Positions 1-64,000 of a DNA stretch of 64,000 nucleotides are shown in pieces. The position numbers and the translations under genes are program-made. Each line of letters starts with the position of its first letter. Positions within the stretch are counted from its first letter, which is position 1. The DNA is taken from assembly GCF_001005725.1 (NCBI RefSeq), contig NZ_LBIC01000010.1:124001-188000 (forward strand). Reading direction: 5' to 3'. The stretch is from Sphingobium chungbukense (GTDB lineage: Bacteria; Pseudomonadota; Alphaproteobacteria; Sphingomonadales; Sphingomonadaceae). The notes under the pieces were generated by a model that saw nothing but the letters and a program-made list of their open reading frames with translations, ran no database searches and was not told the origin of the DNA.

Positions 1-2
1 TG

Positions 3-1379
3 AATGGCTCTGCGGCCACCTCCGATAGCGACGAAATCCACCTGTTGCGGGATGCCGACGAACGGGCGCGTGCCTATACAGCGACCATCGCCGGCCGTCG
101 CGCCTGGCCGGCACGGGAGGCGTTGGGCGTGCTTTCCGCTTTCAAGGAGGATTTCCCACAGAGCGGGATGACGGCGGAGGACACGCTGAGGCTTCTCGAC
201 GAGGTCGGCTCACCCGCGACATCGGCGAGCACAGGCCCGAACTATTTCGGTTATGTGATAGGCGGCGTGCTCCCGGCTGCTGCCGCTGCCGAGCGGATGG
301 TGCTCGCCTGGGATCAGCGCGCGTCAACGTTCGACAGCTCTCCGGTTTCCGATGCGATCGAGACCCAGGCGGCGCGCTGGATATTGGAAGCACTCGATCT
401 TCCTCGAACCGCCGGTGTCGGTTTCGGCACAAGCGCCACTGCGTGCACCATCGCCTGTCTCGCGGCTGCACGCCGATCGGTGCTCGCGCGGGCCGGCTGG
501 AACTGGGATCGCCACGGCGCCAAGGGCGCACCTGACGTGAAAGTAATGCTGCCGGAGACTGCACATGTGGCTGTCATCAAGGCGCTTCGAATCCTGGGTT
601 TCGGCCTCGACAATCTCATCCGGCTGCCGGTCGACGATGCGGGGCGAGCGATCGTCGAGCAGGTGCCTGATGCAGATGATCTGACCATCCTCTGCCTCCA
701 GGCAGGCGAGGTGAACACCGGCAGCTTCGATCATTTCGCCAAACTCATCCCGATGGCGCAGGCTCGGGGGGCGTGGGTGCATGTGGATGGAGCGTTCGGG
801 CTATGGGCGCGGGCGTCGTCCTCGCGAGCGCTGTGCGACGGCGTGGAGGAAGCGGACAGCTGGACGGCGGATGGCCACAAGTGGTTGAACACGCCCTATG
901 ATGGCGCTTTCGCCATCTGCCGCGAGGCCAGCGACATGGCGACGGCCATGTCCTCCGAGGCGGTCTACGCGCCGGCGTCTGCTTCCGCACAGCAGAATCT
1001 GACCCTTGAATTCTCGCGGCGTGCCCGCGGCATCCCGATTTGGGCGGCATTGCGGACGCTCGGCCGCGATGGCCTTCGTGAACTTGTCGATCGCAACATC
1101 TCCCAAGCCCAGCATGTCGCGCAGAGGCTCCGCGCCGAAGGCTATGAGATACTGAACGAGGTGGTCCTGAACCAGGTGCTGGTGCGCGCGGGCGATGACG
1201 ACTGCACCCAGCATATCTGCCGCGCCGCTCAGGAGTCCGGCGTTGCCTGGTTCGGCATGACCCGCTGGGAGGGACGTCCGGCGTTCAGGCTCAGTTTCTC
1301 GAGTTGGCGTACGAGCCAGGAGAATCTCAATCGGCTCGTGGAACTCCTCGTCGGCCTGTTCCGCGACACGAAAGTTTAA
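3..1379 (+). CDS. PLP-dependent decarboxylase, 5' end cut by window edge
   Basis: A group II pyridoxal-phosphate decarboxylase (aromatic amino acid/glutamate decarboxylase family). Such enzymes remove the alpha-carboxylate of an amino acid in the cytoplasm; the substrate cannot be read from sequence. The reading frame is open to the first base, and upstream residues such as SDSDEIHLLRDADE continue without a stop, so the true start probably lies before the window. The only start-like codon nearby is a TTG at 45. The PLP-binding lysine sits in the ADGHKWLN motif, and the preceding VHVDGAFG is the family's cofactor-binding aspartate region. The frame ends at a TAA. A strong hairpin separates it from the convergent benE-like gene. 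Its position next to transporter, RidA, hydrolase and nitrilase genes suggests a shared nitrogen or aromatic catabolic role, which is inference. Confidence 0.85.
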   Translation, partial: NGSAATSDSDEIHLLRDADERARAYTATIAGRRAWPAREALGVLSAFKEDFPQSGMTAEDTLRLLDEVGSPATSASTGPNYFGYVIGGVLPAAAAAERMVLAWDQRASTFDSSPVSDAIETQAARWILEALDLPRTAGVGFGTSATACTIACLAAARRSVLARAGWNWDRHGAKGAPDVKVMLPETAHVAVIKALRILGFGLDNLIRLPVDDAGRAIVEQVPDADDLTILCLQAGEVNTGSFDHFAKLIPMAQARGAWVHVDGAFGLWARASSSRALCDGVEEADSWTADGHKWLNTPYDGAFAICREASDMATAMSSEAVYAPASASAQQNLTLEFSRRARGIPIWAALRTLGRDGLRELVDRNISQAQHVAQRLRAEGYEILNEVVLNQVLVRAGDDDCTQHICRAAQESGVAWFGMTRWEGRPAFRLSFSSWRTSQENLNRLVELLVGLFRDTKV

Positions 1380-1393
1380 AGCTCGATCTGGAC

Positions 1394-1420
1394 GCCTGCG
1401 GCGGCTTTGCCGCCGCAGGC
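1394..1420. terminator. Perfect 12-bp stem hairpin between convergent genes
   Basis: The arms GCCTGCGGCGGC and GCCGCCGCAGGC pair perfectly around a TTT loop. It lies between the 3' ends of the decarboxylase gene and the oppositely oriented transporter gene. No T-run follows on either strand, so it is a bidirectional terminator candidate of the GC-stem kind, not a textbook intrinsic terminator. Confidence 0.6.
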
Positions 1421-1424
1421 TGGG

Positions 1425-2678
1425 TCACGCTTTGGCATCGCGCCGCAATATAGCCTTGGCGGCCAAGGCCGCGAAACCGCACACCAATCCCCAAAAAGCG
1501 GATCCAAGCCCGAACAGCGCTAGGCCCGACCCGGTGGCGAGGAAGGTGACGACAGCGGCATCACGTTCATCCTTCGCCGCTAGTGCGGTTTCAAGTGCGC
1601 CGACCAAGGCAGGAATCAGAGCGACCCCGGTCAGAGCCGCGATGACGTCGTGCGGAAGTGCGAGGAAGAAACGGACGAGCAGCGGGGCGAACAAAGCCAG
1701 GACGAGATAGCAACCGCCATATAGAACGCCGACCGTCCATCGGCGCGAACGATCGGGATGTGCTTCCTCGCTCGTACAGATCGCCGCCGTGATCGCTGCG
1801 AGGTTGATGGAATAGGCGCCGAATGGAGCGCCCACAAGCGAGGCGAGTCCGGTCGCGACCAGCAGGAGCCCTAGTTTCGGTCGGAAGCCAGCTGTTCGCA
1901 ATACCACCAGCCCTGGAAGGTTCTGCGATACGAGCGTAACCAGGAACAATGGAATGGCGATGCCGATGGTCGCCCGAATATCGAAATGGGGGATGGTAGG
2001 CGACAATGTTCCGAAAGTGGCTCCGGCGGGCAAAGGCGCGATGTCGCCTCGGACCGCAGGGAGAAGGGCGCCCGCTATCAGGACGAGCAGCAGCGCATAG
2101 AGAGGAATCCGCTGGCGCGCGGCAAGATAGACGACGACGATGACCGTCACCAGCAGAGGGTCGGTTCCGCCAATCTTGAACAGCCGCAGGCAGAAGGGGA
2201 GCAGCACACCGGCCAGCATGGCGGATGCAACCGATGCCGGAATGCGTTCCGCCATCCTGCCAAGTGCGGGCACCGTCCCGAGACAGACCATCAGCAAGCC
2301 GCTGACCAGGAAGGCGCCGATCGCGACCGACCAGTGCTGACCGGACGATGTTGCCGCGAGTAACGCGGCGCCTGGTGTCGACCACGCCAGCACGATCGGC
2401 ATCCGCAGCCGGATGGAAAGCGCCGCGCCGACGATCGCAATTCCTAGACAAATCGCAGTGACCGCGGAGCCGGTCTGCTCGACCGATGCTCCTAACGTCC
2501 GCATCGCCTGTACGACCAGCGCGATGCTGGCACCGAAGCCAATCAGTGCGGCGATGATTGCGGAAGACCAGGCGTGGAACGGAGGAAGCGACCTGAACAT
2601 GCGGTCCCCAAACGTCGTCGGCGCCGCTCTCGAAGTGGCGTCGACGACTGCGCCCGTGCTGTGCTGAAGGTTGCTCAA
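1425..2678 (-). CDS. benE: BenE-family benzoate/H+ symporter-like membrane transporter
   Basis: An integral membrane transporter of 417 residues related to BenE (benzoate:H+ symport), with about a dozen hydrophobic helices. The first half contains the family-typical stretch of small residues around LAWSTPGAALLA, and the C-terminal half repeats the pattern. It probably imports a carboxylated aromatic or similar anion; the true substrate is unknown. Its start overlaps the end of the RidA gene by 4 bases (ATGA), so the two are translationally coupled in one minus-strand operon read from the nitrilase side. The gene symbol reflects family membership only. Confidence 0.85.
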   Translation of the reverse strand: MSNLQHSTGAVVDATSRAAPTTFGDRMFRSLPPFHAWSSAIIAALIGFGASIALVVQAMRTLGASVEQTGSAVTAICLGIAIVGAALSIRLRMPIVLAWSTPGAALLAATSSGQHWSVAIGAFLVSGLLMVCLGTVPALGRMAERIPASVASAMLAGVLLPFCLRLFKIGGTDPLLVTVIVVVYLAARQRIPLYALLLVLIAGALLPAVRGDIAPLPAGATFGTLSPTIPHFDIRATIGIAIPLFLVTLVSQNLPGLVVLRTAGFRPKLGLLLVATGLASLVGAPFGAYSINLAAITAAICTSEEAHPDRSRRWTVGVLYGGCYLVLALFAPLLVRFFLALPHDVIAALTGVALIPALVGALETALAAKDERDAAVVTFLATGSGLALFGLGSAFWGLVCGFAALAAKAILRRDAKA

Positions 2679-3022
2679 CGAAGAGCTGCTGTGACGATGA
2701 CCTCGATCTTCCAGTCAGCGCGCGCAAGACACGCTTGCGCTGTCGCGCGTGCTGGGGTGGGAGCCTCGCCGATCCACGCCTCCCAGATCCGGTTCATCGT
2801 GTCATAATCCGCGATATCGGCGAGCCAGATCGTTGCCTGCAGAAGCCGCGAGCGATCCGTCCCTGCCTCGGCGAGCAGTTCATCGATCTGCGCAAGGACT
2901 GCCTGTGTCTGGGTGGCCACATCCTCTCCAGGAGCGCCTATCTGTCCTGCCAGATAGACGACACCGTTATGGATGACGGCTTGGCTCATGCGTCGCCCCG
3001 GCTTCAGGCGCCTGATGTCCAT
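2675..3022 (-). CDS. RidA family protein
   Basis: A 115-residue protein of the RidA/YjgF/UK114 family. These small trimeric proteins hydrolyse reactive enamine/imine intermediates released by PLP enzymes or act in amine catabolism. The start at 3022 (MDIRRLK) is chosen because an AGGAGA site lies just upstream; the open frame itself runs a further 34 codons upstream but without a better start. Family signatures seen are VYLAGQIG near the N-terminus and the closing IEVIVTAAL. It sits between the transporter and hydrolase genes and is near a PLP decarboxylase, a natural source of imines. That functional link is inference. Confidence 0.85.
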   Translation of the reverse strand: MDIRRLKPGRRMSQAVIHNGVVYLAGQIGAPGEDVATQTQAVLAQIDELLAEAGTDRSRLLQATIWLADIADYDTMNRIWEAWIGEAPTPARATAQACLARADWKIEVIVTAALR

Positions 3023-3050
3023 GGGATGGTCTCCTCGGTTGGTATGTTTG

Positions 3051-3842
3051 CTATGCGCCGGTGTCGCGGCGCTCCCCGGAAAGAAAGTGTCTGAGCAGTG
3101 CGTTGAATGCGGCTGGATCCTCAAGATAGGGGAGATGGCCGCAATCCGGCAGTCGTGCTATCGAGGAATTGGTGAGAAGCCGATGCATCTCGTCCACGCA
3201 ATAGGGAGGCACGAAGTCGTCCTTCTCGCCGCGCACGAGCAATACCGGACAACGGATCCCAGCCAGTTCCGGGCGCTGATCGTAGTCGATCAGCTCCTGG
3301 AACCGCGCGCGGATATGGTGCGGATCGATGCTGTCGAGCGATTTCAGGAATCCCCGGACGATCGTGGGATGTCCGCTCACACTCATCGCGGAGAGGAGCC
3401 GTTTCGCCCAGGCTTGTTCTCCGGCTGGCCCTATGAGCACATCGTACAGCGCGAGCCTGGCCTGCCGGTCGGCTGGCGTCAGATGGACAAACGCATTGAC
3501 GACGGCGATACGCTCAACGCGCTCCGGCTGGCGGGCGGCGAACATGAGGCCCGCTCTCGCGCCTTTTGAGAGACCGCATAGCGATAATTGCGTCACGCCG
3601 AGATGATCGCAAATGCCTTCGATCGATTCCCAATATCGCGTGAAAGGCACGTCACGGCCTTGTGAACGACCATGACCTGGCAGGTCCAGCGCAACGACCT
3701 GATGAGTCCGCGCGAAGGCCGCCCGTTGGAGCACCCAATTCTCGGCATTGCCGCCAAGTCCATGTAGGAACAGCAGTACCGGACCACTACCCTCGATCGT
3801 GTAGGAGAGCATGCGTCCGTCATGCGTAAAACTGTTGCGCAT
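3051..3842 (-). CDS. Alpha/beta-fold hydrolase
   Basis: A 263-residue serine hydrolase of the alpha/beta-fold superfamily, probably cytoplasmic. The oxyanion-hole motif FLHGLGG is near residue 28. The nucleophile elbow GLSKG carries the catalytic serine near residue 94. An acidic residue follows in the GEKDDFVPP segment, and the catalytic histidine lies in DCGHLPYLE near residue 238. This pattern resembles C-C bond hydrolases, lactonases and enol-lactone hydrolases (PcaD/MhpC-like). It lies between the RidA gene and the nitrilase gene on the same strand, so a ring-cleavage or ester product in the same pathway is plausible but not shown. Confidence 0.85.
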   Translation of the reverse strand: MRNSFTHDGRMLSYTIEGSGPVLLFLHGLGGNAENWVLQRAAFARTHQVVALDLPGHGRSQGRDVPFTRYWESIEGICDHLGVTQLSLCGLSKGARAGLMFAARQPERVERIAVVNAFVHLTPADRQARLALYDVLIGPAGEQAWAKRLLSAMSVSGHPTIVRGFLKSLDSIDPHHIRARFQELIDYDQRPELAGIRCPVLLVRGEKDDFVPPYCVDEMHRLLTNSSIARLPDCGHLPYLEDPAAFNALLRHFLSGERRDTGA

Positions 3843-3936
3843 GGTCAGCTCGCCTCCACGGCCATGCCTGTTGCGCTATCACGAGGCGCGCGCACCACGC
3901 CTGGGGGGACGGCATGGTGCGCGCGAACCCGCATGA

Positions 3937-4956
3937 TCAGGCGTCGGCCTGGGCGGGAGTGGCACTGGTTGCGTCTGCGGCGCCCAGCTTGAGCGCCTTG
4001 GTGATCTGCTCAGGCGTAAGATCCTGCGCGGATACGGCCGCCGAGGTCGCGGGATTGGTCATCAGCAGGCGCAGCAACTCGGGACGCGAGAAATGGCCTA
4101 CCGAGTCCATCACGCGCTTGCGATTGAGATTGAGGTCGAGGTCGAGGTCGGCGATCAGAATGCCCTCGCCGGACGTCAGCGGCGGTACGACATGCCGGCC
4201 CTCGGGATCGATGATCGCGGTGATGCTGCCACCGCGGATCATGTCCGCAGCGCCATGTTCGCCCGAAATCTTCACGATCTGCTCTTCGGTCAGCCACCCT
4301 GTCGCATTGACGACGAAGCATCCGCTCTCCAGTGCGTGGTTGCGGATCTGCACCTCGGTCTGGTCGGCGAAGGTCGGGCCGAACAGCGCGCCTGGGAACA
4401 TCGACACATGGATGTCCTCGTGCTGGGCCATCAGCGCATAGCGTGCGAGCGGATTGTAATGCTCCCAGCAGATCAGACCGCCGACCCGGCCGACCGCGGT
4501 GTCGACCACCTTCAACGTCGATCCGTCTCCCACACCCCAGATCATGCGCTCGTGATAGGCTGGCGAGAGTTTGCGATGCTTGAGCTGCAGGGTCCCATCC
4601 GCGTCGAAGATCAGCAGGCTGTTGTAGATCGTCCCATGATCGCGCTCGTTGATACCGATCGAGATAACGATGTGGTGACGCCGCGCCGCCGCTGAGAGGG
4701 CCTCGGTCACGGGGCCTGGTGCCACGACCGCGTTCTTGTAGAGGCGCATATGCTCATTGGCGATCAGGGCCGGGCCGTGGACGATCGAGAAATACGGGTA
4801 CCAGGGCAGGAAGGTCTCCGGGAACACGATGATCTCGGCTCCCTTCGAGGCGGCGTCCGTGATCGCTGCGAGCACGCGGTCGAGCGTGCCGGTCGCCGTG
4901 TCGAGATCGGGGGCGATCTGAACGGCTGCCGCGCGGACGGTACGAGAATCTGTCAT
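3937..4956 (-). CDS. Nitrilase (carbon-nitrogen hydrolase superfamily)
   Basis: A 339-residue nitrilase-type enzyme, which hydrolyses a nitrile to a carboxylic acid and ammonia. The catalytic triad is visible: Glu47 in [10 protein letters not shown], Lys129 in [12 protein letters not shown] and Cys163 in [13 protein letters not shown]. The [10 protein letters not shown] form is characteristic of true nitrilases and cyanide hydratases, not amidases. The start at 4956 has an AAGGAAAGG ribosome site. It is the first gene of the minus-strand cluster that continues through the hydrolase, RidA and transporter, and it is divergent from a LysR regulator. The substrate is unknown; an aromatic or arylaliphatic nitrile would fit the neighbouring BenE-like importer. 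Confidence 0.9.
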
Positions 4957-5189
4957 AGATGGGCCTTTCCTTGCGAACGGGGCGTGCGGGATCAGGTGAT
5001 CTCGCGAAACCTTCAGCCGATCTGGCGAGGGCAGTTAGTCGCGAAGGGACAGCATGCGATCATCTGCTCGCAGCCTGTCCTATCCCGCTATTCCCGCCGA
5101 TGTCCTCGGGTTCGCATTGGAATTTGATGTATTTCAGTGAAATCGAGAATATATGGTCTGATGAAATGATTCTTCCGGAATTCTGAATA
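4957..5189. promoter_or_regulatory. Divergent control region of nitrilase and LysR genes
   Basis: This 233-bp intergenic region separates divergent nitrilase and lysR genes and becomes AT-rich toward the lysR side. It contains ATTTCA-G-TGAAAT at 5131-5143, a dyad of the size LysR regulators use, and TTCCGGAA at about 5171-5178. LysR proteins usually bind such divergent regions to control both themselves and the neighbour. The exact operator is not established. Confidence 0.4.
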
Positions 5190-6122
5190 ATGGACACGCT
5201 GCGCGCCATGCAGGTCATTGTCGCCATCGCGGAACACGGGAGTTTCTCGGCGGCTGGTCGACAGCTCGGCCTATCAGCCCCAGCGATCACCAGGATCGTC
5301 TCTGAACTGGAGGCGCGGCTGAACGTCAAGCTTATCTCGCGCACGACCCGCAGCGTCCGTCTTACGGAGGCAGGAACCCGTTATGTCGAAGATTCTCGCC
5401 GGATCCTGGCGGCGGTTGATGATGCGGGTGACGCGGCACGAGGCATCCACGGTGAATTGCAGGGACGCGTCAATGTCACGGCATCGATCCTGTTCGGCCG
5501 GCTTTTCGTGTCGGACCTGCTGGTCGAATTCCTGCGCCGACATCCGGGGATGGAGATCGCGACGCTCTATGTCGATCGCGTCGTCCAGCTCGCCGAGGAG
5601 AACCAGGATATAGCTGTTCGTATCGGTCAGCTGGCGGACTCGAGCCTCCGCGCCATCCGTATCGGCACGATGCGTCGCATTGTCTGCGGAGCGCCGTCCT
5701 ATCTGGAGACGCGGGGTATTCCCCAGCGTCCTGAGGACCTCGACGATCATGAGACGATCGGAATCACGGCGCTTGGCGCCGGGCTGAACTGGCAGTTCGG
5801 GCGAGAGGGTGAAGCCTTCACCAGGCGCGTACATCCCCGGCTCTTCGTGAATTCGCACGAGAGCGGGATTGCCGCGGCCGAGGCTGGCTTCGGCTTGACG
5901 CAGGCCTGTTCCGATCAGGTTGCGCACCAGCTCCGCGCCGGCGCCCTGAGAGCCGTGCTGACGGAGTTCGAGCCTCCGGCCCTCCCGGTCCACGTCCTTC
6001 ACCGAGAAGGGGATCGCACCTCGGCGCGCGTCCGTGGCCTGGTGGATCACCTCGTCTCCGGGTTGCGGGTTCAGCTTGATGCGCTCTCGCGCCACGAGTC
6101 TTCCCTATCGGAAGCAGCCTAA
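5190..6122 (+). CDS. LysR-family transcriptional regulator
   Basis: A 310-residue LysR-type regulator. The N-terminal winged helix-turn-helix is clear: MDTLRAMQVIVAIAEHGSFS followed by the recognition-helix region around LGLSAPAITRIVSELE. The C-terminal half is the usual two-lobed effector domain. It is divergent from the nitrilase operon, the standard arrangement for a LysR activator of the adjacent catabolic genes. It belongs to the subgroup with long runs of conserved residues such as TRSVRLTEAGTRY, common in aromatic and oxidoreductase regulation. The inducer is unknown. Confidence 0.9.
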   Translation: MDTLRAMQVIVAIAEHGSFSAAGRQLGLSAPAITRIVSELEARLNVKLISRTTRSVRLTEAGTRYVEDSRRILAAVDDAGDAARGIHGELQGRVNVTASILFGRLFVSDLLVEFLRRHPGMEIATLYVDRVVQLAEENQDIAVRIGQLADSSLRAIRIGTMRRIVCGAPSYLETRGIPQRPEDLDDHETIGITALGAGLNWQFGREGEAFTRRVHPRLFVNSHESGIAAAEAGFGLTQACSDQVAHQLRAGALRAVLTEFEPPALPVHVLHREGDRTSARVRGLVDHLVSGLRVQLDALSRHESSLSEAA

Positions 6123-6134
6123 TGACCAAAGCCC

Positions 6135-6151
6135 TGCGCTCGTGGAGCGCA
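6135..6151. terminator. Short hairpin between convergent genes
   Basis: TGCGCTC and GAGCGCA pair around GTG immediately after the lysR stop and just before the stop of the convergent phosphatase gene. There is no following T-run, so this is a weak terminator candidate. Confidence 0.35.
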
Positions 6152-6156
6152 ATGGC

Positions 6157-6888
6157 TCAACCGGTCTGGATGACCCGCTGTGCCCCTCCCTCAAGAACAA
6201 GGCAGGTCAGGCGACCAGACTGATAAGCGCCGGTATCGATACCGATGCGGTTCGTTCGAAATACGGGCTCCTCGGTGATGACGTGTCCATGCACCACCTT
6301 GAAGCCCCAGTCTTCTTCGCTGCTCAGAAAAGGCTCCCGGATCCACATGAGATCTCGCTCCATCTGGTCGGAGACAGCCCTCTCGGGGTTCAATCCCGCG
6401 TGGACCAGGAAATAGCCTTGCCAGTGGATGCCAAGATCGAGGGAAGTGAGAAAATCACGATGGGTATCCGGCAGCACGCCGTCGAGGCGGTCACGCAGGT
6501 TGGTCCAGTCACTGTCGCCAGGCTCCACGGACACAGCAATGCCATAGCTCTCCAAAGCCTCCCGACCGCCAAACTTCAGCCAAGACGGACCATTCGTCGC
6601 TGGTGCATCGAGGAAATCCAGCATGCGATCTTCATGGTTGCCCTTGAGAAAGACGCGCTTCGCGCCATCGCGCGAAAGGATGCAAAGCCTGTCGATGACC
6701 TGGGCTGAGTGAGGCCCGCGATCAATATAGTCCCCAAGATAACAAATGAGGGGCTCGTCGGTACATGAAGCAGCGATATCGGCGGCGATCATGCCCTCGA
6801 TTGCATCAAGCAAATCAAGACGGCCATGAATGTCCCCGACCGCATAGACCCTCGACGCCTCCCATCGCGCCAGATGCATGACATCCAT
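6157..6888 (-). CDS. PPP-type metallophosphatase (serine/threonine phosphatase-like)
   Basis: A 243-residue metallophosphoesterase of the PPP/ApaH-like family with a dinuclear metal site. The ordered signatures are GDIHGR near residue 18, GDYIDRG near 51 and GNHE near 84, with later metal histidines in VHAG and HGH. Bacterial members act as protein phosphatases or on dinucleotides. The start at 6888 is chosen because GAGGTGA lies 5 bases upstream; the frame extends a further 28 codons to 6972. It stands alone, convergent with the lysR gene, and shows no clear functional tie to its neighbours. Confidence 0.85.
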   Translation of the reverse strand: MDVMHLARWEASRVYAVGDIHGRLDLLDAIEGMIAADIAASCTDEPLICYLGDYIDRGPHSAQVIDRLCILSRDGAKRVFLKGNHEDRMLDFLDAPATNGPSWLKFGGREALESYGIAVSVEPGDSDWTNLRDRLDGVLPDTHRDFLTSLDLGIHWQGYFLVHAGLNPERAVSDQMERDLMWIREPFLSSEEDWGFKVVHGHVITEEPVFRTNRIGIDTGAYQSGRLTCLVLEGGAQRVIQTG

Positions 6889-7021
6889 GTGCTCACCTCT
6901 TTCCTGCGCCGCCCTGTATCGCACCGCGGCGGGGACGCGAACGATTTTGATTGCGTTCGCGTCACTGCTCACGACCGGTCGCGTTTCTATCTAGTCAACA
7001 CGTTGCCGAACTAGGGGGCGG

Positions 7022-7483
7022 TCAGAATAGCCCATGACTCCCTGCGACGGCGCCAAGCACTGTGATGAGCGACAGCATCAGAAGGACGCGGTGCATTCCC
7101 TCCATCCGCGCAAAATCCGCCGGTTTGTCCGAGGTCGCCATGCGTCGATGCAGGAACAAGGGCTCGATGATGAACAGCATCGCGGCGAATACCGCCCAGA
7201 TACCGACCATGGCATGCATCCACCAGAAATGGGGATCGATAAACCGATCCCACAGTCCGGCGCGATAAACCATCCAGAAACCGCTGGCGCCAGCGAGGAG
7301 TACCCAGAAGCGCGCCTGTCCGGCGAAGCGGTCCTCGATGCGATGAAATGCAGCGAGCCTGTCCTTGGGCTCGTGATGCTCCCGGATGGACGGCATCACC
7401 ACGCAGGTCACGAACGCGACTCCGCCGATCCACATGAGGATCGCCACGACGTGCAGCGCGCGGGCAATGACGATGTCGTCCAT
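7022..7483 (-). CDS. CopD-like four-helix membrane protein, last gene of NO operon
   Basis: A 153-residue integral membrane protein with four predicted helices, resembling the CopD/DUF2269-type fold. Histidines near helix starts (ARALHVV, RFIDPHFWWMHA, EPLFLHRR) could bind haem or metal. It follows the flavohaemoglobin gene by 14 bases, with a GAGGCGAGG site before the ATG, so it is the last cistron of the globin-aox-DUF1971-hmp operon. Location makes a role in NO stress or haem/copper handling for respiration likely, but no function is established. Confidence 0.75.
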   Translation of the reverse strand: MDDIVIARALHVVAILMWIGGVAFVTCVVMPSIREHHEPKDRLAAFHRIEDRFAGQARFWVLLAGASGFWMVYRAGLWDRFIDPHFWWMHAMVGIWAVFAAMLFIIEPLFLHRRMATSDKPADFARMEGMHRVLLMLSLITVLGAVAGSHGLF

Positions 7484-7497
7484 CCTCGCCTCTGCGA

Positions 7498-8709
7498 TCA
7501 GGCCGCGAGCAGTTCGTCGGCCGGCCCGAAGAACTCATAGTGGATGCGATCGGAAGGCACGCCGGCAAGAGACAATGCCGACACCGCTGCCCGGAGGAAC
7601 GGTCGCGGTCCGCAGATATAATAATCGGCCTCCGTGACCGGCGTGTTGGCAATCAGCCAATCGTCAGTGATGAGCCCTGCCAGGTCATAGTCCCTGCCGG
7701 CCTGTTCGTCCGCCAGCGGCGTCTGATGGAAGTCGGTCACCTTGATCGAAGGCCTATGCTTGGCAAGCCCGCGCACATGATCGCGCATTGCATGGGTGTC
7801 GCGATCGTGGGTGCCATGGATATAATGGGCGGCGACCCCGGGGTGCCGCTCGGCAACCGTCTCTAGCATCGCGACCATCGGCGTAAGGCCGACGCCTCCC
7901 GACAGCAGCACGACCGGCCGCTGGGGAAGTTCGGCGAGGAAGAACTCGCCCGCCGGGGGCGAGACCTTCAGGATCGTGCCGGGCTTCGCATGGTCGTGCA
8001 GCCAGCCAGAGGCGAGGCCGTGTGGTTCGCGCTTGACGGAGATGCGATAGGTTTCGCCGTTCGCCGCATTCGAGATGGAATAGTTGCGCTTGGCGGGCGC
8101 GTGCCCCGGAATATCGAACCAGAAGGTCAGATACTGCCCCGGCTTGTGACGAATGACCGCGCCGCCGTCGACCGGGCGCAGGATGAACGAACTGATCACG
8201 CTGCTCTCTCTGATCACGTCCTCGACGCGGAAGTCGCGCCAGCCGTTCCAGCCCCCCTCGGCCGCCTTCTGTTCGTCATAGACGCGGGCTTCGCGTGCCA
8301 TCAGCACCTTGGCGAGGAACCAATAGGCCTCACCCCAGGCGCCGAGGATCTCGTCCGTCGCGGCATCGCCCAGCACCGCCTTGATCGCGCTGAGCAACGC
8401 TTCGCCAACATGGGGATAATGTTCGGGCAGGATCTGAAGCCCGACATGCTTCTGCGCGATCCGTTCGACGGCAGGTGCGAGCGCGGCGAGATTGTCGATA
8501 TTGCTGGCATAAGCGAGGATCGCCGCCGTCAGCGCCCGGGGCTGGGCACCGGCGGCGTCCTGATGCGACTGGTTGAACAGGTCGCGAATCTCCGGATTCT
8601 GGAACATGCGCGAATACATCTCGCGGACAATCTCGAGGCCGCTGGCTTCGAGCGCGGGAACGGTGGCTTTCACGAGCGCGATCGTGCGCTCGTTGATGGT
8701 CTGCGACAT
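7498..8709 (-). CDS. hmp: Flavohaemoglobin, nitric oxide dioxygenase
   Basis: A 403-residue flavohaemoglobin that converts NO and O2 to nitrate using NAD(P)H, in the cytoplasm. The N-terminal globin domain (about 1-140) has the proximal histidine region around QKHVGLQILPEHYPHVG. The FAD domain carries the RNYSIS motif, and the NAD domain carries SGGVGLTPM and CGPRPF. Length matches the family. An ATG lies at 8715 and another at 8709; the AGGAG site is spaced correctly only for the second, so 8709 is used. It is the fourth gene of an operon starting with a truncated globin and the alternative oxidase, under predicted NsrR control. All key motifs are intact. Confidence 0.95.
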   Translation of the reverse strand: MSQTINERTIALVKATVPALEASGLEIVREMYSRMFQNPEIRDLFNQSHQDAAGAQPRALTAAILAYASNIDNLAALAPAVERIAQKHVGLQILPEHYPHVGEALLSAIKAVLGDAATDEILGAWGEAYWFLAKVLMAREARVYDEQKAAEGGWNGWRDFRVEDVIRESSVISSFILRPVDGGAVIRHKPGQYLTFWFDIPGHAPAKRNYSISNAANGETYRISVKREPHGLASGWLHDHAKPGTILKVSPPAGEFFLAELPQRPVVLLSGGVGLTPMVAMLETVAERHPGVAAHYIHGTHDRDTHAMRDHVRGLAKHRPSIKVTDFHQTPLADEQAGRDYDLAGLITDDWLIANTPVTEADYYICGPRPFLRAAVSALSLAGVPSDRIHYEFFGPADELLAA

Positions 8710-8744
8710 CAACATCTCCTGTTACGAGGTTTGAATGGAAGAGG

Positions 8745-9017
8745 TCAGCCCGCGGGCGGCTGATCGTAGAAATCGACCCGCATCTTCATCGGCCCGAGCG
8801 GCGTCACGAAATGCGGCTGTTCGGGCAGCAGCAGGCCAGGTGCCTCAGGCGTCAGCTCGATCTCGGACGGCGGATTGAGATAGGTCAGCCGCACATGCCC
8901 CTCGATCACCCGAACCATGCCCCATACACCTGCCTTGGTGTTGTGCTGGCCGCGCAGAGCGGCCGGCAGCGTGTCCTCATCGAAGATCGGGGTGGATCGA
9001 TAGGGCTGGGTGGCCAT
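8745..9017 (-). CDS. DUF1971 small cupin-like protein
   Basis: A 90-residue protein of the DUF1971 type, the short cupin-like domain also found at the N-terminus of some TehB proteins. Recognisable features are the early AALRGQHNTKAGVWG segment and the closing FVTPLGPMKMRVDFYD. The start at 9017 (MATQPYRS) lies one base from the alternative oxidase stop, so the genes are tightly coupled. Proteins of this family often sit beside NO-related genes, but their biochemical role is unknown. The histidine and glutamate residues could bind a metal, which is speculation. Confidence 0.8.
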   Translation of the reverse strand: MATQPYRSTPIFDEDTLPAALRGQHNTKAGVWGMVRVIEGHVRLTYLNPPSEIELTPEAPGLLLPEQPHFVTPLGPMKMRVDFYDQPPAG

Positions 9018-9018
9018 G

Positions 9019-9705
9019 TCAGGCCGCCTGCCGGATATCGTCCGCGTGCGCGGGGTAGGGGGCGAGGGCGGTGACACTCTCGACGCCGGCCAGTTCGCTC
9101 GCGAAACCGTGGTTCACGTCGCGGTGATGCGCTTCGTCGGCGCGCACCACCAGCACCACGTCGCGCAGGGTGGCGTCGGCAGGCAGCTTCCAATAATGCC
9201 GCGCGATTGCCGGCGCCGGCACGTTCGGGCTCCGCCCCTCGTCGATTTCCTTGAGATAATGCGTGTAGCTGATCACCGCCTCTTCCTCGAAATAGCCGAC
9301 GATGCGGTGGGCCGTCCGAGGGCTGACCAGATAGAGCGCGAAGAAGGCGAGGTAGAACACCCACTGGACGCCGAGGACGACCAGCCGCTCGAACAGGGTG
9401 GGCTTGGCGATCTCGATAAAGGTCATGAGGTGCATACGCTCATTCTCCGCTTCCTCCATGAGGGTGCGGATCCAGCCCTTGTCGTCGCACATGCGGCGCA
9501 GGCACTTGAGATGGTTGATCGTGGCGCCAACCATGCCGGGCACCGCGGCGACCGTCTCCAGCACGATGGCGCGATGGCCATAGCGTTTGGCAAAGAAAGT
9601 GTCGGCGCACCAGCGCAACACCTTGGTGAAGCCCAGCGCGATATGATCGCGGAAATCTCGCGGTTTGTGATGCACGGTGAGATCGACGAGCGGGATGTCG
9701 GTCAT
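9019..9705 (-). CDS. aox: Alternative oxidase, NO- and cyanide-insensitive quinol oxidase
   Basis: A 228-residue di-iron alternative oxidase that passes electrons from ubiquinol to oxygen without pumping protons. The iron ligands are all present: Glu50 in LETVAAVPG, Glu89 and His92 in ENERMH, a glutamate near 141 in YFEEEA, and Glu191 with His194 in RADEAHH. Bacterial AOX lacks the plant regulatory N-terminus, as here. Known AOX enzymes resist NO and cyanide, and AOX of Vibrio fischeri is controlled by NsrR. The gene overlaps the upstream globin gene by 4 bases and is followed by DUF1971 and hmp. Its role is probably to keep respiration running when NO blocks haem-copper oxidases such as the Cyo enzyme encoded at 59.5-63.4 kb. 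Confidence 0.95.
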
Positions 9706-10136
9706 GGCAGGACACTCCTGTGGAGATGGTCCGTCGCTGGGGCGGGCCGGGAAATCGGCCGGGAATCCAGCCGGAAAAACAAGGCGAGCTGGAGGCTCTC
9801 TGCGATGCGCGCGGCCTTGGCCTGCAGCGCGACCGCGGCGTCCGGGGCCATCAATTCGTCAGTGGTCTCGGCCCATATCGCCAGCCAGCGTTCGAACAGC
9901 GCGGGTGTTAGACGATGCTGGTGCTTCCTGTGGGCGGGTAGGGGCTGCCCCTTGTAACGGCCGCTGGTCAGCATCACCGACGACCAGAAAGCAGCGAGCT
10001 TGTTGAGATGTTCGGGCCAATCGCCGATCGCATCATTGAAGATCGGGCCAAGCGCGGCGTCGGCGCGAACACGCTCGTAGAAGGCCTCGATCAGCCTTTC
10101 CAGCCCTGCTTCGTCGATCCCTGAGACGCCGTCCAC
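9702..10136 (-). CDS. Group III truncated haemoglobin
   Basis: A 144-residue globin of the truncated group III (Ctb-like) family, first gene of the NO operon. It shows the family's conserved FYERVRAD start helix, the [21 protein letters not shown] segment containing the proximal histidine (His69 or His72), and FERWLAIW. The C-terminus runs about 20 residues beyond the fold with an Arg/Pro-rich tail. Group III globins bind O2 and NO; the best studied, in Campylobacter, is NO-induced. The gene faces nsrR across a 110-bp region with two NsrR-like sites. Confidence 0.9.
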
Positions 10137-10149
10137 GACTCACGCTCCA

Positions 10150-10172
10150 ATCATGTATCTGGGATGCATCTA
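10150..10172. promoter_or_regulatory. NsrR-like operator, site 1
   Basis: The sequence fits the known NsrR layout of two 11-bp half-sites in inverted orientation separated by one base (consensus half AAGATGCATTT). The left half ATCATGTATCT matches 8 of 11 positions and the right half GGATGCATCTA matches 8 of 11. It lies immediately upstream of the globin-aox-hmp operon, just before the globin start at 10136, so binding would repress that operon in the absence of NO. Confidence 0.6.
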
Positions 10173-10186
10173 TCCCTTGGCTCTGA

Positions 10187-10209
10187 AACATGCAATGAGA
10201 ATACCTAAT
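10187..10209. promoter_or_regulatory. NsrR-like operator, weaker site 2
   Basis: A second 11-1-11 arrangement lies nearer to nsrR. The left half AACATGCAATG matches 8 of 11 consensus positions, and the right half GAATACCTAAT matches only about 6. It may allow autoregulation of nsrR at 10247. It is weaker than the first site and could be chance. Confidence 0.35.
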
Positions 10210-10246
10210 TAAACGCGAGCCGATTTCCGGCCTGGCTGGAGCACGC

Positions 10247-10705
10247 ATGAAGCTGACGCTGTTCACGGATTATTCGATGCGCGTGCTGCTCCATCTGGCG
10301 GCGCGCCCCGAACGCCTGTGTTCGATCGCGGAGGTCGCTCGGGCTTATGACATCTCGCAGAATCACCTGATGAAGGTCGTCAATGAGTTGGCGCGCTCGG
10401 GCTATGTCGAGACCGTGCGCGGACGCTTTGGGGGCATCCGACTCGGTAAGGCTCCTGAAGAGATCAATATCGGCGCGCTGGTCCGCCACACCGAGGACGG
10501 CTTCGACCTGGTCGATTGCGGGAGCTGCGTGATCGCGCCGGCCTGTGGACTGACCGGTGTCCTGAAAGAGGCGCTATCCGCATTTCTCGGCGTGCTGGAT
10601 CGTTATACGCTGGCGGACCTGATGACCAAGCGTGAGGATCTCGGACGTTTGCTGGCGCAGATGAGTTCCTCTTCGATAACCGCCACGCCTCCACCGCCCC
10701 TCTAG
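10247..10705 (+). CDS. nsrR: Rrf2-family NO sensor NsrR
   Basis: A 152-residue Rrf2 regulator of the NsrR type, an iron-sulphur repressor that releases DNA when NO reacts with its cluster. The winged helix spans roughly residues 1-65. Three cysteines sit in one segment (Cys91, Cys94 and Cys100 in CGSCVIAPAC), and Asp8 in TDYS matches the additional cluster ligand described for Streptomyces NsrR. The gene is divergent from the globin-aox-DUF1971-hmp-CopD operon, which together with the NsrR-like sites between them supports the assignment over IscR or RirA. Confidence 0.9.
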   Translation: MKLTLFTDYSMRVLLHLAARPERLCSIAEVARAYDISQNHLMKVVNELARSGYVETVRGRFGGIRLGKAPEEINIGALVRHTEDGFDLVDCGSCVIAPACGLTGVLKEALSAFLGVLDRYTLADLMTKREDLGRLLAQMSSSSITATPPPPL

Positions 10706-10752
10706 ATCACGCCGCTCTTGGTTCACTGGCTGGATCACTCCGAATTATCCAT

Positions 10753-10778
10753 GTAACCAGCGCGTAACCTTGAGCGTC
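10753..10778 (+). promoter_or_regulatory. Possible ECF-type promoter before sigma gene
   Basis: GTAACC at 10753-10758 and CGTC at 10775-10778 are separated by 16 bases, a spacing typical of ECF sigma promoters. GTAACC recurs at 10764. It would permit autoregulation of the downstream sigma gene. This is based on spacing and shape only. Confidence 0.25.
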
Positions 10779-10840
10779 GAAACCGCCGCATCGTTGGGGC
10801 CCGATTCTGCTGGCTGCCCGCGACGGGAGCTTTCGGCGCC

Positions 10841-11350
10841 ATGAAGGAGCTGACGCACGACGCCATAGAAGATCTCTACCGGTCGGAGAGCCGCCGGCTG
10901 GTTCGCGCCCTGCGCCATCGCTACGCGCAGGGCGAGGCCGAGGATCTCGCCCAGGAAGGTTTCCTTCGACTCCTTCGCTACTGCAAGGGCAGAGTCGTCA
11001 CGAACGCGAAAGCGCTTCTCTACACCGCAGCCTTCAACCTGGCGCGTAACCGGCGATGGCGTCCTTTTGCTTTCGCATCGCTCGACAGCGTCGGCGCGGA
11101 CCCGATCCCAGACTGGCGTAATCACGCGCAGGAAGCAGAGGCGCGGGACGAACTGCGACACATCGCAGCGATCCTCGCGACCCTGCCACCACTCACGCGG
11201 AGCGTCTTCATCCTTCATCGGATAGATGAACTGTCCTATGCCGTGATCGCCGAACAACTCGATGTAACGATCGCCACCGTCCGGTACCATCTGACAAAAG
11301 CGATCGTACGGCTTGCAGAAGATCAGCGCGAAACCGATGCCAACCTCTAG
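10841..11350 (+). CDS. ECF RNA polymerase sigma factor (FecI-like)
   Basis: A 169-residue ECF sigma factor with region 2 at roughly residues 10-75 (LVRALRHRYAQ, EDLAQEGFLRLLRY) and region 4 at about 105-160 (LATLPPLTRSVFILHRIDELSYAVIAEQL). It would direct polymerase to the receptor operon after a signal passes from the TonB-dependent receptor through the FecR-like protein. It overlaps the fecR-like gene by 14 bases, the usual translational coupling for this pair. Confidence 0.9.
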   Translation: MKELTHDAIEDLYRSESRRLVRALRHRYAQGEAEDLAQEGFLRLLRYCKGRVVTNAKALLYTAAFNLARNRRWRPFAFASLDSVGADPIPDWRNHAQEAEARDELRHIAAILATLPPLTRSVFILHRIDELSYAVIAEQLDVTIATVRYHLTKAIVRLAEDQRETDANL

Positions 11351-12278
11351 CGCCGCGCCCGTCGAGACCCACCGGCTTGAGCAGGCGGCCGACTGGCTGT
11401 TGCGTCTCCGCGAGGATCAGGGATGCGAGACGGAGTTTCTCGCCTGGCTGGCTGCTGATGAACGCAATGCCGTGGCCTATGACGCGGTCGATGGTGCATG
11501 GTCGTCGCCGACACTCAGCCGCGCGGATGCTAAGACGCGACGTGTTCTTCTCGGCCAGGAACGCAAGCTGCCAGCGCGATCGCTGGCGCTGGGATTGGCG
11601 CTCTGCATCACCGTCGGCGGCGCGATCGGGGTTCAGAGCCAAAAGCACGACTACCGCTATGCGGCGAGCAATGGGCGCATCGAGTTCGTCCGCCTCGATG
11701 ACGGCTCCTCGCTCTATCTCGACGCCCGAAGCGTCGTCCAGGTTCACTACAGCCTCTTTGGTCGGAGCATCGAGCTTCAGCACGGCTCCGCCTTTGTCGA
11801 TGTCCAGCATGAATGGTGGCGCAACTTCACCGTCAGCTCGAAGGGCGTCGCGGTCCGGGCGCTCGGCACAAGGTACAGCGTCACCCAGATGGTCGATGGC
11901 CAGCGCGTCAGCGTCTATCGCGGTCGGGTCGGCGTGCGCGCTGCGCAGGGCAATCTCGAGCAATCGCTCAACGCCGGAAAAACGCTCCTGATCAACGCCG
12001 AGGGAAGGGTCGAGGAACGCGATCTGGGTACGCGCCCCTCGCCGGACTGGATGCGCGGCCGGATCGAGCTGGACGGTGACAGTCTCGAGCAGGCGATCGC
12101 CCAGTTCAATCGCTATTCGCGCGAGCCGATCGTGCTCGCCGATCCGACCTTGCGTCGCATTCCGCTGTCTGGTGGCTTCGAGGCGCATGACACCACCGCC
12201 TTCCTCAAGGCGGTCGAGGCGATCACTGGTGCCCATGTCAGACGCGAGGCGGCCGGAGGCTGGCGGATCGGGGGGTAA
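11337..12278 (+). CDS. FecR-type anti-sigma/signal transducer
   Basis: A 313-residue inner-membrane protein of the FecR family, which senses receptor occupancy in the periplasm and controls the sigma factor. The N-terminal DUF4880-like region (EQAADWLLRLRED to DAVDGAW) contacts sigma. One membrane segment near residue 85 (LALGLALCITVGGAIGV) follows, then the periplasmic FecR domain and a C-terminal STN-like stretch. ATG at 11337 is preferred over the upstream TTG at 11313. The gene lies between the sigma factor gene and the STN-bearing receptor gene, the classic order. Confidence 0.9.
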   Translation: MPTSSAAPVETHRLEQAADWLLRLREDQGCETEFLAWLAADERNAVAYDAVDGAWSSPTLSRADAKTRRVLLGQERKLPARSLALGLALCITVGGAIGVQSQKHDYRYAASNGRIEFVRLDDGSSLYLDARSVVQVHYSLFGRSIELQHGSAFVDVQHEWWRNFTVSSKGVAVRALGTRYSVTQMVDGQRVSVYRGRVGVRAAQGNLEQSLNAGKTLLINAEGRVEERDLGTRPSPDWMRGRIELDGDSLEQAIAQFNRYSREPIVLADPTLRRIPLSGGFEAHDTTAFLKAVEAITGAHVRREAAGGWRIGG

Positions 12279-12305
12279 CTGCCAAGCTCCAAGGTCCGCC
12301 ACCTA

Positions 12306-12320
12306 GGCAGCGTGGCTGCC
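12306..12320 (+). terminator. Small hairpin between fecR and receptor gene
   Basis: GGCAGC and GCTGCC pair around GTG 28 bases after the fecR stop and 108 bases before the receptor start. There is no strong T-run, so it may be a weak terminator or attenuator that separates the regulatory pair from the receptor. Confidence 0.3.
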
Positions 12321-12427
12321 GTCGAAATTTATTCTGCTGCACTACAGCACAAACCGAATTGGTCGAGGTCTCCCCTCTGAACGGCCAGCAAACGTGCTTG
12401 CCGGCCCAGGGTTTGAGGGAGAAACCA

Positions 12428-15400
12428 ATGCTGGCCAGAAACGCCGCGCGCTTGATGTCCGGGGGAATGCTTGTCGCCCTATCGGCCGTTGCCCTGGTTC
12501 CGAGCGCGTACGCCCAACAGGCGGAGCGAAGAACCTATGAGATCGCACCACAATCGCTCGATGGCGCGCTCGCTGCGTTTCGCCAGCAGAGCGGCCTCAA
12601 CCTCCTCTATCGGACGGACACGGTGCAAGGAATCTCCAGCCGCGGCTTCAAGGGACGCGGATCGCCCGAGCAGGTGCTTGCCGCCTTGCTGGAGGGGACA
12701 TCCGCTTCGTTCCGCAAGGTCGGCAAGAACAGCTTTTCGATCGTGATCCGGCCGCGAGCGGCACTGACGATCTCAAGCCGCTCGCCGAGCGCCGCGCCGA
12801 GGCTGACGGCACAATCGGTCGATCCGGCCGCGGCCGAAGGCGGGGAGCCGGCCGAAGACATCGTCGTGACCGGTTCGCGGATCGCCCGGCCGAGGAACGA
12901 CACGCCCGTGCCGATCACCGTGGTGGGATCTGCCGATCTCGCCAACTCAGCTGCGGTCAACCTCGCCGACCTGTTACAGGAATTCCCGGCGTTCGGTGTC
13001 GGCCTTGGTAACGCCAACACATTCCGCAGCGGTGACGCGGGCGCGGCGTTCGTCAACCTTCGCGGACTCGGGACCAATCGCAGCCTCACCCTCGTGAACG
13101 GCCGGCGGAGGGTCTCGGGGTCAAGCAGTTCCTCCGCGGTCGACATCAACACCATCCCGCCGTCGATGATCGAGCGTGTCGAGATTATCACCGGCGGCGC
13201 ATCGGCGGTCTATGGCGCAGACGCGGTCAGCGGCGTCGTCAACATCATCACCAAGCGCAACACCGAGGGCGTGGAATTGTCCGCGCGCGGCGGCATGAGC
13301 CAGCATGGCGGGGCGAACAATGCGGCGCTCGGTTTCTATGGCGGAACCCACTTCGCCGACGGGCGCGGCTTCATCAATTTCGGTGCCGCCTATACGACGA
13401 GCGGCCGGCTGCGTTCGAGGCAGCGCGATTTCGGCCAGTATCGTGTCGCCACCGACGCCAACCCGGCCAACACCGGGCCGAACGACGGTATTCCGAACCA
13501 GATCACCCTGGTCAATCTCAACGACACCTACGTCACCTATGACGCCAATATGTTCGTCGGTGGGAAGACCTATGTTTATGGCGCGAACGGGCTGCAGCCG
13601 CTCGGCGGCAAGATTGTCCGGCCGGGTTCGCTCGGTTCGGTGATTGGCGATACGGGTGCGAGCTATGCGGACTGGATCGAGCTTCGTTCGCCGTCCGAAG
13701 TGATCTCTCTGCGCAGCGACCTGAGCTACGAGATTACCCCAGGGGTCTCGGCTTTCCTGGAGGGAGAATTCTCCAAGACCTATTCGAAGAGCCTCGAGCA
13801 ATATTACCGGTTCGACGAGCGGACCATCTGGTTCAACGGACTGGGCGGTCCGCAGATCGCACGCGACAACATATTCCTGCCCGCGTCGGTCGGCGCGCTG
13901 ATGGATGCGAACAAGCTCCAGAAGCTGCCCGTTCGCCGGGCGATGAAAGAGTTAGGCGACCTCGACAACATCCACGATCGCCATAGCTGGACGATCGTCG
14001 CGGGCCTGGAAGGCAAGCTGGTCGATCGCTTCGACTGGCGCGTGTCCTATCAGCGGGGCGAATATAACGACAATTTCACCTTCAAGAACATGCTGATCGG
14101 ACAGAATTTCCTCTATTCCGTCGATGCAATTGCCGGACCCGATGGAAAACCCATGTGTCGCAACGCAGCAGCCCGCGCGGCAGGATGCGTTCCGTTCAAT
14201 ATCTTCGCACGCGATGACCTCACCCAGGCCCAGCGCGACTATTTCGTTCGCGACCGACTCCAGACGATCAAGAACGTGCAGGAGGTGGTGTCGGGCCAGA
14301 TCACAGGCACACTGTTCGACCTGCCTGCCGGCCCGCTCGCCTTCGCGGTGGGGGGCGAGCATCGACGCGAGAAGCTCGTCACGCACGATGACGGCCTGTC
14401 GCTCTCCCATGCGATCGACTTCATAGGCCTGGCCGTGCCGCGCCAGCCGATCGACAAGGGCTTCACGGTCAATGAAGGCTATGGCGAGCTGCGCGTCCCG
14501 ATCCTGCGCGATCACCGTTTGTTGGGGTCGCTCGAGGCGGAAGGCGCGCTTCGCATTTCAGACTATAGTTCGATCGGTCGGACCACGACCTGGAATGCCG
14601 CCGGCACATGGGCGCCGATCCGCCAGGTCCGACTGCGGGCATCCTGGGCGCGTTCGGTTCGCGCGCCCAACCTCGTCGAGCTCTACGGACCCAGATCGAT
14701 ATCGATCGTCAACTTCGTCGATCCCTGCGATGCGCCGCGGCTCGGCGAGACGACCAACCGTCGCGCCAATTGCGCCGCGCTCGGCGTCCCGGCAAACTTC
14801 CGCGACACCTTCGTTGGAACAACCGTGACGAGCGGCGGCAATCCGGACCTGAAAGCCGAGACCTCGAACAGCTTCAGCGTCGGCGGTGCCGTGAATTTCG
14901 GGCCCCTCAATGCCTCGATCGACTATTTCCATATCAAGCTCGCCGATGCTGTGACGTCCTTCGCAGCCGATGCGATCGCGACCCGTTGTGTCGATGCGAA
15001 GACGATCGACAATATCTTCTGCAAGTCGATCAAGATCGACACGGACGGCAGCCTGATTGCAATCAACAGCTCGCTCCTGAACGTGGCGCGTCAGGAAACC
15101 CAAGGTATCGACTTCGCCCTGGACTATGCGCGCCAGGTCGGTCCGGGAACGCTGCGCATCGGCGGGACGGCGACGTTACTGCTTCAGCTCGAACTCCAAA
15201 CCGACCCCAACGATCCGAACACGTTGGTGATCCAGGATGGACGCTTCAGCAATCCGCGCTGGCTCGCACGGCAATTTGCCGAATACCAGATTGGTCGCGT
15301 CTCGGCCCGTATCGAAAATCAATTCATCAGCAAGTCGATGATCGATCCGCAGGCGAGCAAGGAGACCTATGACCTGCCGACGGTGAGCGCTCGCGTCTAT

Positions 15401-15586
15401 ACCGACCTCACCCTAGGCTATAAGCTCGGCCGCACTTATACCTTCCGGGCCGGTATCAATAATCTGCTCGACGTCGAACCGCCTTTTACTGCATCCACCT
15501 ATCTCGGAGGGGGCATCAATGGTAGCGCGGTGCGCTACGACAATGTCGGCCGCTTCTTCTTCCTGGGCGTCGAGGCGAAGTTTTAA
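12428..15586 (+). CDS. TonB-dependent receptor with N-terminal STN signalling domain
   Basis: An outer-membrane receptor of 1052 residues. The start at 12428 is supported by GAGGGAG upstream. A signal peptide ends near ...SAYAQQ. The STN domain follows (about residues 35-110, RTYEIAPQSLDGALAAF), which reports ligand binding to FecR. A TonB-box-like DIVVTGSR comes next, then the plug, and a 22-strand barrel ending in the terminal phenylalanine of GVEAKF. This is the large family typical of sphingomonads; ligands include iron chelates and carbohydrates or other large molecules. The paired secreted gene directly downstream suggests a substrate-specific system, but the ligand is not known. Confidence 0.95.
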   Translation: MLARNAARLMSGGMLVALSAVALVPSAYAQQAERRTYEIAPQSLDGALAAFRQQSGLNLLYRTDTVQGISSRGFKGRGSPEQVLAALLEGTSASFRKVGKNSFSIVIRPRAALTISSRSPSAAPRLTAQSVDPAAAEGGEPAEDIVVTGSRIARPRNDTPVPITVVGSADLANSAAVNLADLLQEFPAFGVGLGNANTFRSGDAGAAFVNLRGLGTNRSLTLVNGRRRVSGSSSSSAVDINTIPPSMIERVEIITGGASAVYGADAVSGVVNIITKRNTEGVELSARGGMSQHGGANNAALGFYGGTHFADGRGFINFGAAYTTSGRLRSRQRDFGQYRVATDANPANTGPNDGIPNQITLVNLNDTYVTYDANMFVGGKTYVYGANGLQPLGGKIVRPGSLGSVIGDTGASYADWIELRSPSEVISLRSDLSYEITPGVSAFLEGEFSKTYSKSLEQYYRFDERTIWFNGLGGPQIARDNIFLPASVGALMDANKLQKLPVRRAMKELGDLDNIHDRHSWTIVAGLEGKLVDRFDWRVSYQRGEYNDNFTFKNMLIGQNFLYSVDAIAGPDGKPMCRNAAARAAGCVPFNIFARDDLTQAQRDYFVRDRLQTIKNVQEVVSGQITGTLFDLPAGPLAFAVGGEHRREKLVTHDDGLSLSHAIDFIGLAVPRQPIDKGFTVNEGYGELRVPILRDHRLLGSLEAEGALRISDYSSIGRTTTWNAAGTWAPIRQVRLRASWARSVRAPNLVELYGPRSISIVNFVDPCDAPRLGETTNRRANCAALGVPANFRDTFVGTTVTSGGNPDLKAETSNSFSVGGAVNFGPLNASIDYFHIKLADAVTSFAADAIATRCVDAKTIDNIFCKSIKIDTDGSLIAINSSLLNVARQETQGIDFALDYARQVGPGTLRIGGTATLLLQLELQTDPNDPNTLVIQDGRFSNPRWLARQFAEYQIGRVSARIENQFISKSMIDPQASKETYDLPTVSARVYTDLTLGYKLGRTYTFRAGINNLLDVEPPFTASTYLGGGINGSAVRYDNVGRFFFLGVEAKF

Positions 15587-15589
15587 CCG

Positions 15590-16840
15590 ATGCGGCCAGC
15601 TCTCCTCTTCGCGGCGGCGCTGATCACCGGAACGATCGCGCCCGCCGAGACAGCTTATGCCCAGCGGGCGGTAACCCCAGTCGTCGTCGGCTCGCCCTTC
15701 GAGGAGCGCTGGCCCGAGGCGCCCTATCCACGAAACATCTGGACGATGCAGGTGTTCGACGGTCGGTTGTTTCTCGGTGCCGGCAACAGTTCCAATTTCG
15801 ATCCGTCCCCCAATGCTGGGCCCGTGCCTGTCGTCTCCTATGACGGCAAGCGCTTCCACACCGAGTTCTCGGTCGATGAGGAGCAGATCGCCCAATATTA
15901 TCCCGACGGTCATGTCCTCCTCATTCCCGGCCATGACAGCCGGGATGACTGGTCGTTCGGCAACATGTATCGTCGTACCGATCGGCACTGGACGAAGGTG
16001 CGCAACGTCCCGCGCGGCCTCCACATCTACAGCGTGCAACGTTTCCACGGGCACCTGATCGCGGCGGGCGGTTCTTATGGTCAGCCGATCGACGCTTGGA
16101 TCTCAGGCGATGACGGCGCGAACTGGAAGCCCGCTGCGTTGCTTCCCGGACCGGTCAGCCGGGATGGGCAGGTTACGGGAGCGGCGCCGCTCGAAAGATT
16201 GGTCGGGAAAGGGTATTTCGGGCGCCTTTGGTCGCTCTTCGAACTCGGCGATGCGCTCTATGCAAGCGCCACCGCACCGATGCGCCCGGTTGGGGAAACG
16301 GGCGTGCAGACGGTCGCGTCGCTGTTCCAGTTTGACCCCGCGCAAGAGGGATTCATGCCGATCATCTTCGGCAGCAGCGTTCCGCTCTTTCCTGATCTTC
16401 AGGCAGGGGCGTCGGACAAGATCCCCCTCGTGCGACGCTGGGCGCGAATTGACGATCAGACGGTCTATATTGGCGGCTGGCAACACAACGACCACCAATG
16501 GCTTCCCTTTGGCGTCTATGCAGCAACTTCGCTCGAGCAGACCCGGCGCCTGCCGCTACCGGACGACCAGATCCCTTGGGACATCCTCGTGCACAAGAAT
16601 CGGCTCTACTGCCTGACCGCCAAATCGAAATCGGAGGGAGGCTATGCGGTCACGATCTTCCGGTTCGATCGCGCGCTCGAGCACGCGACGCCGATCCTCA
16701 CCTTCGCCGCGCCGACGTTCGCGCGTTCCTTCGCGGTGTTTCGCAGGCAATTCTATTTTGGCCTCGGGACGGAAACCGGGAAGAGCGTAAGACTATCCGA
16801 AGCGGCCGGTACGGTGCTTCGGACGTCTCTAATCCCTTAA
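15590..16840 (+). CDS. Secreted protein of unknown function, partner of TonB receptor
   Basis: I do not recognise a named family. The 416-residue product has a signal peptide (RPALLFAAALITGTIAPAE, cleavage near AYA-Q), so it is periplasmic or surface-exposed. Its body repeats short blade-like patterns containing W, D and G (for example GGSYGQP, WISGDDGANWKPA, YIGGWQHND), which suggests a beta-propeller. The phrase SGDDGANW resembles the Asp-box of sialidase-like and exo-alpha-type propellers. It begins 3 bases after the receptor stop, so it is the next gene of that operon and probably works on or with the receptor's ligand. Confidence 0.75.
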   Translation: MRPALLFAAALITGTIAPAETAYAQRAVTPVVVGSPFEERWPEAPYPRNIWTMQVFDGRLFLGAGNSSNFDPSPNAGPVPVVSYDGKRFHTEFSVDEEQIAQYYPDGHVLLIPGHDSRDDWSFGNMYRRTDRHWTKVRNVPRGLHIYSVQRFHGHLIAAGGSYGQPIDAWISGDDGANWKPAALLPGPVSRDGQVTGAAPLERLVGKGYFGRLWSLFELGDALYASATAPMRPVGETGVQTVASLFQFDPAQEGFMPIIFGSSVPLFPDLQAGASDKIPLVRRWARIDDQTVYIGGWQHNDHQWLPFGVYAATSLEQTRRLPLPDDQIPWDILVHKNRLYCLTAKSKSEGGYAVTIFRFDRALEHATPILTFAAPTFARSFAVFRRQFYFGLGTETGKSVRLSEAAGTVLRTSLIP

Positions 16841-16997
16841 GCCTCCTAAAGTGACAGGTACACATAAGCATCATTAAGATTGCCGGTCTGATTTATGCGA
16901 AACAGCCCATGCCTAGGCGATGCAGCCGCGTACTGCTCTGCAGCGCCCTATAGTCCGTCACAGACTCCTTTCTTCGAGAGCCCTGAAATCCGTAAAA

Positions 16998-17630
16998 TTA
17001 GATAGTGGACACCTGAGGCATGCCACGCCACGACGCAGCAGGCTCCGGAATTCGCATGAGCTTACGAATGTGGTTAGAGTTTTCTTGTGAAGTCAGTACC
17101 GTCAGCAATTCGAAGGCAACTTCAATCGCGGTGCCGGGTCCTGTAGAAGTAATAAGCATGCCGTCGACAACAACTGCCTCATCTACGAACTTCGCGCCAT
17201 AATGCTCGAGTTGTGCTCGCCTTTTACCGCCAATCTGGTGATAGATGGTAGCGCGCCGGCCTTTCAGCACGCCTGCGGCGCCAAGTGACAGAGATGCCAC
17301 GCATACGGATGCTACTGGCTGCTGCTTATCTGAGAACCTTCGGATAATGTCGCTGAACCGCTGAGATAGCGCGTCTTCATAAAAGCCAGCGCCTTCAAAC
17401 CCGCCAGGAACCGCTACTGCGTCGAAAGAATCTAGATCGAGCTCACCTACCAATGCCTGAGGAATAACAGAAAAGCCAAAAGTTGCCTTGAGTGGGGAGC
17501 GCAACCCTGCTGAGACGAGCTCGATCGGTTCCTCTCCATCAATATTGGCCCAGCCTAGAACATCGGTAAATCCCGCTGCCTCAAGCGGCTCGAAGCCATC
17601 GGCGAGAAGAAGCAACACACGCTTGGTCAT
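16998..17630 (-). CDS. DJ-1/PfpI family protein
   Basis: A 210-residue DJ-1/ThiJ/PfpI superfamily protein. The start has the conserved LLLADGFEPLEAAG, carrying the active-site-region glutamate, and the nucleophile elbow cysteine is in SVCVASLSLG near residue 110, with HQIGG later. Family members act as deglycases, chaperones or glyoxalase-type enzymes. The gene's base composition is noticeably lower in GC than its neighbours, and it is preceded by an AT-rich tract, which suggests separate acquisition. No operon partner is seen. Confidence 0.85.
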   Translation of the reverse strand: MTKRVLLLLADGFEPLEAAGFTDVLGWANIDGEEPIELVSAGLRSPLKATFGFSVIPQALVGELDLDSFDAVAVPGGFEGAGFYEDALSQRFSDIIRRFSDKQQPVASVCVASLSLGAAGVLKGRRATIYHQIGGKRRAQLEHYGAKFVDEAVVVDGMLITSTGPGTAIEVAFELLTVLTSQENSNHIRKLMRIPEPAASWRGMPQVSTI

Positions 17631-18034
17631 TGCGATCCTTTCCTTGAAGTGAATATACTTTTCCCGATGGAAACGTTTACACTGATCTCAGTAACCAATT
17701 ATCTGGCCGCTGCCTATAATTATAGTTTACGCCATAGGACGAATATATATATTAAATCGTCAAAATAATTTCTTAAAAGGTCACTGTGAATGATTTCATT
17801 CATGAAACTTTTACTACTTTAGATCCGATATCGGATTGATATTTTTTAATTTAAATCACCTCTACAATTGTAAAAAACTGAAGATCACTATGCAAACGTC
17901 AGCTATATTAGATTTAATACATGTTTCGATCTGCAGTCAGAAGATGCTGGAGCCGAAATATTAAATTCCGGATTCTGGAATAATACTCGATAATTGCGAA
18001 TAGACGGTGAGGAAAATGAAGTGCATTTCGCTCC
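17631..18034. other. AT-rich intergenic tract upstream of DJ-1 gene
   Basis: About 400 bp with no convincing gene, far richer in A and T than the rest of the window. It includes the perfect palindrome ATCCGATATCGGAT at 17823-17836 and a smaller dyad, ATTCC and GGAAT, at 17965-17981. Either could be a regulator site for the DJ-1 gene. The composition suggests foreign DNA. Confidence 0.5.
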
Positions 18035-18538
18035 TCATTCATAGAGGCCGAGCGTGAAACCGATCATCCGGCTGCAAAAGACGGTGCCGATCCAGAAGAC
18101 GAGCGAGAACGCGCCCGCAAGCTTCGCAGACATTGGGCTAACAGCAACAGTGTCCCAAACGGCGATACCGCGCCAGGTGAGCAGGTGGAATATCGCGACA
18201 TTGATGCCAGCCAGTCCCAATAGCACCAGCTTCGCGAGGAAATAGACGTTGATCATGTAGATCGGGGCCTTGCTCATGAACAGCAGCACGCCGCTCAGCG
18301 TGACGAGACCGAATGCCGGGACGGCAAAAAGCAACGTTGCGCGCGTTACCGCCGTCACCGCGACCGACCGTGACGCAACGCCGAGCAACCGTAGATCGAG
18401 CACAAGGATCGTACCCAGCATCGCTACCAAAGCAATCACATGCACTGTTTCGAGCGTTGGGAATGCCCAATCCGAAGAAGCCAGATACTGGCCGAGCCGG
18501 GACGCTTCGAGCGTATGCCAAATGGGTTGGAGATTCAC
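18035..18538 (-). CDS. Four-helix membrane protein, DUF6644-like (second of pair)
   Basis: A 167-residue integral membrane protein with four predicted hydrophobic helices. It resembles the adjacent upstream product in layout: a short amphipathic start (LGQYLASSDWAFPTLETVHVIA), conserved histidines near the first helix and a long central helix pair. I associate it with DUF6644-type proteins of unknown function. It lies 9 bases after the first gene, in one operon. Confidence 0.65.
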   Translation of the reverse strand: MNLQPIWHTLEASRLGQYLASSDWAFPTLETVHVIALVAMLGTILVLDLRLLGVASRSVAVTAVTRATLLFAVPAFGLVTLSGVLLFMSKAPIYMINVYFLAKLVLLGLAGINVAIFHLLTWRGIAVWDTVAVSPMSAKLAGAFSLVFWIGTVFCSRMIGFTLGLYE

Positions 18539-18547
18539 CGCATCCTC

Positions 18548-19066
18548 TCAAACAGGCACATAATAGATCCAGCGACCTGCGATTATCGTCGCGCACCAGA
18601 GCAGGATCACAAATACTGCTCCCAGACGAACCACAGCATCAATCTTGCGCAACGCCCTCAGTTGAACCGCTGCGCTCAAAAGAATGATGCCGAACACGAG
18701 GGTCATCTTGATCCAAAAAACCGCATTTAGCAGTTCACGAGGAGGATCGCCGATTACCAAGCCAATGCCGCTCAAAATGAGCATGGCCAGTCCTGCCCAT
18801 AGCCAAGGCATGAAGCGATCTATTGTGCCCGGCAATGTCCCATAGAGCGGGCCGATTCTCAGGATATGTGCGTTGACCATAATCGCCGATCCGAATGCAG
18901 TAGCGATCGACAGGATATGCGCGGTCTGCAATGCCGGGATGATGTAGAAATGGTCGCGAACGAAGATGCTGATCGGGGTATCCGATAGCCAGAGTGACAG
19001 ATCGACTAGCGCCGTCGTGCGCAACCATTCGGTCGCAGCGAACAGCAAATCACCCACTGACGACAC
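18548..19066 (-). CDS. Four-helix membrane protein, DUF6644-like (first of pair)
   Basis: A 172-residue membrane protein with four helices. It shares with its neighbour the pattern of an amphipathic segment (LSDTPISIFVRDHFYIIPALQTAHILSIA) leading into the first helix with a histidine, then LLNAVFWIKMTLVFGIIL. The two are likely tandem duplicates that may form a heterodimer. A 19-bp palindrome lies 55 bases upstream at 19122-19140, almost identical to one near the dgoA operon and cyo genes. Confidence 0.65.
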   Translation of the reverse strand: MSSVGDLLFAATEWLRTTALVDLSLWLSDTPISIFVRDHFYIIPALQTAHILSIATAFGSAIMVNAHILRIGPLYGTLPGTIDRFMPWLWAGLAMLILSGIGLVIGDPPRELLNAVFWIKMTLVFGIILLSAAVQLRALRKIDAVVRLGAVFVILLWCATIIAGRWIYYVPV

Positions 19067-19121
19067 CCCGGATCCCTTACTTGGCTTTCACCCTCATCCG
19101 AGTCGATGTGGGCGCTTCATT

Positions 19122-19140
19122 GTATGGCTATAAAGCATAC
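19122..19140. promoter_or_regulatory. 19-bp palindromic operator candidate upstream of membrane pair
   Basis: The sequence is GTATGGCTATAAAGCATAC with arms GTATG and CATAC. It lies 56 to 74 bases before the first membrane gene start at 19066. A 17-of-19 match occurs at 59333-59351. GTATGGCT also recurs at 59180 and 59231. The repeated spacing and position suggest a specific regulator site. Confidence 0.5.
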
Positions 19141-19233
19141 TCAATGGCATGGGATGTCTTTGTGTAGCGCTTTGTCGAATAATGCGGCCATGTGGCCCTC
19201 CTACACCAAGGTGTAGTCCAAGGTCGGCCATCC

Positions 19234-20433
19234 TCAACCACGAACCTTGGAAAGGACGCGCGCTGCGACGTTGCTGCGAACGGCGAGCTTTCGGCCGTAG
19301 CGCAACGCGGTGGCCGGGGAACTCCAGCGCAGCGCCTGGGCGATGCCGACACCATCTTCGCCTGCGGCAAACAGATCCTGCGTGAGGCCAACGCGTAGGG
19401 AATGAGTGGACAGGGCTTGGATCGCGTCCTGCAGCTTGCCCACCGGCAGCGTGACCAGTCCCTTTTCATAGGCAGCGAGTGCCACACGGCGGTAAATGCC
19501 GTTGACGCCCTGCCGGGTGAGCGGGGCTGCTCCGATGGAATAGGTCGTTCGCGCCAGAGCGGTCTCCGGCTCGGCTTGTCGCGCGCGCCGCCGATCGACA
19601 CCGACCCTGCGAAACAGCGGTCCTTCTTGGATGCCACTTGCATCATCCCAGGCATGAACCCGTCGCATGGTTTCGACCGAGAGCCATGCCCAGGCGCCTT
19701 CGCCATCCTGGTCAGTCTTGGAGAAGGGGATGAACAATGTCGCCGAGCCATCCTCCTGCGGATCGATGTGCAGACTTTCCACCACTGTGAGTTCGCTGAC
19801 GCGCAAGCCTGCGTCATAGCCCAGTGAGAGCAGGGCGGCGTCGCGTAGCCCCTGCAAATCGGCTCCACAGGCGTCGAGTAGCGCGGCAAGGGTGAAGCCC
19901 TTGGTGACGTGGGCATCCAATGCCTTGCCCAGTCGCAAAGGCGCGGCCTGGCGCTGTCTAACGCCCTGGCGCCGGCGAACGGCTTTGAGCGCCGCGCGCA
20001 CCATCGGCGCATCGGTAGGGGCGCTTTCGCTGGCCAACCCCATCATGCGGTGCACGGAGCCGAGGCTCGCGATGCGCCGCGCGAGAGTCGCGGGCTTCTT
20101 GCCCCTGGCGTCGAGGGCATTCACATAGCGCACCATATCTTCGGGATCGGCCGGCAGCGGTGTCCGGCTTTCCTCGCCGCACCAATCGCGCCAGCAATCA
20201 AGATCGGCGGCGATCGCCGCCTTCGTCGCGTCGGCCATAGCCGCCAGCGTTGTCTCGAGCCCCAGCTGGCTGATCGGAGGCAGATCGATTGGCACGATGC
20301 CGCCGATCGTTCGCAAAAGCCGCATGTCGATGGTTTCGACGTCCGTGCTACGCGGGCGCTTCGGCAACGCCGCCTCCGCGGTCTTGACGACGATGATTTC
20401 CGCATTGGAACCGTTGGTGGGTTTCTCGGACAT
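19234..20433 (-). CDS. Cre-like tyrosine site-specific recombinase
   Basis: A 399-residue tyrosine recombinase of the Cre type. The catalytic residues are Arg211 (GLRVSEL), Glu214, Lys239, His344 and Arg347 (THSLRVG), Trp370 and Tyr379 (LRYGRKL). Spacings Arg-Glu-Lys-His-Arg-Trp-Tyr are those of P1 Cre (R173, E176, K201, H289, R292, W315, Y324), including the tryptophan in place of the usual histidine; only the Lys-to-His interval is longer. The N-terminal core-binding domain has the Cre-like DPEDMVRYVNALDARG. Cre resolves plasmid dimers and cyclises phage DNA. A lox-like palindrome lies 133 bases upstream. No neighbouring transposon or phage genes were recognised. Confidence 0.9.
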   Translation of the reverse strand: MSEKPTNGSNAEIIVVKTAEAALPKRPRSTDVETIDMRLLRTIGGIVPIDLPPISQLGLETTLAAMADATKAAIAADLDCWRDWCGEESRTPLPADPEDMVRYVNALDARGKKPATLARRIASLGSVHRMMGLASESAPTDAPMVRAALKAVRRRQGVRQRQAAPLRLGKALDAHVTKGFTLAALLDACGADLQGLRDAALLSLGYDAGLRVSELTVVESLHIDPQEDGSATLFIPFSKTDQDGEGAWAWLSVETMRRVHAWDDASGIQEGPLFRRVGVDRRRARQAEPETALARTTYSIGAAPLTRQGVNGIYRRVALAAYEKGLVTLPVGKLQDAIQALSTHSLRVGLTQDLFAAGEDGVGIAQALRWSSPATALRYGRKLAVRSNVAARVLSKVRG

Positions 20434-20482
20434 CGCTTGTTACGTGCCCGCGCGCGGGGTATTGCAACTATGCGGCACAAAG

Positions 20483-20502
20483 CGCGGCACATCTGTGCCG
20501 CG
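20483..20502. promoter_or_regulatory. 20-bp palindrome upstream of recombinase gene
   Basis: CGCGGCACA and TGTGCCGCG flank TC, giving a perfect 9-2-9 palindrome 50 bases upstream of the recombinase start. A partial copy, GCGGCACA, lies at 20472-20479. This is a plausible operator for the recombinase gene or an accessory binding site. Confidence 0.4.
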
Positions 20503-20565
20503 TGCTTCCCACGGCTTCTTCGCGATCGGCATTTTGCCCCTTCCCTGCTGATATCACGCTTCTAT

Positions 20566-20594
20566 ACTTACCATAACCTCTCATTATGGTAAGT
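20566..20594. other. Lox-like 11-7-11 palindrome, candidate recombinase target
   Basis: The arms ACTTACCATAA and TTATGGTAAGT are perfect inverted repeats of 11 bp around the asymmetric 7-bp spacer CCTCTCA. This matches the architecture of Cre-type sites (two AT-rich recombinase-binding arms around a 6-8 bp asymmetric spacer; loxP is 13-8-13). It is 133 bases upstream of the Cre-like gene. Recombination at it is not shown; a transcription operator is the alternative. Confidence 0.45.
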
Positions 20595-20632
20595 GAGAAA
20601 TCGCGCGGGGAGGGGCTTCAAATAGGTAATCT

Positions 20633-20848
20633 GACCGCACGCAGCGTTGGTCCGATAGCCTAAGCGCTTTCGGCCTGTTGGCCGCTTTGCTCGGCCAGAC
20701 ACTCACATGGAGGGCGTTATCCTGGGTCGCCCTGTCCGTGCCGCTCGCCGTCATCCTTTGCTACTGGCCACTGCGACGGCCGTTCGATCGAAAGCCACCC
20801 TATGACGGTACATCCCGTCCGCGCGCTAGTCGGCCTCGCCGCGCTTGA
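20633..20848 (+). pseudogene. Possible remnant encoding the end of a membrane protein
   Basis: A 71-codon open stretch without a usable start, coding a hydrophobic helix (LSAFGLLAALLGQTLTWRALSW) followed by a basic tail. It begins after an in-frame TAA 40 bases beyond the lox-like palindrome and runs into the 3' end of the convergent transporter gene. It may be the truncated end of a gene broken by recombination, or chance. I do not recognise a family. Confidence 0.25.
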
Positions 20849-21731
20849 TCGACGGCACGGCGATGGGCACGGCGATTCCGACCAGGATCAGCAGCATGCC
20901 GGCCACATGATACCCCTGTAGAGCTTCGCCCAGGAGCGGCACCGCGAGCAAGGCGCCGAAAAGCGGCTGCAGGCTGATCGTCTGCCCCGCCATGCCTGCG
21001 CCGATCTCACCCACCGCCATGTTGTATAGGAAGTAGGCGACGACCGAGGGCAGGATCGCAACATAGGCGATGCCGCCGATCGACTTGTGCGTCAGGATCA
21101 CCGCCTCGGTCTGCCACTCGTGAAGCGCGAATGGCAGCATGGCGATTACGCCGACGAGGAACGTCAGAGCGAGGAAGCTCAGCGGATCGATGACCGGGCG
21201 TATGCGCAGCAACGCGGTATAGAGCGACCATGCCACCACCCCGCACAGCACCAGGGCATCGCCCCGACCGAAGCTCAGTGTCGCGAGGGCCGCAGGATTG
21301 CCGCGAAACACGATCACCACAACCCCGGCAGAGGCGATCAGCACGCCGATGATCTGGAAGACGCGCGGCCGAACGCGAAATAAGGCGAAATCGAACAGCA
21401 GCACCAGTGCAGGAATGGCAGCCTGAATGAGCAGGCCATTGGTTGCCGTCGTGTAGCGCAGGCCGGAATAGAGAAAGGCGTTGAAGCACCCCACACCCAC
21501 CGCGCCCAATAACAGGATCTTGCCCCAGTTCCGCAGAATCGCTGGCTGGTCCGCCACGATCTTGGGCCAAGCGAACGGAAGCAGGACCATGAGCGCCCCC
21601 GACCAGCGGCAGAAGGCAAGCGTGAAGGGCGGAATCTCGCTATGGACGGCGCGCGCCGCAATCGAGTTTCCCGCCCACAACAGCATGACCAGCGTCAGCA
21701 TTGCATAGATACGACCGCGACTGGGTTGCAC
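20826..21731 (-). CDS. DMT-superfamily EamA transporter
   Basis: A 301-residue inner-membrane transporter of the drug/metabolite superfamily with ten helices arranged as two EamA repeats (about residues 10-140 and 155-290). Such proteins commonly export amino acids or metabolites. Signatures include LLWAGNSIAARAVHSEIPP near the start and GQTISLQPLFGALLAVPLLGE in the second repeat. It stands alone on the minus strand; substrate unknown. Confidence 0.85.
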   Translation of the reverse strand: MQPSRGRIYAMLTLVMLLWAGNSIAARAVHSEIPPFTLAFCRWSGALMVLLPFAWPKIVADQPAILRNWGKILLLGAVGVGCFNAFLYSGLRYTTATNGLLIQAAIPALVLLFDFALFRVRPRVFQIIGVLIASAGVVVIVFRGNPAALATLSFGRGDALVLCGVVAWSLYTALLRIRPVIDPLSFLALTFLVGVIAMLPFALHEWQTEAVILTHKSIGGIAYVAILPSVVAYFLYNMAVGEIGAGMAGQTISLQPLFGALLAVPLLGEALQGYHVAGMLLILVGIAVPIAVPSIKRGEAD

Positions 21732-22150
21732 CCGATTCTCCTTCTCGTCGCTCCGCTAGGCCCGGTTGGACGCGTCGTTCACTATTGTCGATCTCGTTCA
21801 GCTCGACGCCGAATGCGGCTCAAACGGCGCCGCACCATGCATCGCGGATCGCCCATGGCAGGTTCGCACGCTATTGGTCATTGCGAATGGTTTGCAAAAT
21901 ATTTTCGTACCCATGGTCGCCGCTTGTGACCAGTATCTGTCTAAGCAGGCCATTTATCGGCATAAGATTGACGGTGAAAAATCGCTTTCCCTCATTAATC
22001 GGACCTGGGCGCAGGATGCGTATATTTCTACCTTTAATGCGCCGGGAGGCGTACACTTGTGTTTCTGATTAAGCGGATTTCGATCCCAATCGATCAGACA
22101 ACCCAGTTCGGGGAAACACGCACAAGACAAGCGAGAAGCGCAGCACGCTC
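21732..22150. other. Intergenic region with no supported gene
   Basis: About 420 bp between the transporter start and the 3' end of the LysR gene. Small open frames are present, but none has a ribosome site or recognisable protein. I see no repeat or strong hairpin in it. Confidence 0.5.
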
Positions 22151-23074
22151 TCACGGTAGGCCTTCGAGCTTTGCAGCCATGAAATTGAGAAAAGCGCGCA
22201 CCTTGGGCGACAAGGTCTTCTTGGGCGGGTAAATCCCCCATATCGCGCGTTCTGGCCCTGGGCGGATCGCCCAATCCCAATCCGTCAGCACGGCATGAAG
22301 AGCGCCGGCTTCCACGGCGTCGATCGTCAGCCAGGTTGGCAGCAACGCCAGACCCAGGCCGTCGATCGCGGCGCGCAGCATGGCGTCGGAATCGTCGGAC
22401 CGGAATGCGCCGGCGACCCTCACTTCCGTCTGAACGGCATCCGCTTCATTTGCGCTGGCGAAGAACCACGCATCGCGCGCCTGCAAGGCGAAGAGCAGGC
22501 AAGCATGATCGGCAACATCGGATGGCGAGGCGGGAACACCGGTACAGTCCAGATAATCGGGACTGGCGACGATCACACGCCGATGCCGCGCCAGCTTGCG
22601 GGCGACCAGCGTTGAGTCGGCGAGCGCGCCGATGCGGATGCCGAAGTCCATGCCCGTTGCGATCAGGTCGACCGTCTCCTCGGACAGATGGAGATCCAGC
22701 CGGATATCGGGATACAGCCGGTGGAACTCTGCCATATGGGGAATGACGTGATGCCGCCCGAAGGCCCCCGGTAAGGCCACGCGCAGGAGACCCTGCGGAC
22801 GCGCGTTAAGGGCCGTGGTCGCCTGACGCGCATCCTCCACGTCCGCAAGGATCGCAACAGCGCGCTCGAAGAAGGCCGTGCCAGCTTCCGTCAGATGCAG
22901 CGACCGGGTCGACCGGTTGAGCAAGGCGGCGCCGAGATCATGCTCCAGATAGCTCACATAACGTGAAACGGTCGATACCTTGAGGTTCTGCTCCTCCGCC
23001 GCGCGTGAGAAGCTGCCAAGATCAACCGCTCGCACGAATGCGCGCATAGCTGCCAGATAGTCCATCGCCTTCAT
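22151..23074 (-). CDS. LysR-family transcriptional regulator
   Basis: A 307-residue LysR regulator. The N-terminal helix-turn-helix is MDYLAAMRAFVRAVDLGSFSRAAEEQ and on through VSTVSRYVSYLEHDL; the effector domain follows. It is divergent from the hydroxyacid dehydrogenase-lrgAB operon, which it most likely controls. A perfect 7-bp dyad with a 9-base centre lies at 23168-23190. The frame begins MKAMDYLAA; the ATG three codons further in at 23065 is an alternative start. Confidence 0.9.
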   Translation of the reverse strand: MKAMDYLAAMRAFVRAVDLGSFSRAAEEQNLKVSTVSRYVSYLEHDLGAALLNRSTRSLHLTEAGTAFFERAVAILADVEDARQATTALNARPQGLLRVALPGAFGRHHVIPHMAEFHRLYPDIRLDLHLSEETVDLIATGMDFGIRIGALADSTLVARKLARHRRVIVASPDYLDCTGVPASPSDVADHACLLFALQARDAWFFASANEADAVQTEVRVAGAFRSDDSDAMLRAAIDGLGLALLPTWLTIDAVEAGALHAVLTDWDWAIRPGPERAIWGIYPPKKTLSPKVRAFLNFMAAKLEGLP

Positions 23075-23167
23075 CCCCTGAAGTTGCGGCCTTCTCCTCT
23101 CATTTTTCCCATTCCTGCAAAAGTCGTTTCCCGTTCCGGCGATTTTTCAGGACGGCAATTTGACGCA

Positions 23168-23190
23168 CAATCCAAGCATTCACTGGATTG
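23168..23190. promoter_or_regulatory. LysR-type dyad upstream of dehydrogenase gene
   Basis: CAATCCA and TGGATTG form a perfect inverted repeat with a 9-base centre, within the divergent region between lysR and the dehydrogenase gene. The right arm ends 9 bases before the chosen dehydrogenase ATG, close enough to act as a repressor site or to overlap the leader. Confidence 0.4.
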
Positions 23191-23199
23191 GATAGCATC

Positions 23200-24162
23200 A
23201 TGACAACCACCGCCACCCTTCCCGCCCCCGATGCCAATATTCCCGATTCTGCAAGAATATCGACCGTGTCCGTGATCGGACTGGGTCATATGGGCAGCGC
23301 GATCGCCCACAACCTGCTGGCCGATGGCCTCGACCTTATCGTCCATGACCGCGACGCCCAGCGTTGCTCCGCACTGGTCGCGGCCGGCGCCCGCGCCGCT
23401 GCCGAACTGTGCGACCTGGCGGACGCGGACGTGGTCATCACCTCGTTGCCGAACGACGAGATCGTGTCGAACCTGGTCTTCGCGAGAGACGGCCTGATCG
23501 ACGTGCTCAAGACCGATGCCGTGCACATTTCGATGAGCACGATCAGCCCCGGTCTTTCGCGACGCATGGCGGAAGACCATGCCCATTCCGGTCAGGGCTA
23601 TGTCGCCGCGCCCGTGCTCGGCAACCCCGATCTCGCCGCCGCCCGCAAGCTGTTCGTGCTTGCCTCCGGTGAAGCCGCGACGGTCGCGCGCGTCACACCG
23701 CTGTTGGCGCGCCTGGGGCAGCAGGTCTTCGATCTGGGCGAGAATGCAGCGGCCGCCAATCTGATGAAGCTGGCCGGCAATGTGCTGACCGCGCAGACCC
23801 TGCAGGGCATGGGCGAGGTGATCGCACTGCTGCGCAAGGCGGGCGTGGACCCGCATCGGGCTTTCGCCGTGCTGACCGGATCGCTGTTCGATGGCAAGGT
23901 CCACAAAACCTATGGCGGCAAGATCGTCGAGGAGCGGTACAGCCCGCCGGGCATGACGGCACCGCTCGCCGTCAAGGATTTGCGCCTCGCATTGGCCGAG
24001 GCGGAAGTCGCGGGCGTCCCGATGCCGACTGCCAGCCTCGTTCATGACCGGCTGGTCGCGCTGGTGGCCCGCGGCTGGGCGGCCCTCGACTGGTCGGCGC
24101 TCGGCGCTTTGGCGGCAGCGGATGCCGGACTTCCACTCATGCTCGACGCGGCGGCGCGATGA
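23200..24162 (+). CDS. 3-hydroxyisobutyrate dehydrogenase-type hydroxyacid reductase
   Basis: A 320-residue beta-hydroxyacid dehydrogenase related to 3-hydroxyisobutyrate dehydrogenase and tartronate semialdehyde reductase. The NAD(P)-binding motif VSVIGLGHMGSAIAHN is near residue 30, and the catalytic-lysine region NLMKLAGNVLTAQTLQGMGE is near residue 185. The ATG at 23200 is preferred over the upstream TTG at 23188. It overlaps lrgA by 4 bases. LrgA/LrgB proteins transport small organic acids such as pyruvate, and plant PLGG1 transports glycolate/glycerate, so a combined uptake and oxidation of a C2-C4 hydroxyacid is a reasonable inference. Confidence 0.85.
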   Translation: MTTTATLPAPDANIPDSARISTVSVIGLGHMGSAIAHNLLADGLDLIVHDRDAQRCSALVAAGARAAAELCDLADADVVITSLPNDEIVSNLVFARDGLIDVLKTDAVHISMSTISPGLSRRMAEDHAHSGQGYVAAPVLGNPDLAAARKLFVLASGEAATVARVTPLLARLGQQVFDLGENAAAANLMKLAGNVLTAQTLQGMGEVIALLRKAGVDPHRAFAVLTGSLFDGKVHKTYGGKIVEERYSPPGMTAPLAVKDLRLALAEAEVAGVPMPTASLVHDRLVALVARGWAALDWSALGALAAADAGLPLMLDAAAR

Positions 24163-24569
24163 TCCCTTCGTTCCTGATCCTGCTGGGCTGCGAGTTGGCG
24201 GGCGAGGCAATTCGAATCCTGCTTCGCCTGCCGATACCCGGTCCGGTGATCGGTATGGTCCTGCTGACCGCCTTTCTTCTTCGGAACGGGCACTCCAATG
24301 ATCGGTCGATCGTCGCGCCTTCGTCTCTCGACATTCTTTCCGACCGGCTGATCGCCAATATGGGGTTGATGTTCGTTCCGGCCGGCGTCGGCATCATCGC
24401 TGAAACGGATTTGCTGCGTGCCCAGTGGCTCGCCATTCTAGGCGGATTGGTCGGATCGACGGTGCTGAGCCTCGCCGTCACTGCCCTGTTCATGCACCAC
24501 GCCGCCTGCCGCAACGCCGGACATGAGCTCCCTGCCCCATTGGCAGGACCGGAGGGAATCCAGTCATGA
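24159..24569 (+). CDS. lrgA: LrgA/CidA family membrane protein
   Basis: A 136-residue membrane protein of the LrgA/CidA family with four helices. The family pattern RLPIPGPVIGMVLLTAFLL is at residues 22-42. It is paired with lrgB, overlapping it by 4 bases, and LrgA-LrgB pairs act as small organic acid transporters or holin-like modulators. The partner gene is broken by an insertion sequence, so this gene is probably left without its partner. Confidence 0.85.
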   Translation: MIPSFLILLGCELAGEAIRILLRLPIPGPVIGMVLLTAFLLRNGHSNDRSIVAPSSLDILSDRLIANMGLMFVPAGVGIIAETDLLRAQWLAILGGLVGSTVLSLAVTALFMHHAACRNAGHELPAPLAGPEGIQS

Positions 24570-24759
24570 CCCGTGAAGTTCTGGCGGTATGGACGCCGAT
24601 GTCCCTTTCGCCTCTCCTGTGGATCGTGCTGACGCTGGGGGCTTATACTGCGGCGCAACGGGTGCAGCGCGCTTGTCGCGATACCGCCTTTGCCAATCCC
24701 GTGCTGATCGCGATCCTGCTGGTCGCCGGGATCCTGCTCATGACCCGGACGACATATCA
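24566..24759 (+). pseudogene. lrgB: lrgB, 5' part, interrupted by IS630-family element
   Basis: The first 65 codons of an LrgB-type transporter (from MTREVLAVWTPMS to TRTTYH), including the first helices. The frame is cut at TATCA by the IS630-family element. Reading on into the element adds a few unrelated residues and a stop at about 24781. The remainder resumes after the element. Confidence 0.85.
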
Positions 24760-24761
24760 TA

Positions 24762-25920
24762 CCAAAACCTGTGGAATCTGACTCACGGGGGGTTTTGGTC
24801 GGGCGCTTGGCATGATTCACCATGGCAAACTGTTGGAGGTTTGCGATGGCGGCGCCGATCAGGCTGCGGGAGGACTTGAGTTCGGTGGAGGTTCGCGCCT
24901 TTGCGCGGAACAGCAAGGACGCGGGGCAGGTTCGGCGGCTTCTGGCGATTGCGAGGATCCTGGACGGCGGCAGCCGGAGCGAGGCAGCCGGGATTGCCGG
25001 AGTGACGCTGCAGATCATCCGCGACTGGGTCGTGCGCTACAACGAAGGCGGCGTCGCTGGTCTGGCGACGCGCAAGGCTCCGGGACCCAGGACCATTCTT
25101 CATGATGGTCATCGTCACGCGCTGGCAAAGGTGATCGAGACCGGACCGATCGCCGCCGTGCATGGGGTGGTGCGCTGGCGGATCATCGATCTGGTACAGT
25201 GGCTGTGGGACGAGTTCGAGGTATCGATCAGCAAGCAGGCCCTGGGCCACGAGTTGCGGACCATGGGGTACCGCAAGCTCACGGCCCGGCCCCATCACCG
25301 GGGCCAGCAGCCTGACGACATTGCCGTTTTTAAAAAGAGTTCGGCGCCCGTGTGGCGCAAATCCGCAAGACCCTCCCCAAAGGGACGCGCATAGAACTGT
25401 GGTGGCAGGATGAAGCCCGGATCGGCCAGCAGACCAAGCTCACTCGGCGATGGGCCAGGCGTGGTACGCGGCCTTCAGCGCCCAAGGACCAGCGACGATC
25501 CTCGGCATGGCTGTTCGGCGCGATCTGTCCCGCTGAAGGAAAGGCCGCCGGCATCGTCATGCCCAAGTGCAACAGTGAGGCGATGAGCATGCATCTTGAG
25601 GAAATCGCCTTCCACGTCGCGCCGGGGGCGCATGCGGTCCTTCTGCTCGATCAGGCCGGATGGCACGGATCGGCCGAACTGGTCGTGCCTGCCAACATCA
25701 CGCTGATGCCGCTGCCGCCAAGGTGCCCGGAGCTCAACCCGGTCGAAAACGTGTGGCAGTTCATGCGCGACAACTGGCTGTCGAACCGCATCTTCAAATC
25801 CTACGATGACATCGTCGACCACTGCTGCTTCGCCTGGAACAAGCTCGTCGATCAGCCTTGGCGCATCATGTCCATCGGCCTGCGCCAGTGGGCCCATGGG
25901 TTCTGATCGGAGAGTCTTGG
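24762..25920 (+). mobile_element. IS630-family insertion sequence in lrgB
   Basis: About 1.16 kb with termini that begin CCAAAAC and end GTCTTGG, so the outer bases form short imperfect inverted repeats (CCAA/TTGG). It is flanked by TA at both sides, the duplication typical of IS630/Tc1. Directly outside, TATCA occurs at both ends (24755-24759 and 25921-25925); counting it once restores the lrgB frame exactly. The boundaries are inferred from this, not from an IS database. Confidence 0.85.
24846..25906 (+). CDS. IS630-family transposase, two frames joined by -1 shift
   Basis: A DDE transposase of about 353 residues if its two overlapping frames are joined. The first frame starts at 24846 after GGAGG and encodes the helix-turn-helix part (LREDLSSVEVRAFARNS). 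The second runs to 25906 and holds the catalytic Asp in QDEARIG, Asp in LLLDQAGWH and Glu in NPVENVWQF. The frames meet at the run TTTTTAAAAAG (25327-25337), where a -1 shift yields the usual VFKKEFGARVAQI. This may be programmed frameshifting or a one-base loss. It reads in the same direction as lrgB. Confidence 0.85.
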
Positions 25921-25925
25921 TATCA

Positions 25926-26451
25926 GACCTATTTTGCCGGCGCCCAGTTCATCAATTTCCTTCTCGGCCCGGCGACGGTCGCGCTGGCCGCACCACTGGC
26001 CCGCAACATCCGCCATGTCAGGGCCACCCTGCCAGGCGTCTCCCTCGCGCTGATCGCGGGATCGATCGCCTCGATTGTTGGTGGAGTCGCCCTTGTCTGG
26101 CTGCTTGGCGGCACCCGCACGGTCGCGTTGTCCATGGCGCCCAAGGGTGTCACCACGCCGATCGCCATGGCCGTGTCCGGACAGATCGGAGGCATCCCCG
26201 CCCTGACGGCAGCCTTTGCGATCATCGGCGGCATCGTTGCAGCCATCATCGGACGGCGATTGTTGATGCACCTGCGGATCAATGACGATCGCGCTCATGG
26301 GTTCGCCGCCGGTGTCGCCGGGAGTGGCGTGGCTGCGGCTCAGGTCGCGTCATTGGGGAGCCTCCCAGCCGCGTTCGCAGCGCTTGGAATCGCGTTGAAC
26401 GGCGTGCTGACCGCGTTGCTCGCGCCGCTCGTCATCCATTTTTGGCACTAA
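25926..26451 (+). pseudogene. lrgB: lrgB, 3' part, after IS element
   Basis: The remaining LrgB coding region, resuming at ...QTYFAGAQFINFLLGPATVALA, the most conserved part of the family, and ending in helices through HFWH. Joined to the 5' part across one TATCA copy, it would give a normal-length LrgB. With the element in place, no complete LrgB can be made. Confidence 0.85.
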
Positions 26452-26560
26452 GATTATGTATTAAGGAAGCTGGAACCACCCTTCGCTAGGCAGTGCGAGC
26501 GGTCGGTATTCAATCCATCAGTGAAGCGCAAAACCCAACCGAGAACTCCTCTAGCCTCGC

Positions 26561-27487
26561 CTATTTGAAGAGCACCTCATGTAATATCGCAAGGCCAGCT
26601 TGGTGCCTCTGCAGTTGAGCCTCTCTAAATCTGCGGATGTTCATCAACTTAAATTGTGGGGCCGGTAATTCGCGGATCGCCGGCAGTGGGAAATCGCTCC
26701 ACTCCGGATCGCCCGCCTCGAAGCTTTCGAGGAAACGCCGATCCTTGTCGTCCAGCACAGCACCAACCGCGGCGACCAGACGATCGAGCGTGGCAACATG
26801 ATCTTCATAACTGAACGGCTCGAAGGGCATTCCCTCGAATTGCGCCTTGAAGGTCGCACCTTGGTCCTTGCGCTTCGGCTGGATAAGTTCAGCGACCGGA
26901 CGTCCATGACTTACCAAACCGGCGATGAAACCGTAGCGGACCTCGTCAACGAGTCCTTCGCCGTCCAGCAGCCGCTTCACGTCGAACAAGTCGCGCGGAT
27001 GCTGCCGATCGAGTGCGGCGCAGATCTTGCCGCCAAAAAGCTCGCCATGCGAAAGGCATCGTGCTTCGACGAATGCTTCAAATCTCTCCTGCACGCGGCC
27101 GGAGCATGGTAGATCGCGGAGAGGAAGGAGATGGCCGCGCAGTGTGGGGTTCACCTCGACCTTGATCTGGGTCTTGCCGCGCTGGCAGTTGAGCTTGACC
27201 TCCATGCCTTCTTGGCCCTGTCGCGTCTGGGTTACGCGGGTTGGAGGGAGGCGCCGTTCAATTTCCGCTTTGATCCGAGCAAGCGCCTCACTGATCGCGC
27301 CGAGGGATGTGGTGCGATCCTGGACAGGAAGATAAGTCAAGTCGATGTCGACCGACAGCCGCGGGAGATCCCATTCGAACAGGTTGATCGCCGTGCCGCC
27401 CTTCAGCGCAAAAACCGGCTCGATCATGACCAGCGGCAGCACATCCAACAAGAGACGAACCTGGTCCCGATATTGCTCAACCGCCAT
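26561..27487 (-). CDS. abiEii: AbiEii-type nucleotidyltransferase toxin
   Basis: A 308-residue nucleotidyltransferase of the AbiEii/AbiGii family, the toxin of the type IV AbiE system that gives phage resistance by abortive infection. The nucleotidyltransferase signature is LKGGTAINLF followed by the metal aspartates in SVDIDLTYLP (residues about 30-50). Start 27487 (MAVEQYRD) is chosen since it overlaps the antitoxin gene by 11 bases as usual for this pair; the open frame extends 15 codons further. Sequence is intact. It follows abiEi in the same direction. Confidence 0.85.
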   Translation of the reverse strand: MAVEQYRDQVRLLLDVLPLVMIEPVFALKGGTAINLFEWDLPRLSVDIDLTYLPVQDRTTSLGAISEALARIKAEIERRLPPTRVTQTRQGQEGMEVKLNCQRGKTQIKVEVNPTLRGHLLPLRDLPCSGRVQERFEAFVEARCLSHGELFGGKICAALDRQHPRDLFDVKRLLDGEGLVDEVRYGFIAGLVSHGRPVAELIQPKRKDQGATFKAQFEGMPFEPFSYEDHVATLDRLVAAVGAVLDDKDRRFLESFEAGDPEWSDFPLPAIRELPAPQFKLMNIRRFREAQLQRHQAGLAILHEVLFK

Positions 27488-28250
27488 TCGAAACGAGCTC
27501 CTTGGGCAGGAGAAGCCCATATTTCGGGACATAGCGCCCCATCCTCACCAAGCTACGGTCCCCCTTGCCAAGGTCTATTTTCTCCACGTTCAGATGCCGC
27601 ATGACGGGAAGGTTGACCCGCTCCGCAAGGTAGAGGAACAGCCGCCGGACCTTCACCGACGCGCAGGTTTCAAGCAGGGGTTGCATGAGCTTGGGCCGAA
27701 GCGATGTCATGCCTTCGACGATTTGGCCGGCCTCGACGAGATCGAATTCCTTGGGCGCAAGGTGGAGCAACTCCAATATGGCGCGCTCTGGCGTGGCAGT
27801 CGTCAACGGATAGCCTTCCGGGGATCGCTGCTCGGTGAGCCCGAACTCGTTCGGCAAGAGCTTGCTCTGCATATGCCGGACCTCATCCCCCCAGTGCGTC
27901 TGAAACCATGCCGGCAGAACCACGCGCAGCGGAGAAAAGAGATAGGCTTTGCTCTCTCCGAACCGCAGATAGTGGCTGTTGCCGGTCATCTCGAGCGCTG
28001 TTAGCGCACCCACATGGACTGGTAATTTGAGTTGCGACTGGACGCTGTAGAGCGCGCCCTGCCAAGTCACGGTTTCCATCGGGCGCTTGAATGCGCCACG
28101 GCCCAGGGAAACCAGCCAATGCGAGGCGGTGTAATTCTGCACGTCTTGCGCGGTGAAGCCGAGCGCTTTCAGATGCGGACTGGTCGCCACAGTATGCGGC
28201 TCCCACGCATCGAGCAACGACCTCAATTTATCGGTTCGAACTACCTTCAC
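27477..28250 (-). CDS. abiEi: AbiEi-type antitoxin / transcriptional repressor
   Basis: A 257-residue AbiEi-family protein, the antitoxin and autorepressor of the AbiE pair. The N-terminal winged-helix domain is KLRSLLDAWEPHTVATSPHLKALG, with the adjacent RGAFKRP, and the C-terminal antitoxin domain follows. No ATG is available near the start; GTG at 28250 gives the usual N-terminus, while TTG at 28304 is the alternative. The gene overlaps the toxin gene. The AT-rich region just upstream has an imperfect dyad, ATGATA with TATCAT, at about 28304-28332. Confidence 0.8.
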   Translation of the reverse strand: MKVVRTDKLRSLLDAWEPHTVATSPHLKALGFTAQDVQNYTASHWLVSLGRGAFKRPMETVTWQGALYSVQSQLKLPVHVGALTALEMTGNSHYLRFGESKAYLFSPLRVVLPAWFQTHWGDEVRHMQSKLLPNEFGLTEQRSPEGYPLTTATPERAILELLHLAPKEFDLVEAGQIVEGMTSLRPKLMQPLLETCASVKVRRLFLYLAERVNLPVMRHLNVEKIDLGKGDRSLVRMGRYVPKYGLLLPKELVSNGG

Positions 28251-28356
28251 AGTATATCTATGCCATAAATTCCAAGGTCGATCAATCCTCGAAAGTTCCA
28301 ACAATGATATACTATTGATATATCGGTATCATATAATTCAATGTTCGGGAACGCCC
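28251..28356. promoter_or_regulatory. AT-rich promoter region of AbiE operon
   Basis: Short and AT-rich compared with surroundings, it contains ATGATA (28304) and TATCAT (28327) as an inverted pair, a plausible binding region for the AbiEi autorepressor. No promoter hexamer is certain. Confidence 0.3.
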
Positions 28357-29532
28357 TTATCCCTCCGGCATGACCCTGCGCATGAACGCATCGAACAATG
28401 GAACGGTGAACGCGGTATCACCATGCGCGGGACTGTAGAGCATGCCTTTGGAAATCAGGCTGTTCCGCGTGGGCGCTACGCTCGAAACCTTCACGCCTAG
28501 CGCTTCGGCGACGTCTCCCGATCGGTGAGGTCCGGCACCAAGCGTCGCCATTGCACGCAAATAGCGCTTCTCCGCTGGCGTCAGGCGATCGAACCGCACA
28601 CGGAAAAAGCTGGCATCCAGTTCGGCAAGAGCACTGCGTGTTGCCACCGCGACATCGTTGCCCGTGATCGGTGAAGCGTCGGCAACATCCCAACTATGCT
28701 TCCCCCACTCCTGGAGAAAGTACGGATAGCCCTGGGTCTGTTCGAGGATCGCATCCAGCGCCGCATCATCGATGGCCTCCCCCTCACGCTCGACCGGAAG
28801 CCGAATGGCGTCGCGGGCTGCCATATCATCGAGCGGACCGACCGCTACGAACTCGAAAAGCCGCTCTGCGTATGACTTGGCCTGTCCCATCTGGCCGACA
28901 AGCTGTGGCAACCCCGCCGCGATCATCGTGACGGGAAGCTGCTTCTGGCTGGCCCGATGAAGGGCGCTGATCAAAGCCGCCAGTTGTTCTTCCGGGACAT
29001 ATTGCAGCTCGTCGACGACCAGGACGACCGCGGAGCCCTTCTCCTTGGCAGCTTCGCCGATCGCGACAATCAAATCGGCAAGATCTGCTTCGAGATCGCC
29101 GCTATCTGCGAGGCCGGGTTCGACATCGAAGTCCAGACCCACCTCGAGATCGTCATATTTCACCTTGAGCTTCGCGAAACCGGCCAGGGCGCGAAGTGCA
29201 CGCTTTACGCCTTCCGACGCTTGCTTCATGCGATCGAGCCTGAGCAACGTAGCGCGCAGCGCCGGTACGAGAATGCCGGGGAGCGACCGATTCTCCGGTG
29301 CCTCGATAGCGACGATGGCCATGCCCTCCCCTTCAGCGGCGTTCCTCATCGCCGTCAGCAGCACGGTCTTGCCGACGCCGCGAAGGCCATAGAGAACGCA
29401 GGGGCGCGCTGCCCGGCCCATCCGGATTCGGTCGAGAGCGACCGCATTGCGTTCGAGCAGCGCATCTCGGCCGGCCAGTTCAGGAGGGCGAGTGCCAGCG
29501 CCAGGAGCGAAAGGGTTGCGTCGGGCGTCCAT
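28357..29532 (-). CDS. AAA+ ATPase of the archaeal/ORC-like family
   Basis: A 391-residue P-loop ATPase. Walker A is GLRGVGKT at residues 49-56 and Walker B is LVVDELQ with Asp174-Glu175. The C-terminal part (LTPAEKRYLRAMATLGAGPHRSGDVAEAL) looks like a winged helix. This arrangement matches the ORC1/Cdc6-like or MoxR-distinct 'archaeal ATPase' family found on mobile elements and plasmids. It lies between AbiE and the tra region in the same direction as AbiE. Its task is not known; defence or element maintenance is possible. Confidence 0.75.
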   Translation of the reverse strand: MDARRNPFAPGAGTRPPELAGRDALLERNAVALDRIRMGRAARPCVLYGLRGVGKTVLLTAMRNAAEGEGMAIVAIEAPENRSLPGILVPALRATLLRLDRMKQASEGVKRALRALAGFAKLKVKYDDLEVGLDFDVEPGLADSGDLEADLADLIVAIGEAAKEKGSAVVLVVDELQYVPEEQLAALISALHRASQKQLPVTMIAAGLPQLVGQMGQAKSYAERLFEFVAVGPLDDMAARDAIRLPVEREGEAIDDAALDAILEQTQGYPYFLQEWGKHSWDVADASPITGNDVAVATRSALAELDASFFRVRFDRLTPAEKRYLRAMATLGAGPHRSGDVAEALGVKVSSVAPTRNSLISKGMLYSPAHGDTAFTVPLFDAFMRRVMPEG

Positions 29533-29666
29533 AGCGAGGTTATGTCAGTTTATCATTTTTCTGTAAACTTGCTAATATCGCTTGATACGACATCGCTCGT
29601 CCCTAGCCTGACCAGTCCTGCATGAAGGGCAACGCCGGGATTGGTATCCTCGCTTCGTAGCGATGG

Positions 29667-30104
29667 CTAGTTAGCAGAGCGCAATGGAACGGCCGGAGGG
29701 CAACCCACTGCGGCCCTTTTGTGAATCGCGTCCATCTCGGCTTTCCGACGAGCCGCCCTTTCGTTGACGAAACGATCGACCGCGGCCTGCCGCCGCCGAC
29801 CCTCGTCAGAACTGGCATCCGATCTCCCAAGCTCAGGCAAGCCGCTCCCCGCCTTGCTACTCTCAGCCTGATACCATCGGACGAATTCTTGCGTGAGTTC
29901 CGGCGAGAAAGCACCACCATGCGTTTCGGCATAATCGACCTCGGCTTCGATTGCGCGCGCTATACCTCGAAGCTGCTCGGCGGCCGCCTGGGCCCTTCTC
30001 GAGCATTCCTGCTCTGTCTGTTGCGGTTCTTTCGCCGACACATGCCCAGCGATGCCGGCGGTCGCCATGACCATGGCAGCACAAACCAGAACCCTCAATT
30101 TCAT
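29667..30104 (-). CDS. Secreted protein resembling the C-terminal part of TraG
   Basis: A 145-residue protein with a signal peptide (MKLRVLVCAAMVMATAGIAGHVSA), so periplasmic. Its body resembles the last part of the TraG encoded at 30443-33253: both contain YAETHG (Tyr58 here, about Tyr770 in TraG), followed by S-x2-L-[TS]-Q and a WY pair, then a PEL motif and a basic tail. In F, TraG is cleaved to release a periplasmic C-terminal fragment, TraG*, and this region governs entry exclusion through TraS. A free-standing secreted copy is an uncommon arrangement. Whether it regulates mating or exclusion is inference. Confidence 0.6.
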   Translation of the reverse strand: MKLRVLVCAAMVMATAGIAGHVSAKEPQQTEQECSRRAQAAAEQLRGIARAIEAEVDYAETHGGAFSPELTQEFVRWYQAESSKAGSGLPELGRSDASSDEGRRRQAAVDRFVNERAARRKAEMDAIHKRAAVGCPPAVPLRSAN

Positions 30105-30230
30105 CCCCGCTCTCCATCGCTCACCTTCTTAAAGGCACACTACCCGCGGCACAAATAGGGACCGACAAAGTGAAAGGCCGCTTGCGAACAAAACCGGAAC
30201 CGGATATCTAGATGCCAATCGGAGTTCGCA

Positions 30231-30440
30231 ATGCGGATCGTAAAATTCGACCTCGACACCTACAATCGAACGAAGGATTTGTCCGGCAGTCCTATCTACG
30301 CGATTGTTGAGGAGGATATCCCTGAAATCGAAATGATCACCGACGAACAGGGAAACCCGACCCGAGGCGGTCTGATCGGTTATGCTCTCGCCTATGCGCT
30401 TATGGCGAGCTTTGTCGGGGCAATATTCTATATCCTCTAG
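30231..30440 (+). CDS. Small membrane protein of unknown function
   Basis: A 69-residue protein with an N-terminal acidic, soluble half and a C-terminal helix (GGLIGYALAYALMASFVGAIFYIL). It stands on the plus strand, convergent with traG by 2 bases and divergent from the TraG-like secreted gene. I do not recognise a family. Its location next to traG would suit an entry-exclusion or mating-pair role, but there is no sequence evidence for this beyond size and membrane helix. Confidence 0.55.
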   Translation: MRIVKFDLDTYNRTKDLSGSPIYAIVEEDIPEIEMITDEQGNPTRGGLIGYALAYALMASFVGAIFYIL

Positions 30441-30442
30441 TC

Positions 30443-33253
30443 CTATTCACGAAGCTTAGGATCCTGGAAGAAGCCGCGATCATGATCGCGGTTCACTTCC
30501 TGTTCCAGATCGACAGAACCTTGGACTCGCTGGCCACGCATAATCTGCCCCGCCGTACGGTCGTTGCTCAACTCTGCCTTACCCGCCTCGATGATCGCAG
30601 CGGCGCCTACATCTCCACCGTCGGTGGGACCAGCGGGCAGGTGCCCGGGCCGATGCGGCCGGTAGGACGCCCTTACATCCGCAGCACTCGCGACACTCGG
30701 CTGGCCCACATCAACAAGGTCCGGATCGCGCAACCGGCCAGCAATCTCCGCGCGGATGCCGTCCTGCTTATCGTGCATCCAGCGCGTGATCATCTCCTGG
30801 CGCACGAGCCGCTGCTGATCGGAAAGATCGGTCGCCCAAAGCTCGGGTGCATCGAGCCCCGGATTCTCGACCTGCTGGCGGCGATACCATTGAGCAAGAT
30901 CCTGGCTCAGATTCTCACTGAGTTGCATGCCGTGCGTCTCGGCATAGCTGGCGTCGCGCGACAACTGCTGCGAGAGCTCTTCGAGGCGGCGCGCGGTTTC
31001 CGAATAGGACTTCGCGAGCGCCAGCGAATCCTCCGTGCTTGCCGATGAGGAGGACGTAGCCGATGCCCGGCTGAAGCCGCCGCTGCGCGAATAGGTCCCA
31101 TCGGACATCGACGCACCGGTGCCGTTCGCATGTTCATCCCGCACACCGCTCGACGACGTGTTGGCGCTGTCGCTGCCGCGGGTGTCGTCGGTCGTATGAC
31201 GCAGTGAATCTGTCTGGCTGCCCGACTTCGAAATGCTACCCCCAATGCTGGGCGGACGGCCAAGACCTCCTCCACGACCAGAATTCGCGCCCATCCCCTG
31301 ACGTCCGCCCGCCCCGGCCGCGATAGTCCCCGAAATTTGATCGGTGGTCTGCGCCTGGCGGTCGTGGCTTTGTCCAATGCGCTGGCCCTGTGATATCGTG
31401 TCGCGCTCTTCCAGGCCCTCCGAGCTACTGCCGGTCCTCCTGTCGAACTGCTCGACCGACGTGTTCGCCTGTCGGCCGCTGCTTGAATCCCAACCGGACG
31501 ACCGCTCCGTCGAAGTGCCGAAGGCACTGCGGTTGGCATGGGTCGCGGTCAGCACTTCGGCAGCAGCATTCTCATAGGCCTGCGCCTGGCGATGCGCTTC
31601 GCTCGCCATCTCGCGCCATTCCGCCACCGAGCCGGTGGTCATCGTCGGCGTAAAGCCTAGTCGGGAAATCGCACCCGACGTATCGAACACTTCCTGACCG
31701 TTGCCGAAGCCCGTCACGAGCGCGCCATTGTCCTGCCGCCAACCGAAACTCGATGCCCCGCCCATATAGCTGGGCGCAGTGGTCCACTGATCGGCCTGGC
31801 GCATGTTCGATGTCGAATTTGCCCAGCTTACGTTTCCATAGGAATAGTTTCCCGTGGTCTGCTCGAGCGCAGCCGCTTCCGCGGCGTTTTGCGCGGGCGC
31901 CAGCATCGACATAGACTGGCCAGCAATCGACATCGCGCCCCGCGCAAGGCCGGCGGCAAGAAACGGCACGCTCATCAGCATGAAGCCGGCGATCGTCGCC
32001 GTCTCGCTATTGACGGCACCTATCCCTGCATAGCTTCCGAGCGAAACCCCGCCCTCCGCCACGCTGGCGGCCGCCGACGTCGCGCGCGTCATGCAGATCA
32101 TGTGAAGGATCACATAAAGCGGACCCCATGCGGCGAGATAAAAGAAGCCGGTCGCATAGCCTTTGAGCGAGCTGATGCCGGTCTGAGGCATAAGAAACAG
32201 TGGGAAAATGATCGGAAACATCGCGAAGAAGACCACGGTCAGAACGATGTTCAGGATCGGCACCCAAGCCATCGCCTGCTGGGCGATCGAATTATAGGTG
32301 TTGCGCGCCTGGATGTCGGCGCGGGTCTGCGCGAACGTGTCGATCGCCGCGGCTCCGGTTCCGCCCGACATCGAGTTGCGCGCCTGCATGAAAGCATTGA
32401 TCGCCGTGTTCTGGCGCATCACTTCGGCGAAGCTGCCGCTTGAACCCGTAAACGCCGCGCTGACGATCGGCACGTCATGCTTGAGCTTATCTGCCGCAAG
32501 CGCGTTGCTGAGCTTGGGATAAGCCTCCTTGCCCCAAAGTGGGGTGTTGGCCTCGATCATCGGTCCCCATTGGGCATCGAGCGTCTGGTAGGCTTGCCGA
32601 CAGGTGACTATGAAGCTGTTGACCGTCCCGTCGCCTTGACGCTCGAGCCACTGTTGGGATCGCGCCTCCGAGCCAGGCCCGACCGCAGCCCAGAGATCGG
32701 TGGCCTTAGCCAGATCGGTGAGCGACTTCTGATAGAGCATCACGTCGCCGAACAGGCAGTTCTTGAAATGGTTTTCCAGGTTAGTGGAAAACTCGGCATC
32801 GCGAATGACGAAATTGCGGGTCGCGTCGAACAGCCGCGCGCCATAGATCATCCCGTTGCTCGAATAGTTGAGTTCGCTCGGCATGACGAAAACCGTCTCA
32901 GCCGTTCGCGTCAGCCAATCGCCAACCTGCGTCGTAAAGCTCGCAAGGACGCCCAGGCCGATCGGGACGTTATCGACCGTTGCCGGCGCGAGGCTTGGAT
33001 TGATCCGGTCCGTGACCTTTATGCTCACTGTCGGAACCATGAGGCAGAGGTAGACTGCGGTCGCCTGCAGGAACCAGTTCAGCCACACCTTGTAGTTGAG
33101 CGTGAAGGCCACCACGAGCAGCGAATAGATCAGACCCATCACCATGACGACGCGGATGAGCGAACGATAGCCCCCGCCCCCCGACCAGGCCGCCACCGCA
33201 TTGAAGATATTTACGAGATATTCCCCGCCTCCGACCGTGAAAACCTCAAGCAT
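30443..33253 (-). CDS. traG: Conjugative transfer protein TraG
   Basis: A 936-residue inner-membrane/periplasmic protein, near the length of F TraG (about 938). The N-terminal third has membrane segments (LIRVVMVMGLIYSLLVVAFTL and others up to residue 450) and is involved in pilus assembly. The C-terminal, low-complexity Ser/Gly-rich and periplasmic part governs mating-pair stabilisation and entry exclusion. Start at 33253 has GGGAGCAGG upstream. It is the last gene of the tra operon. The segment around residue 770 (YAETHG) is shared with the secreted protein at 29667-30104. Confidence 0.9.
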   Translation of the reverse strand: MLEVFTVGGGEYLVNIFNAVAAWSGGGGYRSLIRVVMVMGLIYSLLVVAFTLNYKVWLNWFLQATAVYLCLMVPTVSIKVTDRINPSLAPATVDNVPIGLGVLASFTTQVGDWLTRTAETVFVMPSELNYSSNGMIYGARLFDATRNFVIRDAEFSTNLENHFKNCLFGDVMLYQKSLTDLAKATDLWAAVGPGSEARSQQWLERQGDGTVNSFIVTCRQAYQTLDAQWGPMIEANTPLWGKEAYPKLSNALAADKLKHDVPIVSAAFTGSSGSFAEVMRQNTAINAFMQARNSMSGGTGAAAIDTFAQTRADIQARNTYNSIAQQAMAWVPILNIVLTVVFFAMFPIIFPLFLMPQTGISSLKGYATGFFYLAAWGPLYVILHMICMTRATSAAASVAEGGVSLGSYAGIGAVNSETATIAGFMLMSVPFLAAGLARGAMSIAGQSMSMLAPAQNAAEAAALEQTTGNYSYGNVSWANSTSNMRQADQWTTAPSYMGGASSFGWRQDNGALVTGFGNGQEVFDTSGAISRLGFTPTMTTGSVAEWREMASEAHRQAQAYENAAAEVLTATHANRSAFGTSTERSSGWDSSSGRQANTSVEQFDRRTGSSSEGLEERDTISQGQRIGQSHDRQAQTTDQISGTIAAGAGGRQGMGANSGRGGGLGRPPSIGGSISKSGSQTDSLRHTTDDTRGSDSANTSSSGVRDEHANGTGASMSDGTYSRSGGFSRASATSSSSASTEDSLALAKSYSETARRLEELSQQLSRDASYAETHGMQLSENLSQDLAQWYRRQQVENPGLDAPELWATDLSDQQRLVRQEMITRWMHDKQDGIRAEIAGRLRDPDLVDVGQPSVASAADVRASYRPHRPGHLPAGPTDGGDVGAAAIIEAGKAELSNDRTAGQIMRGQRVQGSVDLEQEVNRDHDRGFFQDPKLRE

Positions 33254-33271
33254 CGGCCTGCTCCCCCGCGC

Positions 33272-34729
33272 TTAATTGAGCCCCTGAGCATTGAGGCCGC
33301 GCGAAAAATTGAGCGCGGCAGCCATCCCCGGCGTCATCGAATTCTGGAGCGTCGATTCCAGCATGACGCTGCGGTTGATGATCTGCATCGTTACCTGCAG
33401 CTTGTTGGAGAGCTTCACGTCGCGTTGGGCAAACTTCTGCCGCGTGGCCGCGATCTGCTGCTTCCACTGCGCGGCTGTCGCCTGATCGAACGTCTGATAG
33501 TGCGTTTGCGCCTGTTCTACCCGGTCGAGCATGTTGTCGAGCATCGCCGCCAGCAGGTCGACCGCCACGATCTCGGAGAGTGTCTCGATCTCACCGTCCG
33601 TCAGCGCGTAATGTGCATAAGCCTGGACCGCGAGGATCTTGTAGAGCGGCACCGTCGCAAGGTTCAAAAGCTGCTTTTCGGCGGCATTGAGCGGCGTATC
33701 GGAACGGATCTTGTCGCTCATCGACCTGATCATCGCTGCGATCCGCGGCCGCAGCGCCGAGGATGCCGGCACGCTCAAGGTCTGCTCTCCGACATCGTAG
33801 CAATTCTCGTCATTGCATTTCAGGATTTTGACCGGCGGTGCGTCGGCGGTTCCGTCGAGCAACGCCGTCACCACCGCTTCCTCAGCGGGACCGAACATCG
33901 CGACCTTGCCGCCGACGCTTGGATCGCTGGAGGGCGTGGTCACGACCGTGCCCACCAGCGTCATGATATATTCCGAGAAGGACTGGTCGAATGCTCCGAA
34001 CTTGGCGGACTTCTTCAGCGCCTCCCAGGTGTAATTGTGCGGCTCACCGACGAGCTGGTCCTTCATGCTGGCATCGGTGTTCCCGGCAATCGTGCTGTCA
34101 CGCCGATTGCCATTGTTGCAGCCTTGCCGAGATGCCGCCCAGTCGGAAAAGATGCCCTGGCTGTTGCCGACCGCTTCGCAGATCGTGGAGCGCGTCGTCT
34201 CCATCTGCGGCCAAATCCCCCCGACGAGAGCCTGCGCGGTCTCACAGCTCGAGATGTTCATCTGGTTCAGGAGCTGCGCCTTCTGGCTGAACTCGTCCAT
34301 CACCTTCCCGATTTCGGGCGAAACGGAATCGATCGCGAGCTTGAACGCGAAACCCAGGGCATTGTTGGCCGTCGCCTTCAGCATCGCCACGATCTCGGAG
34401 GCGTTGATGAAGGAAAAACTGCCGGAGAACAGGTCTATGCCGCCGCAGCCAGCCCGAGCGCTGGGAAGCTGCAGATTGAACGGTGAAACGCTCTTCTGCG
34501 GGAAGCGCGTCCAGACATTGCCCAGCGAGTAATAGCCCGCAGACTGGCCCTGAAAGGCCGTCGGGCCGGTCACGTTGGCCGCCGATCCGGCGTCGTTGAA
34601 GAAGCCGTTCATCTCCGATGCGACATCCGCGCGCGCAACACCCACCACCGCGAAATGGGAGGCAGCCACCAGCGCCATGCCCGCGCCAAACTTACGGCGC
34701 AGCGCGCCCATCCTTCCAAGCCGTGCCAT
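33272..34729 (-). CDS. traH: Conjugative transfer protein TraH
   Basis: A 485-residue periplasmic protein involved in F-pilus assembly and associated with the outer membrane complex. It has a signal peptide (ALVAASHFAVVGVARA) and the family hallmark AGCGGIDLFSGSFSF near residue 93. It overlaps traF (TGATG at 34729) and lies 18 bases before traG. The length is slightly more than that of F TraH (about 458). Confidence 0.95.
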   Translation of the reverse strand: MARLGRMGALRRKFGAGMALVAASHFAVVGVARADVASEMNGFFNDAGSAANVTGPTAFQGQSAGYYSLGNVWTRFPQKSVSPFNLQLPSARAGCGGIDLFSGSFSFINASEIVAMLKATANNALGFAFKLAIDSVSPEIGKVMDEFSQKAQLLNQMNISSCETAQALVGGIWPQMETTRSTICEAVGNSQGIFSDWAASRQGCNNGNRRDSTIAGNTDASMKDQLVGEPHNYTWEALKKSAKFGAFDQSFSEYIMTLVGTVVTTPSSDPSVGGKVAMFGPAEEAVVTALLDGTADAPPVKILKCNDENCYDVGEQTLSVPASSALRPRIAAMIRSMSDKIRSDTPLNAAEKQLLNLATVPLYKILAVQAYAHYALTDGEIETLSEIVAVDLLAAMLDNMLDRVEQAQTHYQTFDQATAAQWKQQIAATRQKFAQRDVKLSNKLQVTMQIINRSVMLESTLQNSMTPGMAAALNFSRGLNAQGLN

Positions 34730-35556
34730 CAGTAATCGCTCCCGACCTTGGTGTTGGTCAGCATGAAAATGCGGTCCATGATTTCGTCGGCGCTGAGCAC
34801 GCCGTAGCCGACCGGAATCGTCCGCTTGGTCTGGGTGTCGAACAACACCAGCGCCGGCGTCTCGTTACCAGGGACCCCCATCCGCGCCCGTTGGCCGGAG
34901 TCGACGACGTAATTCGGGAAATCCCTGCTGGGGCCACCATCCATAGAGACGGCCATCACCGTCATCCTATGGCTATCCGTTACCGAGCGCAGGATTGGGG
35001 CGAACACTTCGCATGCACCGCAGCTCTGCGCATAGAAATAGAAAAGGCCGTAGCGCTGGCCGAGGTTCGTCAGAACCGCGTCCCGGTCGGCCTGCCGATT
35101 GTCGAGCCATAGGCGTTTGCCGACTGTCGAAACGGGGCGCTGCAGCGTGTAGTCCAGATCCGGGTTCTGCCAGAGGGCGCGCTGCCAGGTATCCGAGAAG
35201 GTCGACGCCCGATCGAGTTGCTCGCGCTGGAAGCGGATGTAGTTGATGACGTTCGTCTCAGTCGGATCGAGGATGGCGAGTGCCTTCAGTTCATCGAGCT
35301 GCCTGGTGATCGCAGCGATCCGATCGGTGGCCCTCTCCTCCTTCGGGCGCTCCGGTGGCGAGGGTGCCTCCTCCGGCTTGGGTGTCGCGCAATAGAACCA
35401 TTGTCCGAGCCTGCGCTCGCCACAATAGAATGGGTCGGACCTGTCTTGCTCGATTGCATCGTTCCGCGCCGACGAGGCATCCTGCGCCATAAGCGGCGGC
35501 ACCCACACAGCCCCCGCCAAGGCGACGGCCAGGATCGAAACCTTACCGAAGATCGG
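34729..35556 (-). CDS. traF: Conjugative transfer protein TraF (thioredoxin-like)
   Basis: A 275-residue periplasmic thioredoxin-fold protein required for F-pilus assembly. A signal peptide ends near PLMAQD. The CxxC pair is in QSCGACEVFAP near residue 170, so it may be redox-active, unlike F TraF, which lacks the motif. Start 35556 is supported by GGGGAGG upstream; the frame starts 9 codons earlier. It precedes traH with overlapping stop and start. Confidence 0.9.
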   Translation of the reverse strand, partial: PIFGKVSILAVALAGAVWVPPLMAQDASSARNDAIEQDRSDPFYCGERRLGQWFYCATPKPEEAPSPPERPKEERATDRIAAITRQLDELKALAILDPTETNVINYIRFQREQLDRASTFSDTWQRALWQNPDLDYTLQRPVSTVGKRLWLDNRQADRDAVLTNLGQRYGLFYFYAQSCGACEVFAPILRSVTDSHRMTVMAVSMDGGPSRDFPNYVVDSGQRARMGVPGNETPALVLFDTQTKRTIPVGYGVLSADEIMDRIFMLTNTKVGSDY

Positions 35557-35782
35557 CATGGTGCGCCCTCCCCACTCGATCATTGGAAACCTGCGCGGAA
35601 GAGTCGGGACGCAAGCGGTCGTTGCCGACGTCCCAACCCGTAAAATGGAGGCAGCAGTCCGCCACCGTGTCTGGATGCCGCGAAACGCACGATGCCGGCG
35701 CCGGTCGCGGAGGCAGGCTCACGACGGGCTGCGCGAGAAATGCCGTCACGATGGCGGGCAACTCAAATATCGGCATCGGCAT
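35543..35782 (-). CDS. Possible small gene between traN and traF
   Basis: A 79-codon frame whose ATG at 35782 has GGGAG 8 bases upstream. It overlaps the start of traF by 14 bases, like other genes of this operon. The product begins with a hydrophobic stretch (PIFELPAIVTAFLAQPVVSL) and contains several cysteines. There is no recognised family; it may be spurious. Confidence 0.35.
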   Translation of the reverse strand: MPMPIFELPAIVTAFLAQPVVSLPPRPAPASCVSRHPDTVADCCLHFTGWDVGNDRLRPDSSAQVSNDRVGRAHHADLR

Positions 35783-35847
35783 GCTCTTTCTCCCTGATTT
35801 CGGGCCGCGTCGCGGCCTCCCCCAGCGCGAGATTCATCAGGCCCACG

Positions 35848-37683
35848 TCACTTTCCATGGAGATCGTAGTAGGATTGAATCTTGCCTTGGATGTCGGTCA
35901 TGGTCTGGACTTCGTCAGGCAGTTTCGCTGCGTCCATGAAGTCCGAGTAGACTTCGGTGAAATCCATCACCGACAAATCGAGCCGCGCGAACTCGTCGAT
36001 GGTGAACCCTTGACACTGTTCCTTTTTCGCACTTCCCCAACTCTTGCCGAGCTGGGGGCGGCCTTGTTCCTGAAGGACACGCGAGAGCTTGCTTTCGAAG
36101 CAGCAATAAGCAGTGCGCTTGGTTGAGCAGATGCCCAGGAAGCTCGACGAGCAATAGCTGCCAAGATTGTGGCAGAGACCCATGCGGTCCTTGATGTCCA
36201 GCTTCATCTCGTCCTGGCTGCACGCGAAGAGGACGAGGAAAGGCGTGGCGAAGGCAGCGATGGCCGCCGGGCCACCCGCCAGCGCCGCCGCGCCGGCTGC
36301 GATCGGAACGGCACCCGAGACCTTGCCCGCACAGCAATTGATGAGCCCAAAAACGGGTTTATGGCAGGTTTCGCGGTCGCCCGAGAAAACGCGATAGTTG
36401 GTTTCGTCGAACTCCTTCCCGGCCTGATCCAGCGCATGCAGACCCACCAGCGCGTCCCGGAACTCGGTTGACGCTTCACGAACGATCGGTTCGCAGTCGC
36501 CGTTCACGCAATAGACATCGTCGCCGCAAATATATTGGTTGTCGGTGGGCACATCACTCGCCGGCGTCGGACAGCGATAGACCTTCTCCGTTACCTTGCA
36601 TGCCCCATCCTGGGGATCGTCCAGACAATCATCACGAACATAGGTGCAGGAAGCGTTGGCCTCGAGATCGCCGCAATCGTTACCCGCGGTCATGACCTTG
36701 CATGAGAAATCCCGCTTCCACGCCCAGCAGGGCTGAGTCACGGGCACCCCATCGATGATCCGCGTCTCCAAACCTTCCGTGCAAACTTCGCCCGCCGGAT
36801 CAGCCGAACACATCGTGTCGCCAGCGAGACCGGTGCAGCCATCGACCCGCTTCACAGTGACCTCAGTTTGGGTCGTCCTGGCGTGCCATCCCTGGCCGGT
36901 GATCGGGCTCGGCAGCCACGAAAGGTCGGTCAGGTTCTTTGAGCAGACATACTCGGTTGCGTTGTAATCGTCACAGAACTTGTTCGTGTCGACGCCGTAA
37001 ATCCGGTGCGCAGCGCATGCCTGCATGACGACGCCTGTAGGCTTGCAGGTGCCATCAGCAAGATGCGGCACCATCTGGTCATAACGCGCAAAGGGGGTAC
37101 CATAAGCTCCAGTCGGGACGACAAAGAACTTGTAGGCGTCGGTGGTCGTGGTCTCTGGAACCATCGTGATCGAGCAGGACCGCGGCTGATCTTCGAGTTT
37201 AGTGCCCTGGTTGCAGGTCGCCTCGTAGTAGCCCATGCCGCTCGACCCTGGGGGCAAGGGCGTGCAGGAGCCCGCGCCACTCGAAATCTCCTCGCCCTCA
37301 AGATAGGTCGTCGGATCGTTCTCGACCGTCGTGGCCCGATTGGTTGTTGCCAAAATGTCGGCGTTGCTGAAGGTCGGTCGGACGTGATCAGCGTCGGTCG
37401 ATACCCGATAGCTTTCATTCCCCGACTTCGTCGCCTGCGCGTCGGAAACCAGCCTGTCTGGATCATCGAAATAGGTGCTCTGCGGCTGGCTAGTCCCCGA
37501 GTAGCCCGGCACGGCCGCCGCCTGCGCATCGCTCGACGGCACCAGCGAGGAGTCGTTCCGCTTCTCCTGCGCCATCGTCTTGCCTTCTTCCCGGGCCTGG
37601 TCGATGGTCATGGTCTGCGCGCCGACAGGCTCGGTGACGAGCAGCAGCGCACAGAGCGCACCCATGATGCGGCGCAGGATCAT
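35848..37683 (-). CDS. traN: Mating-pair stabilisation protein TraN
   Basis: A 611-residue outer-membrane adhesin-type protein, the same size as F TraN (about 602). It has a signal peptide (LCALLLVTEPVGAQT) and is exceptionally cysteine-rich through the middle (for example CTEGLETRII..CWAWKRDFSC..CGDLEANASC and CGDDVYC). TraN recognises outer-membrane partners of the recipient. It overlaps trbC by 4 bases. Confidence 0.95.
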   Translation of the reverse strand: MILRRIMGALCALLLVTEPVGAQTMTIDQAREEGKTMAQEKRNDSSLVPSSDAQAAAVPGYSGTSQPQSTYFDDPDRLVSDAQATKSGNESYRVSTDADHVRPTFSNADILATTNRATTVENDPTTYLEGEEISSGAGSCTPLPPGSSGMGYYEATCNQGTKLEDQPRSCSITMVPETTTTDAYKFFVVPTGAYGTPFARYDQMVPHLADGTCKPTGVVMQACAAHRIYGVDTNKFCDDYNATEYVCSKNLTDLSWLPSPITGQGWHARTTQTEVTVKRVDGCTGLAGDTMCSADPAGEVCTEGLETRIIDGVPVTQPCWAWKRDFSCKVMTAGNDCGDLEANASCTYVRDDCLDDPQDGACKVTEKVYRCPTPASDVPTDNQYICGDDVYCVNGDCEPIVREASTEFRDALVGLHALDQAGKEFDETNYRVFSGDRETCHKPVFGLINCCAGKVSGAVPIAAGAAALAGGPAAIAAFATPFLVLFACSQDEMKLDIKDRMGLCHNLGSYCSSSFLGICSTKRTAYCCFESKLSRVLQEQGRPQLGKSWGSAKKEQCQGFTIDEFARLDLSVMDFTEVYSDFMDAAKLPDEVQTMTDIQGKIQSYYDLHGK

Positions 37684-38423
37684 TGGTTTGCCCGTTTCAT
37701 GTTTGAAAGCGCCACCGCCGCCACCCGGGCACCGGGGCCATTGCCCTCGGCGAACGTGCTCAGCGCATATTCGACCGTCACATTACCAATCATGCGGTCA
37801 TAGGGCGGCACCTTGGTTGCGCAGGAGAAGCCTGCGCACAGATCGAAATCCGAGGAGACCGTCACATAGGTCGGCACGGCTTGCACCTCGAAGGCGCGGA
37901 ACAGCCGCGGATCGATCCCAATGCTGGCGAGCTGCCCCTTGTCCACCACCTTGCTCAACCGCGCCACGAACTCCTTGGCCGAGTTGTTGGGGAATCCGCG
38001 AAAGACCACCACGCCGCCGGCGGCGGCCGTGTCGCGCACGAGCTGCTTGAGGGCATCGTCCGGCATGGACAGGCTCGCAAAAGCGATGAACTGGGGGGCT
38101 TCGCCGCCATTGGCACTCACGTTCTGCGACGCGCCTTGAACGATTTCGTCGAAATCGACCGGCCCCGCCGGGCCCTTGGGAAGATCCCGTGCCGCGACCC
38201 GCCGCATATTTTCCGTTCCGGCCGCGCGTGTCGCGGCCGCATCTTCCCGGAACTGATCGCCGCGGTCCTTCACCTGGTCGACAAACGCCTGCGCTTCGGC
38301 CGCGAGGTCAGCAGCGCGCTTCTTCACAGCCTGGACATCGACGCCATCGACGGTCTGGGCGAGGAGAGCTGAGACTCCCGCAGTTCCAAGGAGGGCCAGG
38401 ATGCCCAGGGGAAGAAGGCGCAT
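37680..38423 (-). CDS. trbC: Conjugative pilin assembly protein TrbC
   Basis: A 247-residue periplasmic protein of the F-type TrbC family, needed for pilus assembly with TraW. The signal peptide is MRLLPLGILALLGTAGVSALLAQ. The family segment FIAFASLSMPDDALKQLVRDTAAAGGVVVFRGFPNN lies around residue 110. The start at 38423 follows AGGAGAT. The frame extends further upstream without a good start. It is 10 bases after traU. Confidence 0.9.
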   Translation of the reverse strand: MRLLPLGILALLGTAGVSALLAQTVDGVDVQAVKKRAADLAAEAQAFVDQVKDRGDQFREDAAATRAAGTENMRRVAARDLPKGPAGPVDFDEIVQGASQNVSANGGEAPQFIAFASLSMPDDALKQLVRDTAAAGGVVVFRGFPNNSAKEFVARLSKVVDKGQLASIGIDPRLFRAFEVQAVPTYVTVSSDFDLCAGFSCATKVPPYDRMIGNVTVEYALSTFAEGNGPGARVAAVALSNMKRANQ

Positions 38424-38433
38424 CGTGGATCTC

Positions 38434-39453
38434 CTAGAAAACGCAGCAGTTGCGCTTGCGCCAGACGAGGTACCCCATGTCCTCGCCGCCGGCGGGATAG
38501 GCGCGGCCCGCGTCGGGCGGCATGGTCGAGGCACCGATCGCCGAGCACGCGAAGCGCCCACTCACGGTCGGGATCGGGTTGACCATCTGGAAGCGATATT
38601 GCTGCTTTCGCATGATCGGCATGAGATACTTGCCGCAGAGCCCCTTCGAACCCATCGTGCCCCATGCAAGGGCCTCGCGGTGCATCTTGTAGGCGAAGCG
38701 CGAGACCGCGAGCCGCGACGATTGCACATGCCCGATCGAGGACGGGATGTTGCCGTTCAGCGGATACATGGAGCCCTGGCAGCCGGCACACCAGAAAAGC
38801 GGGTCGAGAGGCAGGTTGACAGTGCCGGCGATGCAGTCGCCCGCGCACGCTGCCTGAGCGATCGGGTTTGCGAAGACGATCGCCTCGGGGTTGATGAGCG
38901 CGGCCAGGGAGTCGTCCTGCCACAGCGGATCGACCTCGGTCATATAGGCGATGTCGAACGAGGCCTGCTCGAAGCAGACGAAATCGGTCAGGATCTCCAT
39001 CCAGTACAATAGAGGATAGACATACCAATGGACGTGCCACTTGGCCGTGCTCTGGGATCGCCCGCCAACCATCGACGGGCCGGCCAGATAGCCCTGGCCT
39101 ATGTCGAAGCCCGGCGCGATCCGGATGCCGCCCAGATTGGGGAAGCACCAGGGCTTCATGGTGACGTCAGCAAGGCGCGCCGGCTCCCAGAAGCCGACGG
39201 AGATGCCGATGCGAGGGAGTGGATCGGCACAAGCGCAAATCGGCGATGCAGGGTTGCCGGGGTCCGGCCGACCACTCGGCCAGATCTTGAGCCCGCCGAC
39301 CGAGAGCGGAAAAAGGCACGACCAGCACACGTCAGTGATTGGGTTCACGAACTTGCCATTGCAGGTCGGCGCCGCCTCGGCGCGGGGCGCGAAGGTCATG
39401 GCCACCAGAACGAGCGCAAACGCACCCACGATCGAGCGAAGCCAGCGCATCAT
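38434..39453 (-). CDS. traU: Conjugative transfer protein TraU
   Basis: A 339-residue periplasmic protein, close to the F TraU length (about 330). It has a signal peptide (SIVGAFALVLVAMTFAPRAEAA) followed at once by the diagnostic NPITDVCWSCLFPLSVGG. Additional cysteine pairs follow as in the family. Two adjacent start codons (39453 and 39450) overlap the upstream small membrane gene; either could be used. Confidence 0.95.
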   Translation of the reverse strand: MMRWLRSIVGAFALVLVAMTFAPRAEAAPTCNGKFVNPITDVCWSCLFPLSVGGLKIWPSGRPDPGNPASPICACADPLPRIGISVGFWEPARLADVTMKPWCFPNLGGIRIAPGFDIGQGYLAGPSMVGGRSQSTAKWHVHWYVYPLLYWMEILTDFVCFEQASFDIAYMTEVDPLWQDDSLAALINPEAIVFANPIAQAACAGDCIAGTVNLPLDPLFWCAGCQGSMYPLNGNIPSSIGHVQSSRLAVSRFAYKMHREALAWGTMGSKGLCGKYLMPIMRKQQYRFQMVNPIPTVSGRFACSAIGASTMPPDAGRAYPAGGEDMGYLVWRKRNCCVF

Positions 39454-39719
39454 TCGATTTCCACCAAGGCTTCGAGGAATGCGCGATCCGCGCGCTGTTT
39501 CCTCATGAGATAGAACACCGTCCAGAAGACGCAGGCGAAGACGAGGACCGCCATCGCGATCGAGGCCCTTCTGCCCACCGCCCGGTGGATCGGTCCAAAC
39601 AATCCGGCGCCGGTCGCGGTAGTCAGGCATAGGCCCTGCCAGATGAAACGCATCCGTCTCAATTTCGGCGTTTCGGGCGCGGCCATGGGCGTGCGCAGCA
39701 GGTCGAGCCATAACGGCAT
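39450..39719 (-). CDS. Small tra-operon membrane protein between traW and traU
   Basis: An 89-residue protein with two helices (FIWQGLCLTTATGAGLFGPI and ASIAMAVLVFACVFWTVFYLM), of unknown family. It is translationally coupled at both ends: its start overlaps the traW stop and its stop overlaps the traU start. Conservation of this overlap suggests a real gene in pilus biogenesis, but no function is assigned. Confidence 0.7.
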   Translation of the reverse strand: MPLWLDLLRTPMAAPETPKLRRMRFIWQGLCLTTATGAGLFGPIHRAVGRRASIAMAVLVFACVFWTVFYLMRKQRADRAFLEALVEIE

Positions 39720-40375
39720 CAGCCAGCCCTCCCCGTCTTCAGTACCTGCTCGGACACCCGCATCACGCGGCCCGCTTGCCGAACGACCGCAGGCGTATGC
39801 TCGATGCCGAATTTGGAGGTGAGCTTACCCTCCTGGTCGAAATAGAAGCGCCTTTTCCGGTTCGTCATCGCCTCGATCGGCGAGCCGCTGACGAAGATAA
39901 TCTTGGCGTTGAGGTCGGTGTATCGTGCGGTGGCCCAGGCAATCTGCTCGTCATCGTCGCCGTCGATGAAGACAAGATCCTGCCTGATCTTGACGAAATC
40001 GAGCGGATTGATCGACTGACCGGCGGCAGCGATGAGGTTTCCCTTCTGGTCGCGAATGTCCTGCTCAACCCGGACGCTCGGATCAAAATCCCATTCGCGC
40101 GCCCTGCGGGCCGGCGTGATGCCTGCAACCGGTGTCGGACGACGCACTTTCGCCTCTGCCCGCTTCGCGAACATCTCATTCGTCCGGGCGAGTTCGCCGC
40201 TGGCCTCGGCACGCTTGAGCCGCGTCTCGATCGTCGCAAGCAGGTCCGGCTCGATCACCGGAAATGCCTGCCCCGTCTGCCCGTAATCCCGCGCCTCCGT
40301 GCGCACCGGAATGCCCACCACCACCCCGGCAATCAGGAGCGCCGCACCCGCGGTGCCAGCAAGGACCTTCTTCAC
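39719..40375 (-). CDS. traW: Conjugative transfer protein TraW
   Basis: A 218-residue periplasmic pilus assembly protein that works with TrbC. The GTG start at 40375 has GGAGG upstream and overlaps the end of the peptidase gene. A signal helix (VLAGTAGAALLIAGVVVGI) leads into the family pattern EPDLLATIETRLKRAE and the C-terminal RFYFDQEGKLTSKFGIEHTPAVV. The frame continues upstream, but with no start of comparable quality. Confidence 0.9.
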   Translation of the reverse strand: MKKVLAGTAGAALLIAGVVVGIPVRTEARDYGQTGQAFPVIEPDLLATIETRLKRAEASGELARTNEMFAKRAEAKVRRPTPVAGITPARRAREWDFDPSVRVEQDIRDQKGNLIAAAGQSINPLDFVKIRQDLVFIDGDDDEQIAWATARYTDLNAKIIFVSGSPIEAMTNRKRRFYFDQEGKLTSKFGIEHTPAVVRQAGRVMRVSEQVLKTGRAG

Positions 40376-40908
40376 AGGATGGCCTCCCCGACACCAATGA
40401 TCTGCCGCGCACAAACAAAGCCGATTTCGGCGTAGCGGCTGTCGAAGCCATCGGGATGCGGTGAACCTGCATAGTAGCAATCCGCCGGAATCACGCCGAC
40501 GGCGCCGACCGTGAGCGGCTCGCCATACCGGGTTTGCGGCTTCATGCGGCCGACCGGCTTACCGTTGATCGTGACGACCGCGCCCTGATGAGCGACCATG
40601 TCTCCGGGCATGCCGTAGACGACTTTCCCGAACATCTTGGGCTTCGCACCAAAATGGCGACGCACGAGGCGGCTCTGCGGTGGATCGAAGAACACGAAGT
40701 CCCCCCGAGCCGGGCGCTGCTTGCGGTGAATGAGGAACGCCCAATTCGGGAGCGAGTCCGTCGCGTTCACCAGGAGCAAGTGTTCGTCGCGCCAGGTGCT
40801 GATCGCACTCAGCCCGAGCGTGCCCATGATGCCCACCGCCAGCGCGCCCCACAATCGTTTGCGCGGGCGCCAGCGCCCGGGCGGGCGCTCACTGGCCGCC
40901 GTTGCCAT
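40372..40908 (-). CDS. S26 signal peptidase-like conjugative peptidase (TraF/TrhF type)
   Basis: A 178-residue S26-family peptidase that probably processes the pilin. It has one N-terminal membrane helix, the nucleophile Ser52 in DSLPNWAF and Lys95 in MFGKVVYGMPGD, then GDxV and the C-terminal YYAGSP. This resembles TraF of RP4 and TrhF of plasmid R27. Its start overlaps the end of trbI and its end overlaps traW. Confidence 0.85.
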   Translation of the reverse strand: MATAASERPPGRWRPRKRLWGALAVGIMGTLGLSAISTWRDEHLLLVNATDSLPNWAFLIHRKQRPARGDFVFFDPPQSRLVRRHFGAKPKMFGKVVYGMPGDMVAHQGAVVTINGKPVGRMKPQTRYGEPLTVGAVGVIPADCYYAGSPHPDGFDSRYAEIGFVCARQIIGVGEAIL

Positions 40909-41557
40909 TGGGGCCTCCGAAAGTCGAAACCGATGCACCGGGCACTTGCGGCGGCATTTGTTGCGCCGGAGCTGCCAGTAACTGCGACCCTGCACCGGGG
41001 ATGCCGGCCATCGGGTCGATGGTCGCACCCGGCGTTGCCGATGGTGCTTGGCGCGAGCCTGTCACGGCGGACTGCGCGGCAGAAAGCTCCTGCAGACGCT
41101 GGAGATCTTCGACCGACATACGCTTGGGCTCGGGCACGCCGGATGCGAAGACCGCCTTCTTCAGGCTGTCCGTGATGTCCGGGACGTTCTTGGTGAGCAC
41201 CGCCTCGCCGACGAGGACGATTTGGCCGTCCTGGCTCCTGCGCTGCAGCTCCTTGTCGAGCGACGACATGAACGCTTCCATCTCGGCCCGTACTCGGTCG
41301 GGCGGCGAACCGGAAAAGCGCTGCGCCTCTACATAGTCCCCGACAAGCGAGGAGAGCCGCGCCGAGACAATGTGGTCCGGCTTCGACTGGGTCAGCGCCC
41401 GGGTTACCCACATGCCCCAGATGACGGCCGCGATTAGCAGCAGCGACATGCCGATCTGGACCCTCGTGAGTCCGCCAAAGCCAACTCTGCGCTTCGCTCC
41501 ACGGACTTCAGGCGTCGAGGGAGGAAGGGAGAGGTCGAGTTGAGGTTGTTCAGCCAT
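40889..41557 (-). CDS. trbI: Conjugative transfer protein TrbI
   Basis: A 222-residue inner-membrane protein with one N-terminal helix (RVQIGMSLLLIAAVIWGMWVTRAL) and a periplasmic helical region (DHIVSARLSSLVGDYVEAQRFS), as in TrbI of F, where it affects pilus retraction. It is longer than F TrbI (about 128) because of a C-terminal Pro/Gly/Ala-rich tail. Start 41557 has GGGAGATT upstream. Its start overlaps the upstream small membrane gene by 8 bases. Confidence 0.85.
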   Translation of the reverse strand: MAEQPQLDLSLPPSTPEVRGAKRRVGFGGLTRVQIGMSLLLIAAVIWGMWVTRALTQSKPDHIVSARLSSLVGDYVEAQRFSGSPPDRVRAEMEAFMSSLDKELQRRSQDGQIVLVGEAVLTKNVPDITDSLKKAVFASGVPEPKRMSVEDLQRLQELSAAQSAVTGSRQAPSATPGATIDPMAGIPGAGSQLLAAPAQQMPPQVPGASVSTFGGPNGNGGQ

Positions 41558-41909
41558 GACGGGAATCTCCCTCGACTTGGCGCGGGGGCAGGATGCGGGT
41601 CGCGCGAAGAGCGATGACGGCGGTGGACAGGACCATGTGCGCGGCCGCGAACATGTCGAGAAAAGCGCCGGTCCGCGTAGGCTCGGCGGCGACATAGCGG
41701 CTCGTGAAATTGTTCAGCTGGTGAACGAAGCCGTCGAACGAGAAGCCGCCGATGGCGAGGAAGAAGAGGACGAAAAGGCCCCAGGTGATCAGCAATGTCG
41801 AACCGACAAAGCCGCAACCGTGCAGAAGGAAGTGGAGCGAACGCTGCCACTCGCGCCGCGTGAATCCGGCGTATTGGCGGTCCGTCCCTCGATCCGGATT
41901 GGTCGCCAT
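41550..41909 (-). CDS. Small tra-operon membrane protein between traC and trbI
   Basis: A 119-residue protein with three hydrophobic helices (HFLLHGCGFVGSTLLITWGLFVLFFLAIGG and later GAFLDMFAAAHMVLSTAVIAL). It starts 5 bases after traC and overlaps trbI. I do not recognise a family; TraC-linked genes of this size are common in sphingomonad conjugation operons. Confidence 0.7.
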   Translation of the reverse strand: MATNPDRGTDRQYAGFTRREWQRSLHFLLHGCGFVGSTLLITWGLFVLFFLAIGGFSFDGFVHQLNNFTSRYVAAEPTRTGAFLDMFAAAHMVLSTAVIALRATRILPPRQVEGDSRHG

Positions 41910-41914
41910 CCGCG

Positions 41915-44512
41915 CTACTCCGCCGCGACCGCGACCTCGTCCGTCTGGACGAGATTGCTCACCCATTTTTCCGGGCTGTCGGGATACGCGAGCCGCTCGA
42001 TCGCCTCGTTCATACTGAGACCTTGGGCGACAAGGCTCTCGACCGCCGCGTAAACGGCCGGGCTCGACGAATAGACCGTGGCGGAAAACGGATCGAGGAC
42101 GAGCCGACCGACCGCCAGGGTTTCGGGCCCCTTGATCAGAATATCGGAATATTCCCGGCCATTGATCTTGAGCGACCGCAGCAAGGCATCCGTGTAGTCG
42201 TCCATCTCGAAGCGATCGTGCTTCTTGAAATCCGCGATCGTCTCCGGCTTCTGCTGGAGAATGACGAACCAGTCCGAGTTCTCCAGCGCGGCGATCGAAC
42301 CTGCGGATTTATAATAGTCATTGAGCGACTGCGTCGCGGTGACCAGCGAAGCGCCATATTTGCGGCAGGTGCGCGCATAGGTCTCGATGAAATCGGCCAT
42401 CGCGCCGCCGCGCAGCATCTGCCACGCCTCATCAAGAAGCAGTGCTTTTGGGATCGCGCGGTCGACCTTGCGCATCATCTGCTGCGACATGAACATGATC
42501 GCCGTCAGCACGACGCTGCGCAGTTCCTCGCGCGAGGACAGGTCGGAGAGTTCGAAGACCGTAAGCTGGGCGGAAAGCTCGAAGGACACCTCGCCCTGGA
42601 AGAAGCGGCCATAGGTGCCGCCCGACGAAAAGGGGCACATCGCAATACCGAGATCCTGCCCCAACCCGTTGCCGGTCGCATCGAGGGCTGCGATCACGTC
42701 GTCGATCGACCCCTTCCGTCCCTTTGCCTCCCAGACGCTATTGACCGCGCCGTCGATGAGGCCGCGCTCGGTATCGTTGAGCCGGTCGATATGCCGCGAC
42801 ATCTGGTTCACGATGGCCTTGAGCATCGCCATGCAGTCGAGAAGATAGTCCTCGTCGGCCTGGGCGAGCTCCTCGTCGATCATGCTGAACGGATTGAGGC
42901 AGAAGCCCGACGCCATGGTGAACTCGACGAAAGCGCCGCCCTGCAGCTTGGCCGAATGTTCAAAGGAGCGGCCGTCATCGATCACGACGACCCGCGCGCC
43001 GGCGCCGCACAGGGACGCGCAGAGTTCCTGGAGCGTCACCGACTTGCCTGAACCCGATTTGCCGAAGACCGCAACATTATGGTTGCCCGCCGCATTCTCG
43101 AACGGACTCCAGAAGAAGGGCTGCCCGCGGCGGCCGATCAGCATGAGGTGCGGCACCTGGCCGCCCAGATATTCGCCCTGGATGGGCGCGAGATTCGCGG
43201 CGGTCGTCGTCAACAGCGTCCGCATCCGCTTCATGCGCTCGAGATCACGCGCAAGCCCGTTCGCCATCGTCATCGGCATGGCGCACAGCAGGCCCATCAC
43301 CTGCAGGTAGCGATCGTCGAGCAGGTCCCAGCCCGCCGCCCGATACACTGATTTCAGCACGCGCTCGTTCGCGTCTCCCTTCCCCTTGGGCGAAAAGGAC
43401 GTGACCGAGAAGAATACGCGCACCAGCTTGCGCCCCTGGCGCAACTCATCGTTCACATAGCGCCACTCCTGCGACTGTTCTCGCAGTTGCGGAAGGAAGC
43501 GGGCGGACTTGGAATCCGCGAGGCTGGTGGTCCGCATGAACTTGAAGCTGGCCTTGTTGGTCGCCGCCAGCGGATCGGGAAATTCGACGCACAGATTGGT
43601 CGCGACTGGGCAAGGCATGCGCAGCTTGTCGGTAAACATGTCACCGATGAGGCGCGCGACATCCCAAGGGGCCCATCGCGTCGGCAAGTTGCGGACCGAG
43701 AAGGAGCGAACATCGAAGACATCCGGCAGGATCTCACCGATCTCCGGCGCGTCATCGATCGTAGCGCCGGTCGGCCGGAAGCGCTCGGTCCTCAGCAGCA
43801 TCCGATCCGGCTCAATGTGCAGCTCGACATCGCGGCGAACCGCCTGGTCCGCGATGGGATCGAGCGGGTTGTAGTTGACCACGTCCTCGCCCGCGGCCGT
43901 CGTTGGTGATGTGATGTCGTCCACCCACCCGATCAGGTCGGTCGGGTCCATCTTGCGCGCGGACACGTTGATCGAGGCAAGCGCCGAAATGAGCCCGTCC
44001 ATCACCGCGACGATCTCCTCGACCGAGACGCTTGAGGATTCCGGCGTCGAATAGGAGATCGCGACACGGTGATTGCGCAAGGAGAAGGGCGCATCGGCCG
44101 ACAGAGAACGCCACACGCCATCGGTCAGGAAATCGATCCGATGCTTGGCCATCCGCTCATAGACGCCCCGGGCGGAATAGCGCGGAAGGTACCAGCGGGA
44201 GAGGCGCTCGGAAACCCGAGGGCTCATCCATTGATGAAACTGAAGACAACCGGGCGCGGGAATCGCCTCGGAGAGAAACTGGGTGAGGATCTCGCCGGTC
44301 CGCTCGTCTGCGCCGATGAGTGGGGCCGCCTCGATGACGAAACCTCGAGACGCGCTGTTGTAGAAGATACCCGTCTTGGCATCGAAGCTGCGATACGGCA
44401 GCCAGTCCGCCAGCATGGGCACGCCGAGCTCAGGCCGGCCGGCATCAGGGCGAGCACTGTCGCCAAGAATACCGGACAGGAGGCTCTCGATCAAACCGGC
44501 TTTGCCCGCCAT
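41915..44512 (-). CDS. traC: Type IV secretion ATPase TraC
   Basis: An 865-residue VirB4-family ATPase, near F TraC (about 875). Walker A GKSGSGKS is near residue 482 and Walker B LLLDEAWQML near residue 690. It energises pilus assembly at the inner membrane. Start 44512 is supported by GGAGGACA and lies just after the traV stop. The open frame extends upstream within traV. Confidence 0.95.
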   Translation of the reverse strand: MAGKAGLIESLLSGILGDSARPDAGRPELGVPMLADWLPYRSFDAKTGIFYNSASRGFVIEAAPLIGADERTGEILTQFLSEAIPAPGCLQFHQWMSPRVSERLSRWYLPRYSARGVYERMAKHRIDFLTDGVWRSLSADAPFSLRNHRVAISYSTPESSSVSVEEIVAVMDGLISALASINVSARKMDPTDLIGWVDDITSPTTAAGEDVVNYNPLDPIADQAVRRDVELHIEPDRMLLRTERFRPTGATIDDAPEIGEILPDVFDVRSFSVRNLPTRWAPWDVARLIGDMFTDKLRMPCPVATNLCVEFPDPLAATNKASFKFMRTTSLADSKSARFLPQLREQSQEWRYVNDELRQGRKLVRVFFSVTSFSPKGKGDANERVLKSVYRAAGWDLLDDRYLQVMGLLCAMPMTMANGLARDLERMKRMRTLLTTTAANLAPIQGEYLGGQVPHLMLIGRRGQPFFWSPFENAAGNHNVAVFGKSGSGKSVTLQELCASLCGAGARVVVIDDGRSFEHSAKLQGGAFVEFTMASGFCLNPFSMIDEELAQADEDYLLDCMAMLKAIVNQMSRHIDRLNDTERGLIDGAVNSVWEAKGRKGSIDDVIAALDATGNGLGQDLGIAMCPFSSGGTYGRFFQGEVSFELSAQLTVFELSDLSSREELRSVVLTAIMFMSQQMMRKVDRAIPKALLLDEAWQMLRGGAMADFIETYARTCRKYGASLVTATQSLNDYYKSAGSIAALENSDWFVILQQKPETIADFKKHDRFEMDDYTDALLRSLKINGREYSDILIKGPETLAVGRLVLDPFSATVYSSSPAVYAAVESLVAQGLSMNEAIERLAYPDSPEKWVSNLVQTDEVAVAAE

Positions 44513-44513
44513 C

Positions 44514-45485
44514 TTAATTGTCCTCCTGCACGGTCGCCGGGAAATTCGGCGCACGAACCGTTGGAGCGGGCGCAACCGGCGCGGCGCCATTCTGTGCAGC
44601 CGCATCGCGCGCGCCTCGCGCAACCGAACCAGCAATCCCCCGATAGACGGGATCAGCCTTCACGCGCTCGACAGCCTGAACGCCCGCTGCCGAGGCACCA
44701 GCCTGCGGCTTCTCGGCCCCGGGGAGCACGCCGGAACCATCGCTCGCCGGCGCACCCACGGGGGATGGAGGCGCCGGCGAGACGGCCGCGGACGAAGGAT
44801 GGGCTGCTCCATCCGCCGTCGCAGCGGCAGGCGCACTGCCTGCCTTGGGGGTGAGGCGTGCAGCGACGTCCGCCCTGATCGCCTCGATAGGGTCCCGCTT
44901 CCGCGCGCGGGCTGCCGCCACAGCCGCCGGATCGGGCGCATCCGGATCGCTGGATACGAAGGCCGCGCCCGGCGGATCGGATCGATCAACCGCATCGGCA
45001 AGAGTCTCGGGCGACCCACGCAGCCCCAAAACGGGCGGCGCGCCTGCCACAACCGGCTGCTGGAGCGCCTGCTGCCATTCCCCGGTCGCAACGACGGCAT
45101 GGACGGCACTTGCCTCGTGGAGGCGCCCCCGTTCGTCGATATAGGGCTGGAATACGATCCGCAGGACCTTCTCGCTCGTGCGCGAGGTATCGGCGGCGGC
45201 CATCCGGGCTGTCGGTGCCGCAACGGTCCGGTCGCCTCGACCGGACGACGAACGTGGGGTGCCCGCCGTCGGCAGGGCCTCGCCCTCCACGCCCTCCGCG
45301 GAGATTATGGCAAGTGCCCGGTCGTCGATCGTCGAACTCGGCGCACAGATGCCGTCGGGCGCTGCACAGGAAAAGTCGCCCCGGATGTTGCCGCCAAGCG
45401 CCGCGCATCCGCTGAGACCCAGCAGACCACACAAGCCGAGCGAAGAAGTCAGCCAGAGGCGTCGGCGCTGAGGAAGCGTATCCAT
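44514..45485 (-). CDS. traV: Outer-membrane lipoprotein TraV, long form
   Basis: A 323-residue TraV-type lipoprotein that helps form the outer-membrane core with TraB and TraK. The lipobox is LSGC, followed by AALGGNIRGDFSCAAPDGICAPS, matching the conserved TraV start with its cysteine pair. It is nearly twice F TraV (about 171); the extra length is a Pro/Ala-rich low-complexity C-terminal part. It overlaps dsbC at 45485. Confidence 0.85.
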   Translation of the reverse strand: MDTLPQRRRLWLTSSLGLCGLLGLSGCAALGGNIRGDFSCAAPDGICAPSSTIDDRALAIISAEGVEGEALPTAGTPRSSSGRGDRTVAAPTARMAAADTSRTSEKVLRIVFQPYIDERGRLHEASAVHAVVATGEWQQALQQPVVAGAPPVLGLRGSPETLADAVDRSDPPGAAFVSSDPDAPDPAAVAAARARKRDPIEAIRADVAARLTPKAGSAPAAATADGAAHPSSAAVSPAPPSPVGAPASDGSGVLPGAEKPQAGASAAGVQAVERVKADPVYRGIAGSVARGARDAAAQNGAAPVAPAPTVRAPNFPATVQEDN

Positions 45486-46357
45486 CACGACTGCGCCTCC
45501 TGCAGCCACTTCTCGAGGAAGGCGCGCGGCCGATACCCTTCGAGCACGGCTCCATCGCTGCGAACGATCACTGGTGTGCCGTTCAGCCCGTTGCGCTGCG
45601 CGAATGCTTCATTCGCATCGAGGCCCGATGTGTTGCAGGCCGGGCCAGCCTTGATCGGCTCCCCGGCATAGGCCGCATGAAGTGCCGCTTCACGATCCTT
45701 GGCGCAATAAACCCGATCGGCGACATCGCGACTCCCCAGGACGGAGATCGGACGCTCGACCACTCGCAGGTTCATCTCCTTGAGAACCCCAGTGAGAGCG
45801 CGGCAGTAGCTGCAGCGGAAGTCGGTGAAGACCGTGACGGTTCGACCAGCGGGATTGCCCCACACGATCGCACCGTCTTGCGGCAAGCTTGAGAGAGACA
45901 GCGTGCGAGGCTTCGCAGGCGCAACCGGACGCTCAACCCGTGTCGGCGCGGCGGCCAGGCGCGTCGCGCCCTCCGCATCTCCTTCCTCTGCCATGGCGTT
46001 CGCCCGGGCAGCCGACCCCACCAGCATGTCGGGGTTCATCTCGAGCAACCGGGCAGCGGTCAGATCCTGCCGGGTCTGCATGTCATAAATCCGGCCTATG
46101 ACGAGATAGCGCGCGCTCGTATCGACATAGAACAGGTTCGCGCCGGCCGTGACCTCGCACAGCCCCGCGACCTTCCCGCAGTCCATCGCGGTCACGGGCG
46201 TCTTTGGCAGCCGCGCTTTCAGCAACGCCCTGACCCGGTCCTCTGGACTATCCGTGTCGGCCGCGAGCGCGATACCCGCCAGGCTCAGGCCAGCGACAGC
46301 AGCGACGAGGAGACGCGAGCGCCTCGTAAGCGAGCGAACACGATCAATTGCGAACAT
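45485..46357 (-). CDS. DsbC-type thiol-disulphide isomerase in tra operon
   Basis: A 290-residue periplasmic disulphide isomerase. It has a signal peptide (LLVAAVAGLSLAGIALAA), a DsbC N-terminal dimerisation part (TPVTAMDCGKVAGLCEVTAG) and the thioredoxin domain with active CSYC in FTDFRCSYCRAL. Its likely job is to form the many disulphide bonds of TraN, TraU and TraV. It sits between traB and traV. Start 46357 has GGAGGGT upstream and overlaps traB by 14 bases. Confidence 0.9.
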   Translation of the reverse strand: MFAIDRVRSLTRRSRLLVAAVAGLSLAGIALAADTDSPEDRVRALLKARLPKTPVTAMDCGKVAGLCEVTAGANLFYVDTSARYLVIGRIYDMQTRQDLTAARLLEMNPDMLVGSAARANAMAEEGDAEGATRLAAAPTRVERPVAPAKPRTLSLSSLPQDGAIVWGNPAGRTVTVFTDFRCSYCRALTGVLKEMNLRVVERPISVLGSRDVADRVYCAKDREAALHAAYAGEPIKAGPACNTSGLDANEAFAQRNGLNGTPVIVRSDGAVLEGYRPRAFLEKWLQEAQS

Positions 46358-47669
46358 AGACACCCTCCAGGAAGACGATTTCGACGTCGATGCCGGTCGG
46401 CATTTCGATCACCGGCTGGTATTGCTCGGCCCGCTCGATCAGATATTTCGATACCATGTCGCCGGATTGGGCGACGCCCTCCCCGAAACCGCCTTCGAGA
46501 ATGTCTCCGGTCGAGAGCTTGGAACGCTGGCCGTTGGTGGCGATGTTGGTGCCCTGGAACACGCTGTTTGCGTTGGCCGAGAACCCCCGGCCAAAACCCC
46601 CGGCCAGTCCGGCGATGAACGCCTGGGTGACAAGCGATCCTTCGCGGGAAACGACCCGGCCGCGAACGCCTGTCTTGCCACCAAAGGCGAGGAAGCCCTT
46701 TACCTCGGACACCGCATAGCGGCCGCCGGGCTGCGGACAGGTCATCTTCTGCAGCTTCACATAGACCTTCTCGCTGGACAGATCCCCGCGCGCCGCGCCG
46801 TTGACCAGGCACCCCTCGATCTTCGTCGTGAGCAGCCGGCCATTCTGGTAGACCGACCGGGCCGGGCCGGTGACGCGCAGCACGACAGGCAGCGGATCGG
46901 TCTGGCTGTTGACCCCGGCGCTGGCATCGACCCCGACGATCACCTTGGCGCGCGCGAAGCTATTGGGCGGCAGGTAATTGACGCTGTCCGTATAGGTCGT
47001 GTTGCCCTTGGCCACGCGCGTCGCGTTGCCCGTCTCGGCGGTCGAGAAGTTGACGAGCTTCACTTCGCTCGCCCCGCCGATGCCCGCGCGGCCGGGCGTC
47101 CCTGCGGCCCCTTCCGGCCGCTGATAGGCTTGAGGTCCATTGGCGCCATAGAGAGCTGCTGGGCCGGGCGCCGGGGCCGGCGCAGTCTGGCGCTCGTTGA
47201 TCTGTCGTCGGAGCTGTTCGTTCTCCGCCTGATAAGCGGAGAGCACGCGCTGGCCATCGGCCTGCATCGCCTGGTTCTGGCCTTTGAGCGCCTCGACCTG
47301 CGCGGCCAACGTCTCGAGCCTTTGATTTTGGCCGTCGATCGATTTCAGCTGGTTTTCCGTTGACTGGAAGCGGTTCTCGGAGAGCGCCATCCACTCCTGC
47401 TGGGAGAGATTCCGGTTCACCAGATCCTTGGTGGAAACCGTGACCTCCGACACACCATCCTCACCGGACTTGGCGCCCTTGTCCTCGCCGCCGAATATCC
47501 AGAACGACGACAGGATCAGCCCTGTGCCCGCCGCACCCGCCAGAAGCAGCCGCTGCTTGCGCCGGACCGCTTCATTACCGGCCAGGTCGCCGGACAAGGG
47601 GGAGACATCTTCGTCCGAGCCACCATCGAGGGCGGGACGCTTACGCTTCAGGATATCGAAAAGGGCCAT
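46344..47669 (-). CDS. traB: Conjugative transfer protein TraB
   Basis: A 441-residue VirB10-like scaffold spanning both membranes. It has a short cytoplasmic start, a membrane helix (LLLAGAAGTGLILSSFWIFG), a coiled-coil-like region near residues 90-155 (ENRFQSTENQLKSIDGQNQRLETLAAQ), a proline-rich part and the C-terminal barrel domain (TTYTDSVNYLPPNSFARAKVIVGVDAS). Length is near F TraB (about 475). Confidence 0.95.
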   Translation of the reverse strand: MALFDILKRKRPALDGGSDEDVSPLSGDLAGNEAVRRKQRLLLAGAAGTGLILSSFWIFGGEDKGAKSGEDGVSEVTVSTKDLVNRNLSQQEWMALSENRFQSTENQLKSIDGQNQRLETLAAQVEALKGQNQAMQADGQRVLSAYQAENEQLRRQINERQTAPAPAPGPAALYGANGPQAYQRPEGAAGTPGRAGIGGASEVKLVNFSTAETGNATRVAKGNTTYTDSVNYLPPNSFARAKVIVGVDASAGVNSQTDPLPVVLRVTGPARSVYQNGRLLTTKIEGCLVNGAARGDLSSEKVYVKLQKMTCPQPGGRYAVSEVKGFLAFGGKTGVRGRVVSREGSLVTQAFIAGLAGGFGRGFSANANSVFQGTNIATNGQRSKLSTGDILEGGFGEGVAQSGDMVSKYLIERAEQYQPVIEMPTGIDVEIVFLEGVYVRN

Positions 47670-47673
47670 GTCC

Positions 47674-48471
47674 TCACCTTGTGTTCCGGGAAACGAGGTA
47701 GGCAGTCGTGACCCTGCCCGGTGCGAGCTTGCGCTCGGCGATCGACACGGCCAGCGCGCTCGCGGGCGCGACCGTAGCTTCGGTCAGCTCGACGTCGGCG
47801 GGGCCCTTGTTCTCGATCCGCAGAACCTTGCCGTTGAGTTCCGCTCCCCGGTATTCCGCGATCATCTGCACCTTGAGGGTGCCTACATAGACGGGCCGCA
47901 AAGCGCGCTGGCGCATCTCGTATCCGTCGACGACGCCGTTCGAATACATGGCCTGCACCAGGTCGATCGCAGCGTCCTGCGGGCCCGGCCTTTCGGCGGG
48001 GGCATTCTCCGCGGCGCGTTCATTCGCGATCGCGGGGTTCGACACGAAAACCTGAGCAGCCTGATCCCCGCTGATCCGACACACGAATTTGTAGACGTAG
48101 CCGCGCTTGCTGGTGGCGAAGAACGACAGTGCCGGCTTCGTGAACCCGTCCGGGACCGAAAGGTAGATGTCGCCTCGGACGGGCTCGTTGACGACGGAAA
48201 AATCGTCCGTCGGATTGCCGGTCGAGATTTTCGACACCGACGCGAACTCATCCTCGACAAGGCTGATGCGCGTGAGATCCTTTGCGGAAGCCGTGCAATC
48301 CACTTGGCTGCTGTCGGATGCCATGAGCGTCTGGTCCGCCCAGGCGGGCCCCGCCGCGAGAAAGACAGCCGCGGCGATCAGTCCCGCGCCCAGACCGCGG
48401 CTCACATGGCACTGGATGCGCGAGAGGAAAGCCGTGCCCGTGGCGGCACAGCCGATGACATAGACCGACAT
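47674..48471 (-). CDS. traK: Outer-membrane core protein TraK
   Basis: A 265-residue periplasmic/outer-membrane-associated protein of the VirB9-like TraK family. The signal sequence is RGLGAGLIAAAVFLAAGPAWA after a long leader; an internal start within that leader is possible. The ATG at 48471 overlaps the traE stop. The C-terminal part carries the VirB9-type beta domain (YRGAELNGKVLRIENKGPADVEL). It is followed by traB after 4 bases. Confidence 0.9.
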   Translation of the reverse strand: MSVYVIGCAATGTAFLSRIQCHVSRGLGAGLIAAAVFLAAGPAWADQTLMASDSSQVDCTASAKDLTRISLVEDEFASVSKISTGNPTDDFSVVNEPVRGDIYLSVPDGFTKPALSFFATSKRGYVYKFVCRISGDQAAQVFVSNPAIANERAAENAPAERPGPQDAAIDLVQAMYSNGVVDGYEMRQRALRPVYVGTLKVQMIAEYRGAELNGKVLRIENKGPADVELTEATVAPASALAVSIAERKLAPGRVTTAYLVSRNTR

Positions 48472-49037
48472 CACTCTCCCTTCCCCTTTTCAGCCGTCAC
48501 CATGCCGAAGCCGATCAGCTTCAGGGACAGGCCGGAATATTTCCAATCGTAGCGAAAGGTCCGGCTCTCGTTCGAAACAACCTTGTTGCCGACCACGGTG
48601 TGCAGATTGCCGGAGACCTCCGAGTGAAGACCCTTGGTGTCGAGTTCCATCTTCTCGATGGTGAAAAACTGGGAGATCGACGACCCGCGCTGCTCATTCA
48701 CGATCTTGAGCAGATCGCCCTTGATCCTGCCCTGGGCTTCGGGGGCGGCGATATCGAGTACCGAGTTCATCCAGTATTCGAGATTCTGCGGGCTGCGATT
48801 GAGTGTGAGCACGACCGTATCGCGCGTCACCATCTCGAGATATTCGCGGCTCACTCCCGCCGAGCTCACCGTGATGGGCGAGCGCAGGATCGGTTGCAAC
48901 ACGACTTCCCGATCGCGCGACACCGTGAAGGTGAGCAGCAATATGGAAAGCGCGGAAAGTGCGGCTGCGACGACCGCCAGGATATTCCGCTGTCGGAGCA
49001 CGCGCTGGCTGTGCGAATGGCTATAGGAAAGTTCCAT
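48471..49037 (-). CDS. traE: Conjugative transfer protein TraE
   Basis: A 188-residue inner-membrane protein, exactly the length of F TraE. One helix (NILAVVAAALSALSILLLTFTV) near residue 20 is followed by a VirB8-like periplasmic domain (SREYLEMVTRDTVVLTLNRSPQNLEYW). It is one base from traL. Confidence 0.95.
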   Translation of the reverse strand: MELSYSHSHSQRVLRQRNILAVVAAALSALSILLLTFTVSRDREVVLQPILRSPITVSSAGVSREYLEMVTRDTVVLTLNRSPQNLEYWMNSVLDIAAPEAQGRIKGDLLKIVNEQRGSSISQFFTIEKMELDTKGLHSEVSGNLHTVVGNKVVSNESRTFRYDWKYSGLSLKLIGFGMVTAEKGKGE

Positions 49038-49038
49038 C

Positions 49039-49326
49039 TCAGCCCGCCATCAACCGAAGGTACGAGGGTGGCGTGGCTCTCAAGCCGGTGAAGCCGGCCG
49101 GAAGATGCCAATAGGCCAGATGGAGCAGCCACGACATGGCCCGGCCCGCCTTAGCTTTTCTGAGACCCCACCAGCCCGCACCCGAAAGCGCTACGCCAAT
49201 GAGGATATGCTGAGACAGGATCCCCCATGCGAAGGGAATGACCATCGCCAGGAACTCATCCAGGGTCCACAGCCCGATCAGCTCGGGATCATCCAGATGA
49301 GTTGGGATGACGTATTTGTCCGCCAT
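49039..49326 (-). CDS. traL: Conjugative transfer protein TraL
   Basis: A 95-residue inner-membrane protein near F TraL (91). The conserved opening YVIPTHLDDPELIGLWTLDEF is followed by helices for a VirB3-like role in pilus assembly. It lies 58 bases after the pilin stop. Confidence 0.95.
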   Translation of the reverse strand: MADKYVIPTHLDDPELIGLWTLDEFLAMVIPFAWGILSQHILIGVALSGAGWWGLRKAKAGRAMSWLLHLAYWHLPAGFTGLRATPPSYLRLMAG

Positions 49327-49384
49327 TGCACCACCCTCTCCTTGGATCGGCCGAAGCTGCTACTTCGTCCGATCGCGGGATTGC

Positions 49385-49705
49385 TCAGATCGTCGCCGTC
49401 ACCGTGGACGTGACGATCGGAATGCCGGTTCCGGCGCCGACACCGACCCCGACCGGGATGGCGATCTGCCCCATGGAGAAGCGGCCCGATGCCAAGGCCA
49501 CGATGCCGCCGGCGAGGGACAGCACCGTGATGATCTTTCCGCCCGATCCCTCGAGGAAGTCGGTGAACTTGGTGAGCGCGGTATCGAAGGTGTTGTCGGT
49601 GCCGGCGAAGGCCGGGCCCGCGAACCAGAAGAAGGCGAACACGAGCGCGACGATGGCGATGATCGCCAGCTCCGTGCGCCCACTCTTTTTGAGGACTGAC
49701 TGCAT
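49385..49705 (-). CDS. traA: TraA-like conjugative pilin
   Basis: A 106-residue pilin precursor, first gene of the tra operon. The start 49705 has AAGGAAA upstream. A leader with positively charged residues (MQSVLKKSGR) and hydrophobic part ends near AFA-G, and two hydrophobic segments follow (FLEGSGGKIITVLSLAGGIVALASG and MGQIAIPVGVGVGAGTGIPI), the TraA/TrbC pilin layout. The S26 peptidase at 40372 could process it. Confidence 0.85.
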   Translation of the reverse strand: MQSVLKKSGRTELAIIAIVALVFAFFWFAGPAFAGTDNTFDTALTKFTDFLEGSGGKIITVLSLAGGIVALASGRFSMGQIAIPVGVGVGAGTGIPIVTSTVTATI

Positions 49706-50075
49706 GGTGGGGTTTCCTTCACATGAGACGCGACGGATCCGCGCCCAAGCAAAGGGTGGTCGGACGTCCCCAGCGCTCGCAACGGGGCGCTGTTCAACTC
49801 CCGTCAAAGCGGCGATCTTTTTTCGTGATTCTCCTTTTTCGTTGCTGCAACCGGGGCGCGGTGCCCCGAAAAAGGGGGTGTTGCGCCCGTACAGGAAGGG
49901 CAGAACGACCGTGATCACGGGGCATGCCGCCCCGCAATTGGGGACACACCGCAATCCTGATTGAGTCGGACGCAAATTTGTCGGATATTAATGCCTTCTC
50001 GGTTCATAACCGCAGTAGCAGGACCAGGCTTTCGATCGGGCTTGTTATGGATCGCAATTGCAGGACGTGGGCACT
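49706..50075. promoter_or_regulatory. Divergent control region of pilin operon and RHH gene
   Basis: This roughly 370-bp region separates the divergent pilin and RHH regulator genes. It contains several dyads: GTTGC-T-GCAAC at 49841-49851, the hairpin CGGGGC-GCGGT-GCCCCG at 49852-49868, the perfect palindrome CCGTGATCACGG at 49909-49920, and GGGGC/GCCCC at 49919-49933. The tra promoter is probably here, but I cannot point to its hexamers. Confidence 0.45.
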
Positions 50076-50519
50076 ATGGGCGCCGCAGACTCACGAGACG
50101 TTACCCTCGACATCTCCGAGCCCCTATTTCGGCTGACCTCCGAAAGTATCCGTCTGCATTCAAACGAAACCCTACGGCATCAAACCCTTTCGAGTTTGAT
50201 TGATCATAGAAGCTCGCGGGGTCCAAAGATCAGTGGCCATGATTCCGGGACACTAAAGGAGCATCTTCACTCCATCCCATCAGGCGGGAGCATTCGCTTG
50301 ACCCTCAATATCTCAAAGACCAGCGCTCAGGGCCTTGATGAAGTGAAGAATTTGCTTAGCAGGCGCCTGGATTCAGAACTAACTGTCGCTGACGCTATAT
50401 CGTTGCTCTTGTTCGATTATGTGGTCGAACAAAAGACCGCGCGCGTCATGGAAAAGCTCGATTCTCACGAATCGGTCTCGAGCGGGCAGAATGGATTCAC
50501 AAACGGCGGGTGGAATTAA
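50076..50519 (+). CDS. Ribbon-helix-helix-like regulator candidate
   Basis: A 147-residue protein whose second half has the ribbon-helix-helix order: strand SIRLTLNIS, helix GLDEVKNLLSRRL and helix TVADAISLLLFDYV, as in MetJ/Arc/TraY-type DNA-binding proteins. The N-terminal half is not recognised. It is divergent from the pilin gene, so autoregulation or control of tra transcription is likely. The start at 50076 is favoured over TTG at 50058. Confidence 0.55.
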   Translation: MGAADSRDVTLDISEPLFRLTSESIRLHSNETLRHQTLSSLIDHRSSRGPKISGHDSGTLKEHLHSIPSGGSIRLTLNISKTSAQGLDEVKNLLSRRLDSELTVADAISLLLFDYVVEQKTARVMEKLDSHESVSSGQNGFTNGGWN

Positions 50520-50672
50520 GCGGCTTTCTCTACAATGTCTTAGCGACCGCATCATGATCCTGTCTGGTGCAGACCGGGCTTGCATTGCCGAATCGCCTAT
50601 GATTGTCTCTCCCAATCCGTTCGGCACTGGGAGATTGAAATGTCATCTCTTGCCAAGGTGGGGGAGTGATTC

Positions 50673-51167
50673 GTGGAGGCCGTCGAAGGAGACGAGCTCG
50701 AGCGGGACTATATACCCCTGATCCTGCAAACCATGGCGGCGCGAGACACCGCCCAGCGTAAGCTTGCGCTCCTGACAGGCATCAACAAATCCCGGCTTGG
50801 CCTCCTCCTTCATAGCGACCCGAACAAGCGGTCGATCATGACGCAGCCGGAGCTTGAGAAGATCCTTCGCGCGCTCGGCACCAACATCCTGCAGGCCTAC
50901 ATCTGCATCGAAACCTTCAAAGGCTTTGAACCGCCCGAAAAGGACCGTTATGCCACGGTCATCGCCATGCTCTGCGAAATGTTCGTCGGCCTGCCGCGCA
51001 AGATCATCGAGGCCCTCGACGAGATCAACGGCATCGACGGCTCCGAAGTAAAACGAGACTGGGGCGTGCCCTTGCAGAAGGCCGTCGTGAAGCGCGTGGC
51101 GGAGGAAGTCGTGAAAATCCGCGAGCGACGCGCCAGGATCACCGACGGCGATGAATTCCAGATTTAG
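50673..51167 (+). CDS. HTH protein in transfer region
   Basis: A 164-residue protein with an N-terminal XRE-like helix-turn-helix (RKLALLTGINKSRLGLLLHSDPNKR) and a helical C-terminal domain (KAVVKRVAEEVVKIRERRAR). GTG at 50673 follows GGGGAG. It may be a regulator of the transfer genes; no family name is clear. Confidence 0.6.
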   Translation: MEAVEGDELERDYIPLILQTMAARDTAQRKLALLTGINKSRLGLLLHSDPNKRSIMTQPELEKILRALGTNILQAYICIETFKGFEPPEKDRYATVIAMLCEMFVGLPRKIIEALDEINGIDGSEVKRDWGVPLQKAVVKRVAEEVVKIRERRARITDGDEFQI

Positions 51168-51216
51168 GCGCGGTCAGGCTATCGCCAGAATATCGTCGGC
51201 CGGCGGCCATCCAGTC

Positions 51217-52155
51217 CTAGAACGCCGACACGGTAGCCATCCGCCCTGTCGGGCGCGCCGGTCCCCGAGGAGGTGTCGCGACCTGCGGCAGGACGATCGC
51301 GCGCCGCTGAAATCCGCTCAATCGCGACCAGTTGAACAGCACATTGTCGACATAGTCGCGCGTCTGGGAGATCTGCGGCACAAGGCCGTTCCGAACCCTG
51401 CCAGGCCCCGCATTATAGGCTGCCAGCGCAAGGTGGTACTGGCCGAAATGGTCGAGTTGCTGGCGCAGATATTTCGCTCCGCCCCAAAGATTTTCCTCCA
51501 CCTGGTAGCGGTTCACTCCCAGCCCGGCCGCTGTGCCCGCCATCAATTGGGTCAACCCGAAGGCGTTCCTTGGCGAGAAGACGTTGGCCCGATAGCGGCT
51601 TTCCCGAATGATCATCGCATCGAACAGACCGACCGGGATGCCATGCTCGCACGCAATGTTGCTCATCAGAGCATAATATCCGGCCCGCCGATCTTCTGCG
51701 TCGGGCTCGAGGAAGCCGGTGGGCCTATAAGGCACAGCCGCGCAGCCCGGAACGAAGCGCGGCGCGGCAGCGGAAACCATGGCGCCGCCACGCATCCACA
51801 GAGGCACGGGAATCGCGGTCATTGCGGGAACCGTACCGTCGATCGGCGCGGCAGAGAGCGGCGCATCGCCGGAATCCCCTCCATTCTCCGGCAGTGCCCT
51901 GAAGCTGTCGGCCATCTGAAATTCGACCCAGCGCCGGCTGAGATCATGAACGCGAAAGTCCGGTGGTATCGCTCGATCCGGCGTCCCCGATACCGGCGGG
52001 GCGCTGTCCTCGACGCTCGTCGCTTCTCTCGGTGCGGAAGAACCGCCCATCGAGATCAACTCGACGCTGCGCGCGAGCCGGGTCGGCCCGGCAGCTTCTC
52101 CGTTACCCGCCCAACTGGTCGCTACCACCGCGACCGCGATCAAACCTGCCCGCAT
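51217..52155 (-). CDS. Lytic transglycosylase for conjugation
   Basis: A 312-residue periplasmic SLT-type lytic transglycosylase that locally cuts peptidoglycan for the secretion channel (VirB1-like). It has a signal peptide (LIAVAVVATSWAGNGEA), then a long low-complexity region. The catalytic domain has the active glutamate in IIRESRYR near residue 184, then FGLTQLMAGTA and AYNAGPGRV. Start 52155 has GGGAGGTG upstream. It is divergent from the next gene. Confidence 0.85.
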   Translation of the reverse strand: MRAGLIAVAVVATSWAGNGEAAGPTRLARSVELISMGGSSAPREATSVEDSAPPVSGTPDRAIPPDFRVHDLSRRWVEFQMADSFRALPENGGDSGDAPLSAAPIDGTVPAMTAIPVPLWMRGGAMVSAAAPRFVPGCAAVPYRPTGFLEPDAEDRRAGYYALMSNIACEHGIPVGLFDAMIIRESRYRANVFSPRNAFGLTQLMAGTAAGLGVNRYQVEENLWGGAKYLRQQLDHFGQYHLALAAYNAGPGRVRNGLVPQISQTRDYVDNVLFNWSRLSGFQRRAIVLPQVATPPRGPARPTGRMATVSAF

Positions 52156-52265
52156 AAGCACCTCCCAAATCCAGGACGGGATAAGTGGAGTGCATGCCAT
52201 CCAAGGTTGTCAATCCGGCCGCCGGACCGCGAAGGACGTGTTCCGGCCTCTCCTGAGCCCTGCCC

Positions 52266-53561
52266 ATGTGGTTGATTGCGCGCCACACCAACGGGCTCGG
52301 ATCCGGCCGCATCCCCCTCCCACTTCCGGTGCGCGAAGCTCTGGTTCGCTGGTATGTCGGTCTTGGCAGCCGCGGAGACGAAGAGGCCGGCATCATGCTC
52401 GTCCAGCAGGCCCGTATCGGCGAGAAATGGCTCGCATGCGATTGCCTCGGACCGGACGAGCCACCTCCGATCCTGACACCGGCATTCCTGTCGGAGGCGG
52501 AAACCTATTATCTTCGCCGGCTCACCAGTGCCAGCCGCCCCGAACATCATCCAAGCTGCCCTTTCTGCCGCGAGCAGGCGACCAACCGATTGAGCGAGGT
52601 TCGATCGCACAGCACACCTGCAGAACCGCCGATGGGCTATTTCGAGGTGCTGCGCCCAGCGCCGGAGAAGCTGGCCCAGATGCCGGAAGAGGACAGCAGC
52701 GATGACCGGACGCGCCAGGGCTCCGTCCCTCGCCTCGCGCGACTGCTCTGGCGTTTGCTCTCAATCTCCGGCCTCAACCGGTGCCCGCCGCTGAGCGAAG
52801 ACCATATGGATCATTCGATCAGCGATGAATTCCGGATATTGTCGGCCACGGCGGCAAAGGTCGAAATCGCGCCAGGGATCGAGCTCGGCCGAGCCTTCTG
52901 GACCCATGCACAGGCGCTCCACAGCAAACGGGTCTATGCCAGCCTCCGCGAGATTGCCCGCCGCTGGCCGCGGGGCCATGCACCTCAGGCATTCCTGGCC
53001 CTTTTCGCGCAGCAGTTCCGCGGTGCGACAATCGAGGTCGCCGGTGCCGAGCCGGTCGTGATCGCCAACCGTGTGCAATCGCCTTCGGTGCGCGGCAACA
53101 TCATTAAAGGCCCCTATCTGGTCCTTATCGTGGCCGGGCAATATCCCGAGGCGCATGGATACGCGCCACTTCGGGCCTATGCGCAGCCGATCCTGTCGGG
53201 CCGGCGGTTCATTCCCGTTGATTCCGAATTCGAACGCGCTGTGCTGCGCGACCTGATCAAGCTCCGCGCAGCATTCGACAGCTATGGCATCGACCTTGCG
53301 ATCGAGAAGCCCGTGTTCGACATGCTGACGCCGATCGGCCCCTGCCGACCTGATTTCCTTCTCGAAGCCCGGTCGAGATCCACGGGCGAAATCCGACAGC
53401 TCGTGATCGAAGCGATGGGATCGGATGACGAGGCCTACCTCCTCTCGAAGGCCGTCACACACCCGAGAATGGAACAGCTCGGTCCGCTGGTCTGCGTGTC
53501 ACCGCTTGATCTCGAGCATGGCCGCATCGCATCGATGGCCCTGCGCGGGTTCGGACTCTAG
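52266..53561 (+). CDS. Unknown protein with Cys cluster and PD-(D/E)xK-like C-terminus
   Basis: A 431-residue cytoplasmic protein. An N-terminal region has cysteines and histidines that look zinc-binding (ACDC at 57-60, then HHPSCPFC ending near 101). The C-terminal part has CRPDFLLEARS followed about 20 residues later by VIEAMG, the arrangement of a PD-(D/E)xK nuclease core with methionine in place of the lysine. It resembles DUF1173-type proteins on conjugative elements, though I am not certain. It overlaps the end of the next convergent gene. Confidence 0.55.
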   Translation: MWLIARHTNGLGSGRIPLPLPVREALVRWYVGLGSRGDEEAGIMLVQQARIGEKWLACDCLGPDEPPPILTPAFLSEAETYYLRRLTSASRPEHHPSCPFCREQATNRLSEVRSHSTPAEPPMGYFEVLRPAPEKLAQMPEEDSSDDRTRQGSVPRLARLLWRLLSISGLNRCPPLSEDHMDHSISDEFRILSATAAKVEIAPGIELGRAFWTHAQALHSKRVYASLREIARRWPRGHAPQAFLALFAQQFRGATIEVAGAEPVVIANRVQSPSVRGNIIKGPYLVLIVAGQYPEAHGYAPLRAYAQPILSGRRFIPVDSEFERAVLRDLIKLRAAFDSYGIDLAIEKPVFDMLTPIGPCRPDFLLEARSRSTGEIRQLVIEAMGSDDEAYLLSKAVTHPRMEQLGPLVCVSPLDLEHGRIASMALRGFGL

Positions 53562-53827
53562 CGCCAGTTCATCGAGCCAGCGAACAGGATGACGATCGCG
53601 AGAGTCACGGGCATAGAGGTCAAATAGAGTTTCTGCCAACGCCACCAGGTTCGCGGGACGAACAGAACTGCCGCCTTCAAGGACGTCACCGCAACCCAGC
53701 TACGCTCGCGGTAAACCGCGCACAGCACCATCCCGCTTGAGAGCGCAAACGCCATTACGCAGCAGATCCCCGTCGCGAGATATAATGCCATCCAGTTGGC
53801 GGCTTCGACTGGCGTGAGTTGACCCAT
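53558..53827 (-). CDS. Small membrane protein
   Basis: An 89-residue protein with helices LATGICCVMAFALSSGMVLCAV and LTSMPVTLAIVILFAG, of unknown family. It lies convergent and overlapping by 4 bases with the preceding gene, within the transfer region. Confidence 0.5.
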   Translation of the reverse strand: MGQLTPVEAANWMALYLATGICCVMAFALSSGMVLCAVYRERSWVAVTSLKAAVLFVPRTWWRWQKLYLTSMPVTLAIVILFAGSMNWR

Positions 53828-53960
53828 ATCGGTTCCATCACATGGGGAGCCTAGTTCGCGCTAAACCTAGCGCTGCAACATCGCCCAGGCAATCGGAGCA
53901 CCAAATGGGCGGCGCCTTCTCAAGGATAATACCAAACGTGCATCGCCTGTGCAGGCAAAA

Positions 53961-54542
53961 TTAGAAGCCCAGCGAACCCTGGCGCGGCGATGCCATTCCT
54001 GCTGGGCGGTTTACCTGCAGCAGCTTCTGCGCCAGCGGCGAGAGCGTGTAGACCGCTTGGCGCTGAGCGCCGCGATTGTGATGATCGACCCGATAGCCTT
54101 GATAGTGGCGGCGCAGAATACCCGCCCGGACGAGGTCCGACACCGCCCGGCTCACATTGGTCTTTCCGGAAGCCCGCACTCGTTCCCGTACCTCGACGTC
54201 AACGATCCTTTCCGCTTCTACCGGATCCTGCGGAAGGATGCCCGCCGTCTCCATCTCCTCGCGCACGCGCGCGGCCAGAGCCAGGCGGCGAGGATAGCTG
54301 CTGCCCATGGGAGCGAGCGCATCGCACAACCACTCGCGAATGGGCGTGGCACTTCCGCCGTGAACAACGAGTGGTCCGGCACTGCCATTGGGCCCGGCAA
54401 TCTTCGCGATAAGGTCGAGGATCATATATGCGTAGCGCGGCCGCGACGAACTTTGCGAGAGCAACTCGACGAGGCCCGGCATGTCGAGCGGCCGTGCGTC
54501 ACTTTCGGTCGTGAAGCGGGTTTGGAGCATGTCCAGAATCAT
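53961..54542 (-). CDS. Winged-helix DNA-binding protein
   Basis: A protein of about 193 residues with a winged-helix-like C-terminal half (VRASGKTNVSRAVSDLVRAGILRRHYQGYRVDHHN). ATG at 54542 is used; GTG at 54578 is an alternative but lies inside the dyad GTGAAT-CCCCCA-ATTCAC. Two palindromes immediately upstream could be its operators. It may regulate the transfer region or its own expression. Confidence 0.5.
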   Translation of the reverse strand: MILDMLQTRFTTESDARPLDMPGLVELLSQSSSRPRYAYMILDLIAKIAGPNGSAGPLVVHGGSATPIREWLCDALAPMGSSYPRRLALAARVREEMETAGILPQDPVEAERIVDVEVRERVRASGKTNVSRAVSDLVRAGILRRHYQGYRVDHHNRGAQRQAVYTLSPLAQKLLQVNRPAGMASPRQGSLGF

Positions 54543-54560
54543 GCACAAGCGGAACGAAAA

Positions 54561-54578
54561 GTGAATCCCCCAATTCAC
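54561..54578. promoter_or_regulatory. Small dyad before winged-helix gene
   Basis: GTGAAT and ATTCAC flank CCCCCA, a perfect 6-bp inverted repeat, 19 bases before the chosen start. It may be part of an autoregulatory site. Confidence 0.35.
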
Positions 54579-54601
54579 CCGGAGTCCCCATTTGTCGGCT
54601 A

Positions 54602-54629
54602 TGACACTTTACCCGGCGGTAAAGTGTCA
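54602..54629. promoter_or_regulatory. Perfect 12-bp inverted repeat with 4-base centre
   Basis: TGACACTTTACC and GGTAAAGTGTCA surround CGGC. Its arms are too AT-rich and lack a following T-run for an intrinsic terminator of the upstream transporter gene, so an operator for the winged-helix gene is more likely. A smaller dyad TGCCGC/GCGGCA follows at 54634-54652. Confidence 0.45.
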
Positions 54630-54667
54630 CTGGTGCCGCTTTAATGGCGGCATCATAACCGCCATCC

Positions 54668-55873
54668 TTATCGGCCAAGCGCAACTTCCGACCGAAATGC
54701 GGGGAATGCCAACAGCCCGATGATGAGCTCGACCGCCAGGAACAAGCCGAAGGCAAGATTGAAGCCGGCCGGAATAAGCGCGCCGAACAACAGGCTCCCG
54801 AGACCGAAACCGATAAAGAGCGTGAAGACGTTGAGACCCATCGCCTGACCGGCACGAGGACCTCCGAGCGCCGTCACGATCCCGCCGAACAAGGGCTGCG
54901 TCATATCATAGCCAAGCGACAGCAACATCGTCACCAACGGCACGGCGATCAGCGGCGGCTCCGCCAGCAACAGTGCGACCGCTAACCCGCCCGCGAGCAG
55001 CCCGATCGGAATCAGGCGCGCGCGCCCCCACCGGTCGGCCGCCCGCCCGATGGCGGGACCGAAAAGGAAACCGGGAATGCCATAACCGAGCAGCGCAAGC
55101 CCGACCGTCGTGGGACTGATCGCGTAATGCTGCTCCAGATAGACGCCGAGCCAGGTGAAAACGCCGGAATGGAACATCGAGTTGAGGAAGACATAGCCAT
55201 AGGTACGGCTTCCGCGCGCTGTGCCGACCAGCGCCTTGTAACCACGCAGCACATCGCCAAGACCCCCCATCACCGGCTGCGCGGCGCCGGCAATCAACGG
55301 ACGGCTCGGCCAGAGGACGAACAGGATCGCCACCCCGGCAAGCCCCACCAGCAGGAACAGCCCCTGCCAACCGAGCGCCGGCACCACCAACGCCCCGAGC
55401 GGTGCCCCGAACGCCATGCCGCCCGCCATCGCGCCGAATATCCACCCCAGTGCCCTTCCGCGCTGCTCATAGGGATAGAGCCGACCGACCAGCGCCAGAG
55501 CCAGCGGTACGACCCCGCTCGCGCCGATGCCCGTGAGCAGCCGCCACAACGCCAGCTGCTCGATCGACCGCGCCGATGCGGTCGCGATCGTCAGGACCGC
55601 GAACGCGGCGAGCGACGCATACATCACCTTGTGGATTCCGATCCGGTCCGCGAGCAGGCCGTAAGCGAGCGTCGCGATCCCGTAAGGGATCAGGTAGGCG
55701 GGGACGATCAGCCCTGTCGCCGCTACCGGCGCATGAAATCGAACCGACAGCGTCGGGATGATCGGCGCGACCATATAGGCCTGGAAGAAAATGATGAACG
55801 TCGCCAAGGCCAGAAGGCGCAGCAGTCGTTCGCGCCCATGATCGGACGGGGAGCCCATTGCGGCCTGGATCAT
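54668..55873 (-). CDS. MFS transporter, last gene of dgoA operon
   Basis: A 401-residue major facilitator transporter with 12 helices. The family loop motif between helices 2 and 3 appears as YGLLADRIGIHKVMYASLAAF. Start 55873 overlaps the PhyH-like gene by 4 bases; the frame extends further upstream. It probably imports or exports the substrate of the operon's enzymes. Confidence 0.85.
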   Translation of the reverse strand: MIQAAMGSPSDHGRERLLRLLALATFIIFFQAYMVAPIIPTLSVRFHAPVAATGLIVPAYLIPYGIATLAYGLLADRIGIHKVMYASLAAFAVLTIATASARSIEQLALWRLLTGIGASGVVPLALALVGRLYPYEQRGRALGWIFGAMAGGMAFGAPLGALVVPALGWQGLFLLVGLAGVAILFVLWPSRPLIAGAAQPVMGGLGDVLRGYKALVGTARGSRTYGYVFLNSMFHSGVFTWLGVYLEQHYAISPTTVGLALLGYGIPGFLFGPAIGRAADRWGRARLIPIGLLAGGLAVALLLAEPPLIAVPLVTMLLSLGYDMTQPLFGGIVTALGGPRAGQAMGLNVFTLFIGFGLGSLLFGALIPAGFNLAFGLFLAVELIIGLLAFPAFRSEVALGR

Positions 55874-56802
55874 ATGTCGGTGTCTTTCATGGAAATCGCT
55901 GGCGGCCGAGCGCCGTCGAACCGCATGACCGGATCGCATCCGAGAAGGTGATGGAGCGGCATGTCGTCGCTGACGCGCCGAAACAGTCCGGGAGACTGCC
56001 AGCGGGCATGGCCATCGACATTGGGCGCTCCCCTGCCCGCCAGCAGGTCGTCGATCCAGATCGTGCGGGTTTCAAGCGAGATCCGCGTCAAGCCGGTCCT
56101 GTTGCCCACGCCCGCATGGGCATGGGCACTGGAAAAGGCGATCACGGTGCCAGGCTCGATGACGACAGGAGCGGCTTTCCAACCCAACATCTCCTCCGCG
56201 AGATGAGGGATCGCCTGGTCGGCATCGACCGCGTTGCGGCCGAGCGCGTGAGAACGCTCCAGCACCGCCTTCAGGTCGAAATCCGCGCTCGTGTTGCGGA
56301 CCGGCCGATCCCAGAGTTCCGGGAAGAAGGCGAAGGTGCGGCCGGCGGTGATCGGATAGACCGGCGCCCACCAGTTGGTCTGTGCATAGAGGTTCGAGCC
56401 CCATGTGTCGCGATGGAACGCGATCGTCGCCGTGGTGCGCTCGCGGGGCGCTTCGACCGGTGCGTCATGATGGGGCTGGAATCGCAGGTGGAGACGGTCG
56501 CGCGCGAGGCGATCCGGAGCGCAACCCGCCGCCTCGAACAGGTCGCGCCATAGATCGCGGACCTCGCGCGAGCCGCTGAAGGCCTTTTCGCATCGGGCGA
56601 GCATCTCTACCTGACCGGCCTGATCGAAATGACGATGGATAAGCGGCGGCTCGAACGGGTGAAGCTCCGCCTCAAGCAGCTCGCGCGTGAAGGCAATCAA
56701 GGTGGATGCTGCGGCGAGGCGTTCGAACTTGAAGATCTCGCCGCGGTAGATTCCCGTGTGGAAGGCGATAGGGTCGAACGGTGGGTTCGCTACCGTGTAC
56801 AT
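55870..56802 (-). CDS. PhyH-like Fe(II)/2-oxoglutarate dioxygenase
   Basis: A 310-residue protein resembling phytanoyl-CoA dioxygenase-type hydroxylases. The facial triad begins with His130-x-Asp132 in FHRDTWGS, and a distal histidine lies in FSSAHAHAGVGN with a following arginine for 2-oxoglutarate. It would hydroxylate a small molecule using O2 and 2-oxoglutarate. Position inside a sugar-acid-like operon makes its substrate unclear. It is 36 bases after the HAD gene and overlaps the MFS gene. Confidence 0.75.
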   Translation of the reverse strand: MYTVANPPFDPIAFHTGIYRGEIFKFERLAAASTLIAFTRELLEAELHPFEPPLIHRHFDQAGQVEMLARCEKAFSGSREVRDLWRDLFEAAGCAPDRLARDRLHLRFQPHHDAPVEAPRERTTATIAFHRDTWGSNLYAQTNWWAPVYPITAGRTFAFFPELWDRPVRNTSADFDLKAVLERSHALGRNAVDADQAIPHLAEEMLGWKAAPVVIEPGTVIAFSSAHAHAGVGNRTGLTRISLETRTIWIDDLLAGRGAPNVDGHARWQSPGLFRRVSDDMPLHHLLGCDPVMRFDGARPPAISMKDTDI

Positions 56803-56838
56803 GGCGGCTGTCTGTCCATTGGTATGGCACCGGCGGCC

Positions 56839-57555
56839 TCAGAGCGCTGCCAGCGCATCGGGCAAATCCGAAAAGGCCTTGAGCACCTGTGCTGGCGCCG
56901 CGTCCGCTAAAGCCTGGCCTCCCTCCTCCATGTTCATCAGGAGACAGGGCACGCCGGCCGCGCGCGCGGTCATCAGATCGACCTTCGTGTCGCCGACGAA
57001 GGCCGCCGAACCTCCACCCGCCTGGCGAATGGCTTCCAGCAAGGGCGCGGGGTCGGGCTTGCGCACGGGAAGCATATCGCCGCAGATCACGGGGGCGAAC
57101 CGGCCCTCCCACCCCATCGCCGCAAGGAACGGATGGGTCAGATATTCGAGCTTGTTGGTGCAGATGGCGAGGCGAACGCCATCGGCCTCGAGTATCGAGA
57201 GCGCCCTGTCCACGCCCGGCCAGGGCCGACTGCGATCGGCAAAATGCACCTCGTAATGAGCGACGAATAGCGCGAACCCTTCATCGAAGATCGCCTCGCT
57301 GATCGGGCCGGTCATTCCCAACGCCCGCCGGGTCAGCATCCCAAGACCATCGCCGAGCATCGCGCGGACGTCACCGACCGTCAGCGCCCGTCGCCCGAGT
57401 GCGCGCAGCATGACGTTGACCGCATCGGTGAGATCCGGCGCCGTGTCGGCAAGCGTGCCGTCGAGATCGAAGACGACCGTCCGCATCCGAAACCGACAGG
57501 CCGGTTCGCCAAAACTAGTGCCGTCCAGCGGCCCGATGGGCTCGTCAGCCGTCAT
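56839..57555 (-). CDS. HAD-superfamily phosphatase (phosphoglycolate phosphatase-like)
   Basis: A 238-residue HAD phosphatase with motif [10 protein letters not shown] (nucleophile Asp30, general acid Asp32), motif II TNK and motif [13 protein letters not shown] and FVGDTKVD. It resembles phosphoglycolate phosphatase (Gph). Start 57555 overlaps the preceding gene by 4 bases; an ATG 23 codons later is an alternative. It probably dephosphorylates an intermediate of the operon. Confidence 0.85.
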
Positions 57556-58502
57556 ACGACATAGTCCAGCGCTTCCTCCTCCATTCCCTCGATCGCAAGA
57601 CGGAGCGCCGCCCCGACATGGGCGCGGTTCGCGATGCTGAGCGGCGTGAGCGGCAGGCGGTGGTGCGGCGAGAGGCGGCCCAGCTCGCCCAGCGCCCATT
57701 TGACGGGAATGGGATTGGATTCGACGAACAGCGCCTTGTTGAGCGGCGCGATCACGCGGCTGATCCAACGCACGGTTGCAGCATCGCCGATGCGCGCTGC
57801 TGCGCAGAGCCTGCGCATGGTCGCCGGAATGACATTGGCCGTGACCGAGATATTGCCATGCGCGCCGTGCAGCATCAGAGCCGCAGCGGTTTCATCATCG
57901 CCGCTGTAGATCACGAATGTCTCGGGAACACGCCTGAGCAGCGCGATGCCGCGGCCAATATCGCCGGTCGCATCTTTGAGACCGGCGATATTGGGGATCT
58001 CGGCCAGCCTCAACACCGTCTCGTCGGCAAGGTCGGTGATGGTGCGGCCGGGCACGTTATAGAGAATGAACGGAAGATCGACCGCCTCGGCAATGGCACG
58101 GAAATGCGCGTATAGTCCGTCTTGCGTCGGCTTGTTGTAATAAGGCACGACGGAAAGCGCGGCGTCGACGCCAGCCTCCTTCGCGGCTTCCGCCAGCTCG
58201 ATCGCCGCCGCAGTCGCGTTGGAGCCAACCCCGCCGATGATCGGGATACGGCCTGCGGCATGGACGACCGCCGCGCGGATGACGGCCATATGCTCGTCCA
58301 TCGTCATGGTCGCGGCCTCGCCGGTCGATCCCATGACAACAAGGGCGTCCGTCCCCTCCTCGATATGCCAGTCGATCAACGATCGGAACGACTCCCAGTC
58401 CAGACTGCCGTCCGCGTGGAGCGGCGTCGCCAGGGCTGGAATACTACCCGAAGGCAGGGCGGAACGCCCATCGACCGGGAGGACTCTCGCACTTCCATCC
58501 AT
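57552..58502 (-). CDS. DapA-family aldolase/dehydratase
   Basis: A 316-residue class I aldolase-family enzyme. The Schiff-base lysine is Lys176 in GLKDATGD, the tyrosine is in FILYNVPGR with Arg153, and the pocket motif is MGSTGEAAT. Overall it is close to 4-hydroxy-tetrahydrodipicolinate synthase ([13 protein letters not shown]), but in this catabolic-looking operon it may act on another 2-oxo acid. It starts 10 bases after the dgoA-like gene, with AGGAGATCG upstream. Confidence 0.85.
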
Positions 58503-58512
58503 CGTCGATCTC

Positions 58513-59163
58513 CTATCCGGCCTGTGTGGCACGCCAGGCAGCCACATAGGCATGCGCGCGCTCGCGCACCTCATCGAGGCTCCGTCCCGGCGCATAGAGC
58601 TTGCCGCCAGTCCCGAACCCGCTCGCGCCGGCCGCGACATAGTCGGCCATCGTCTCCGGCTCGATGCCGCCGGTCGGGAAAAGCGGAATCTCCTTCGCGA
58701 AGACCGCGCGCCATGCCTTGAGCGCGGCAGGAGGGAAGGTGTCCGCAGGAAAAACCTTCAGACCATCTGCGCCCGCCGCAAGCGAGGCGAATGCCTCGGT
58801 CGGCGTCGCGACGCCCGGGAAGCAGACAAGGCCGGCCCAGTGCGCCGCGCGCACCACCTCGAGGTCGGCGTGCGGCATCACGATGAGGCCGCCGCCCGCA
58901 TCCTGCACCTTCTTCACATCCAGCGGGTTCAGGACCGTGCCGGCACCGATCAGAGCGTCGCTGCCGAAGCGGCGCGTGAGGCGGCGAATGCTTTCGTAGG
59001 GGTCGGGCGAATTAAGCGGCACTTCGATCAGTTTGAACCCGGCCTCGACCAGAACCTCGCCCACCGGCTCTGCCTCATCCGGCGTGATCCAGCGCAGCAC
59101 AGCGACCAGCGGCATGCTCTTGAGCGCGCCCGCGAGGACGGTCTTGGGGGTCAGATCGGTCAT
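58513..59163 (-). CDS. dgoA: DgoA-type 2-keto-3-deoxy-6-phosphogalactonate aldolase
   Basis: A 216-residue KDPG/KDPGal aldolase that splits a 2-keto-3-deoxy-6-phospho sugar acid to pyruvate and glyceraldehyde 3-phosphate. The Schiff-base lysine is Lys136 in LKVFPAD, with Arg24 in AVLRW and Glu47 in IEVPLNSP. It is closer to DgoA than to Eda. The start at 59163 has AAGGAAG upstream. It opens the operon; a GTATG element lies 17 bases upstream. Confidence 0.85.
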
Positions 59164-59179
59164 GAGCGCTTCCTTCAAT

Positions 59180-59235
59180 GTATGGCTATGAACAACGTGT
59201 ATGCTTCAAACCCAAGCTGGGCTACGCAGTGTATG
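59180..59235. promoter_or_regulatory. Cluster of GTATG half-sites before dgoA
   Basis: GTATGGCTAT starts at 59180, a second GTATG lies 19 bases later at 59199, and GTATGGCT recurs at 59231. They match the left arm of the 19-bp palindromes at 19122 and 59333. The first copy is only 17 bases before the dgoA start. Confidence 0.4.
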
Positions 59236-59332
59236 GCTGCCTGATTTCGGCCTTCTTCTGACAGAATTAACCGTTGCAGCATGGTGGCCGCCCATAAAAT
59301 TGCACTAAGTAGGGGTTGATGCAAGCCATATC

Positions 59333-59351
59333 GTATGGCTATTAGGCATAC
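59333..59351. promoter_or_regulatory. 19-bp palindromic operator candidate between dgoA and cyoA
   Basis: GTATGGCTATTAGGCATAC, identical at 17 of 19 positions to the site at 19122-19140. It lies in the 387-bp divergent region between the dgoA operon and cyoA, about 170 bases from dgoA and 200 from cyoA. Confidence 0.5.
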
Positions 59352-59473
59352 ACAAGGAGCGCACTCGTCTTTGCCGAGTCGGATCTGCCGTACCTGCGTA
59401 GCGGGACGGTTCGACGCGCCCCGAACGAAAAGGCGTGATCGAAAGGAGCGCAGCGTTGACGGTTGGGATTTTC

Positions 59474-59491
59474 ATGCCCGGCGCCGGGCAT
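59474..59491. promoter_or_regulatory. 18-bp perfect palindrome in cyoA leader
   Basis: ATGCCCGGCGCCGGGCAT is fully self-complementary and lies 60 bases before cyoA. It could be a regulator site or a leader hairpin controlling the cyo operon. Confidence 0.4.
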
Positions 59492-59550
59492 CTTGCCTGG
59501 CGGATGGGCCTTGTGCCGGATGCCGGCGCTCCCAGTGGGGAGCTCTGAGC

Positions 59551-60480
59551 ATGAACCGACTTTTGTCATCGGCGCGAACGCTCGCGCCCCTCGCAGCGCT
59601 CTTCCTGCTTGCCGGGTGCGACGACTATGCGCTGCTGTTTCCCAAGGGCGATATCGGGCTCCAAGAGCGCAGCCTGATCCTGATCGCCCTCGGCATCATG
59701 CTCGCGGTAGTGATTCCGGTCATCATCCTGACCCTGGTGTTCGCCTGGCGCTATCGCGCCTCCAACACCAACGCGACCTATGCGCCGAAATGGGCGCACT
59801 CCAACGGGATCGAGTTCGTCATCTGGACGATCCCCTGCCTCATCGTCCTGTTCCTCGCAGTGATGATCTGGCAGACGACGCACAAGCTCGATCCCTATCA
59901 GCCACTGGAATCCAAAGTTCCTCCGGTCCGGGTCGAGGTCGTCGCGCTCAACTGGAAGTGGCTCTTCATCTACCCCGACTATGGGATCGCCACGGTGAAC
60001 GAGCTGCCGATCCCTGCCGGCACGCCGATCAACTTCAAGCTCACCGCTGATTCGATTATGAACAGCTTCTTCATCCCGCACCTGGGCAGTCAGGTCTACG
60101 CGATGGGCGGGATGCAAACGCAACTTCACCTGATCGCGGACCAGCCCGGCATCTATCCCGGTCGCTCCTCCGCCTATAGCGGTTCCGGCTTCTCGGACAT
60201 GCACTTCAAGGCCGTCGCTACCGACCGCGCGACCTTCGACGCCTGGGTTCGCAAGGTGCAGCATTCGCAGCTGGTTCTCGACAAGGCGAGCTACACCGAG
60301 CTTGCCAAGCCCAGCATCAAGAATGCGCCCACCACCTACGCCCGCGTCGATCCGAAGCTGTTCGACGACATCGTGAACCAATATATGCCTGCGATGACGC
60401 ATCCGACCCACGACATGGCCAAGATGGCCATGGTCGAGGGGCCGATGTGCGGCCCGCAGCGCGCCAAGTCTGCGGAGTAA
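59551..60480 (+). CDS. cyoA: Cytochrome bo3 ubiquinol oxidase subunit II
   Basis: A 309-residue lipoprotein subunit II of the ubiquinol oxidase. The lipobox is LLAGC near residue 24, two helices follow, and the periplasmic cupredoxin domain lacks the CuA cysteines ([18 protein letters not shown]), which marks it as a quinol, not cytochrome c, oxidase. ATG 59551 has GGGGAG upstream; the frame continues upstream without a credible start. It opens cyoABCD. Confidence 0.95.
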
Positions 60481-60485
60481 TTGCC

Positions 60486-62456
60486 ATGCTCGGAAAGCTG
60501 AGCCTGGACGCGATCCCGCTCCATGAGCCTATCATCATGGGGACGGGCGTCGTCGTCGCACTGGGGGGCCTCGTGGTCCTCGCCCTTCTCACCCGTTATC
60601 GCCTCTGGGGCTATCTCTGGAAGGAATGGATCACCTCGGTCGATCACAAGAAGATCGGCGTGATGTATTTCATCCTCGGCCTCGTCATGCTGCTGCGCGG
60701 CTTCGCCGACGCGATCATGATGCGCACCCAGCAGGCGATGGCCGCAGGCGGCGCCGAAGGCTATCTGCCGCCGCACCATTACGACCAGATCTTCACCGCC
60801 CACGGCGTGATCATGATCTTCTTCGTGGCGACGCCCTTCATCCTCGGCCTCATGAACGTCGTCGTGCCGCTGCAACTCGGCGCCCGCGACGTCGCGTTCC
60901 CGTTCGTCAACTCGCTGGGCTTCTGGCTGTCGGCGATGGGCGCGATACTCGTCATGATCTCGATGTGGGTGGGTGATTTCGCCGCCACCGGCTGGGTTGC
61001 TTATCCACCGCTATCGGAGCTGGGATATAGTCCAACCACAGGCGTCGACTATTTCATATGGTCGCTCCAGATATCGGGCCTTGGAACGACATTGGCCGGC
61101 GTCAACTTCGTCGCGACCATCTTCAAGATGCGCGCGCCGGGCATGAACCTGATGAAGATGCCAGTCTTCTGCTGGACCGCGCTCATCACCAACATCCTGA
61201 TCGTCGCGATCTTCCCGGTGCTCACCGCCACGCTCGCGATGCTCGCAGCCGACCGTTACCTCGGCATGCATTTCTTCACCAACGAGCTTGGTGGGAATGC
61301 GATGATGTACATCAACCTGATTTGGATCTGGGGCCACCCGGAAGTCTATGTCCTGATCCTGCCCTGCTTCGGCGTCTATTCCGAAGTCATCGCCACTTTC
61401 TCTGGCAAGCCGTTGTTCGGCTACAAGTCGATGGTCTACGCCACCTCGTCAATCGGCGTGCTCAGCTTCATGGTCTGGCTGCACCACTTCTTCACCATGG
61501 GCTCAGGCGCCAACGTCAATGCCTTTTTCGGCATCATGACGACGATCATCTCGATCCCGACCGGCGTGAAGCTCTTCAACTGGCTGTTCACCATGTATCG
61601 CGGCCGCATCCGCTTCCACTCGGCGACGCTGTGGACGATTGGCTTCATGGTCACTTTCGCGGTCGGCGGGATGACCGGCGTGCTGCTCGCCGTGCCCGGC
61701 GCGGACTTCGTGCTGCACAACTCGCTGTTCCTGGTCGCGCACTTCCATAACGTCATCATCGGCGGCGTGGTCTATGGCTGCCTTGCCGGCATGAGCTTCT
61801 GGTTCCCCAAGGTGTTCGGCTTCACGCTGAACGAATTCTGGGGGAAGGTCAGCTTCTGGTGCTGGCTGATCGGCTACTGGCTCGCCTTCACGCCGCTCTA
61901 TGTCCTCGGCTTCATGGGCATGACGCGCCGCATGAACCATTACGACATGCCGGAGTGGCAGCCTTGGCTGCAGGTCGCGCTCGTCGGCGCCATCATCGTC
62001 GGCCTCGGCATCCTCGCGATCCTGATCCAGCTCTATGTCAGCATCCGCGACCGCGAACAGAACCGCGACGTGACCGGCGATCCCTGGGACGCGCGCAGCC
62101 TCGAATGGTCGCGCCCCTCGCCCGTGCCCTTCTACAACTTCGCTCATGTACCCGAGATCACCTCGCTCGAGCAGCATTGGGAGAACAAGGAAAAAGGCCG
62201 TGTCGAAGTGCGCCGCTACGAGGACATCCACATGCCGAAAAACACGGGAGCCGGCTTCCTTATCTCGGTCTGGAGTTTCATCCTGTGCTTCGCGCTTGTT
62301 TGGCACATGTGGCTGATCGCCGGAGCAAGCCTCGTCGCGACCATCATCACTTTCATCCTGCGCACCTATGACCGCGACACAGACTATTGGGTCCCCGCGG
62401 ACGAGGTCGCCCGCATCGAAGGCGCCTGGCACGCCTCGATGAAGGAGGCCGCATAA
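60486..62456 (+). CDS. cyoB: Cytochrome bo3 ubiquinol oxidase subunit I
   Basis: A 656-residue catalytic subunit holding the haem and CuB centre. Haem ligand His in HGVIMIFF, the His-Tyr CuB motif in [14 protein letters not shown] in [10 protein letters not shown] and the haem histidines in [11 protein letters not shown] are present. It oxidises ubiquinol and pumps protons. It is 5 bases after cyoA. Confidence 0.95.
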
Positions 62457-62458
62457 CC

Positions 62459-63079
62459 ATGAACATGCACTCTCCCGCAGTGTCCGGTGGGCACCACCCG
62501 CGCGACCACGACCATGGGCACGACAGCGGATCCACGACCGTGCTCGGTTTCTGGATCTACCTGATGAGCGACTGCCTCATCTTCTGCAGTCTGTTCGCCA
62601 CCTTCGGCGTGCTGGCAGAAAGCTATGCTGGCGGCCCGACCGGTCGCGAGTTGTTCGACCTGCCCTATGTCGGCGCCGAGACGGTGTTGCTGCTGATCAG
62701 CAGCTTCACCTTCGGCATGGCCAATCTGAACATGAACGCCGCGCGGACCCGCAAGGTGATCCGCTGGCTGGCGATCACCTTCCTGTTCGGCGCCGCGTTC
62801 ATCGGCATGGAGATCAACGAGTTCGCGCACCTCGTCGCCGAGGGCGCGGGACCAGGGCGCAGCGCGTTCCTGTCGGCCTATTTCACGTTGGTCGGAACCC
62901 ATGGGCTGCACGTCACCTCCGGCCTGATCTGGCTCGCGGTGATGATCGATCAGACCCGGCGCTTCGGGCTCGACGCGGTGGTCCGCCGCCGCCTCGCCTG
63001 CCTCAGCCTGTTCTGGCACTTCCTAGACCTGATCTGGATCTGCGTCTTCACCTTCGTCTACCTGCACGGAGTTCTCTGA
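62459..63079 (+). CDS. cyoC: Cytochrome bo3 ubiquinol oxidase subunit III
   Basis: A 206-residue subunit III with five helices ([21 protein letters not shown], and others ending in [12 protein letters not shown]). It lies 2 bases after cyoB and overlaps cyoD by one base. The N-terminal end is histidine-rich ([10 protein letters not shown]). Confidence 0.95.
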
Positions 63080-63450
63080 TGGCCCACTCTCCCACGCGCA
63101 TCGCGCACCGTGAGGCGGCTCACGGAACCTTCACTTCCTACCTCGCCGGCTTCGGTATCTGTCTGGTCCTCACCGGCCTGTCCTTCGGAGCGGTGATGAG
63201 CGGGATGATCCCGCACGATCGCATCTTCCCGACGATCGTCGGGCTGGCCGTGGCTCAGTTGCTCGTGCAGCTCATCCTCTTCCTGCACCTCGGCACCGCG
63301 CCAGAGCAGCGCAACAATACGGTGATCTTCGTGCTCACGGGCATGTTGATCGCGATCATCGTCGCCGGTTCGCTGTGGGTCATGCACAACGCCAACACCA
63401 ACATGATGCCGACACACATGAGCATCGAGCGCGCCAGAGCAAAGGACTGA
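63079..63450 (+). CDS. cyoD: Cytochrome bo3 ubiquinol oxidase subunit IV
   Basis: A 123-residue subunit IV with three helices (YLAGFGICLVLTGLSFGAV, TIVGLAVAQLLVQLILFLHL, VIFVLTGMLIAIIVAGSLWVM). It completes the cyo operon. Confidence 0.95.
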   Translation: MAHSPTRIAHREAAHGTFTSYLAGFGICLVLTGLSFGAVMSGMIPHDRIFPTIVGLAVAQLLVQLILFLHLGTAPEQRNNTVIFVLTGMLIAIIVAGSLWVMHNANTNMMPTHMSIERARAKD

Positions 63451-63508
63451 CACATCTCGAACCACGTCCACTGGGGGCAACTGGACGCACCTTGAAACGA
63501 ACAGAACC

Positions 63509-63535
63509 GGCGATGCGGCCTTTGGCTGCATCGCC
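63509..63535 (+). terminator. Hairpin between cyoD and malic enzyme gene
   Basis: GGCGATGC and GCATCGCC pair, with an inner GCC-TTT-GGC stem, 59 bases after the cyoD stop and directly before the malic enzyme ribosome site. It may be a terminator or a leader structure. Confidence 0.4.
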
Positions 63536-63552
63536 CCCAGGAGGTGGATTCC

Positions 63553-64000
63553 ATGCCCCAGACGACGAACAATACTCTTGCTGCCTTCGATCGTGACGAT
63601 GCGCTCTCAGAAACCCTACTCGCCGGGGCGCTCGACTATCACCGCTTTCCCCGCCCGGGTAAGCTCCAGATCCAGCCGACCAAGCCGCTTGATGGCCTCG
63701 ACGATCTTTCCTTCGCCTATTCGCCGGGTGTCGCTGCGGCATGCCTCGCGATCCACGCAGACGAAGCGCAGGCAGTTCACCTGACGGGGCGCAACAATCT
63801 CGTGGCCGTGATCTCCAATGGAACGGCAGTGCTGGGTCTTGGAAGCATCGGCCCCCTCGCCTCCAAGCCGGTGATGGAAGGCAAGGCCGTCCTCTTCAAG
63901 AAGTTCGCGGACATCGACGTCTTCGACCTGGAAATATCGGCGCGCACCGTGGACGAGATCGTCGCTGTCATCGCGGCACTCGAGCCGACGTTTGGCGGGA
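63553..64000 (+). CDS. Malic enzyme, 3' end beyond window
   Basis: The first 149 residues of a malic enzyme (oxidative decarboxylation of malate to pyruvate). ATG 63553 has GGAGGTGG upstream. The malic N-terminal domain is clear: [15 protein letters not shown] (tyrosine of the active site), then [46 protein letters not shown]. The window ends in the frame, so the NAD(P) domain is not seen. Confidence 0.9.

Follow-up and report, generated by a model that had tools for sequence, protein, structure and literature searches.

The window, a 64,000-nucleotide stretch of contig C10 (224,465 bp) of Sphingobium chungbukense, contains a CDS at 19234–20433 on the minus strand, starting with ATG, for a Cre-like tyrosine recombinase of 399 amino acids. 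Its recomputed catalytic set is R211, E214, K239, H344, R347, W370 and Y379, spaced by 3 (R-E), 28 (R-K), 3 (H-R), 23 (R-W) and 9 residues (W-Y), and a phmmer alignment puts all seven opposite those of Cre, which bears out the original prediction of seven Cre catalytic residues at Cre spacings. Most family members have a histidine at the position of W370. The seven residues are invariant in two alignments, A1 with 19 and A2 with 35 sequences. Cre is both the nearest solved sequence and the nearest solved fold, the fold alignment giving an identity of about 24%. The quality of the structure model is no more than fair, with a mean pLDDT of 70.7 and values below 50 for residues 344–368, which include H344 and R347. 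The NCBIfam cut-offs for XerD (39.3 against 329.6 bits) and XerC (34.3 against 335.15 bits) are missed by a wide margin. Judged from its sequence, the CDS is that of a Cre-type tyrosine recombinase.

Upstream of the start codon, and separated from it by 132 bases, there is a core site at 20566–20594 reading ACTTACCATAA-CCTCTCA-TTATGGTAAGT, with perfect inverted repeats of 11 bp around an asymmetric 7-bp spacer (20577–20583), the presumed region of strand exchange, which is CCTCTCA on the plus strand and TGAGAGG towards the recombinase. The perfect 11-7-11 palindrome had been predicted correctly, the distance of 133 bases being one too many by our count. One perfect 11-N7-11 repeat is observed in the window against 0.029 expected from base composition. 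The palindrome is by itself modest evidence, because the window holds three further perfect repeats with arms of at least 11 bp, around 1394, 54602 and 57959, with spacers of 3/5, 4/6 and 10 bp (spacers of 3–11 bp were examined). A search for more copies, proposed for the replicon and made over the whole 5.5-Mb genome, found the core only once with up to three mismatches allowed. The predicted likeness in architecture to lox, rox and vox sites did not hold up, since the palindrome, present and conserved as it is, has the form 11-7-11 and the lox template is 13-8-13, with 13-bp arms and an 8-bp spacer; with a spacer of 7 bp it also departs from the 11-6-11 layout of dif. A scan of 20380–20720 for σ70 promoters, other promoter types being beyond its reach, detected none. 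By eye, an ATG at 20586 on the plus strand, inside the palindrome, opens a short reading frame. The repeat at 54602–54629 is a perfect palindrome, TGACACTTTACC-4-GGTAAAGTGTCA, whose exact form is absent from all fetched loci outside C10, and looser ACTTTACC repeats with other spacings are found in plasmid loci L012 and L016.

The core is flanked by a C-rich box at 20601–20615 (CCCCTCCCCGCGCGA on the minus strand), and by a G-rich box at 20537–20545 (GGGAAGGGG on the minus strand), 20 bp beyond the core. Among 27 loci of the clade (20 contigs, six plasmids and the window), the first begins 20–23 bp before the core in 21 and the second 18–20 bp after it in 26. Further out is the dyad CGCGGCACA-TC-TGTGCCGCG at 20483–20502, present as originally predicted, followed by a third half-site of the same type, TTGTGCCGC on the minus strand, at 20472–20480. 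The pattern GCGGCACA-n-TGTGCCGC lies 63–65 bp after the core in 23 of the 27 loci, and the third half-site 84–86 bp from the core in 23 of 27; L108, L109, W06 and W07 are without the dyad by the search pattern used. Fourteen of the loci, covering about two sequence types and their hybrid, have the recombinase at a distance of about 1.05 kb, and in every one of them the dyad keeps to 63–65 bp from the core. Because this distance is kept even with the recombinase 1 kb away, the site is likely to be a composite one with accessory elements, and the fixed spacing does not support the dyad as a competing target of the recombinase, as had been considered. The constant spacing could reflect an accessory element or common history, and in the loci with a near recombinase the dyad could be an operator.

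A plasmid context is given by F-type conjugation genes (TraG_N, TraH, TraF, TraN, TrbC, TraC, DsbC-like and TrbI) at 30443–47669 on the minus strand. C10 also encodes a relaxase with 77% identity to the TrwC-domain relaxase of pSCLO_3, a TrwB/TraD coupling protein, and a ParB-HTH protein whose gene is about 118 kb from the recombinase. No overlap was found between the ends of C10. Relatives from other clades have par or rep genes 1–7 kb away in eight fetched plasmids; within 6 kb such genes are found in none of eight clade-A plasmid loci, four of which are near a mobF gene. Each of seven plasmids has a single core of any one arm type. Multimer resolution systems are characterised by plasmid carriage with one core per monomer, and this is what is found here, where C10 is assigned by its conjugation genes and not by overlapping ends. 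Genome G017 carries a homologue and site in a contig of 3.4 Mb.

Conservation of the site beside its recombinase

When 397 genomes of the family were scanned for the site alone with at most one mismatch, eight contained it, against one of 397 in a reversed control. Two of the eight were known before, namely the genome of the window and G220, which corresponds to pSWIT01. All eight are among the at least 22 genomes in which a protein matches at E ≤1e-60, a count that is a lower bound since up to four candidates were scored per genome. In these eight the site and the recombinase are on the same contig, 71–1064 bp apart, and the recombinases show 62–100% identity to that of the window, while the 14 others of the at least 22 genomes, with no site match, have proteins of 43–58% identity.

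A scan of contigs in the genome collection gave 21 loci, reduced to 20 by dropping L128 from Achromobacter (40% identity over 96 residues). Identical perfect arms are present in all 20 orthologues, which are 81–91% identical to the recombinase, with the core 128–133 bp upstream of the gene in eight and 1052–1063 bp upstream in twelve. The spacer varies beside the identical arms, being TGGGAGA in 13, TCAAACA in four, TTGATCG in two and TCGGACA in one. At least two contigs are common to both scans (L112 and L116 are those of G303 and G149). Eight of 14 listed plasmid records with at least 62% identity were fetched first, and seven of the eight have the site. Site and recombinase are separated by one or two annotated genes in pSWIT01 and pSH2, where the core, about 1.05 kb away, is still perfect. 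The refuting observation named in advance, a conserved protein lacking a conserved palindrome, was looked for in this way and the outcome speaks for the pairing, with one exception among the eight plasmids, W08/L017 (62.5% identity), which is without the site at up to three mismatches. The conserved loci are kin, and the counts should not be read as independent events.

Arms, spacers and recombinase clades

More distant homologues are accompanied by other arms: ACTATCGATAA in L003, L027, L032 and L055, ACTAATGATAA in L025 and imperfectly in L029, ATTTGCTATAA in L034 and L035, TTTCCATAA/TTATGGTAAAA in L030, L031 and L033, and TTTCCCATAA in L026. Most of these sites fit the form ...ATAA-7-TTAT..., and on a tree of 38 distinct proteins (45 before identical ones were collapsed; L007–L009 dropped) the arm types sort by clade. 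For six members of the tree no site was found (W08/L017, L005, L006, L053, L056 and L060), L006 and L056 being cut by contig ends. Among 37 distinct upstream regions a 7-spaced repeat with at least 10 of 11 pairs occurs in 11, compared to 0.17 on average for 100 resampled sets, and one with at least 9 of 11 pairs in 18, compared to a mean of 2.88 and a largest resampled value of 9. At 10 of 11 pairs or better, spacers of 5 and 9 bp give 10 and 7 regions, since the same nested repeats are read, and spacers of 6 and 8 bp one region each.

With the arms of clade B, a site-only scan yielded four sites in three of 397 genomes, all beside clade-B homologues; the four were already known, and what the scan adds is the absence of stray sites from this sample of 397. 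Counting both arm types, site-only scanning of the 397 genomes found 12 sites, each of which adjoins a family recombinase from the clade that matches its arms. A second, weaker match in pSH2 with three mismatches is a clade-D site next to its own clade-D recombinase, which is 84% identical to that of L030. The genome of the window has three recombinase/site pairs, on C10, C11 and C9, with two arm types (one on C10, the other on C11 and C9); its protein matches at C9:27530 and C9:159054 are outside this comparison. Plasmid pMEA01 encodes two homologues (85 and 74% identity) and has cores with unlike spacers, TTGATCG and TGGGAGA, as would be expected were recombination confined to like spacers.

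In the distant clade E (L036 and L061–L065) the palindrome GATAA-6-TTATC, inverted in L065, is found near the gene; with its 6-bp spacer it may be the site of that recombinase or a dif-like sequence. About 50 bp further upstream L061, L063 and L064 have GGAAACCAA...TTGGTTTC, of which L062 has a variant. L028 has a 7-bp-spaced palindrome of different sequence. A dif-like scan of the genome of the window gave 13 matches with up to three mismatches, against six in the reversed control; GATAA-6-TTATGTTAA is located at C13:20171, C17:555, C18:60733, C3:140586 and C8:57556, more copies than one chromosome needs.

A natural crossover and mosaic loci

Sphingomonas sp. ID1715 (G149, L116) is 100% identical to pSWIT01 over 6153 bp leftwards of the core, and 100% identical to Sphingobium sp. 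C100 (G303, L112) over 6670 bp rightwards from the start of the core, whereas its right side shows only 78% identity to pSWIT01 and its left side only 85% to C100. The switch between the parents is confined to 31 bp common to both, which are the palindrome with a single base at either end. Longer common runs without a switch are found at -209 (45 bp) and -866 (38 bp). ID1715 is likely to be the hybrid, because its left type is shared by nine other records and its right type by four (1500–2500 bp compared); the spacer is TGGGAGA in all of them. A hybrid joined exactly at the palindrome suggests that recombinase and palindrome really recombine DNA. This is the only clean crossover among the 27 clade loci, and homologous recombination at the core may explain such a single event.

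A second mosaic, L031, has a left flank with 92% identity to L030 and a right flank with 97.5% identity to L033. It was rejected as a product of site-specific recombination, as its break misses the lox-like site by about 20 bp and the spacers are not alike.

A near-identical block is present in plasmids pSAMIE_2, pBAR3 and pBAR4, at 2436–9314 in both L102 and L103 (6.9 kb, 99.9% identical), and with its right part only in L027. It contains tniA-tniB-tniQ-like genes, a further ORF, the clade-B lox-like site and the clade-B Cre-like recombinase, and has TGT...ACA ends. It seems to be a transposon like Tn5053/Tn402, with a Cre-like recombinase in place of the serine resolvase of the others. The similarity of its ends is restricted to TGT...GACAAA, and no target duplication was seen by eye. 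Four clade-B modules were examined, and three have a flank similar to the locus of a clade-E Cre-like recombinase (L102, and more weakly L027 and L104, not L103). The left flank of L102 matches the L064 upstream region with 100% identity along 535 bp, and the C-terminal part of a clade-E recombinase is encoded in its right flank, as if the clade-B element hunted recombinase loci.

Proposed function and related systems

With a probability of about 0.85 we regard the recombinase gene and the palindrome as a plasmid-borne Cre/lox-like system that serves mainly in multimer resolution, with spacer alleles deciding on the partner plasmids. The original prediction of a new Cre/lox-type system in a sphingomonad thereby gains support from conservation, the site-only scans and the crossover at the palindrome. 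We infer binding, catalysis and the position of cleavage as follows: two recombinase monomers would bind a 29-bp core at its 11-bp arms, a pair of such occupied cores would synapse, and strands would be exchanged across the 7-bp spacer by Y379 together with R211, K239, H344, R347 and W370. Owing to the asymmetry of the spacer, a plasmid dimer with the core in direct repeat would be resolved to monomers, which should stabilise a large conjugative plasmid. The arms would set recognition by the recombinase and the spacer allele which sites recombine, so that plasmids sharing arms and spacer might also fuse or swap flanks. The G-rich boxes and the GTGCCGC dyad at a fixed distance would make this a composite site with putative accessory elements. 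More tentatively, sphingomonad conjugative plasmids may carry Cre-type recombinases of a radiating family whose composite sites have 7-bp spacers and in whose sites arms stand for recombinase identity and spacer alleles for fusion compatibility, each module resolving its own dimers and licensing exchange only between plasmids of the same spacer.

The module could instead be mainly a device for integration or fusion, between plasmids or of plasmid and chromosome, with resolution secondary. The natural inter-plasmid crossover, the homologue and site in the 3.4-Mb contig of G017, and pMEA01, with two recombinase genes and two unlike-spacer cores as in a stable fusion, agree with this; a single core per arm type in each of seven replicons and the position of several relatives 1–7 kb from partition or replication genes make it unlikely. 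We consider it very unlikely that the palindrome is an operator for autoregulation, bound by the recombinase or another regulator, and not a crossover site. Its place 128–133 bp upstream of the start in the window and eight of 20 orthologues is a plausible regulatory position, but in the other twelve, and in pSH2 and pSWIT01, it is still perfect at about 1.05 kb, it has an asymmetric spacer that varies by allele, it is the place of a plasmid crossover, and the scan of 20380–20720 gave no σ70 promoter (other types uncovered).

That the site is a plasmid dif-type site for the host XerC/XerD, adjacent to the recombinase by coincidence, is hardly probable. The 11-bp arms with inner ATAA/TTAT do resemble dif, and the same genome has five dif-like GATAA-6-TTATGTTAA sites elsewhere, but the spacer is 7 and not 6 bp, the arms are symmetric and, in one and the same genome, change with the recombinase clade (C10 against C11 and C9), and a family recombinase adjoins each of the 12 sites found by site-only scanning. 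The operator-only, XerCD/dif and chance-palindrome readings were rejected on such points.

If the Cre/lox-like reading is right, the window's genome offers three naturally matched recombinase/site pairs with two arm types, and its relatives more arm types; some pairs should be mutually orthogonal and hence of use in genome engineering, and together they would be a natural record of recombinase specificity and DNA site changing together. A steering of modular plasmid evolution in sphingomonads by such sites can be put to the test with the spacer alleles and the ID1715 hybrid. No report of these sites is among the matches listed in the open-access literature, the part of the literature covered, and the listed papers matching the arm strings have other subjects by title. 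Jelicic et al. 2023 reportedly deals with the discovery of Cre-type recombinases and may include tests of a relative.

The system resembles Cre/loxP of P1 in protein family and fold, in the seven catalytic residues and their spacing, and in a palindrome with asymmetric spacer near the gene. It differs in having an 11-7-11 site instead of 13-8-13, and extra conserved boxes and a dyad at a fixed distance; its arms, presumably, also differ from those of loxP. TnpI/IRS of Tn4430 is likewise a tyrosine recombinase with a core and accessory repeats at fixed distance, but there is no Tn3 transposase beside the window recombinase, for which the accessory role is a putative one. Vika/vox and Dre/rox also combine a recombinase with a nearby intergenic palindrome found by comparative search. 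The same is described for Nigri/nox and Panto/pox in the available part of PMC4957104, where the arms are different and the search used a 13-8-13 template; such a template would miss sites with 7-bp spacers and overlooks Cre-type systems of this kind. XerCD/dif and plasmid Xer sites have in common with the site the 11-bp arms, the inner ATAA...TTAT and, presumably, the role in dimer resolution, whereas the present system has one plasmid-encoded recombinase, scoring far below the XerC/XerD cut-offs, and symmetric arms that follow the clade around a 7-bp spacer. According to the available text of PMC8371274, dif has an 11-6-11 layout with 11-bp arms and lambda integrase an overlap of 7, so that the site, with the arms of the one and the overlap length of the other, would be placed between known types.
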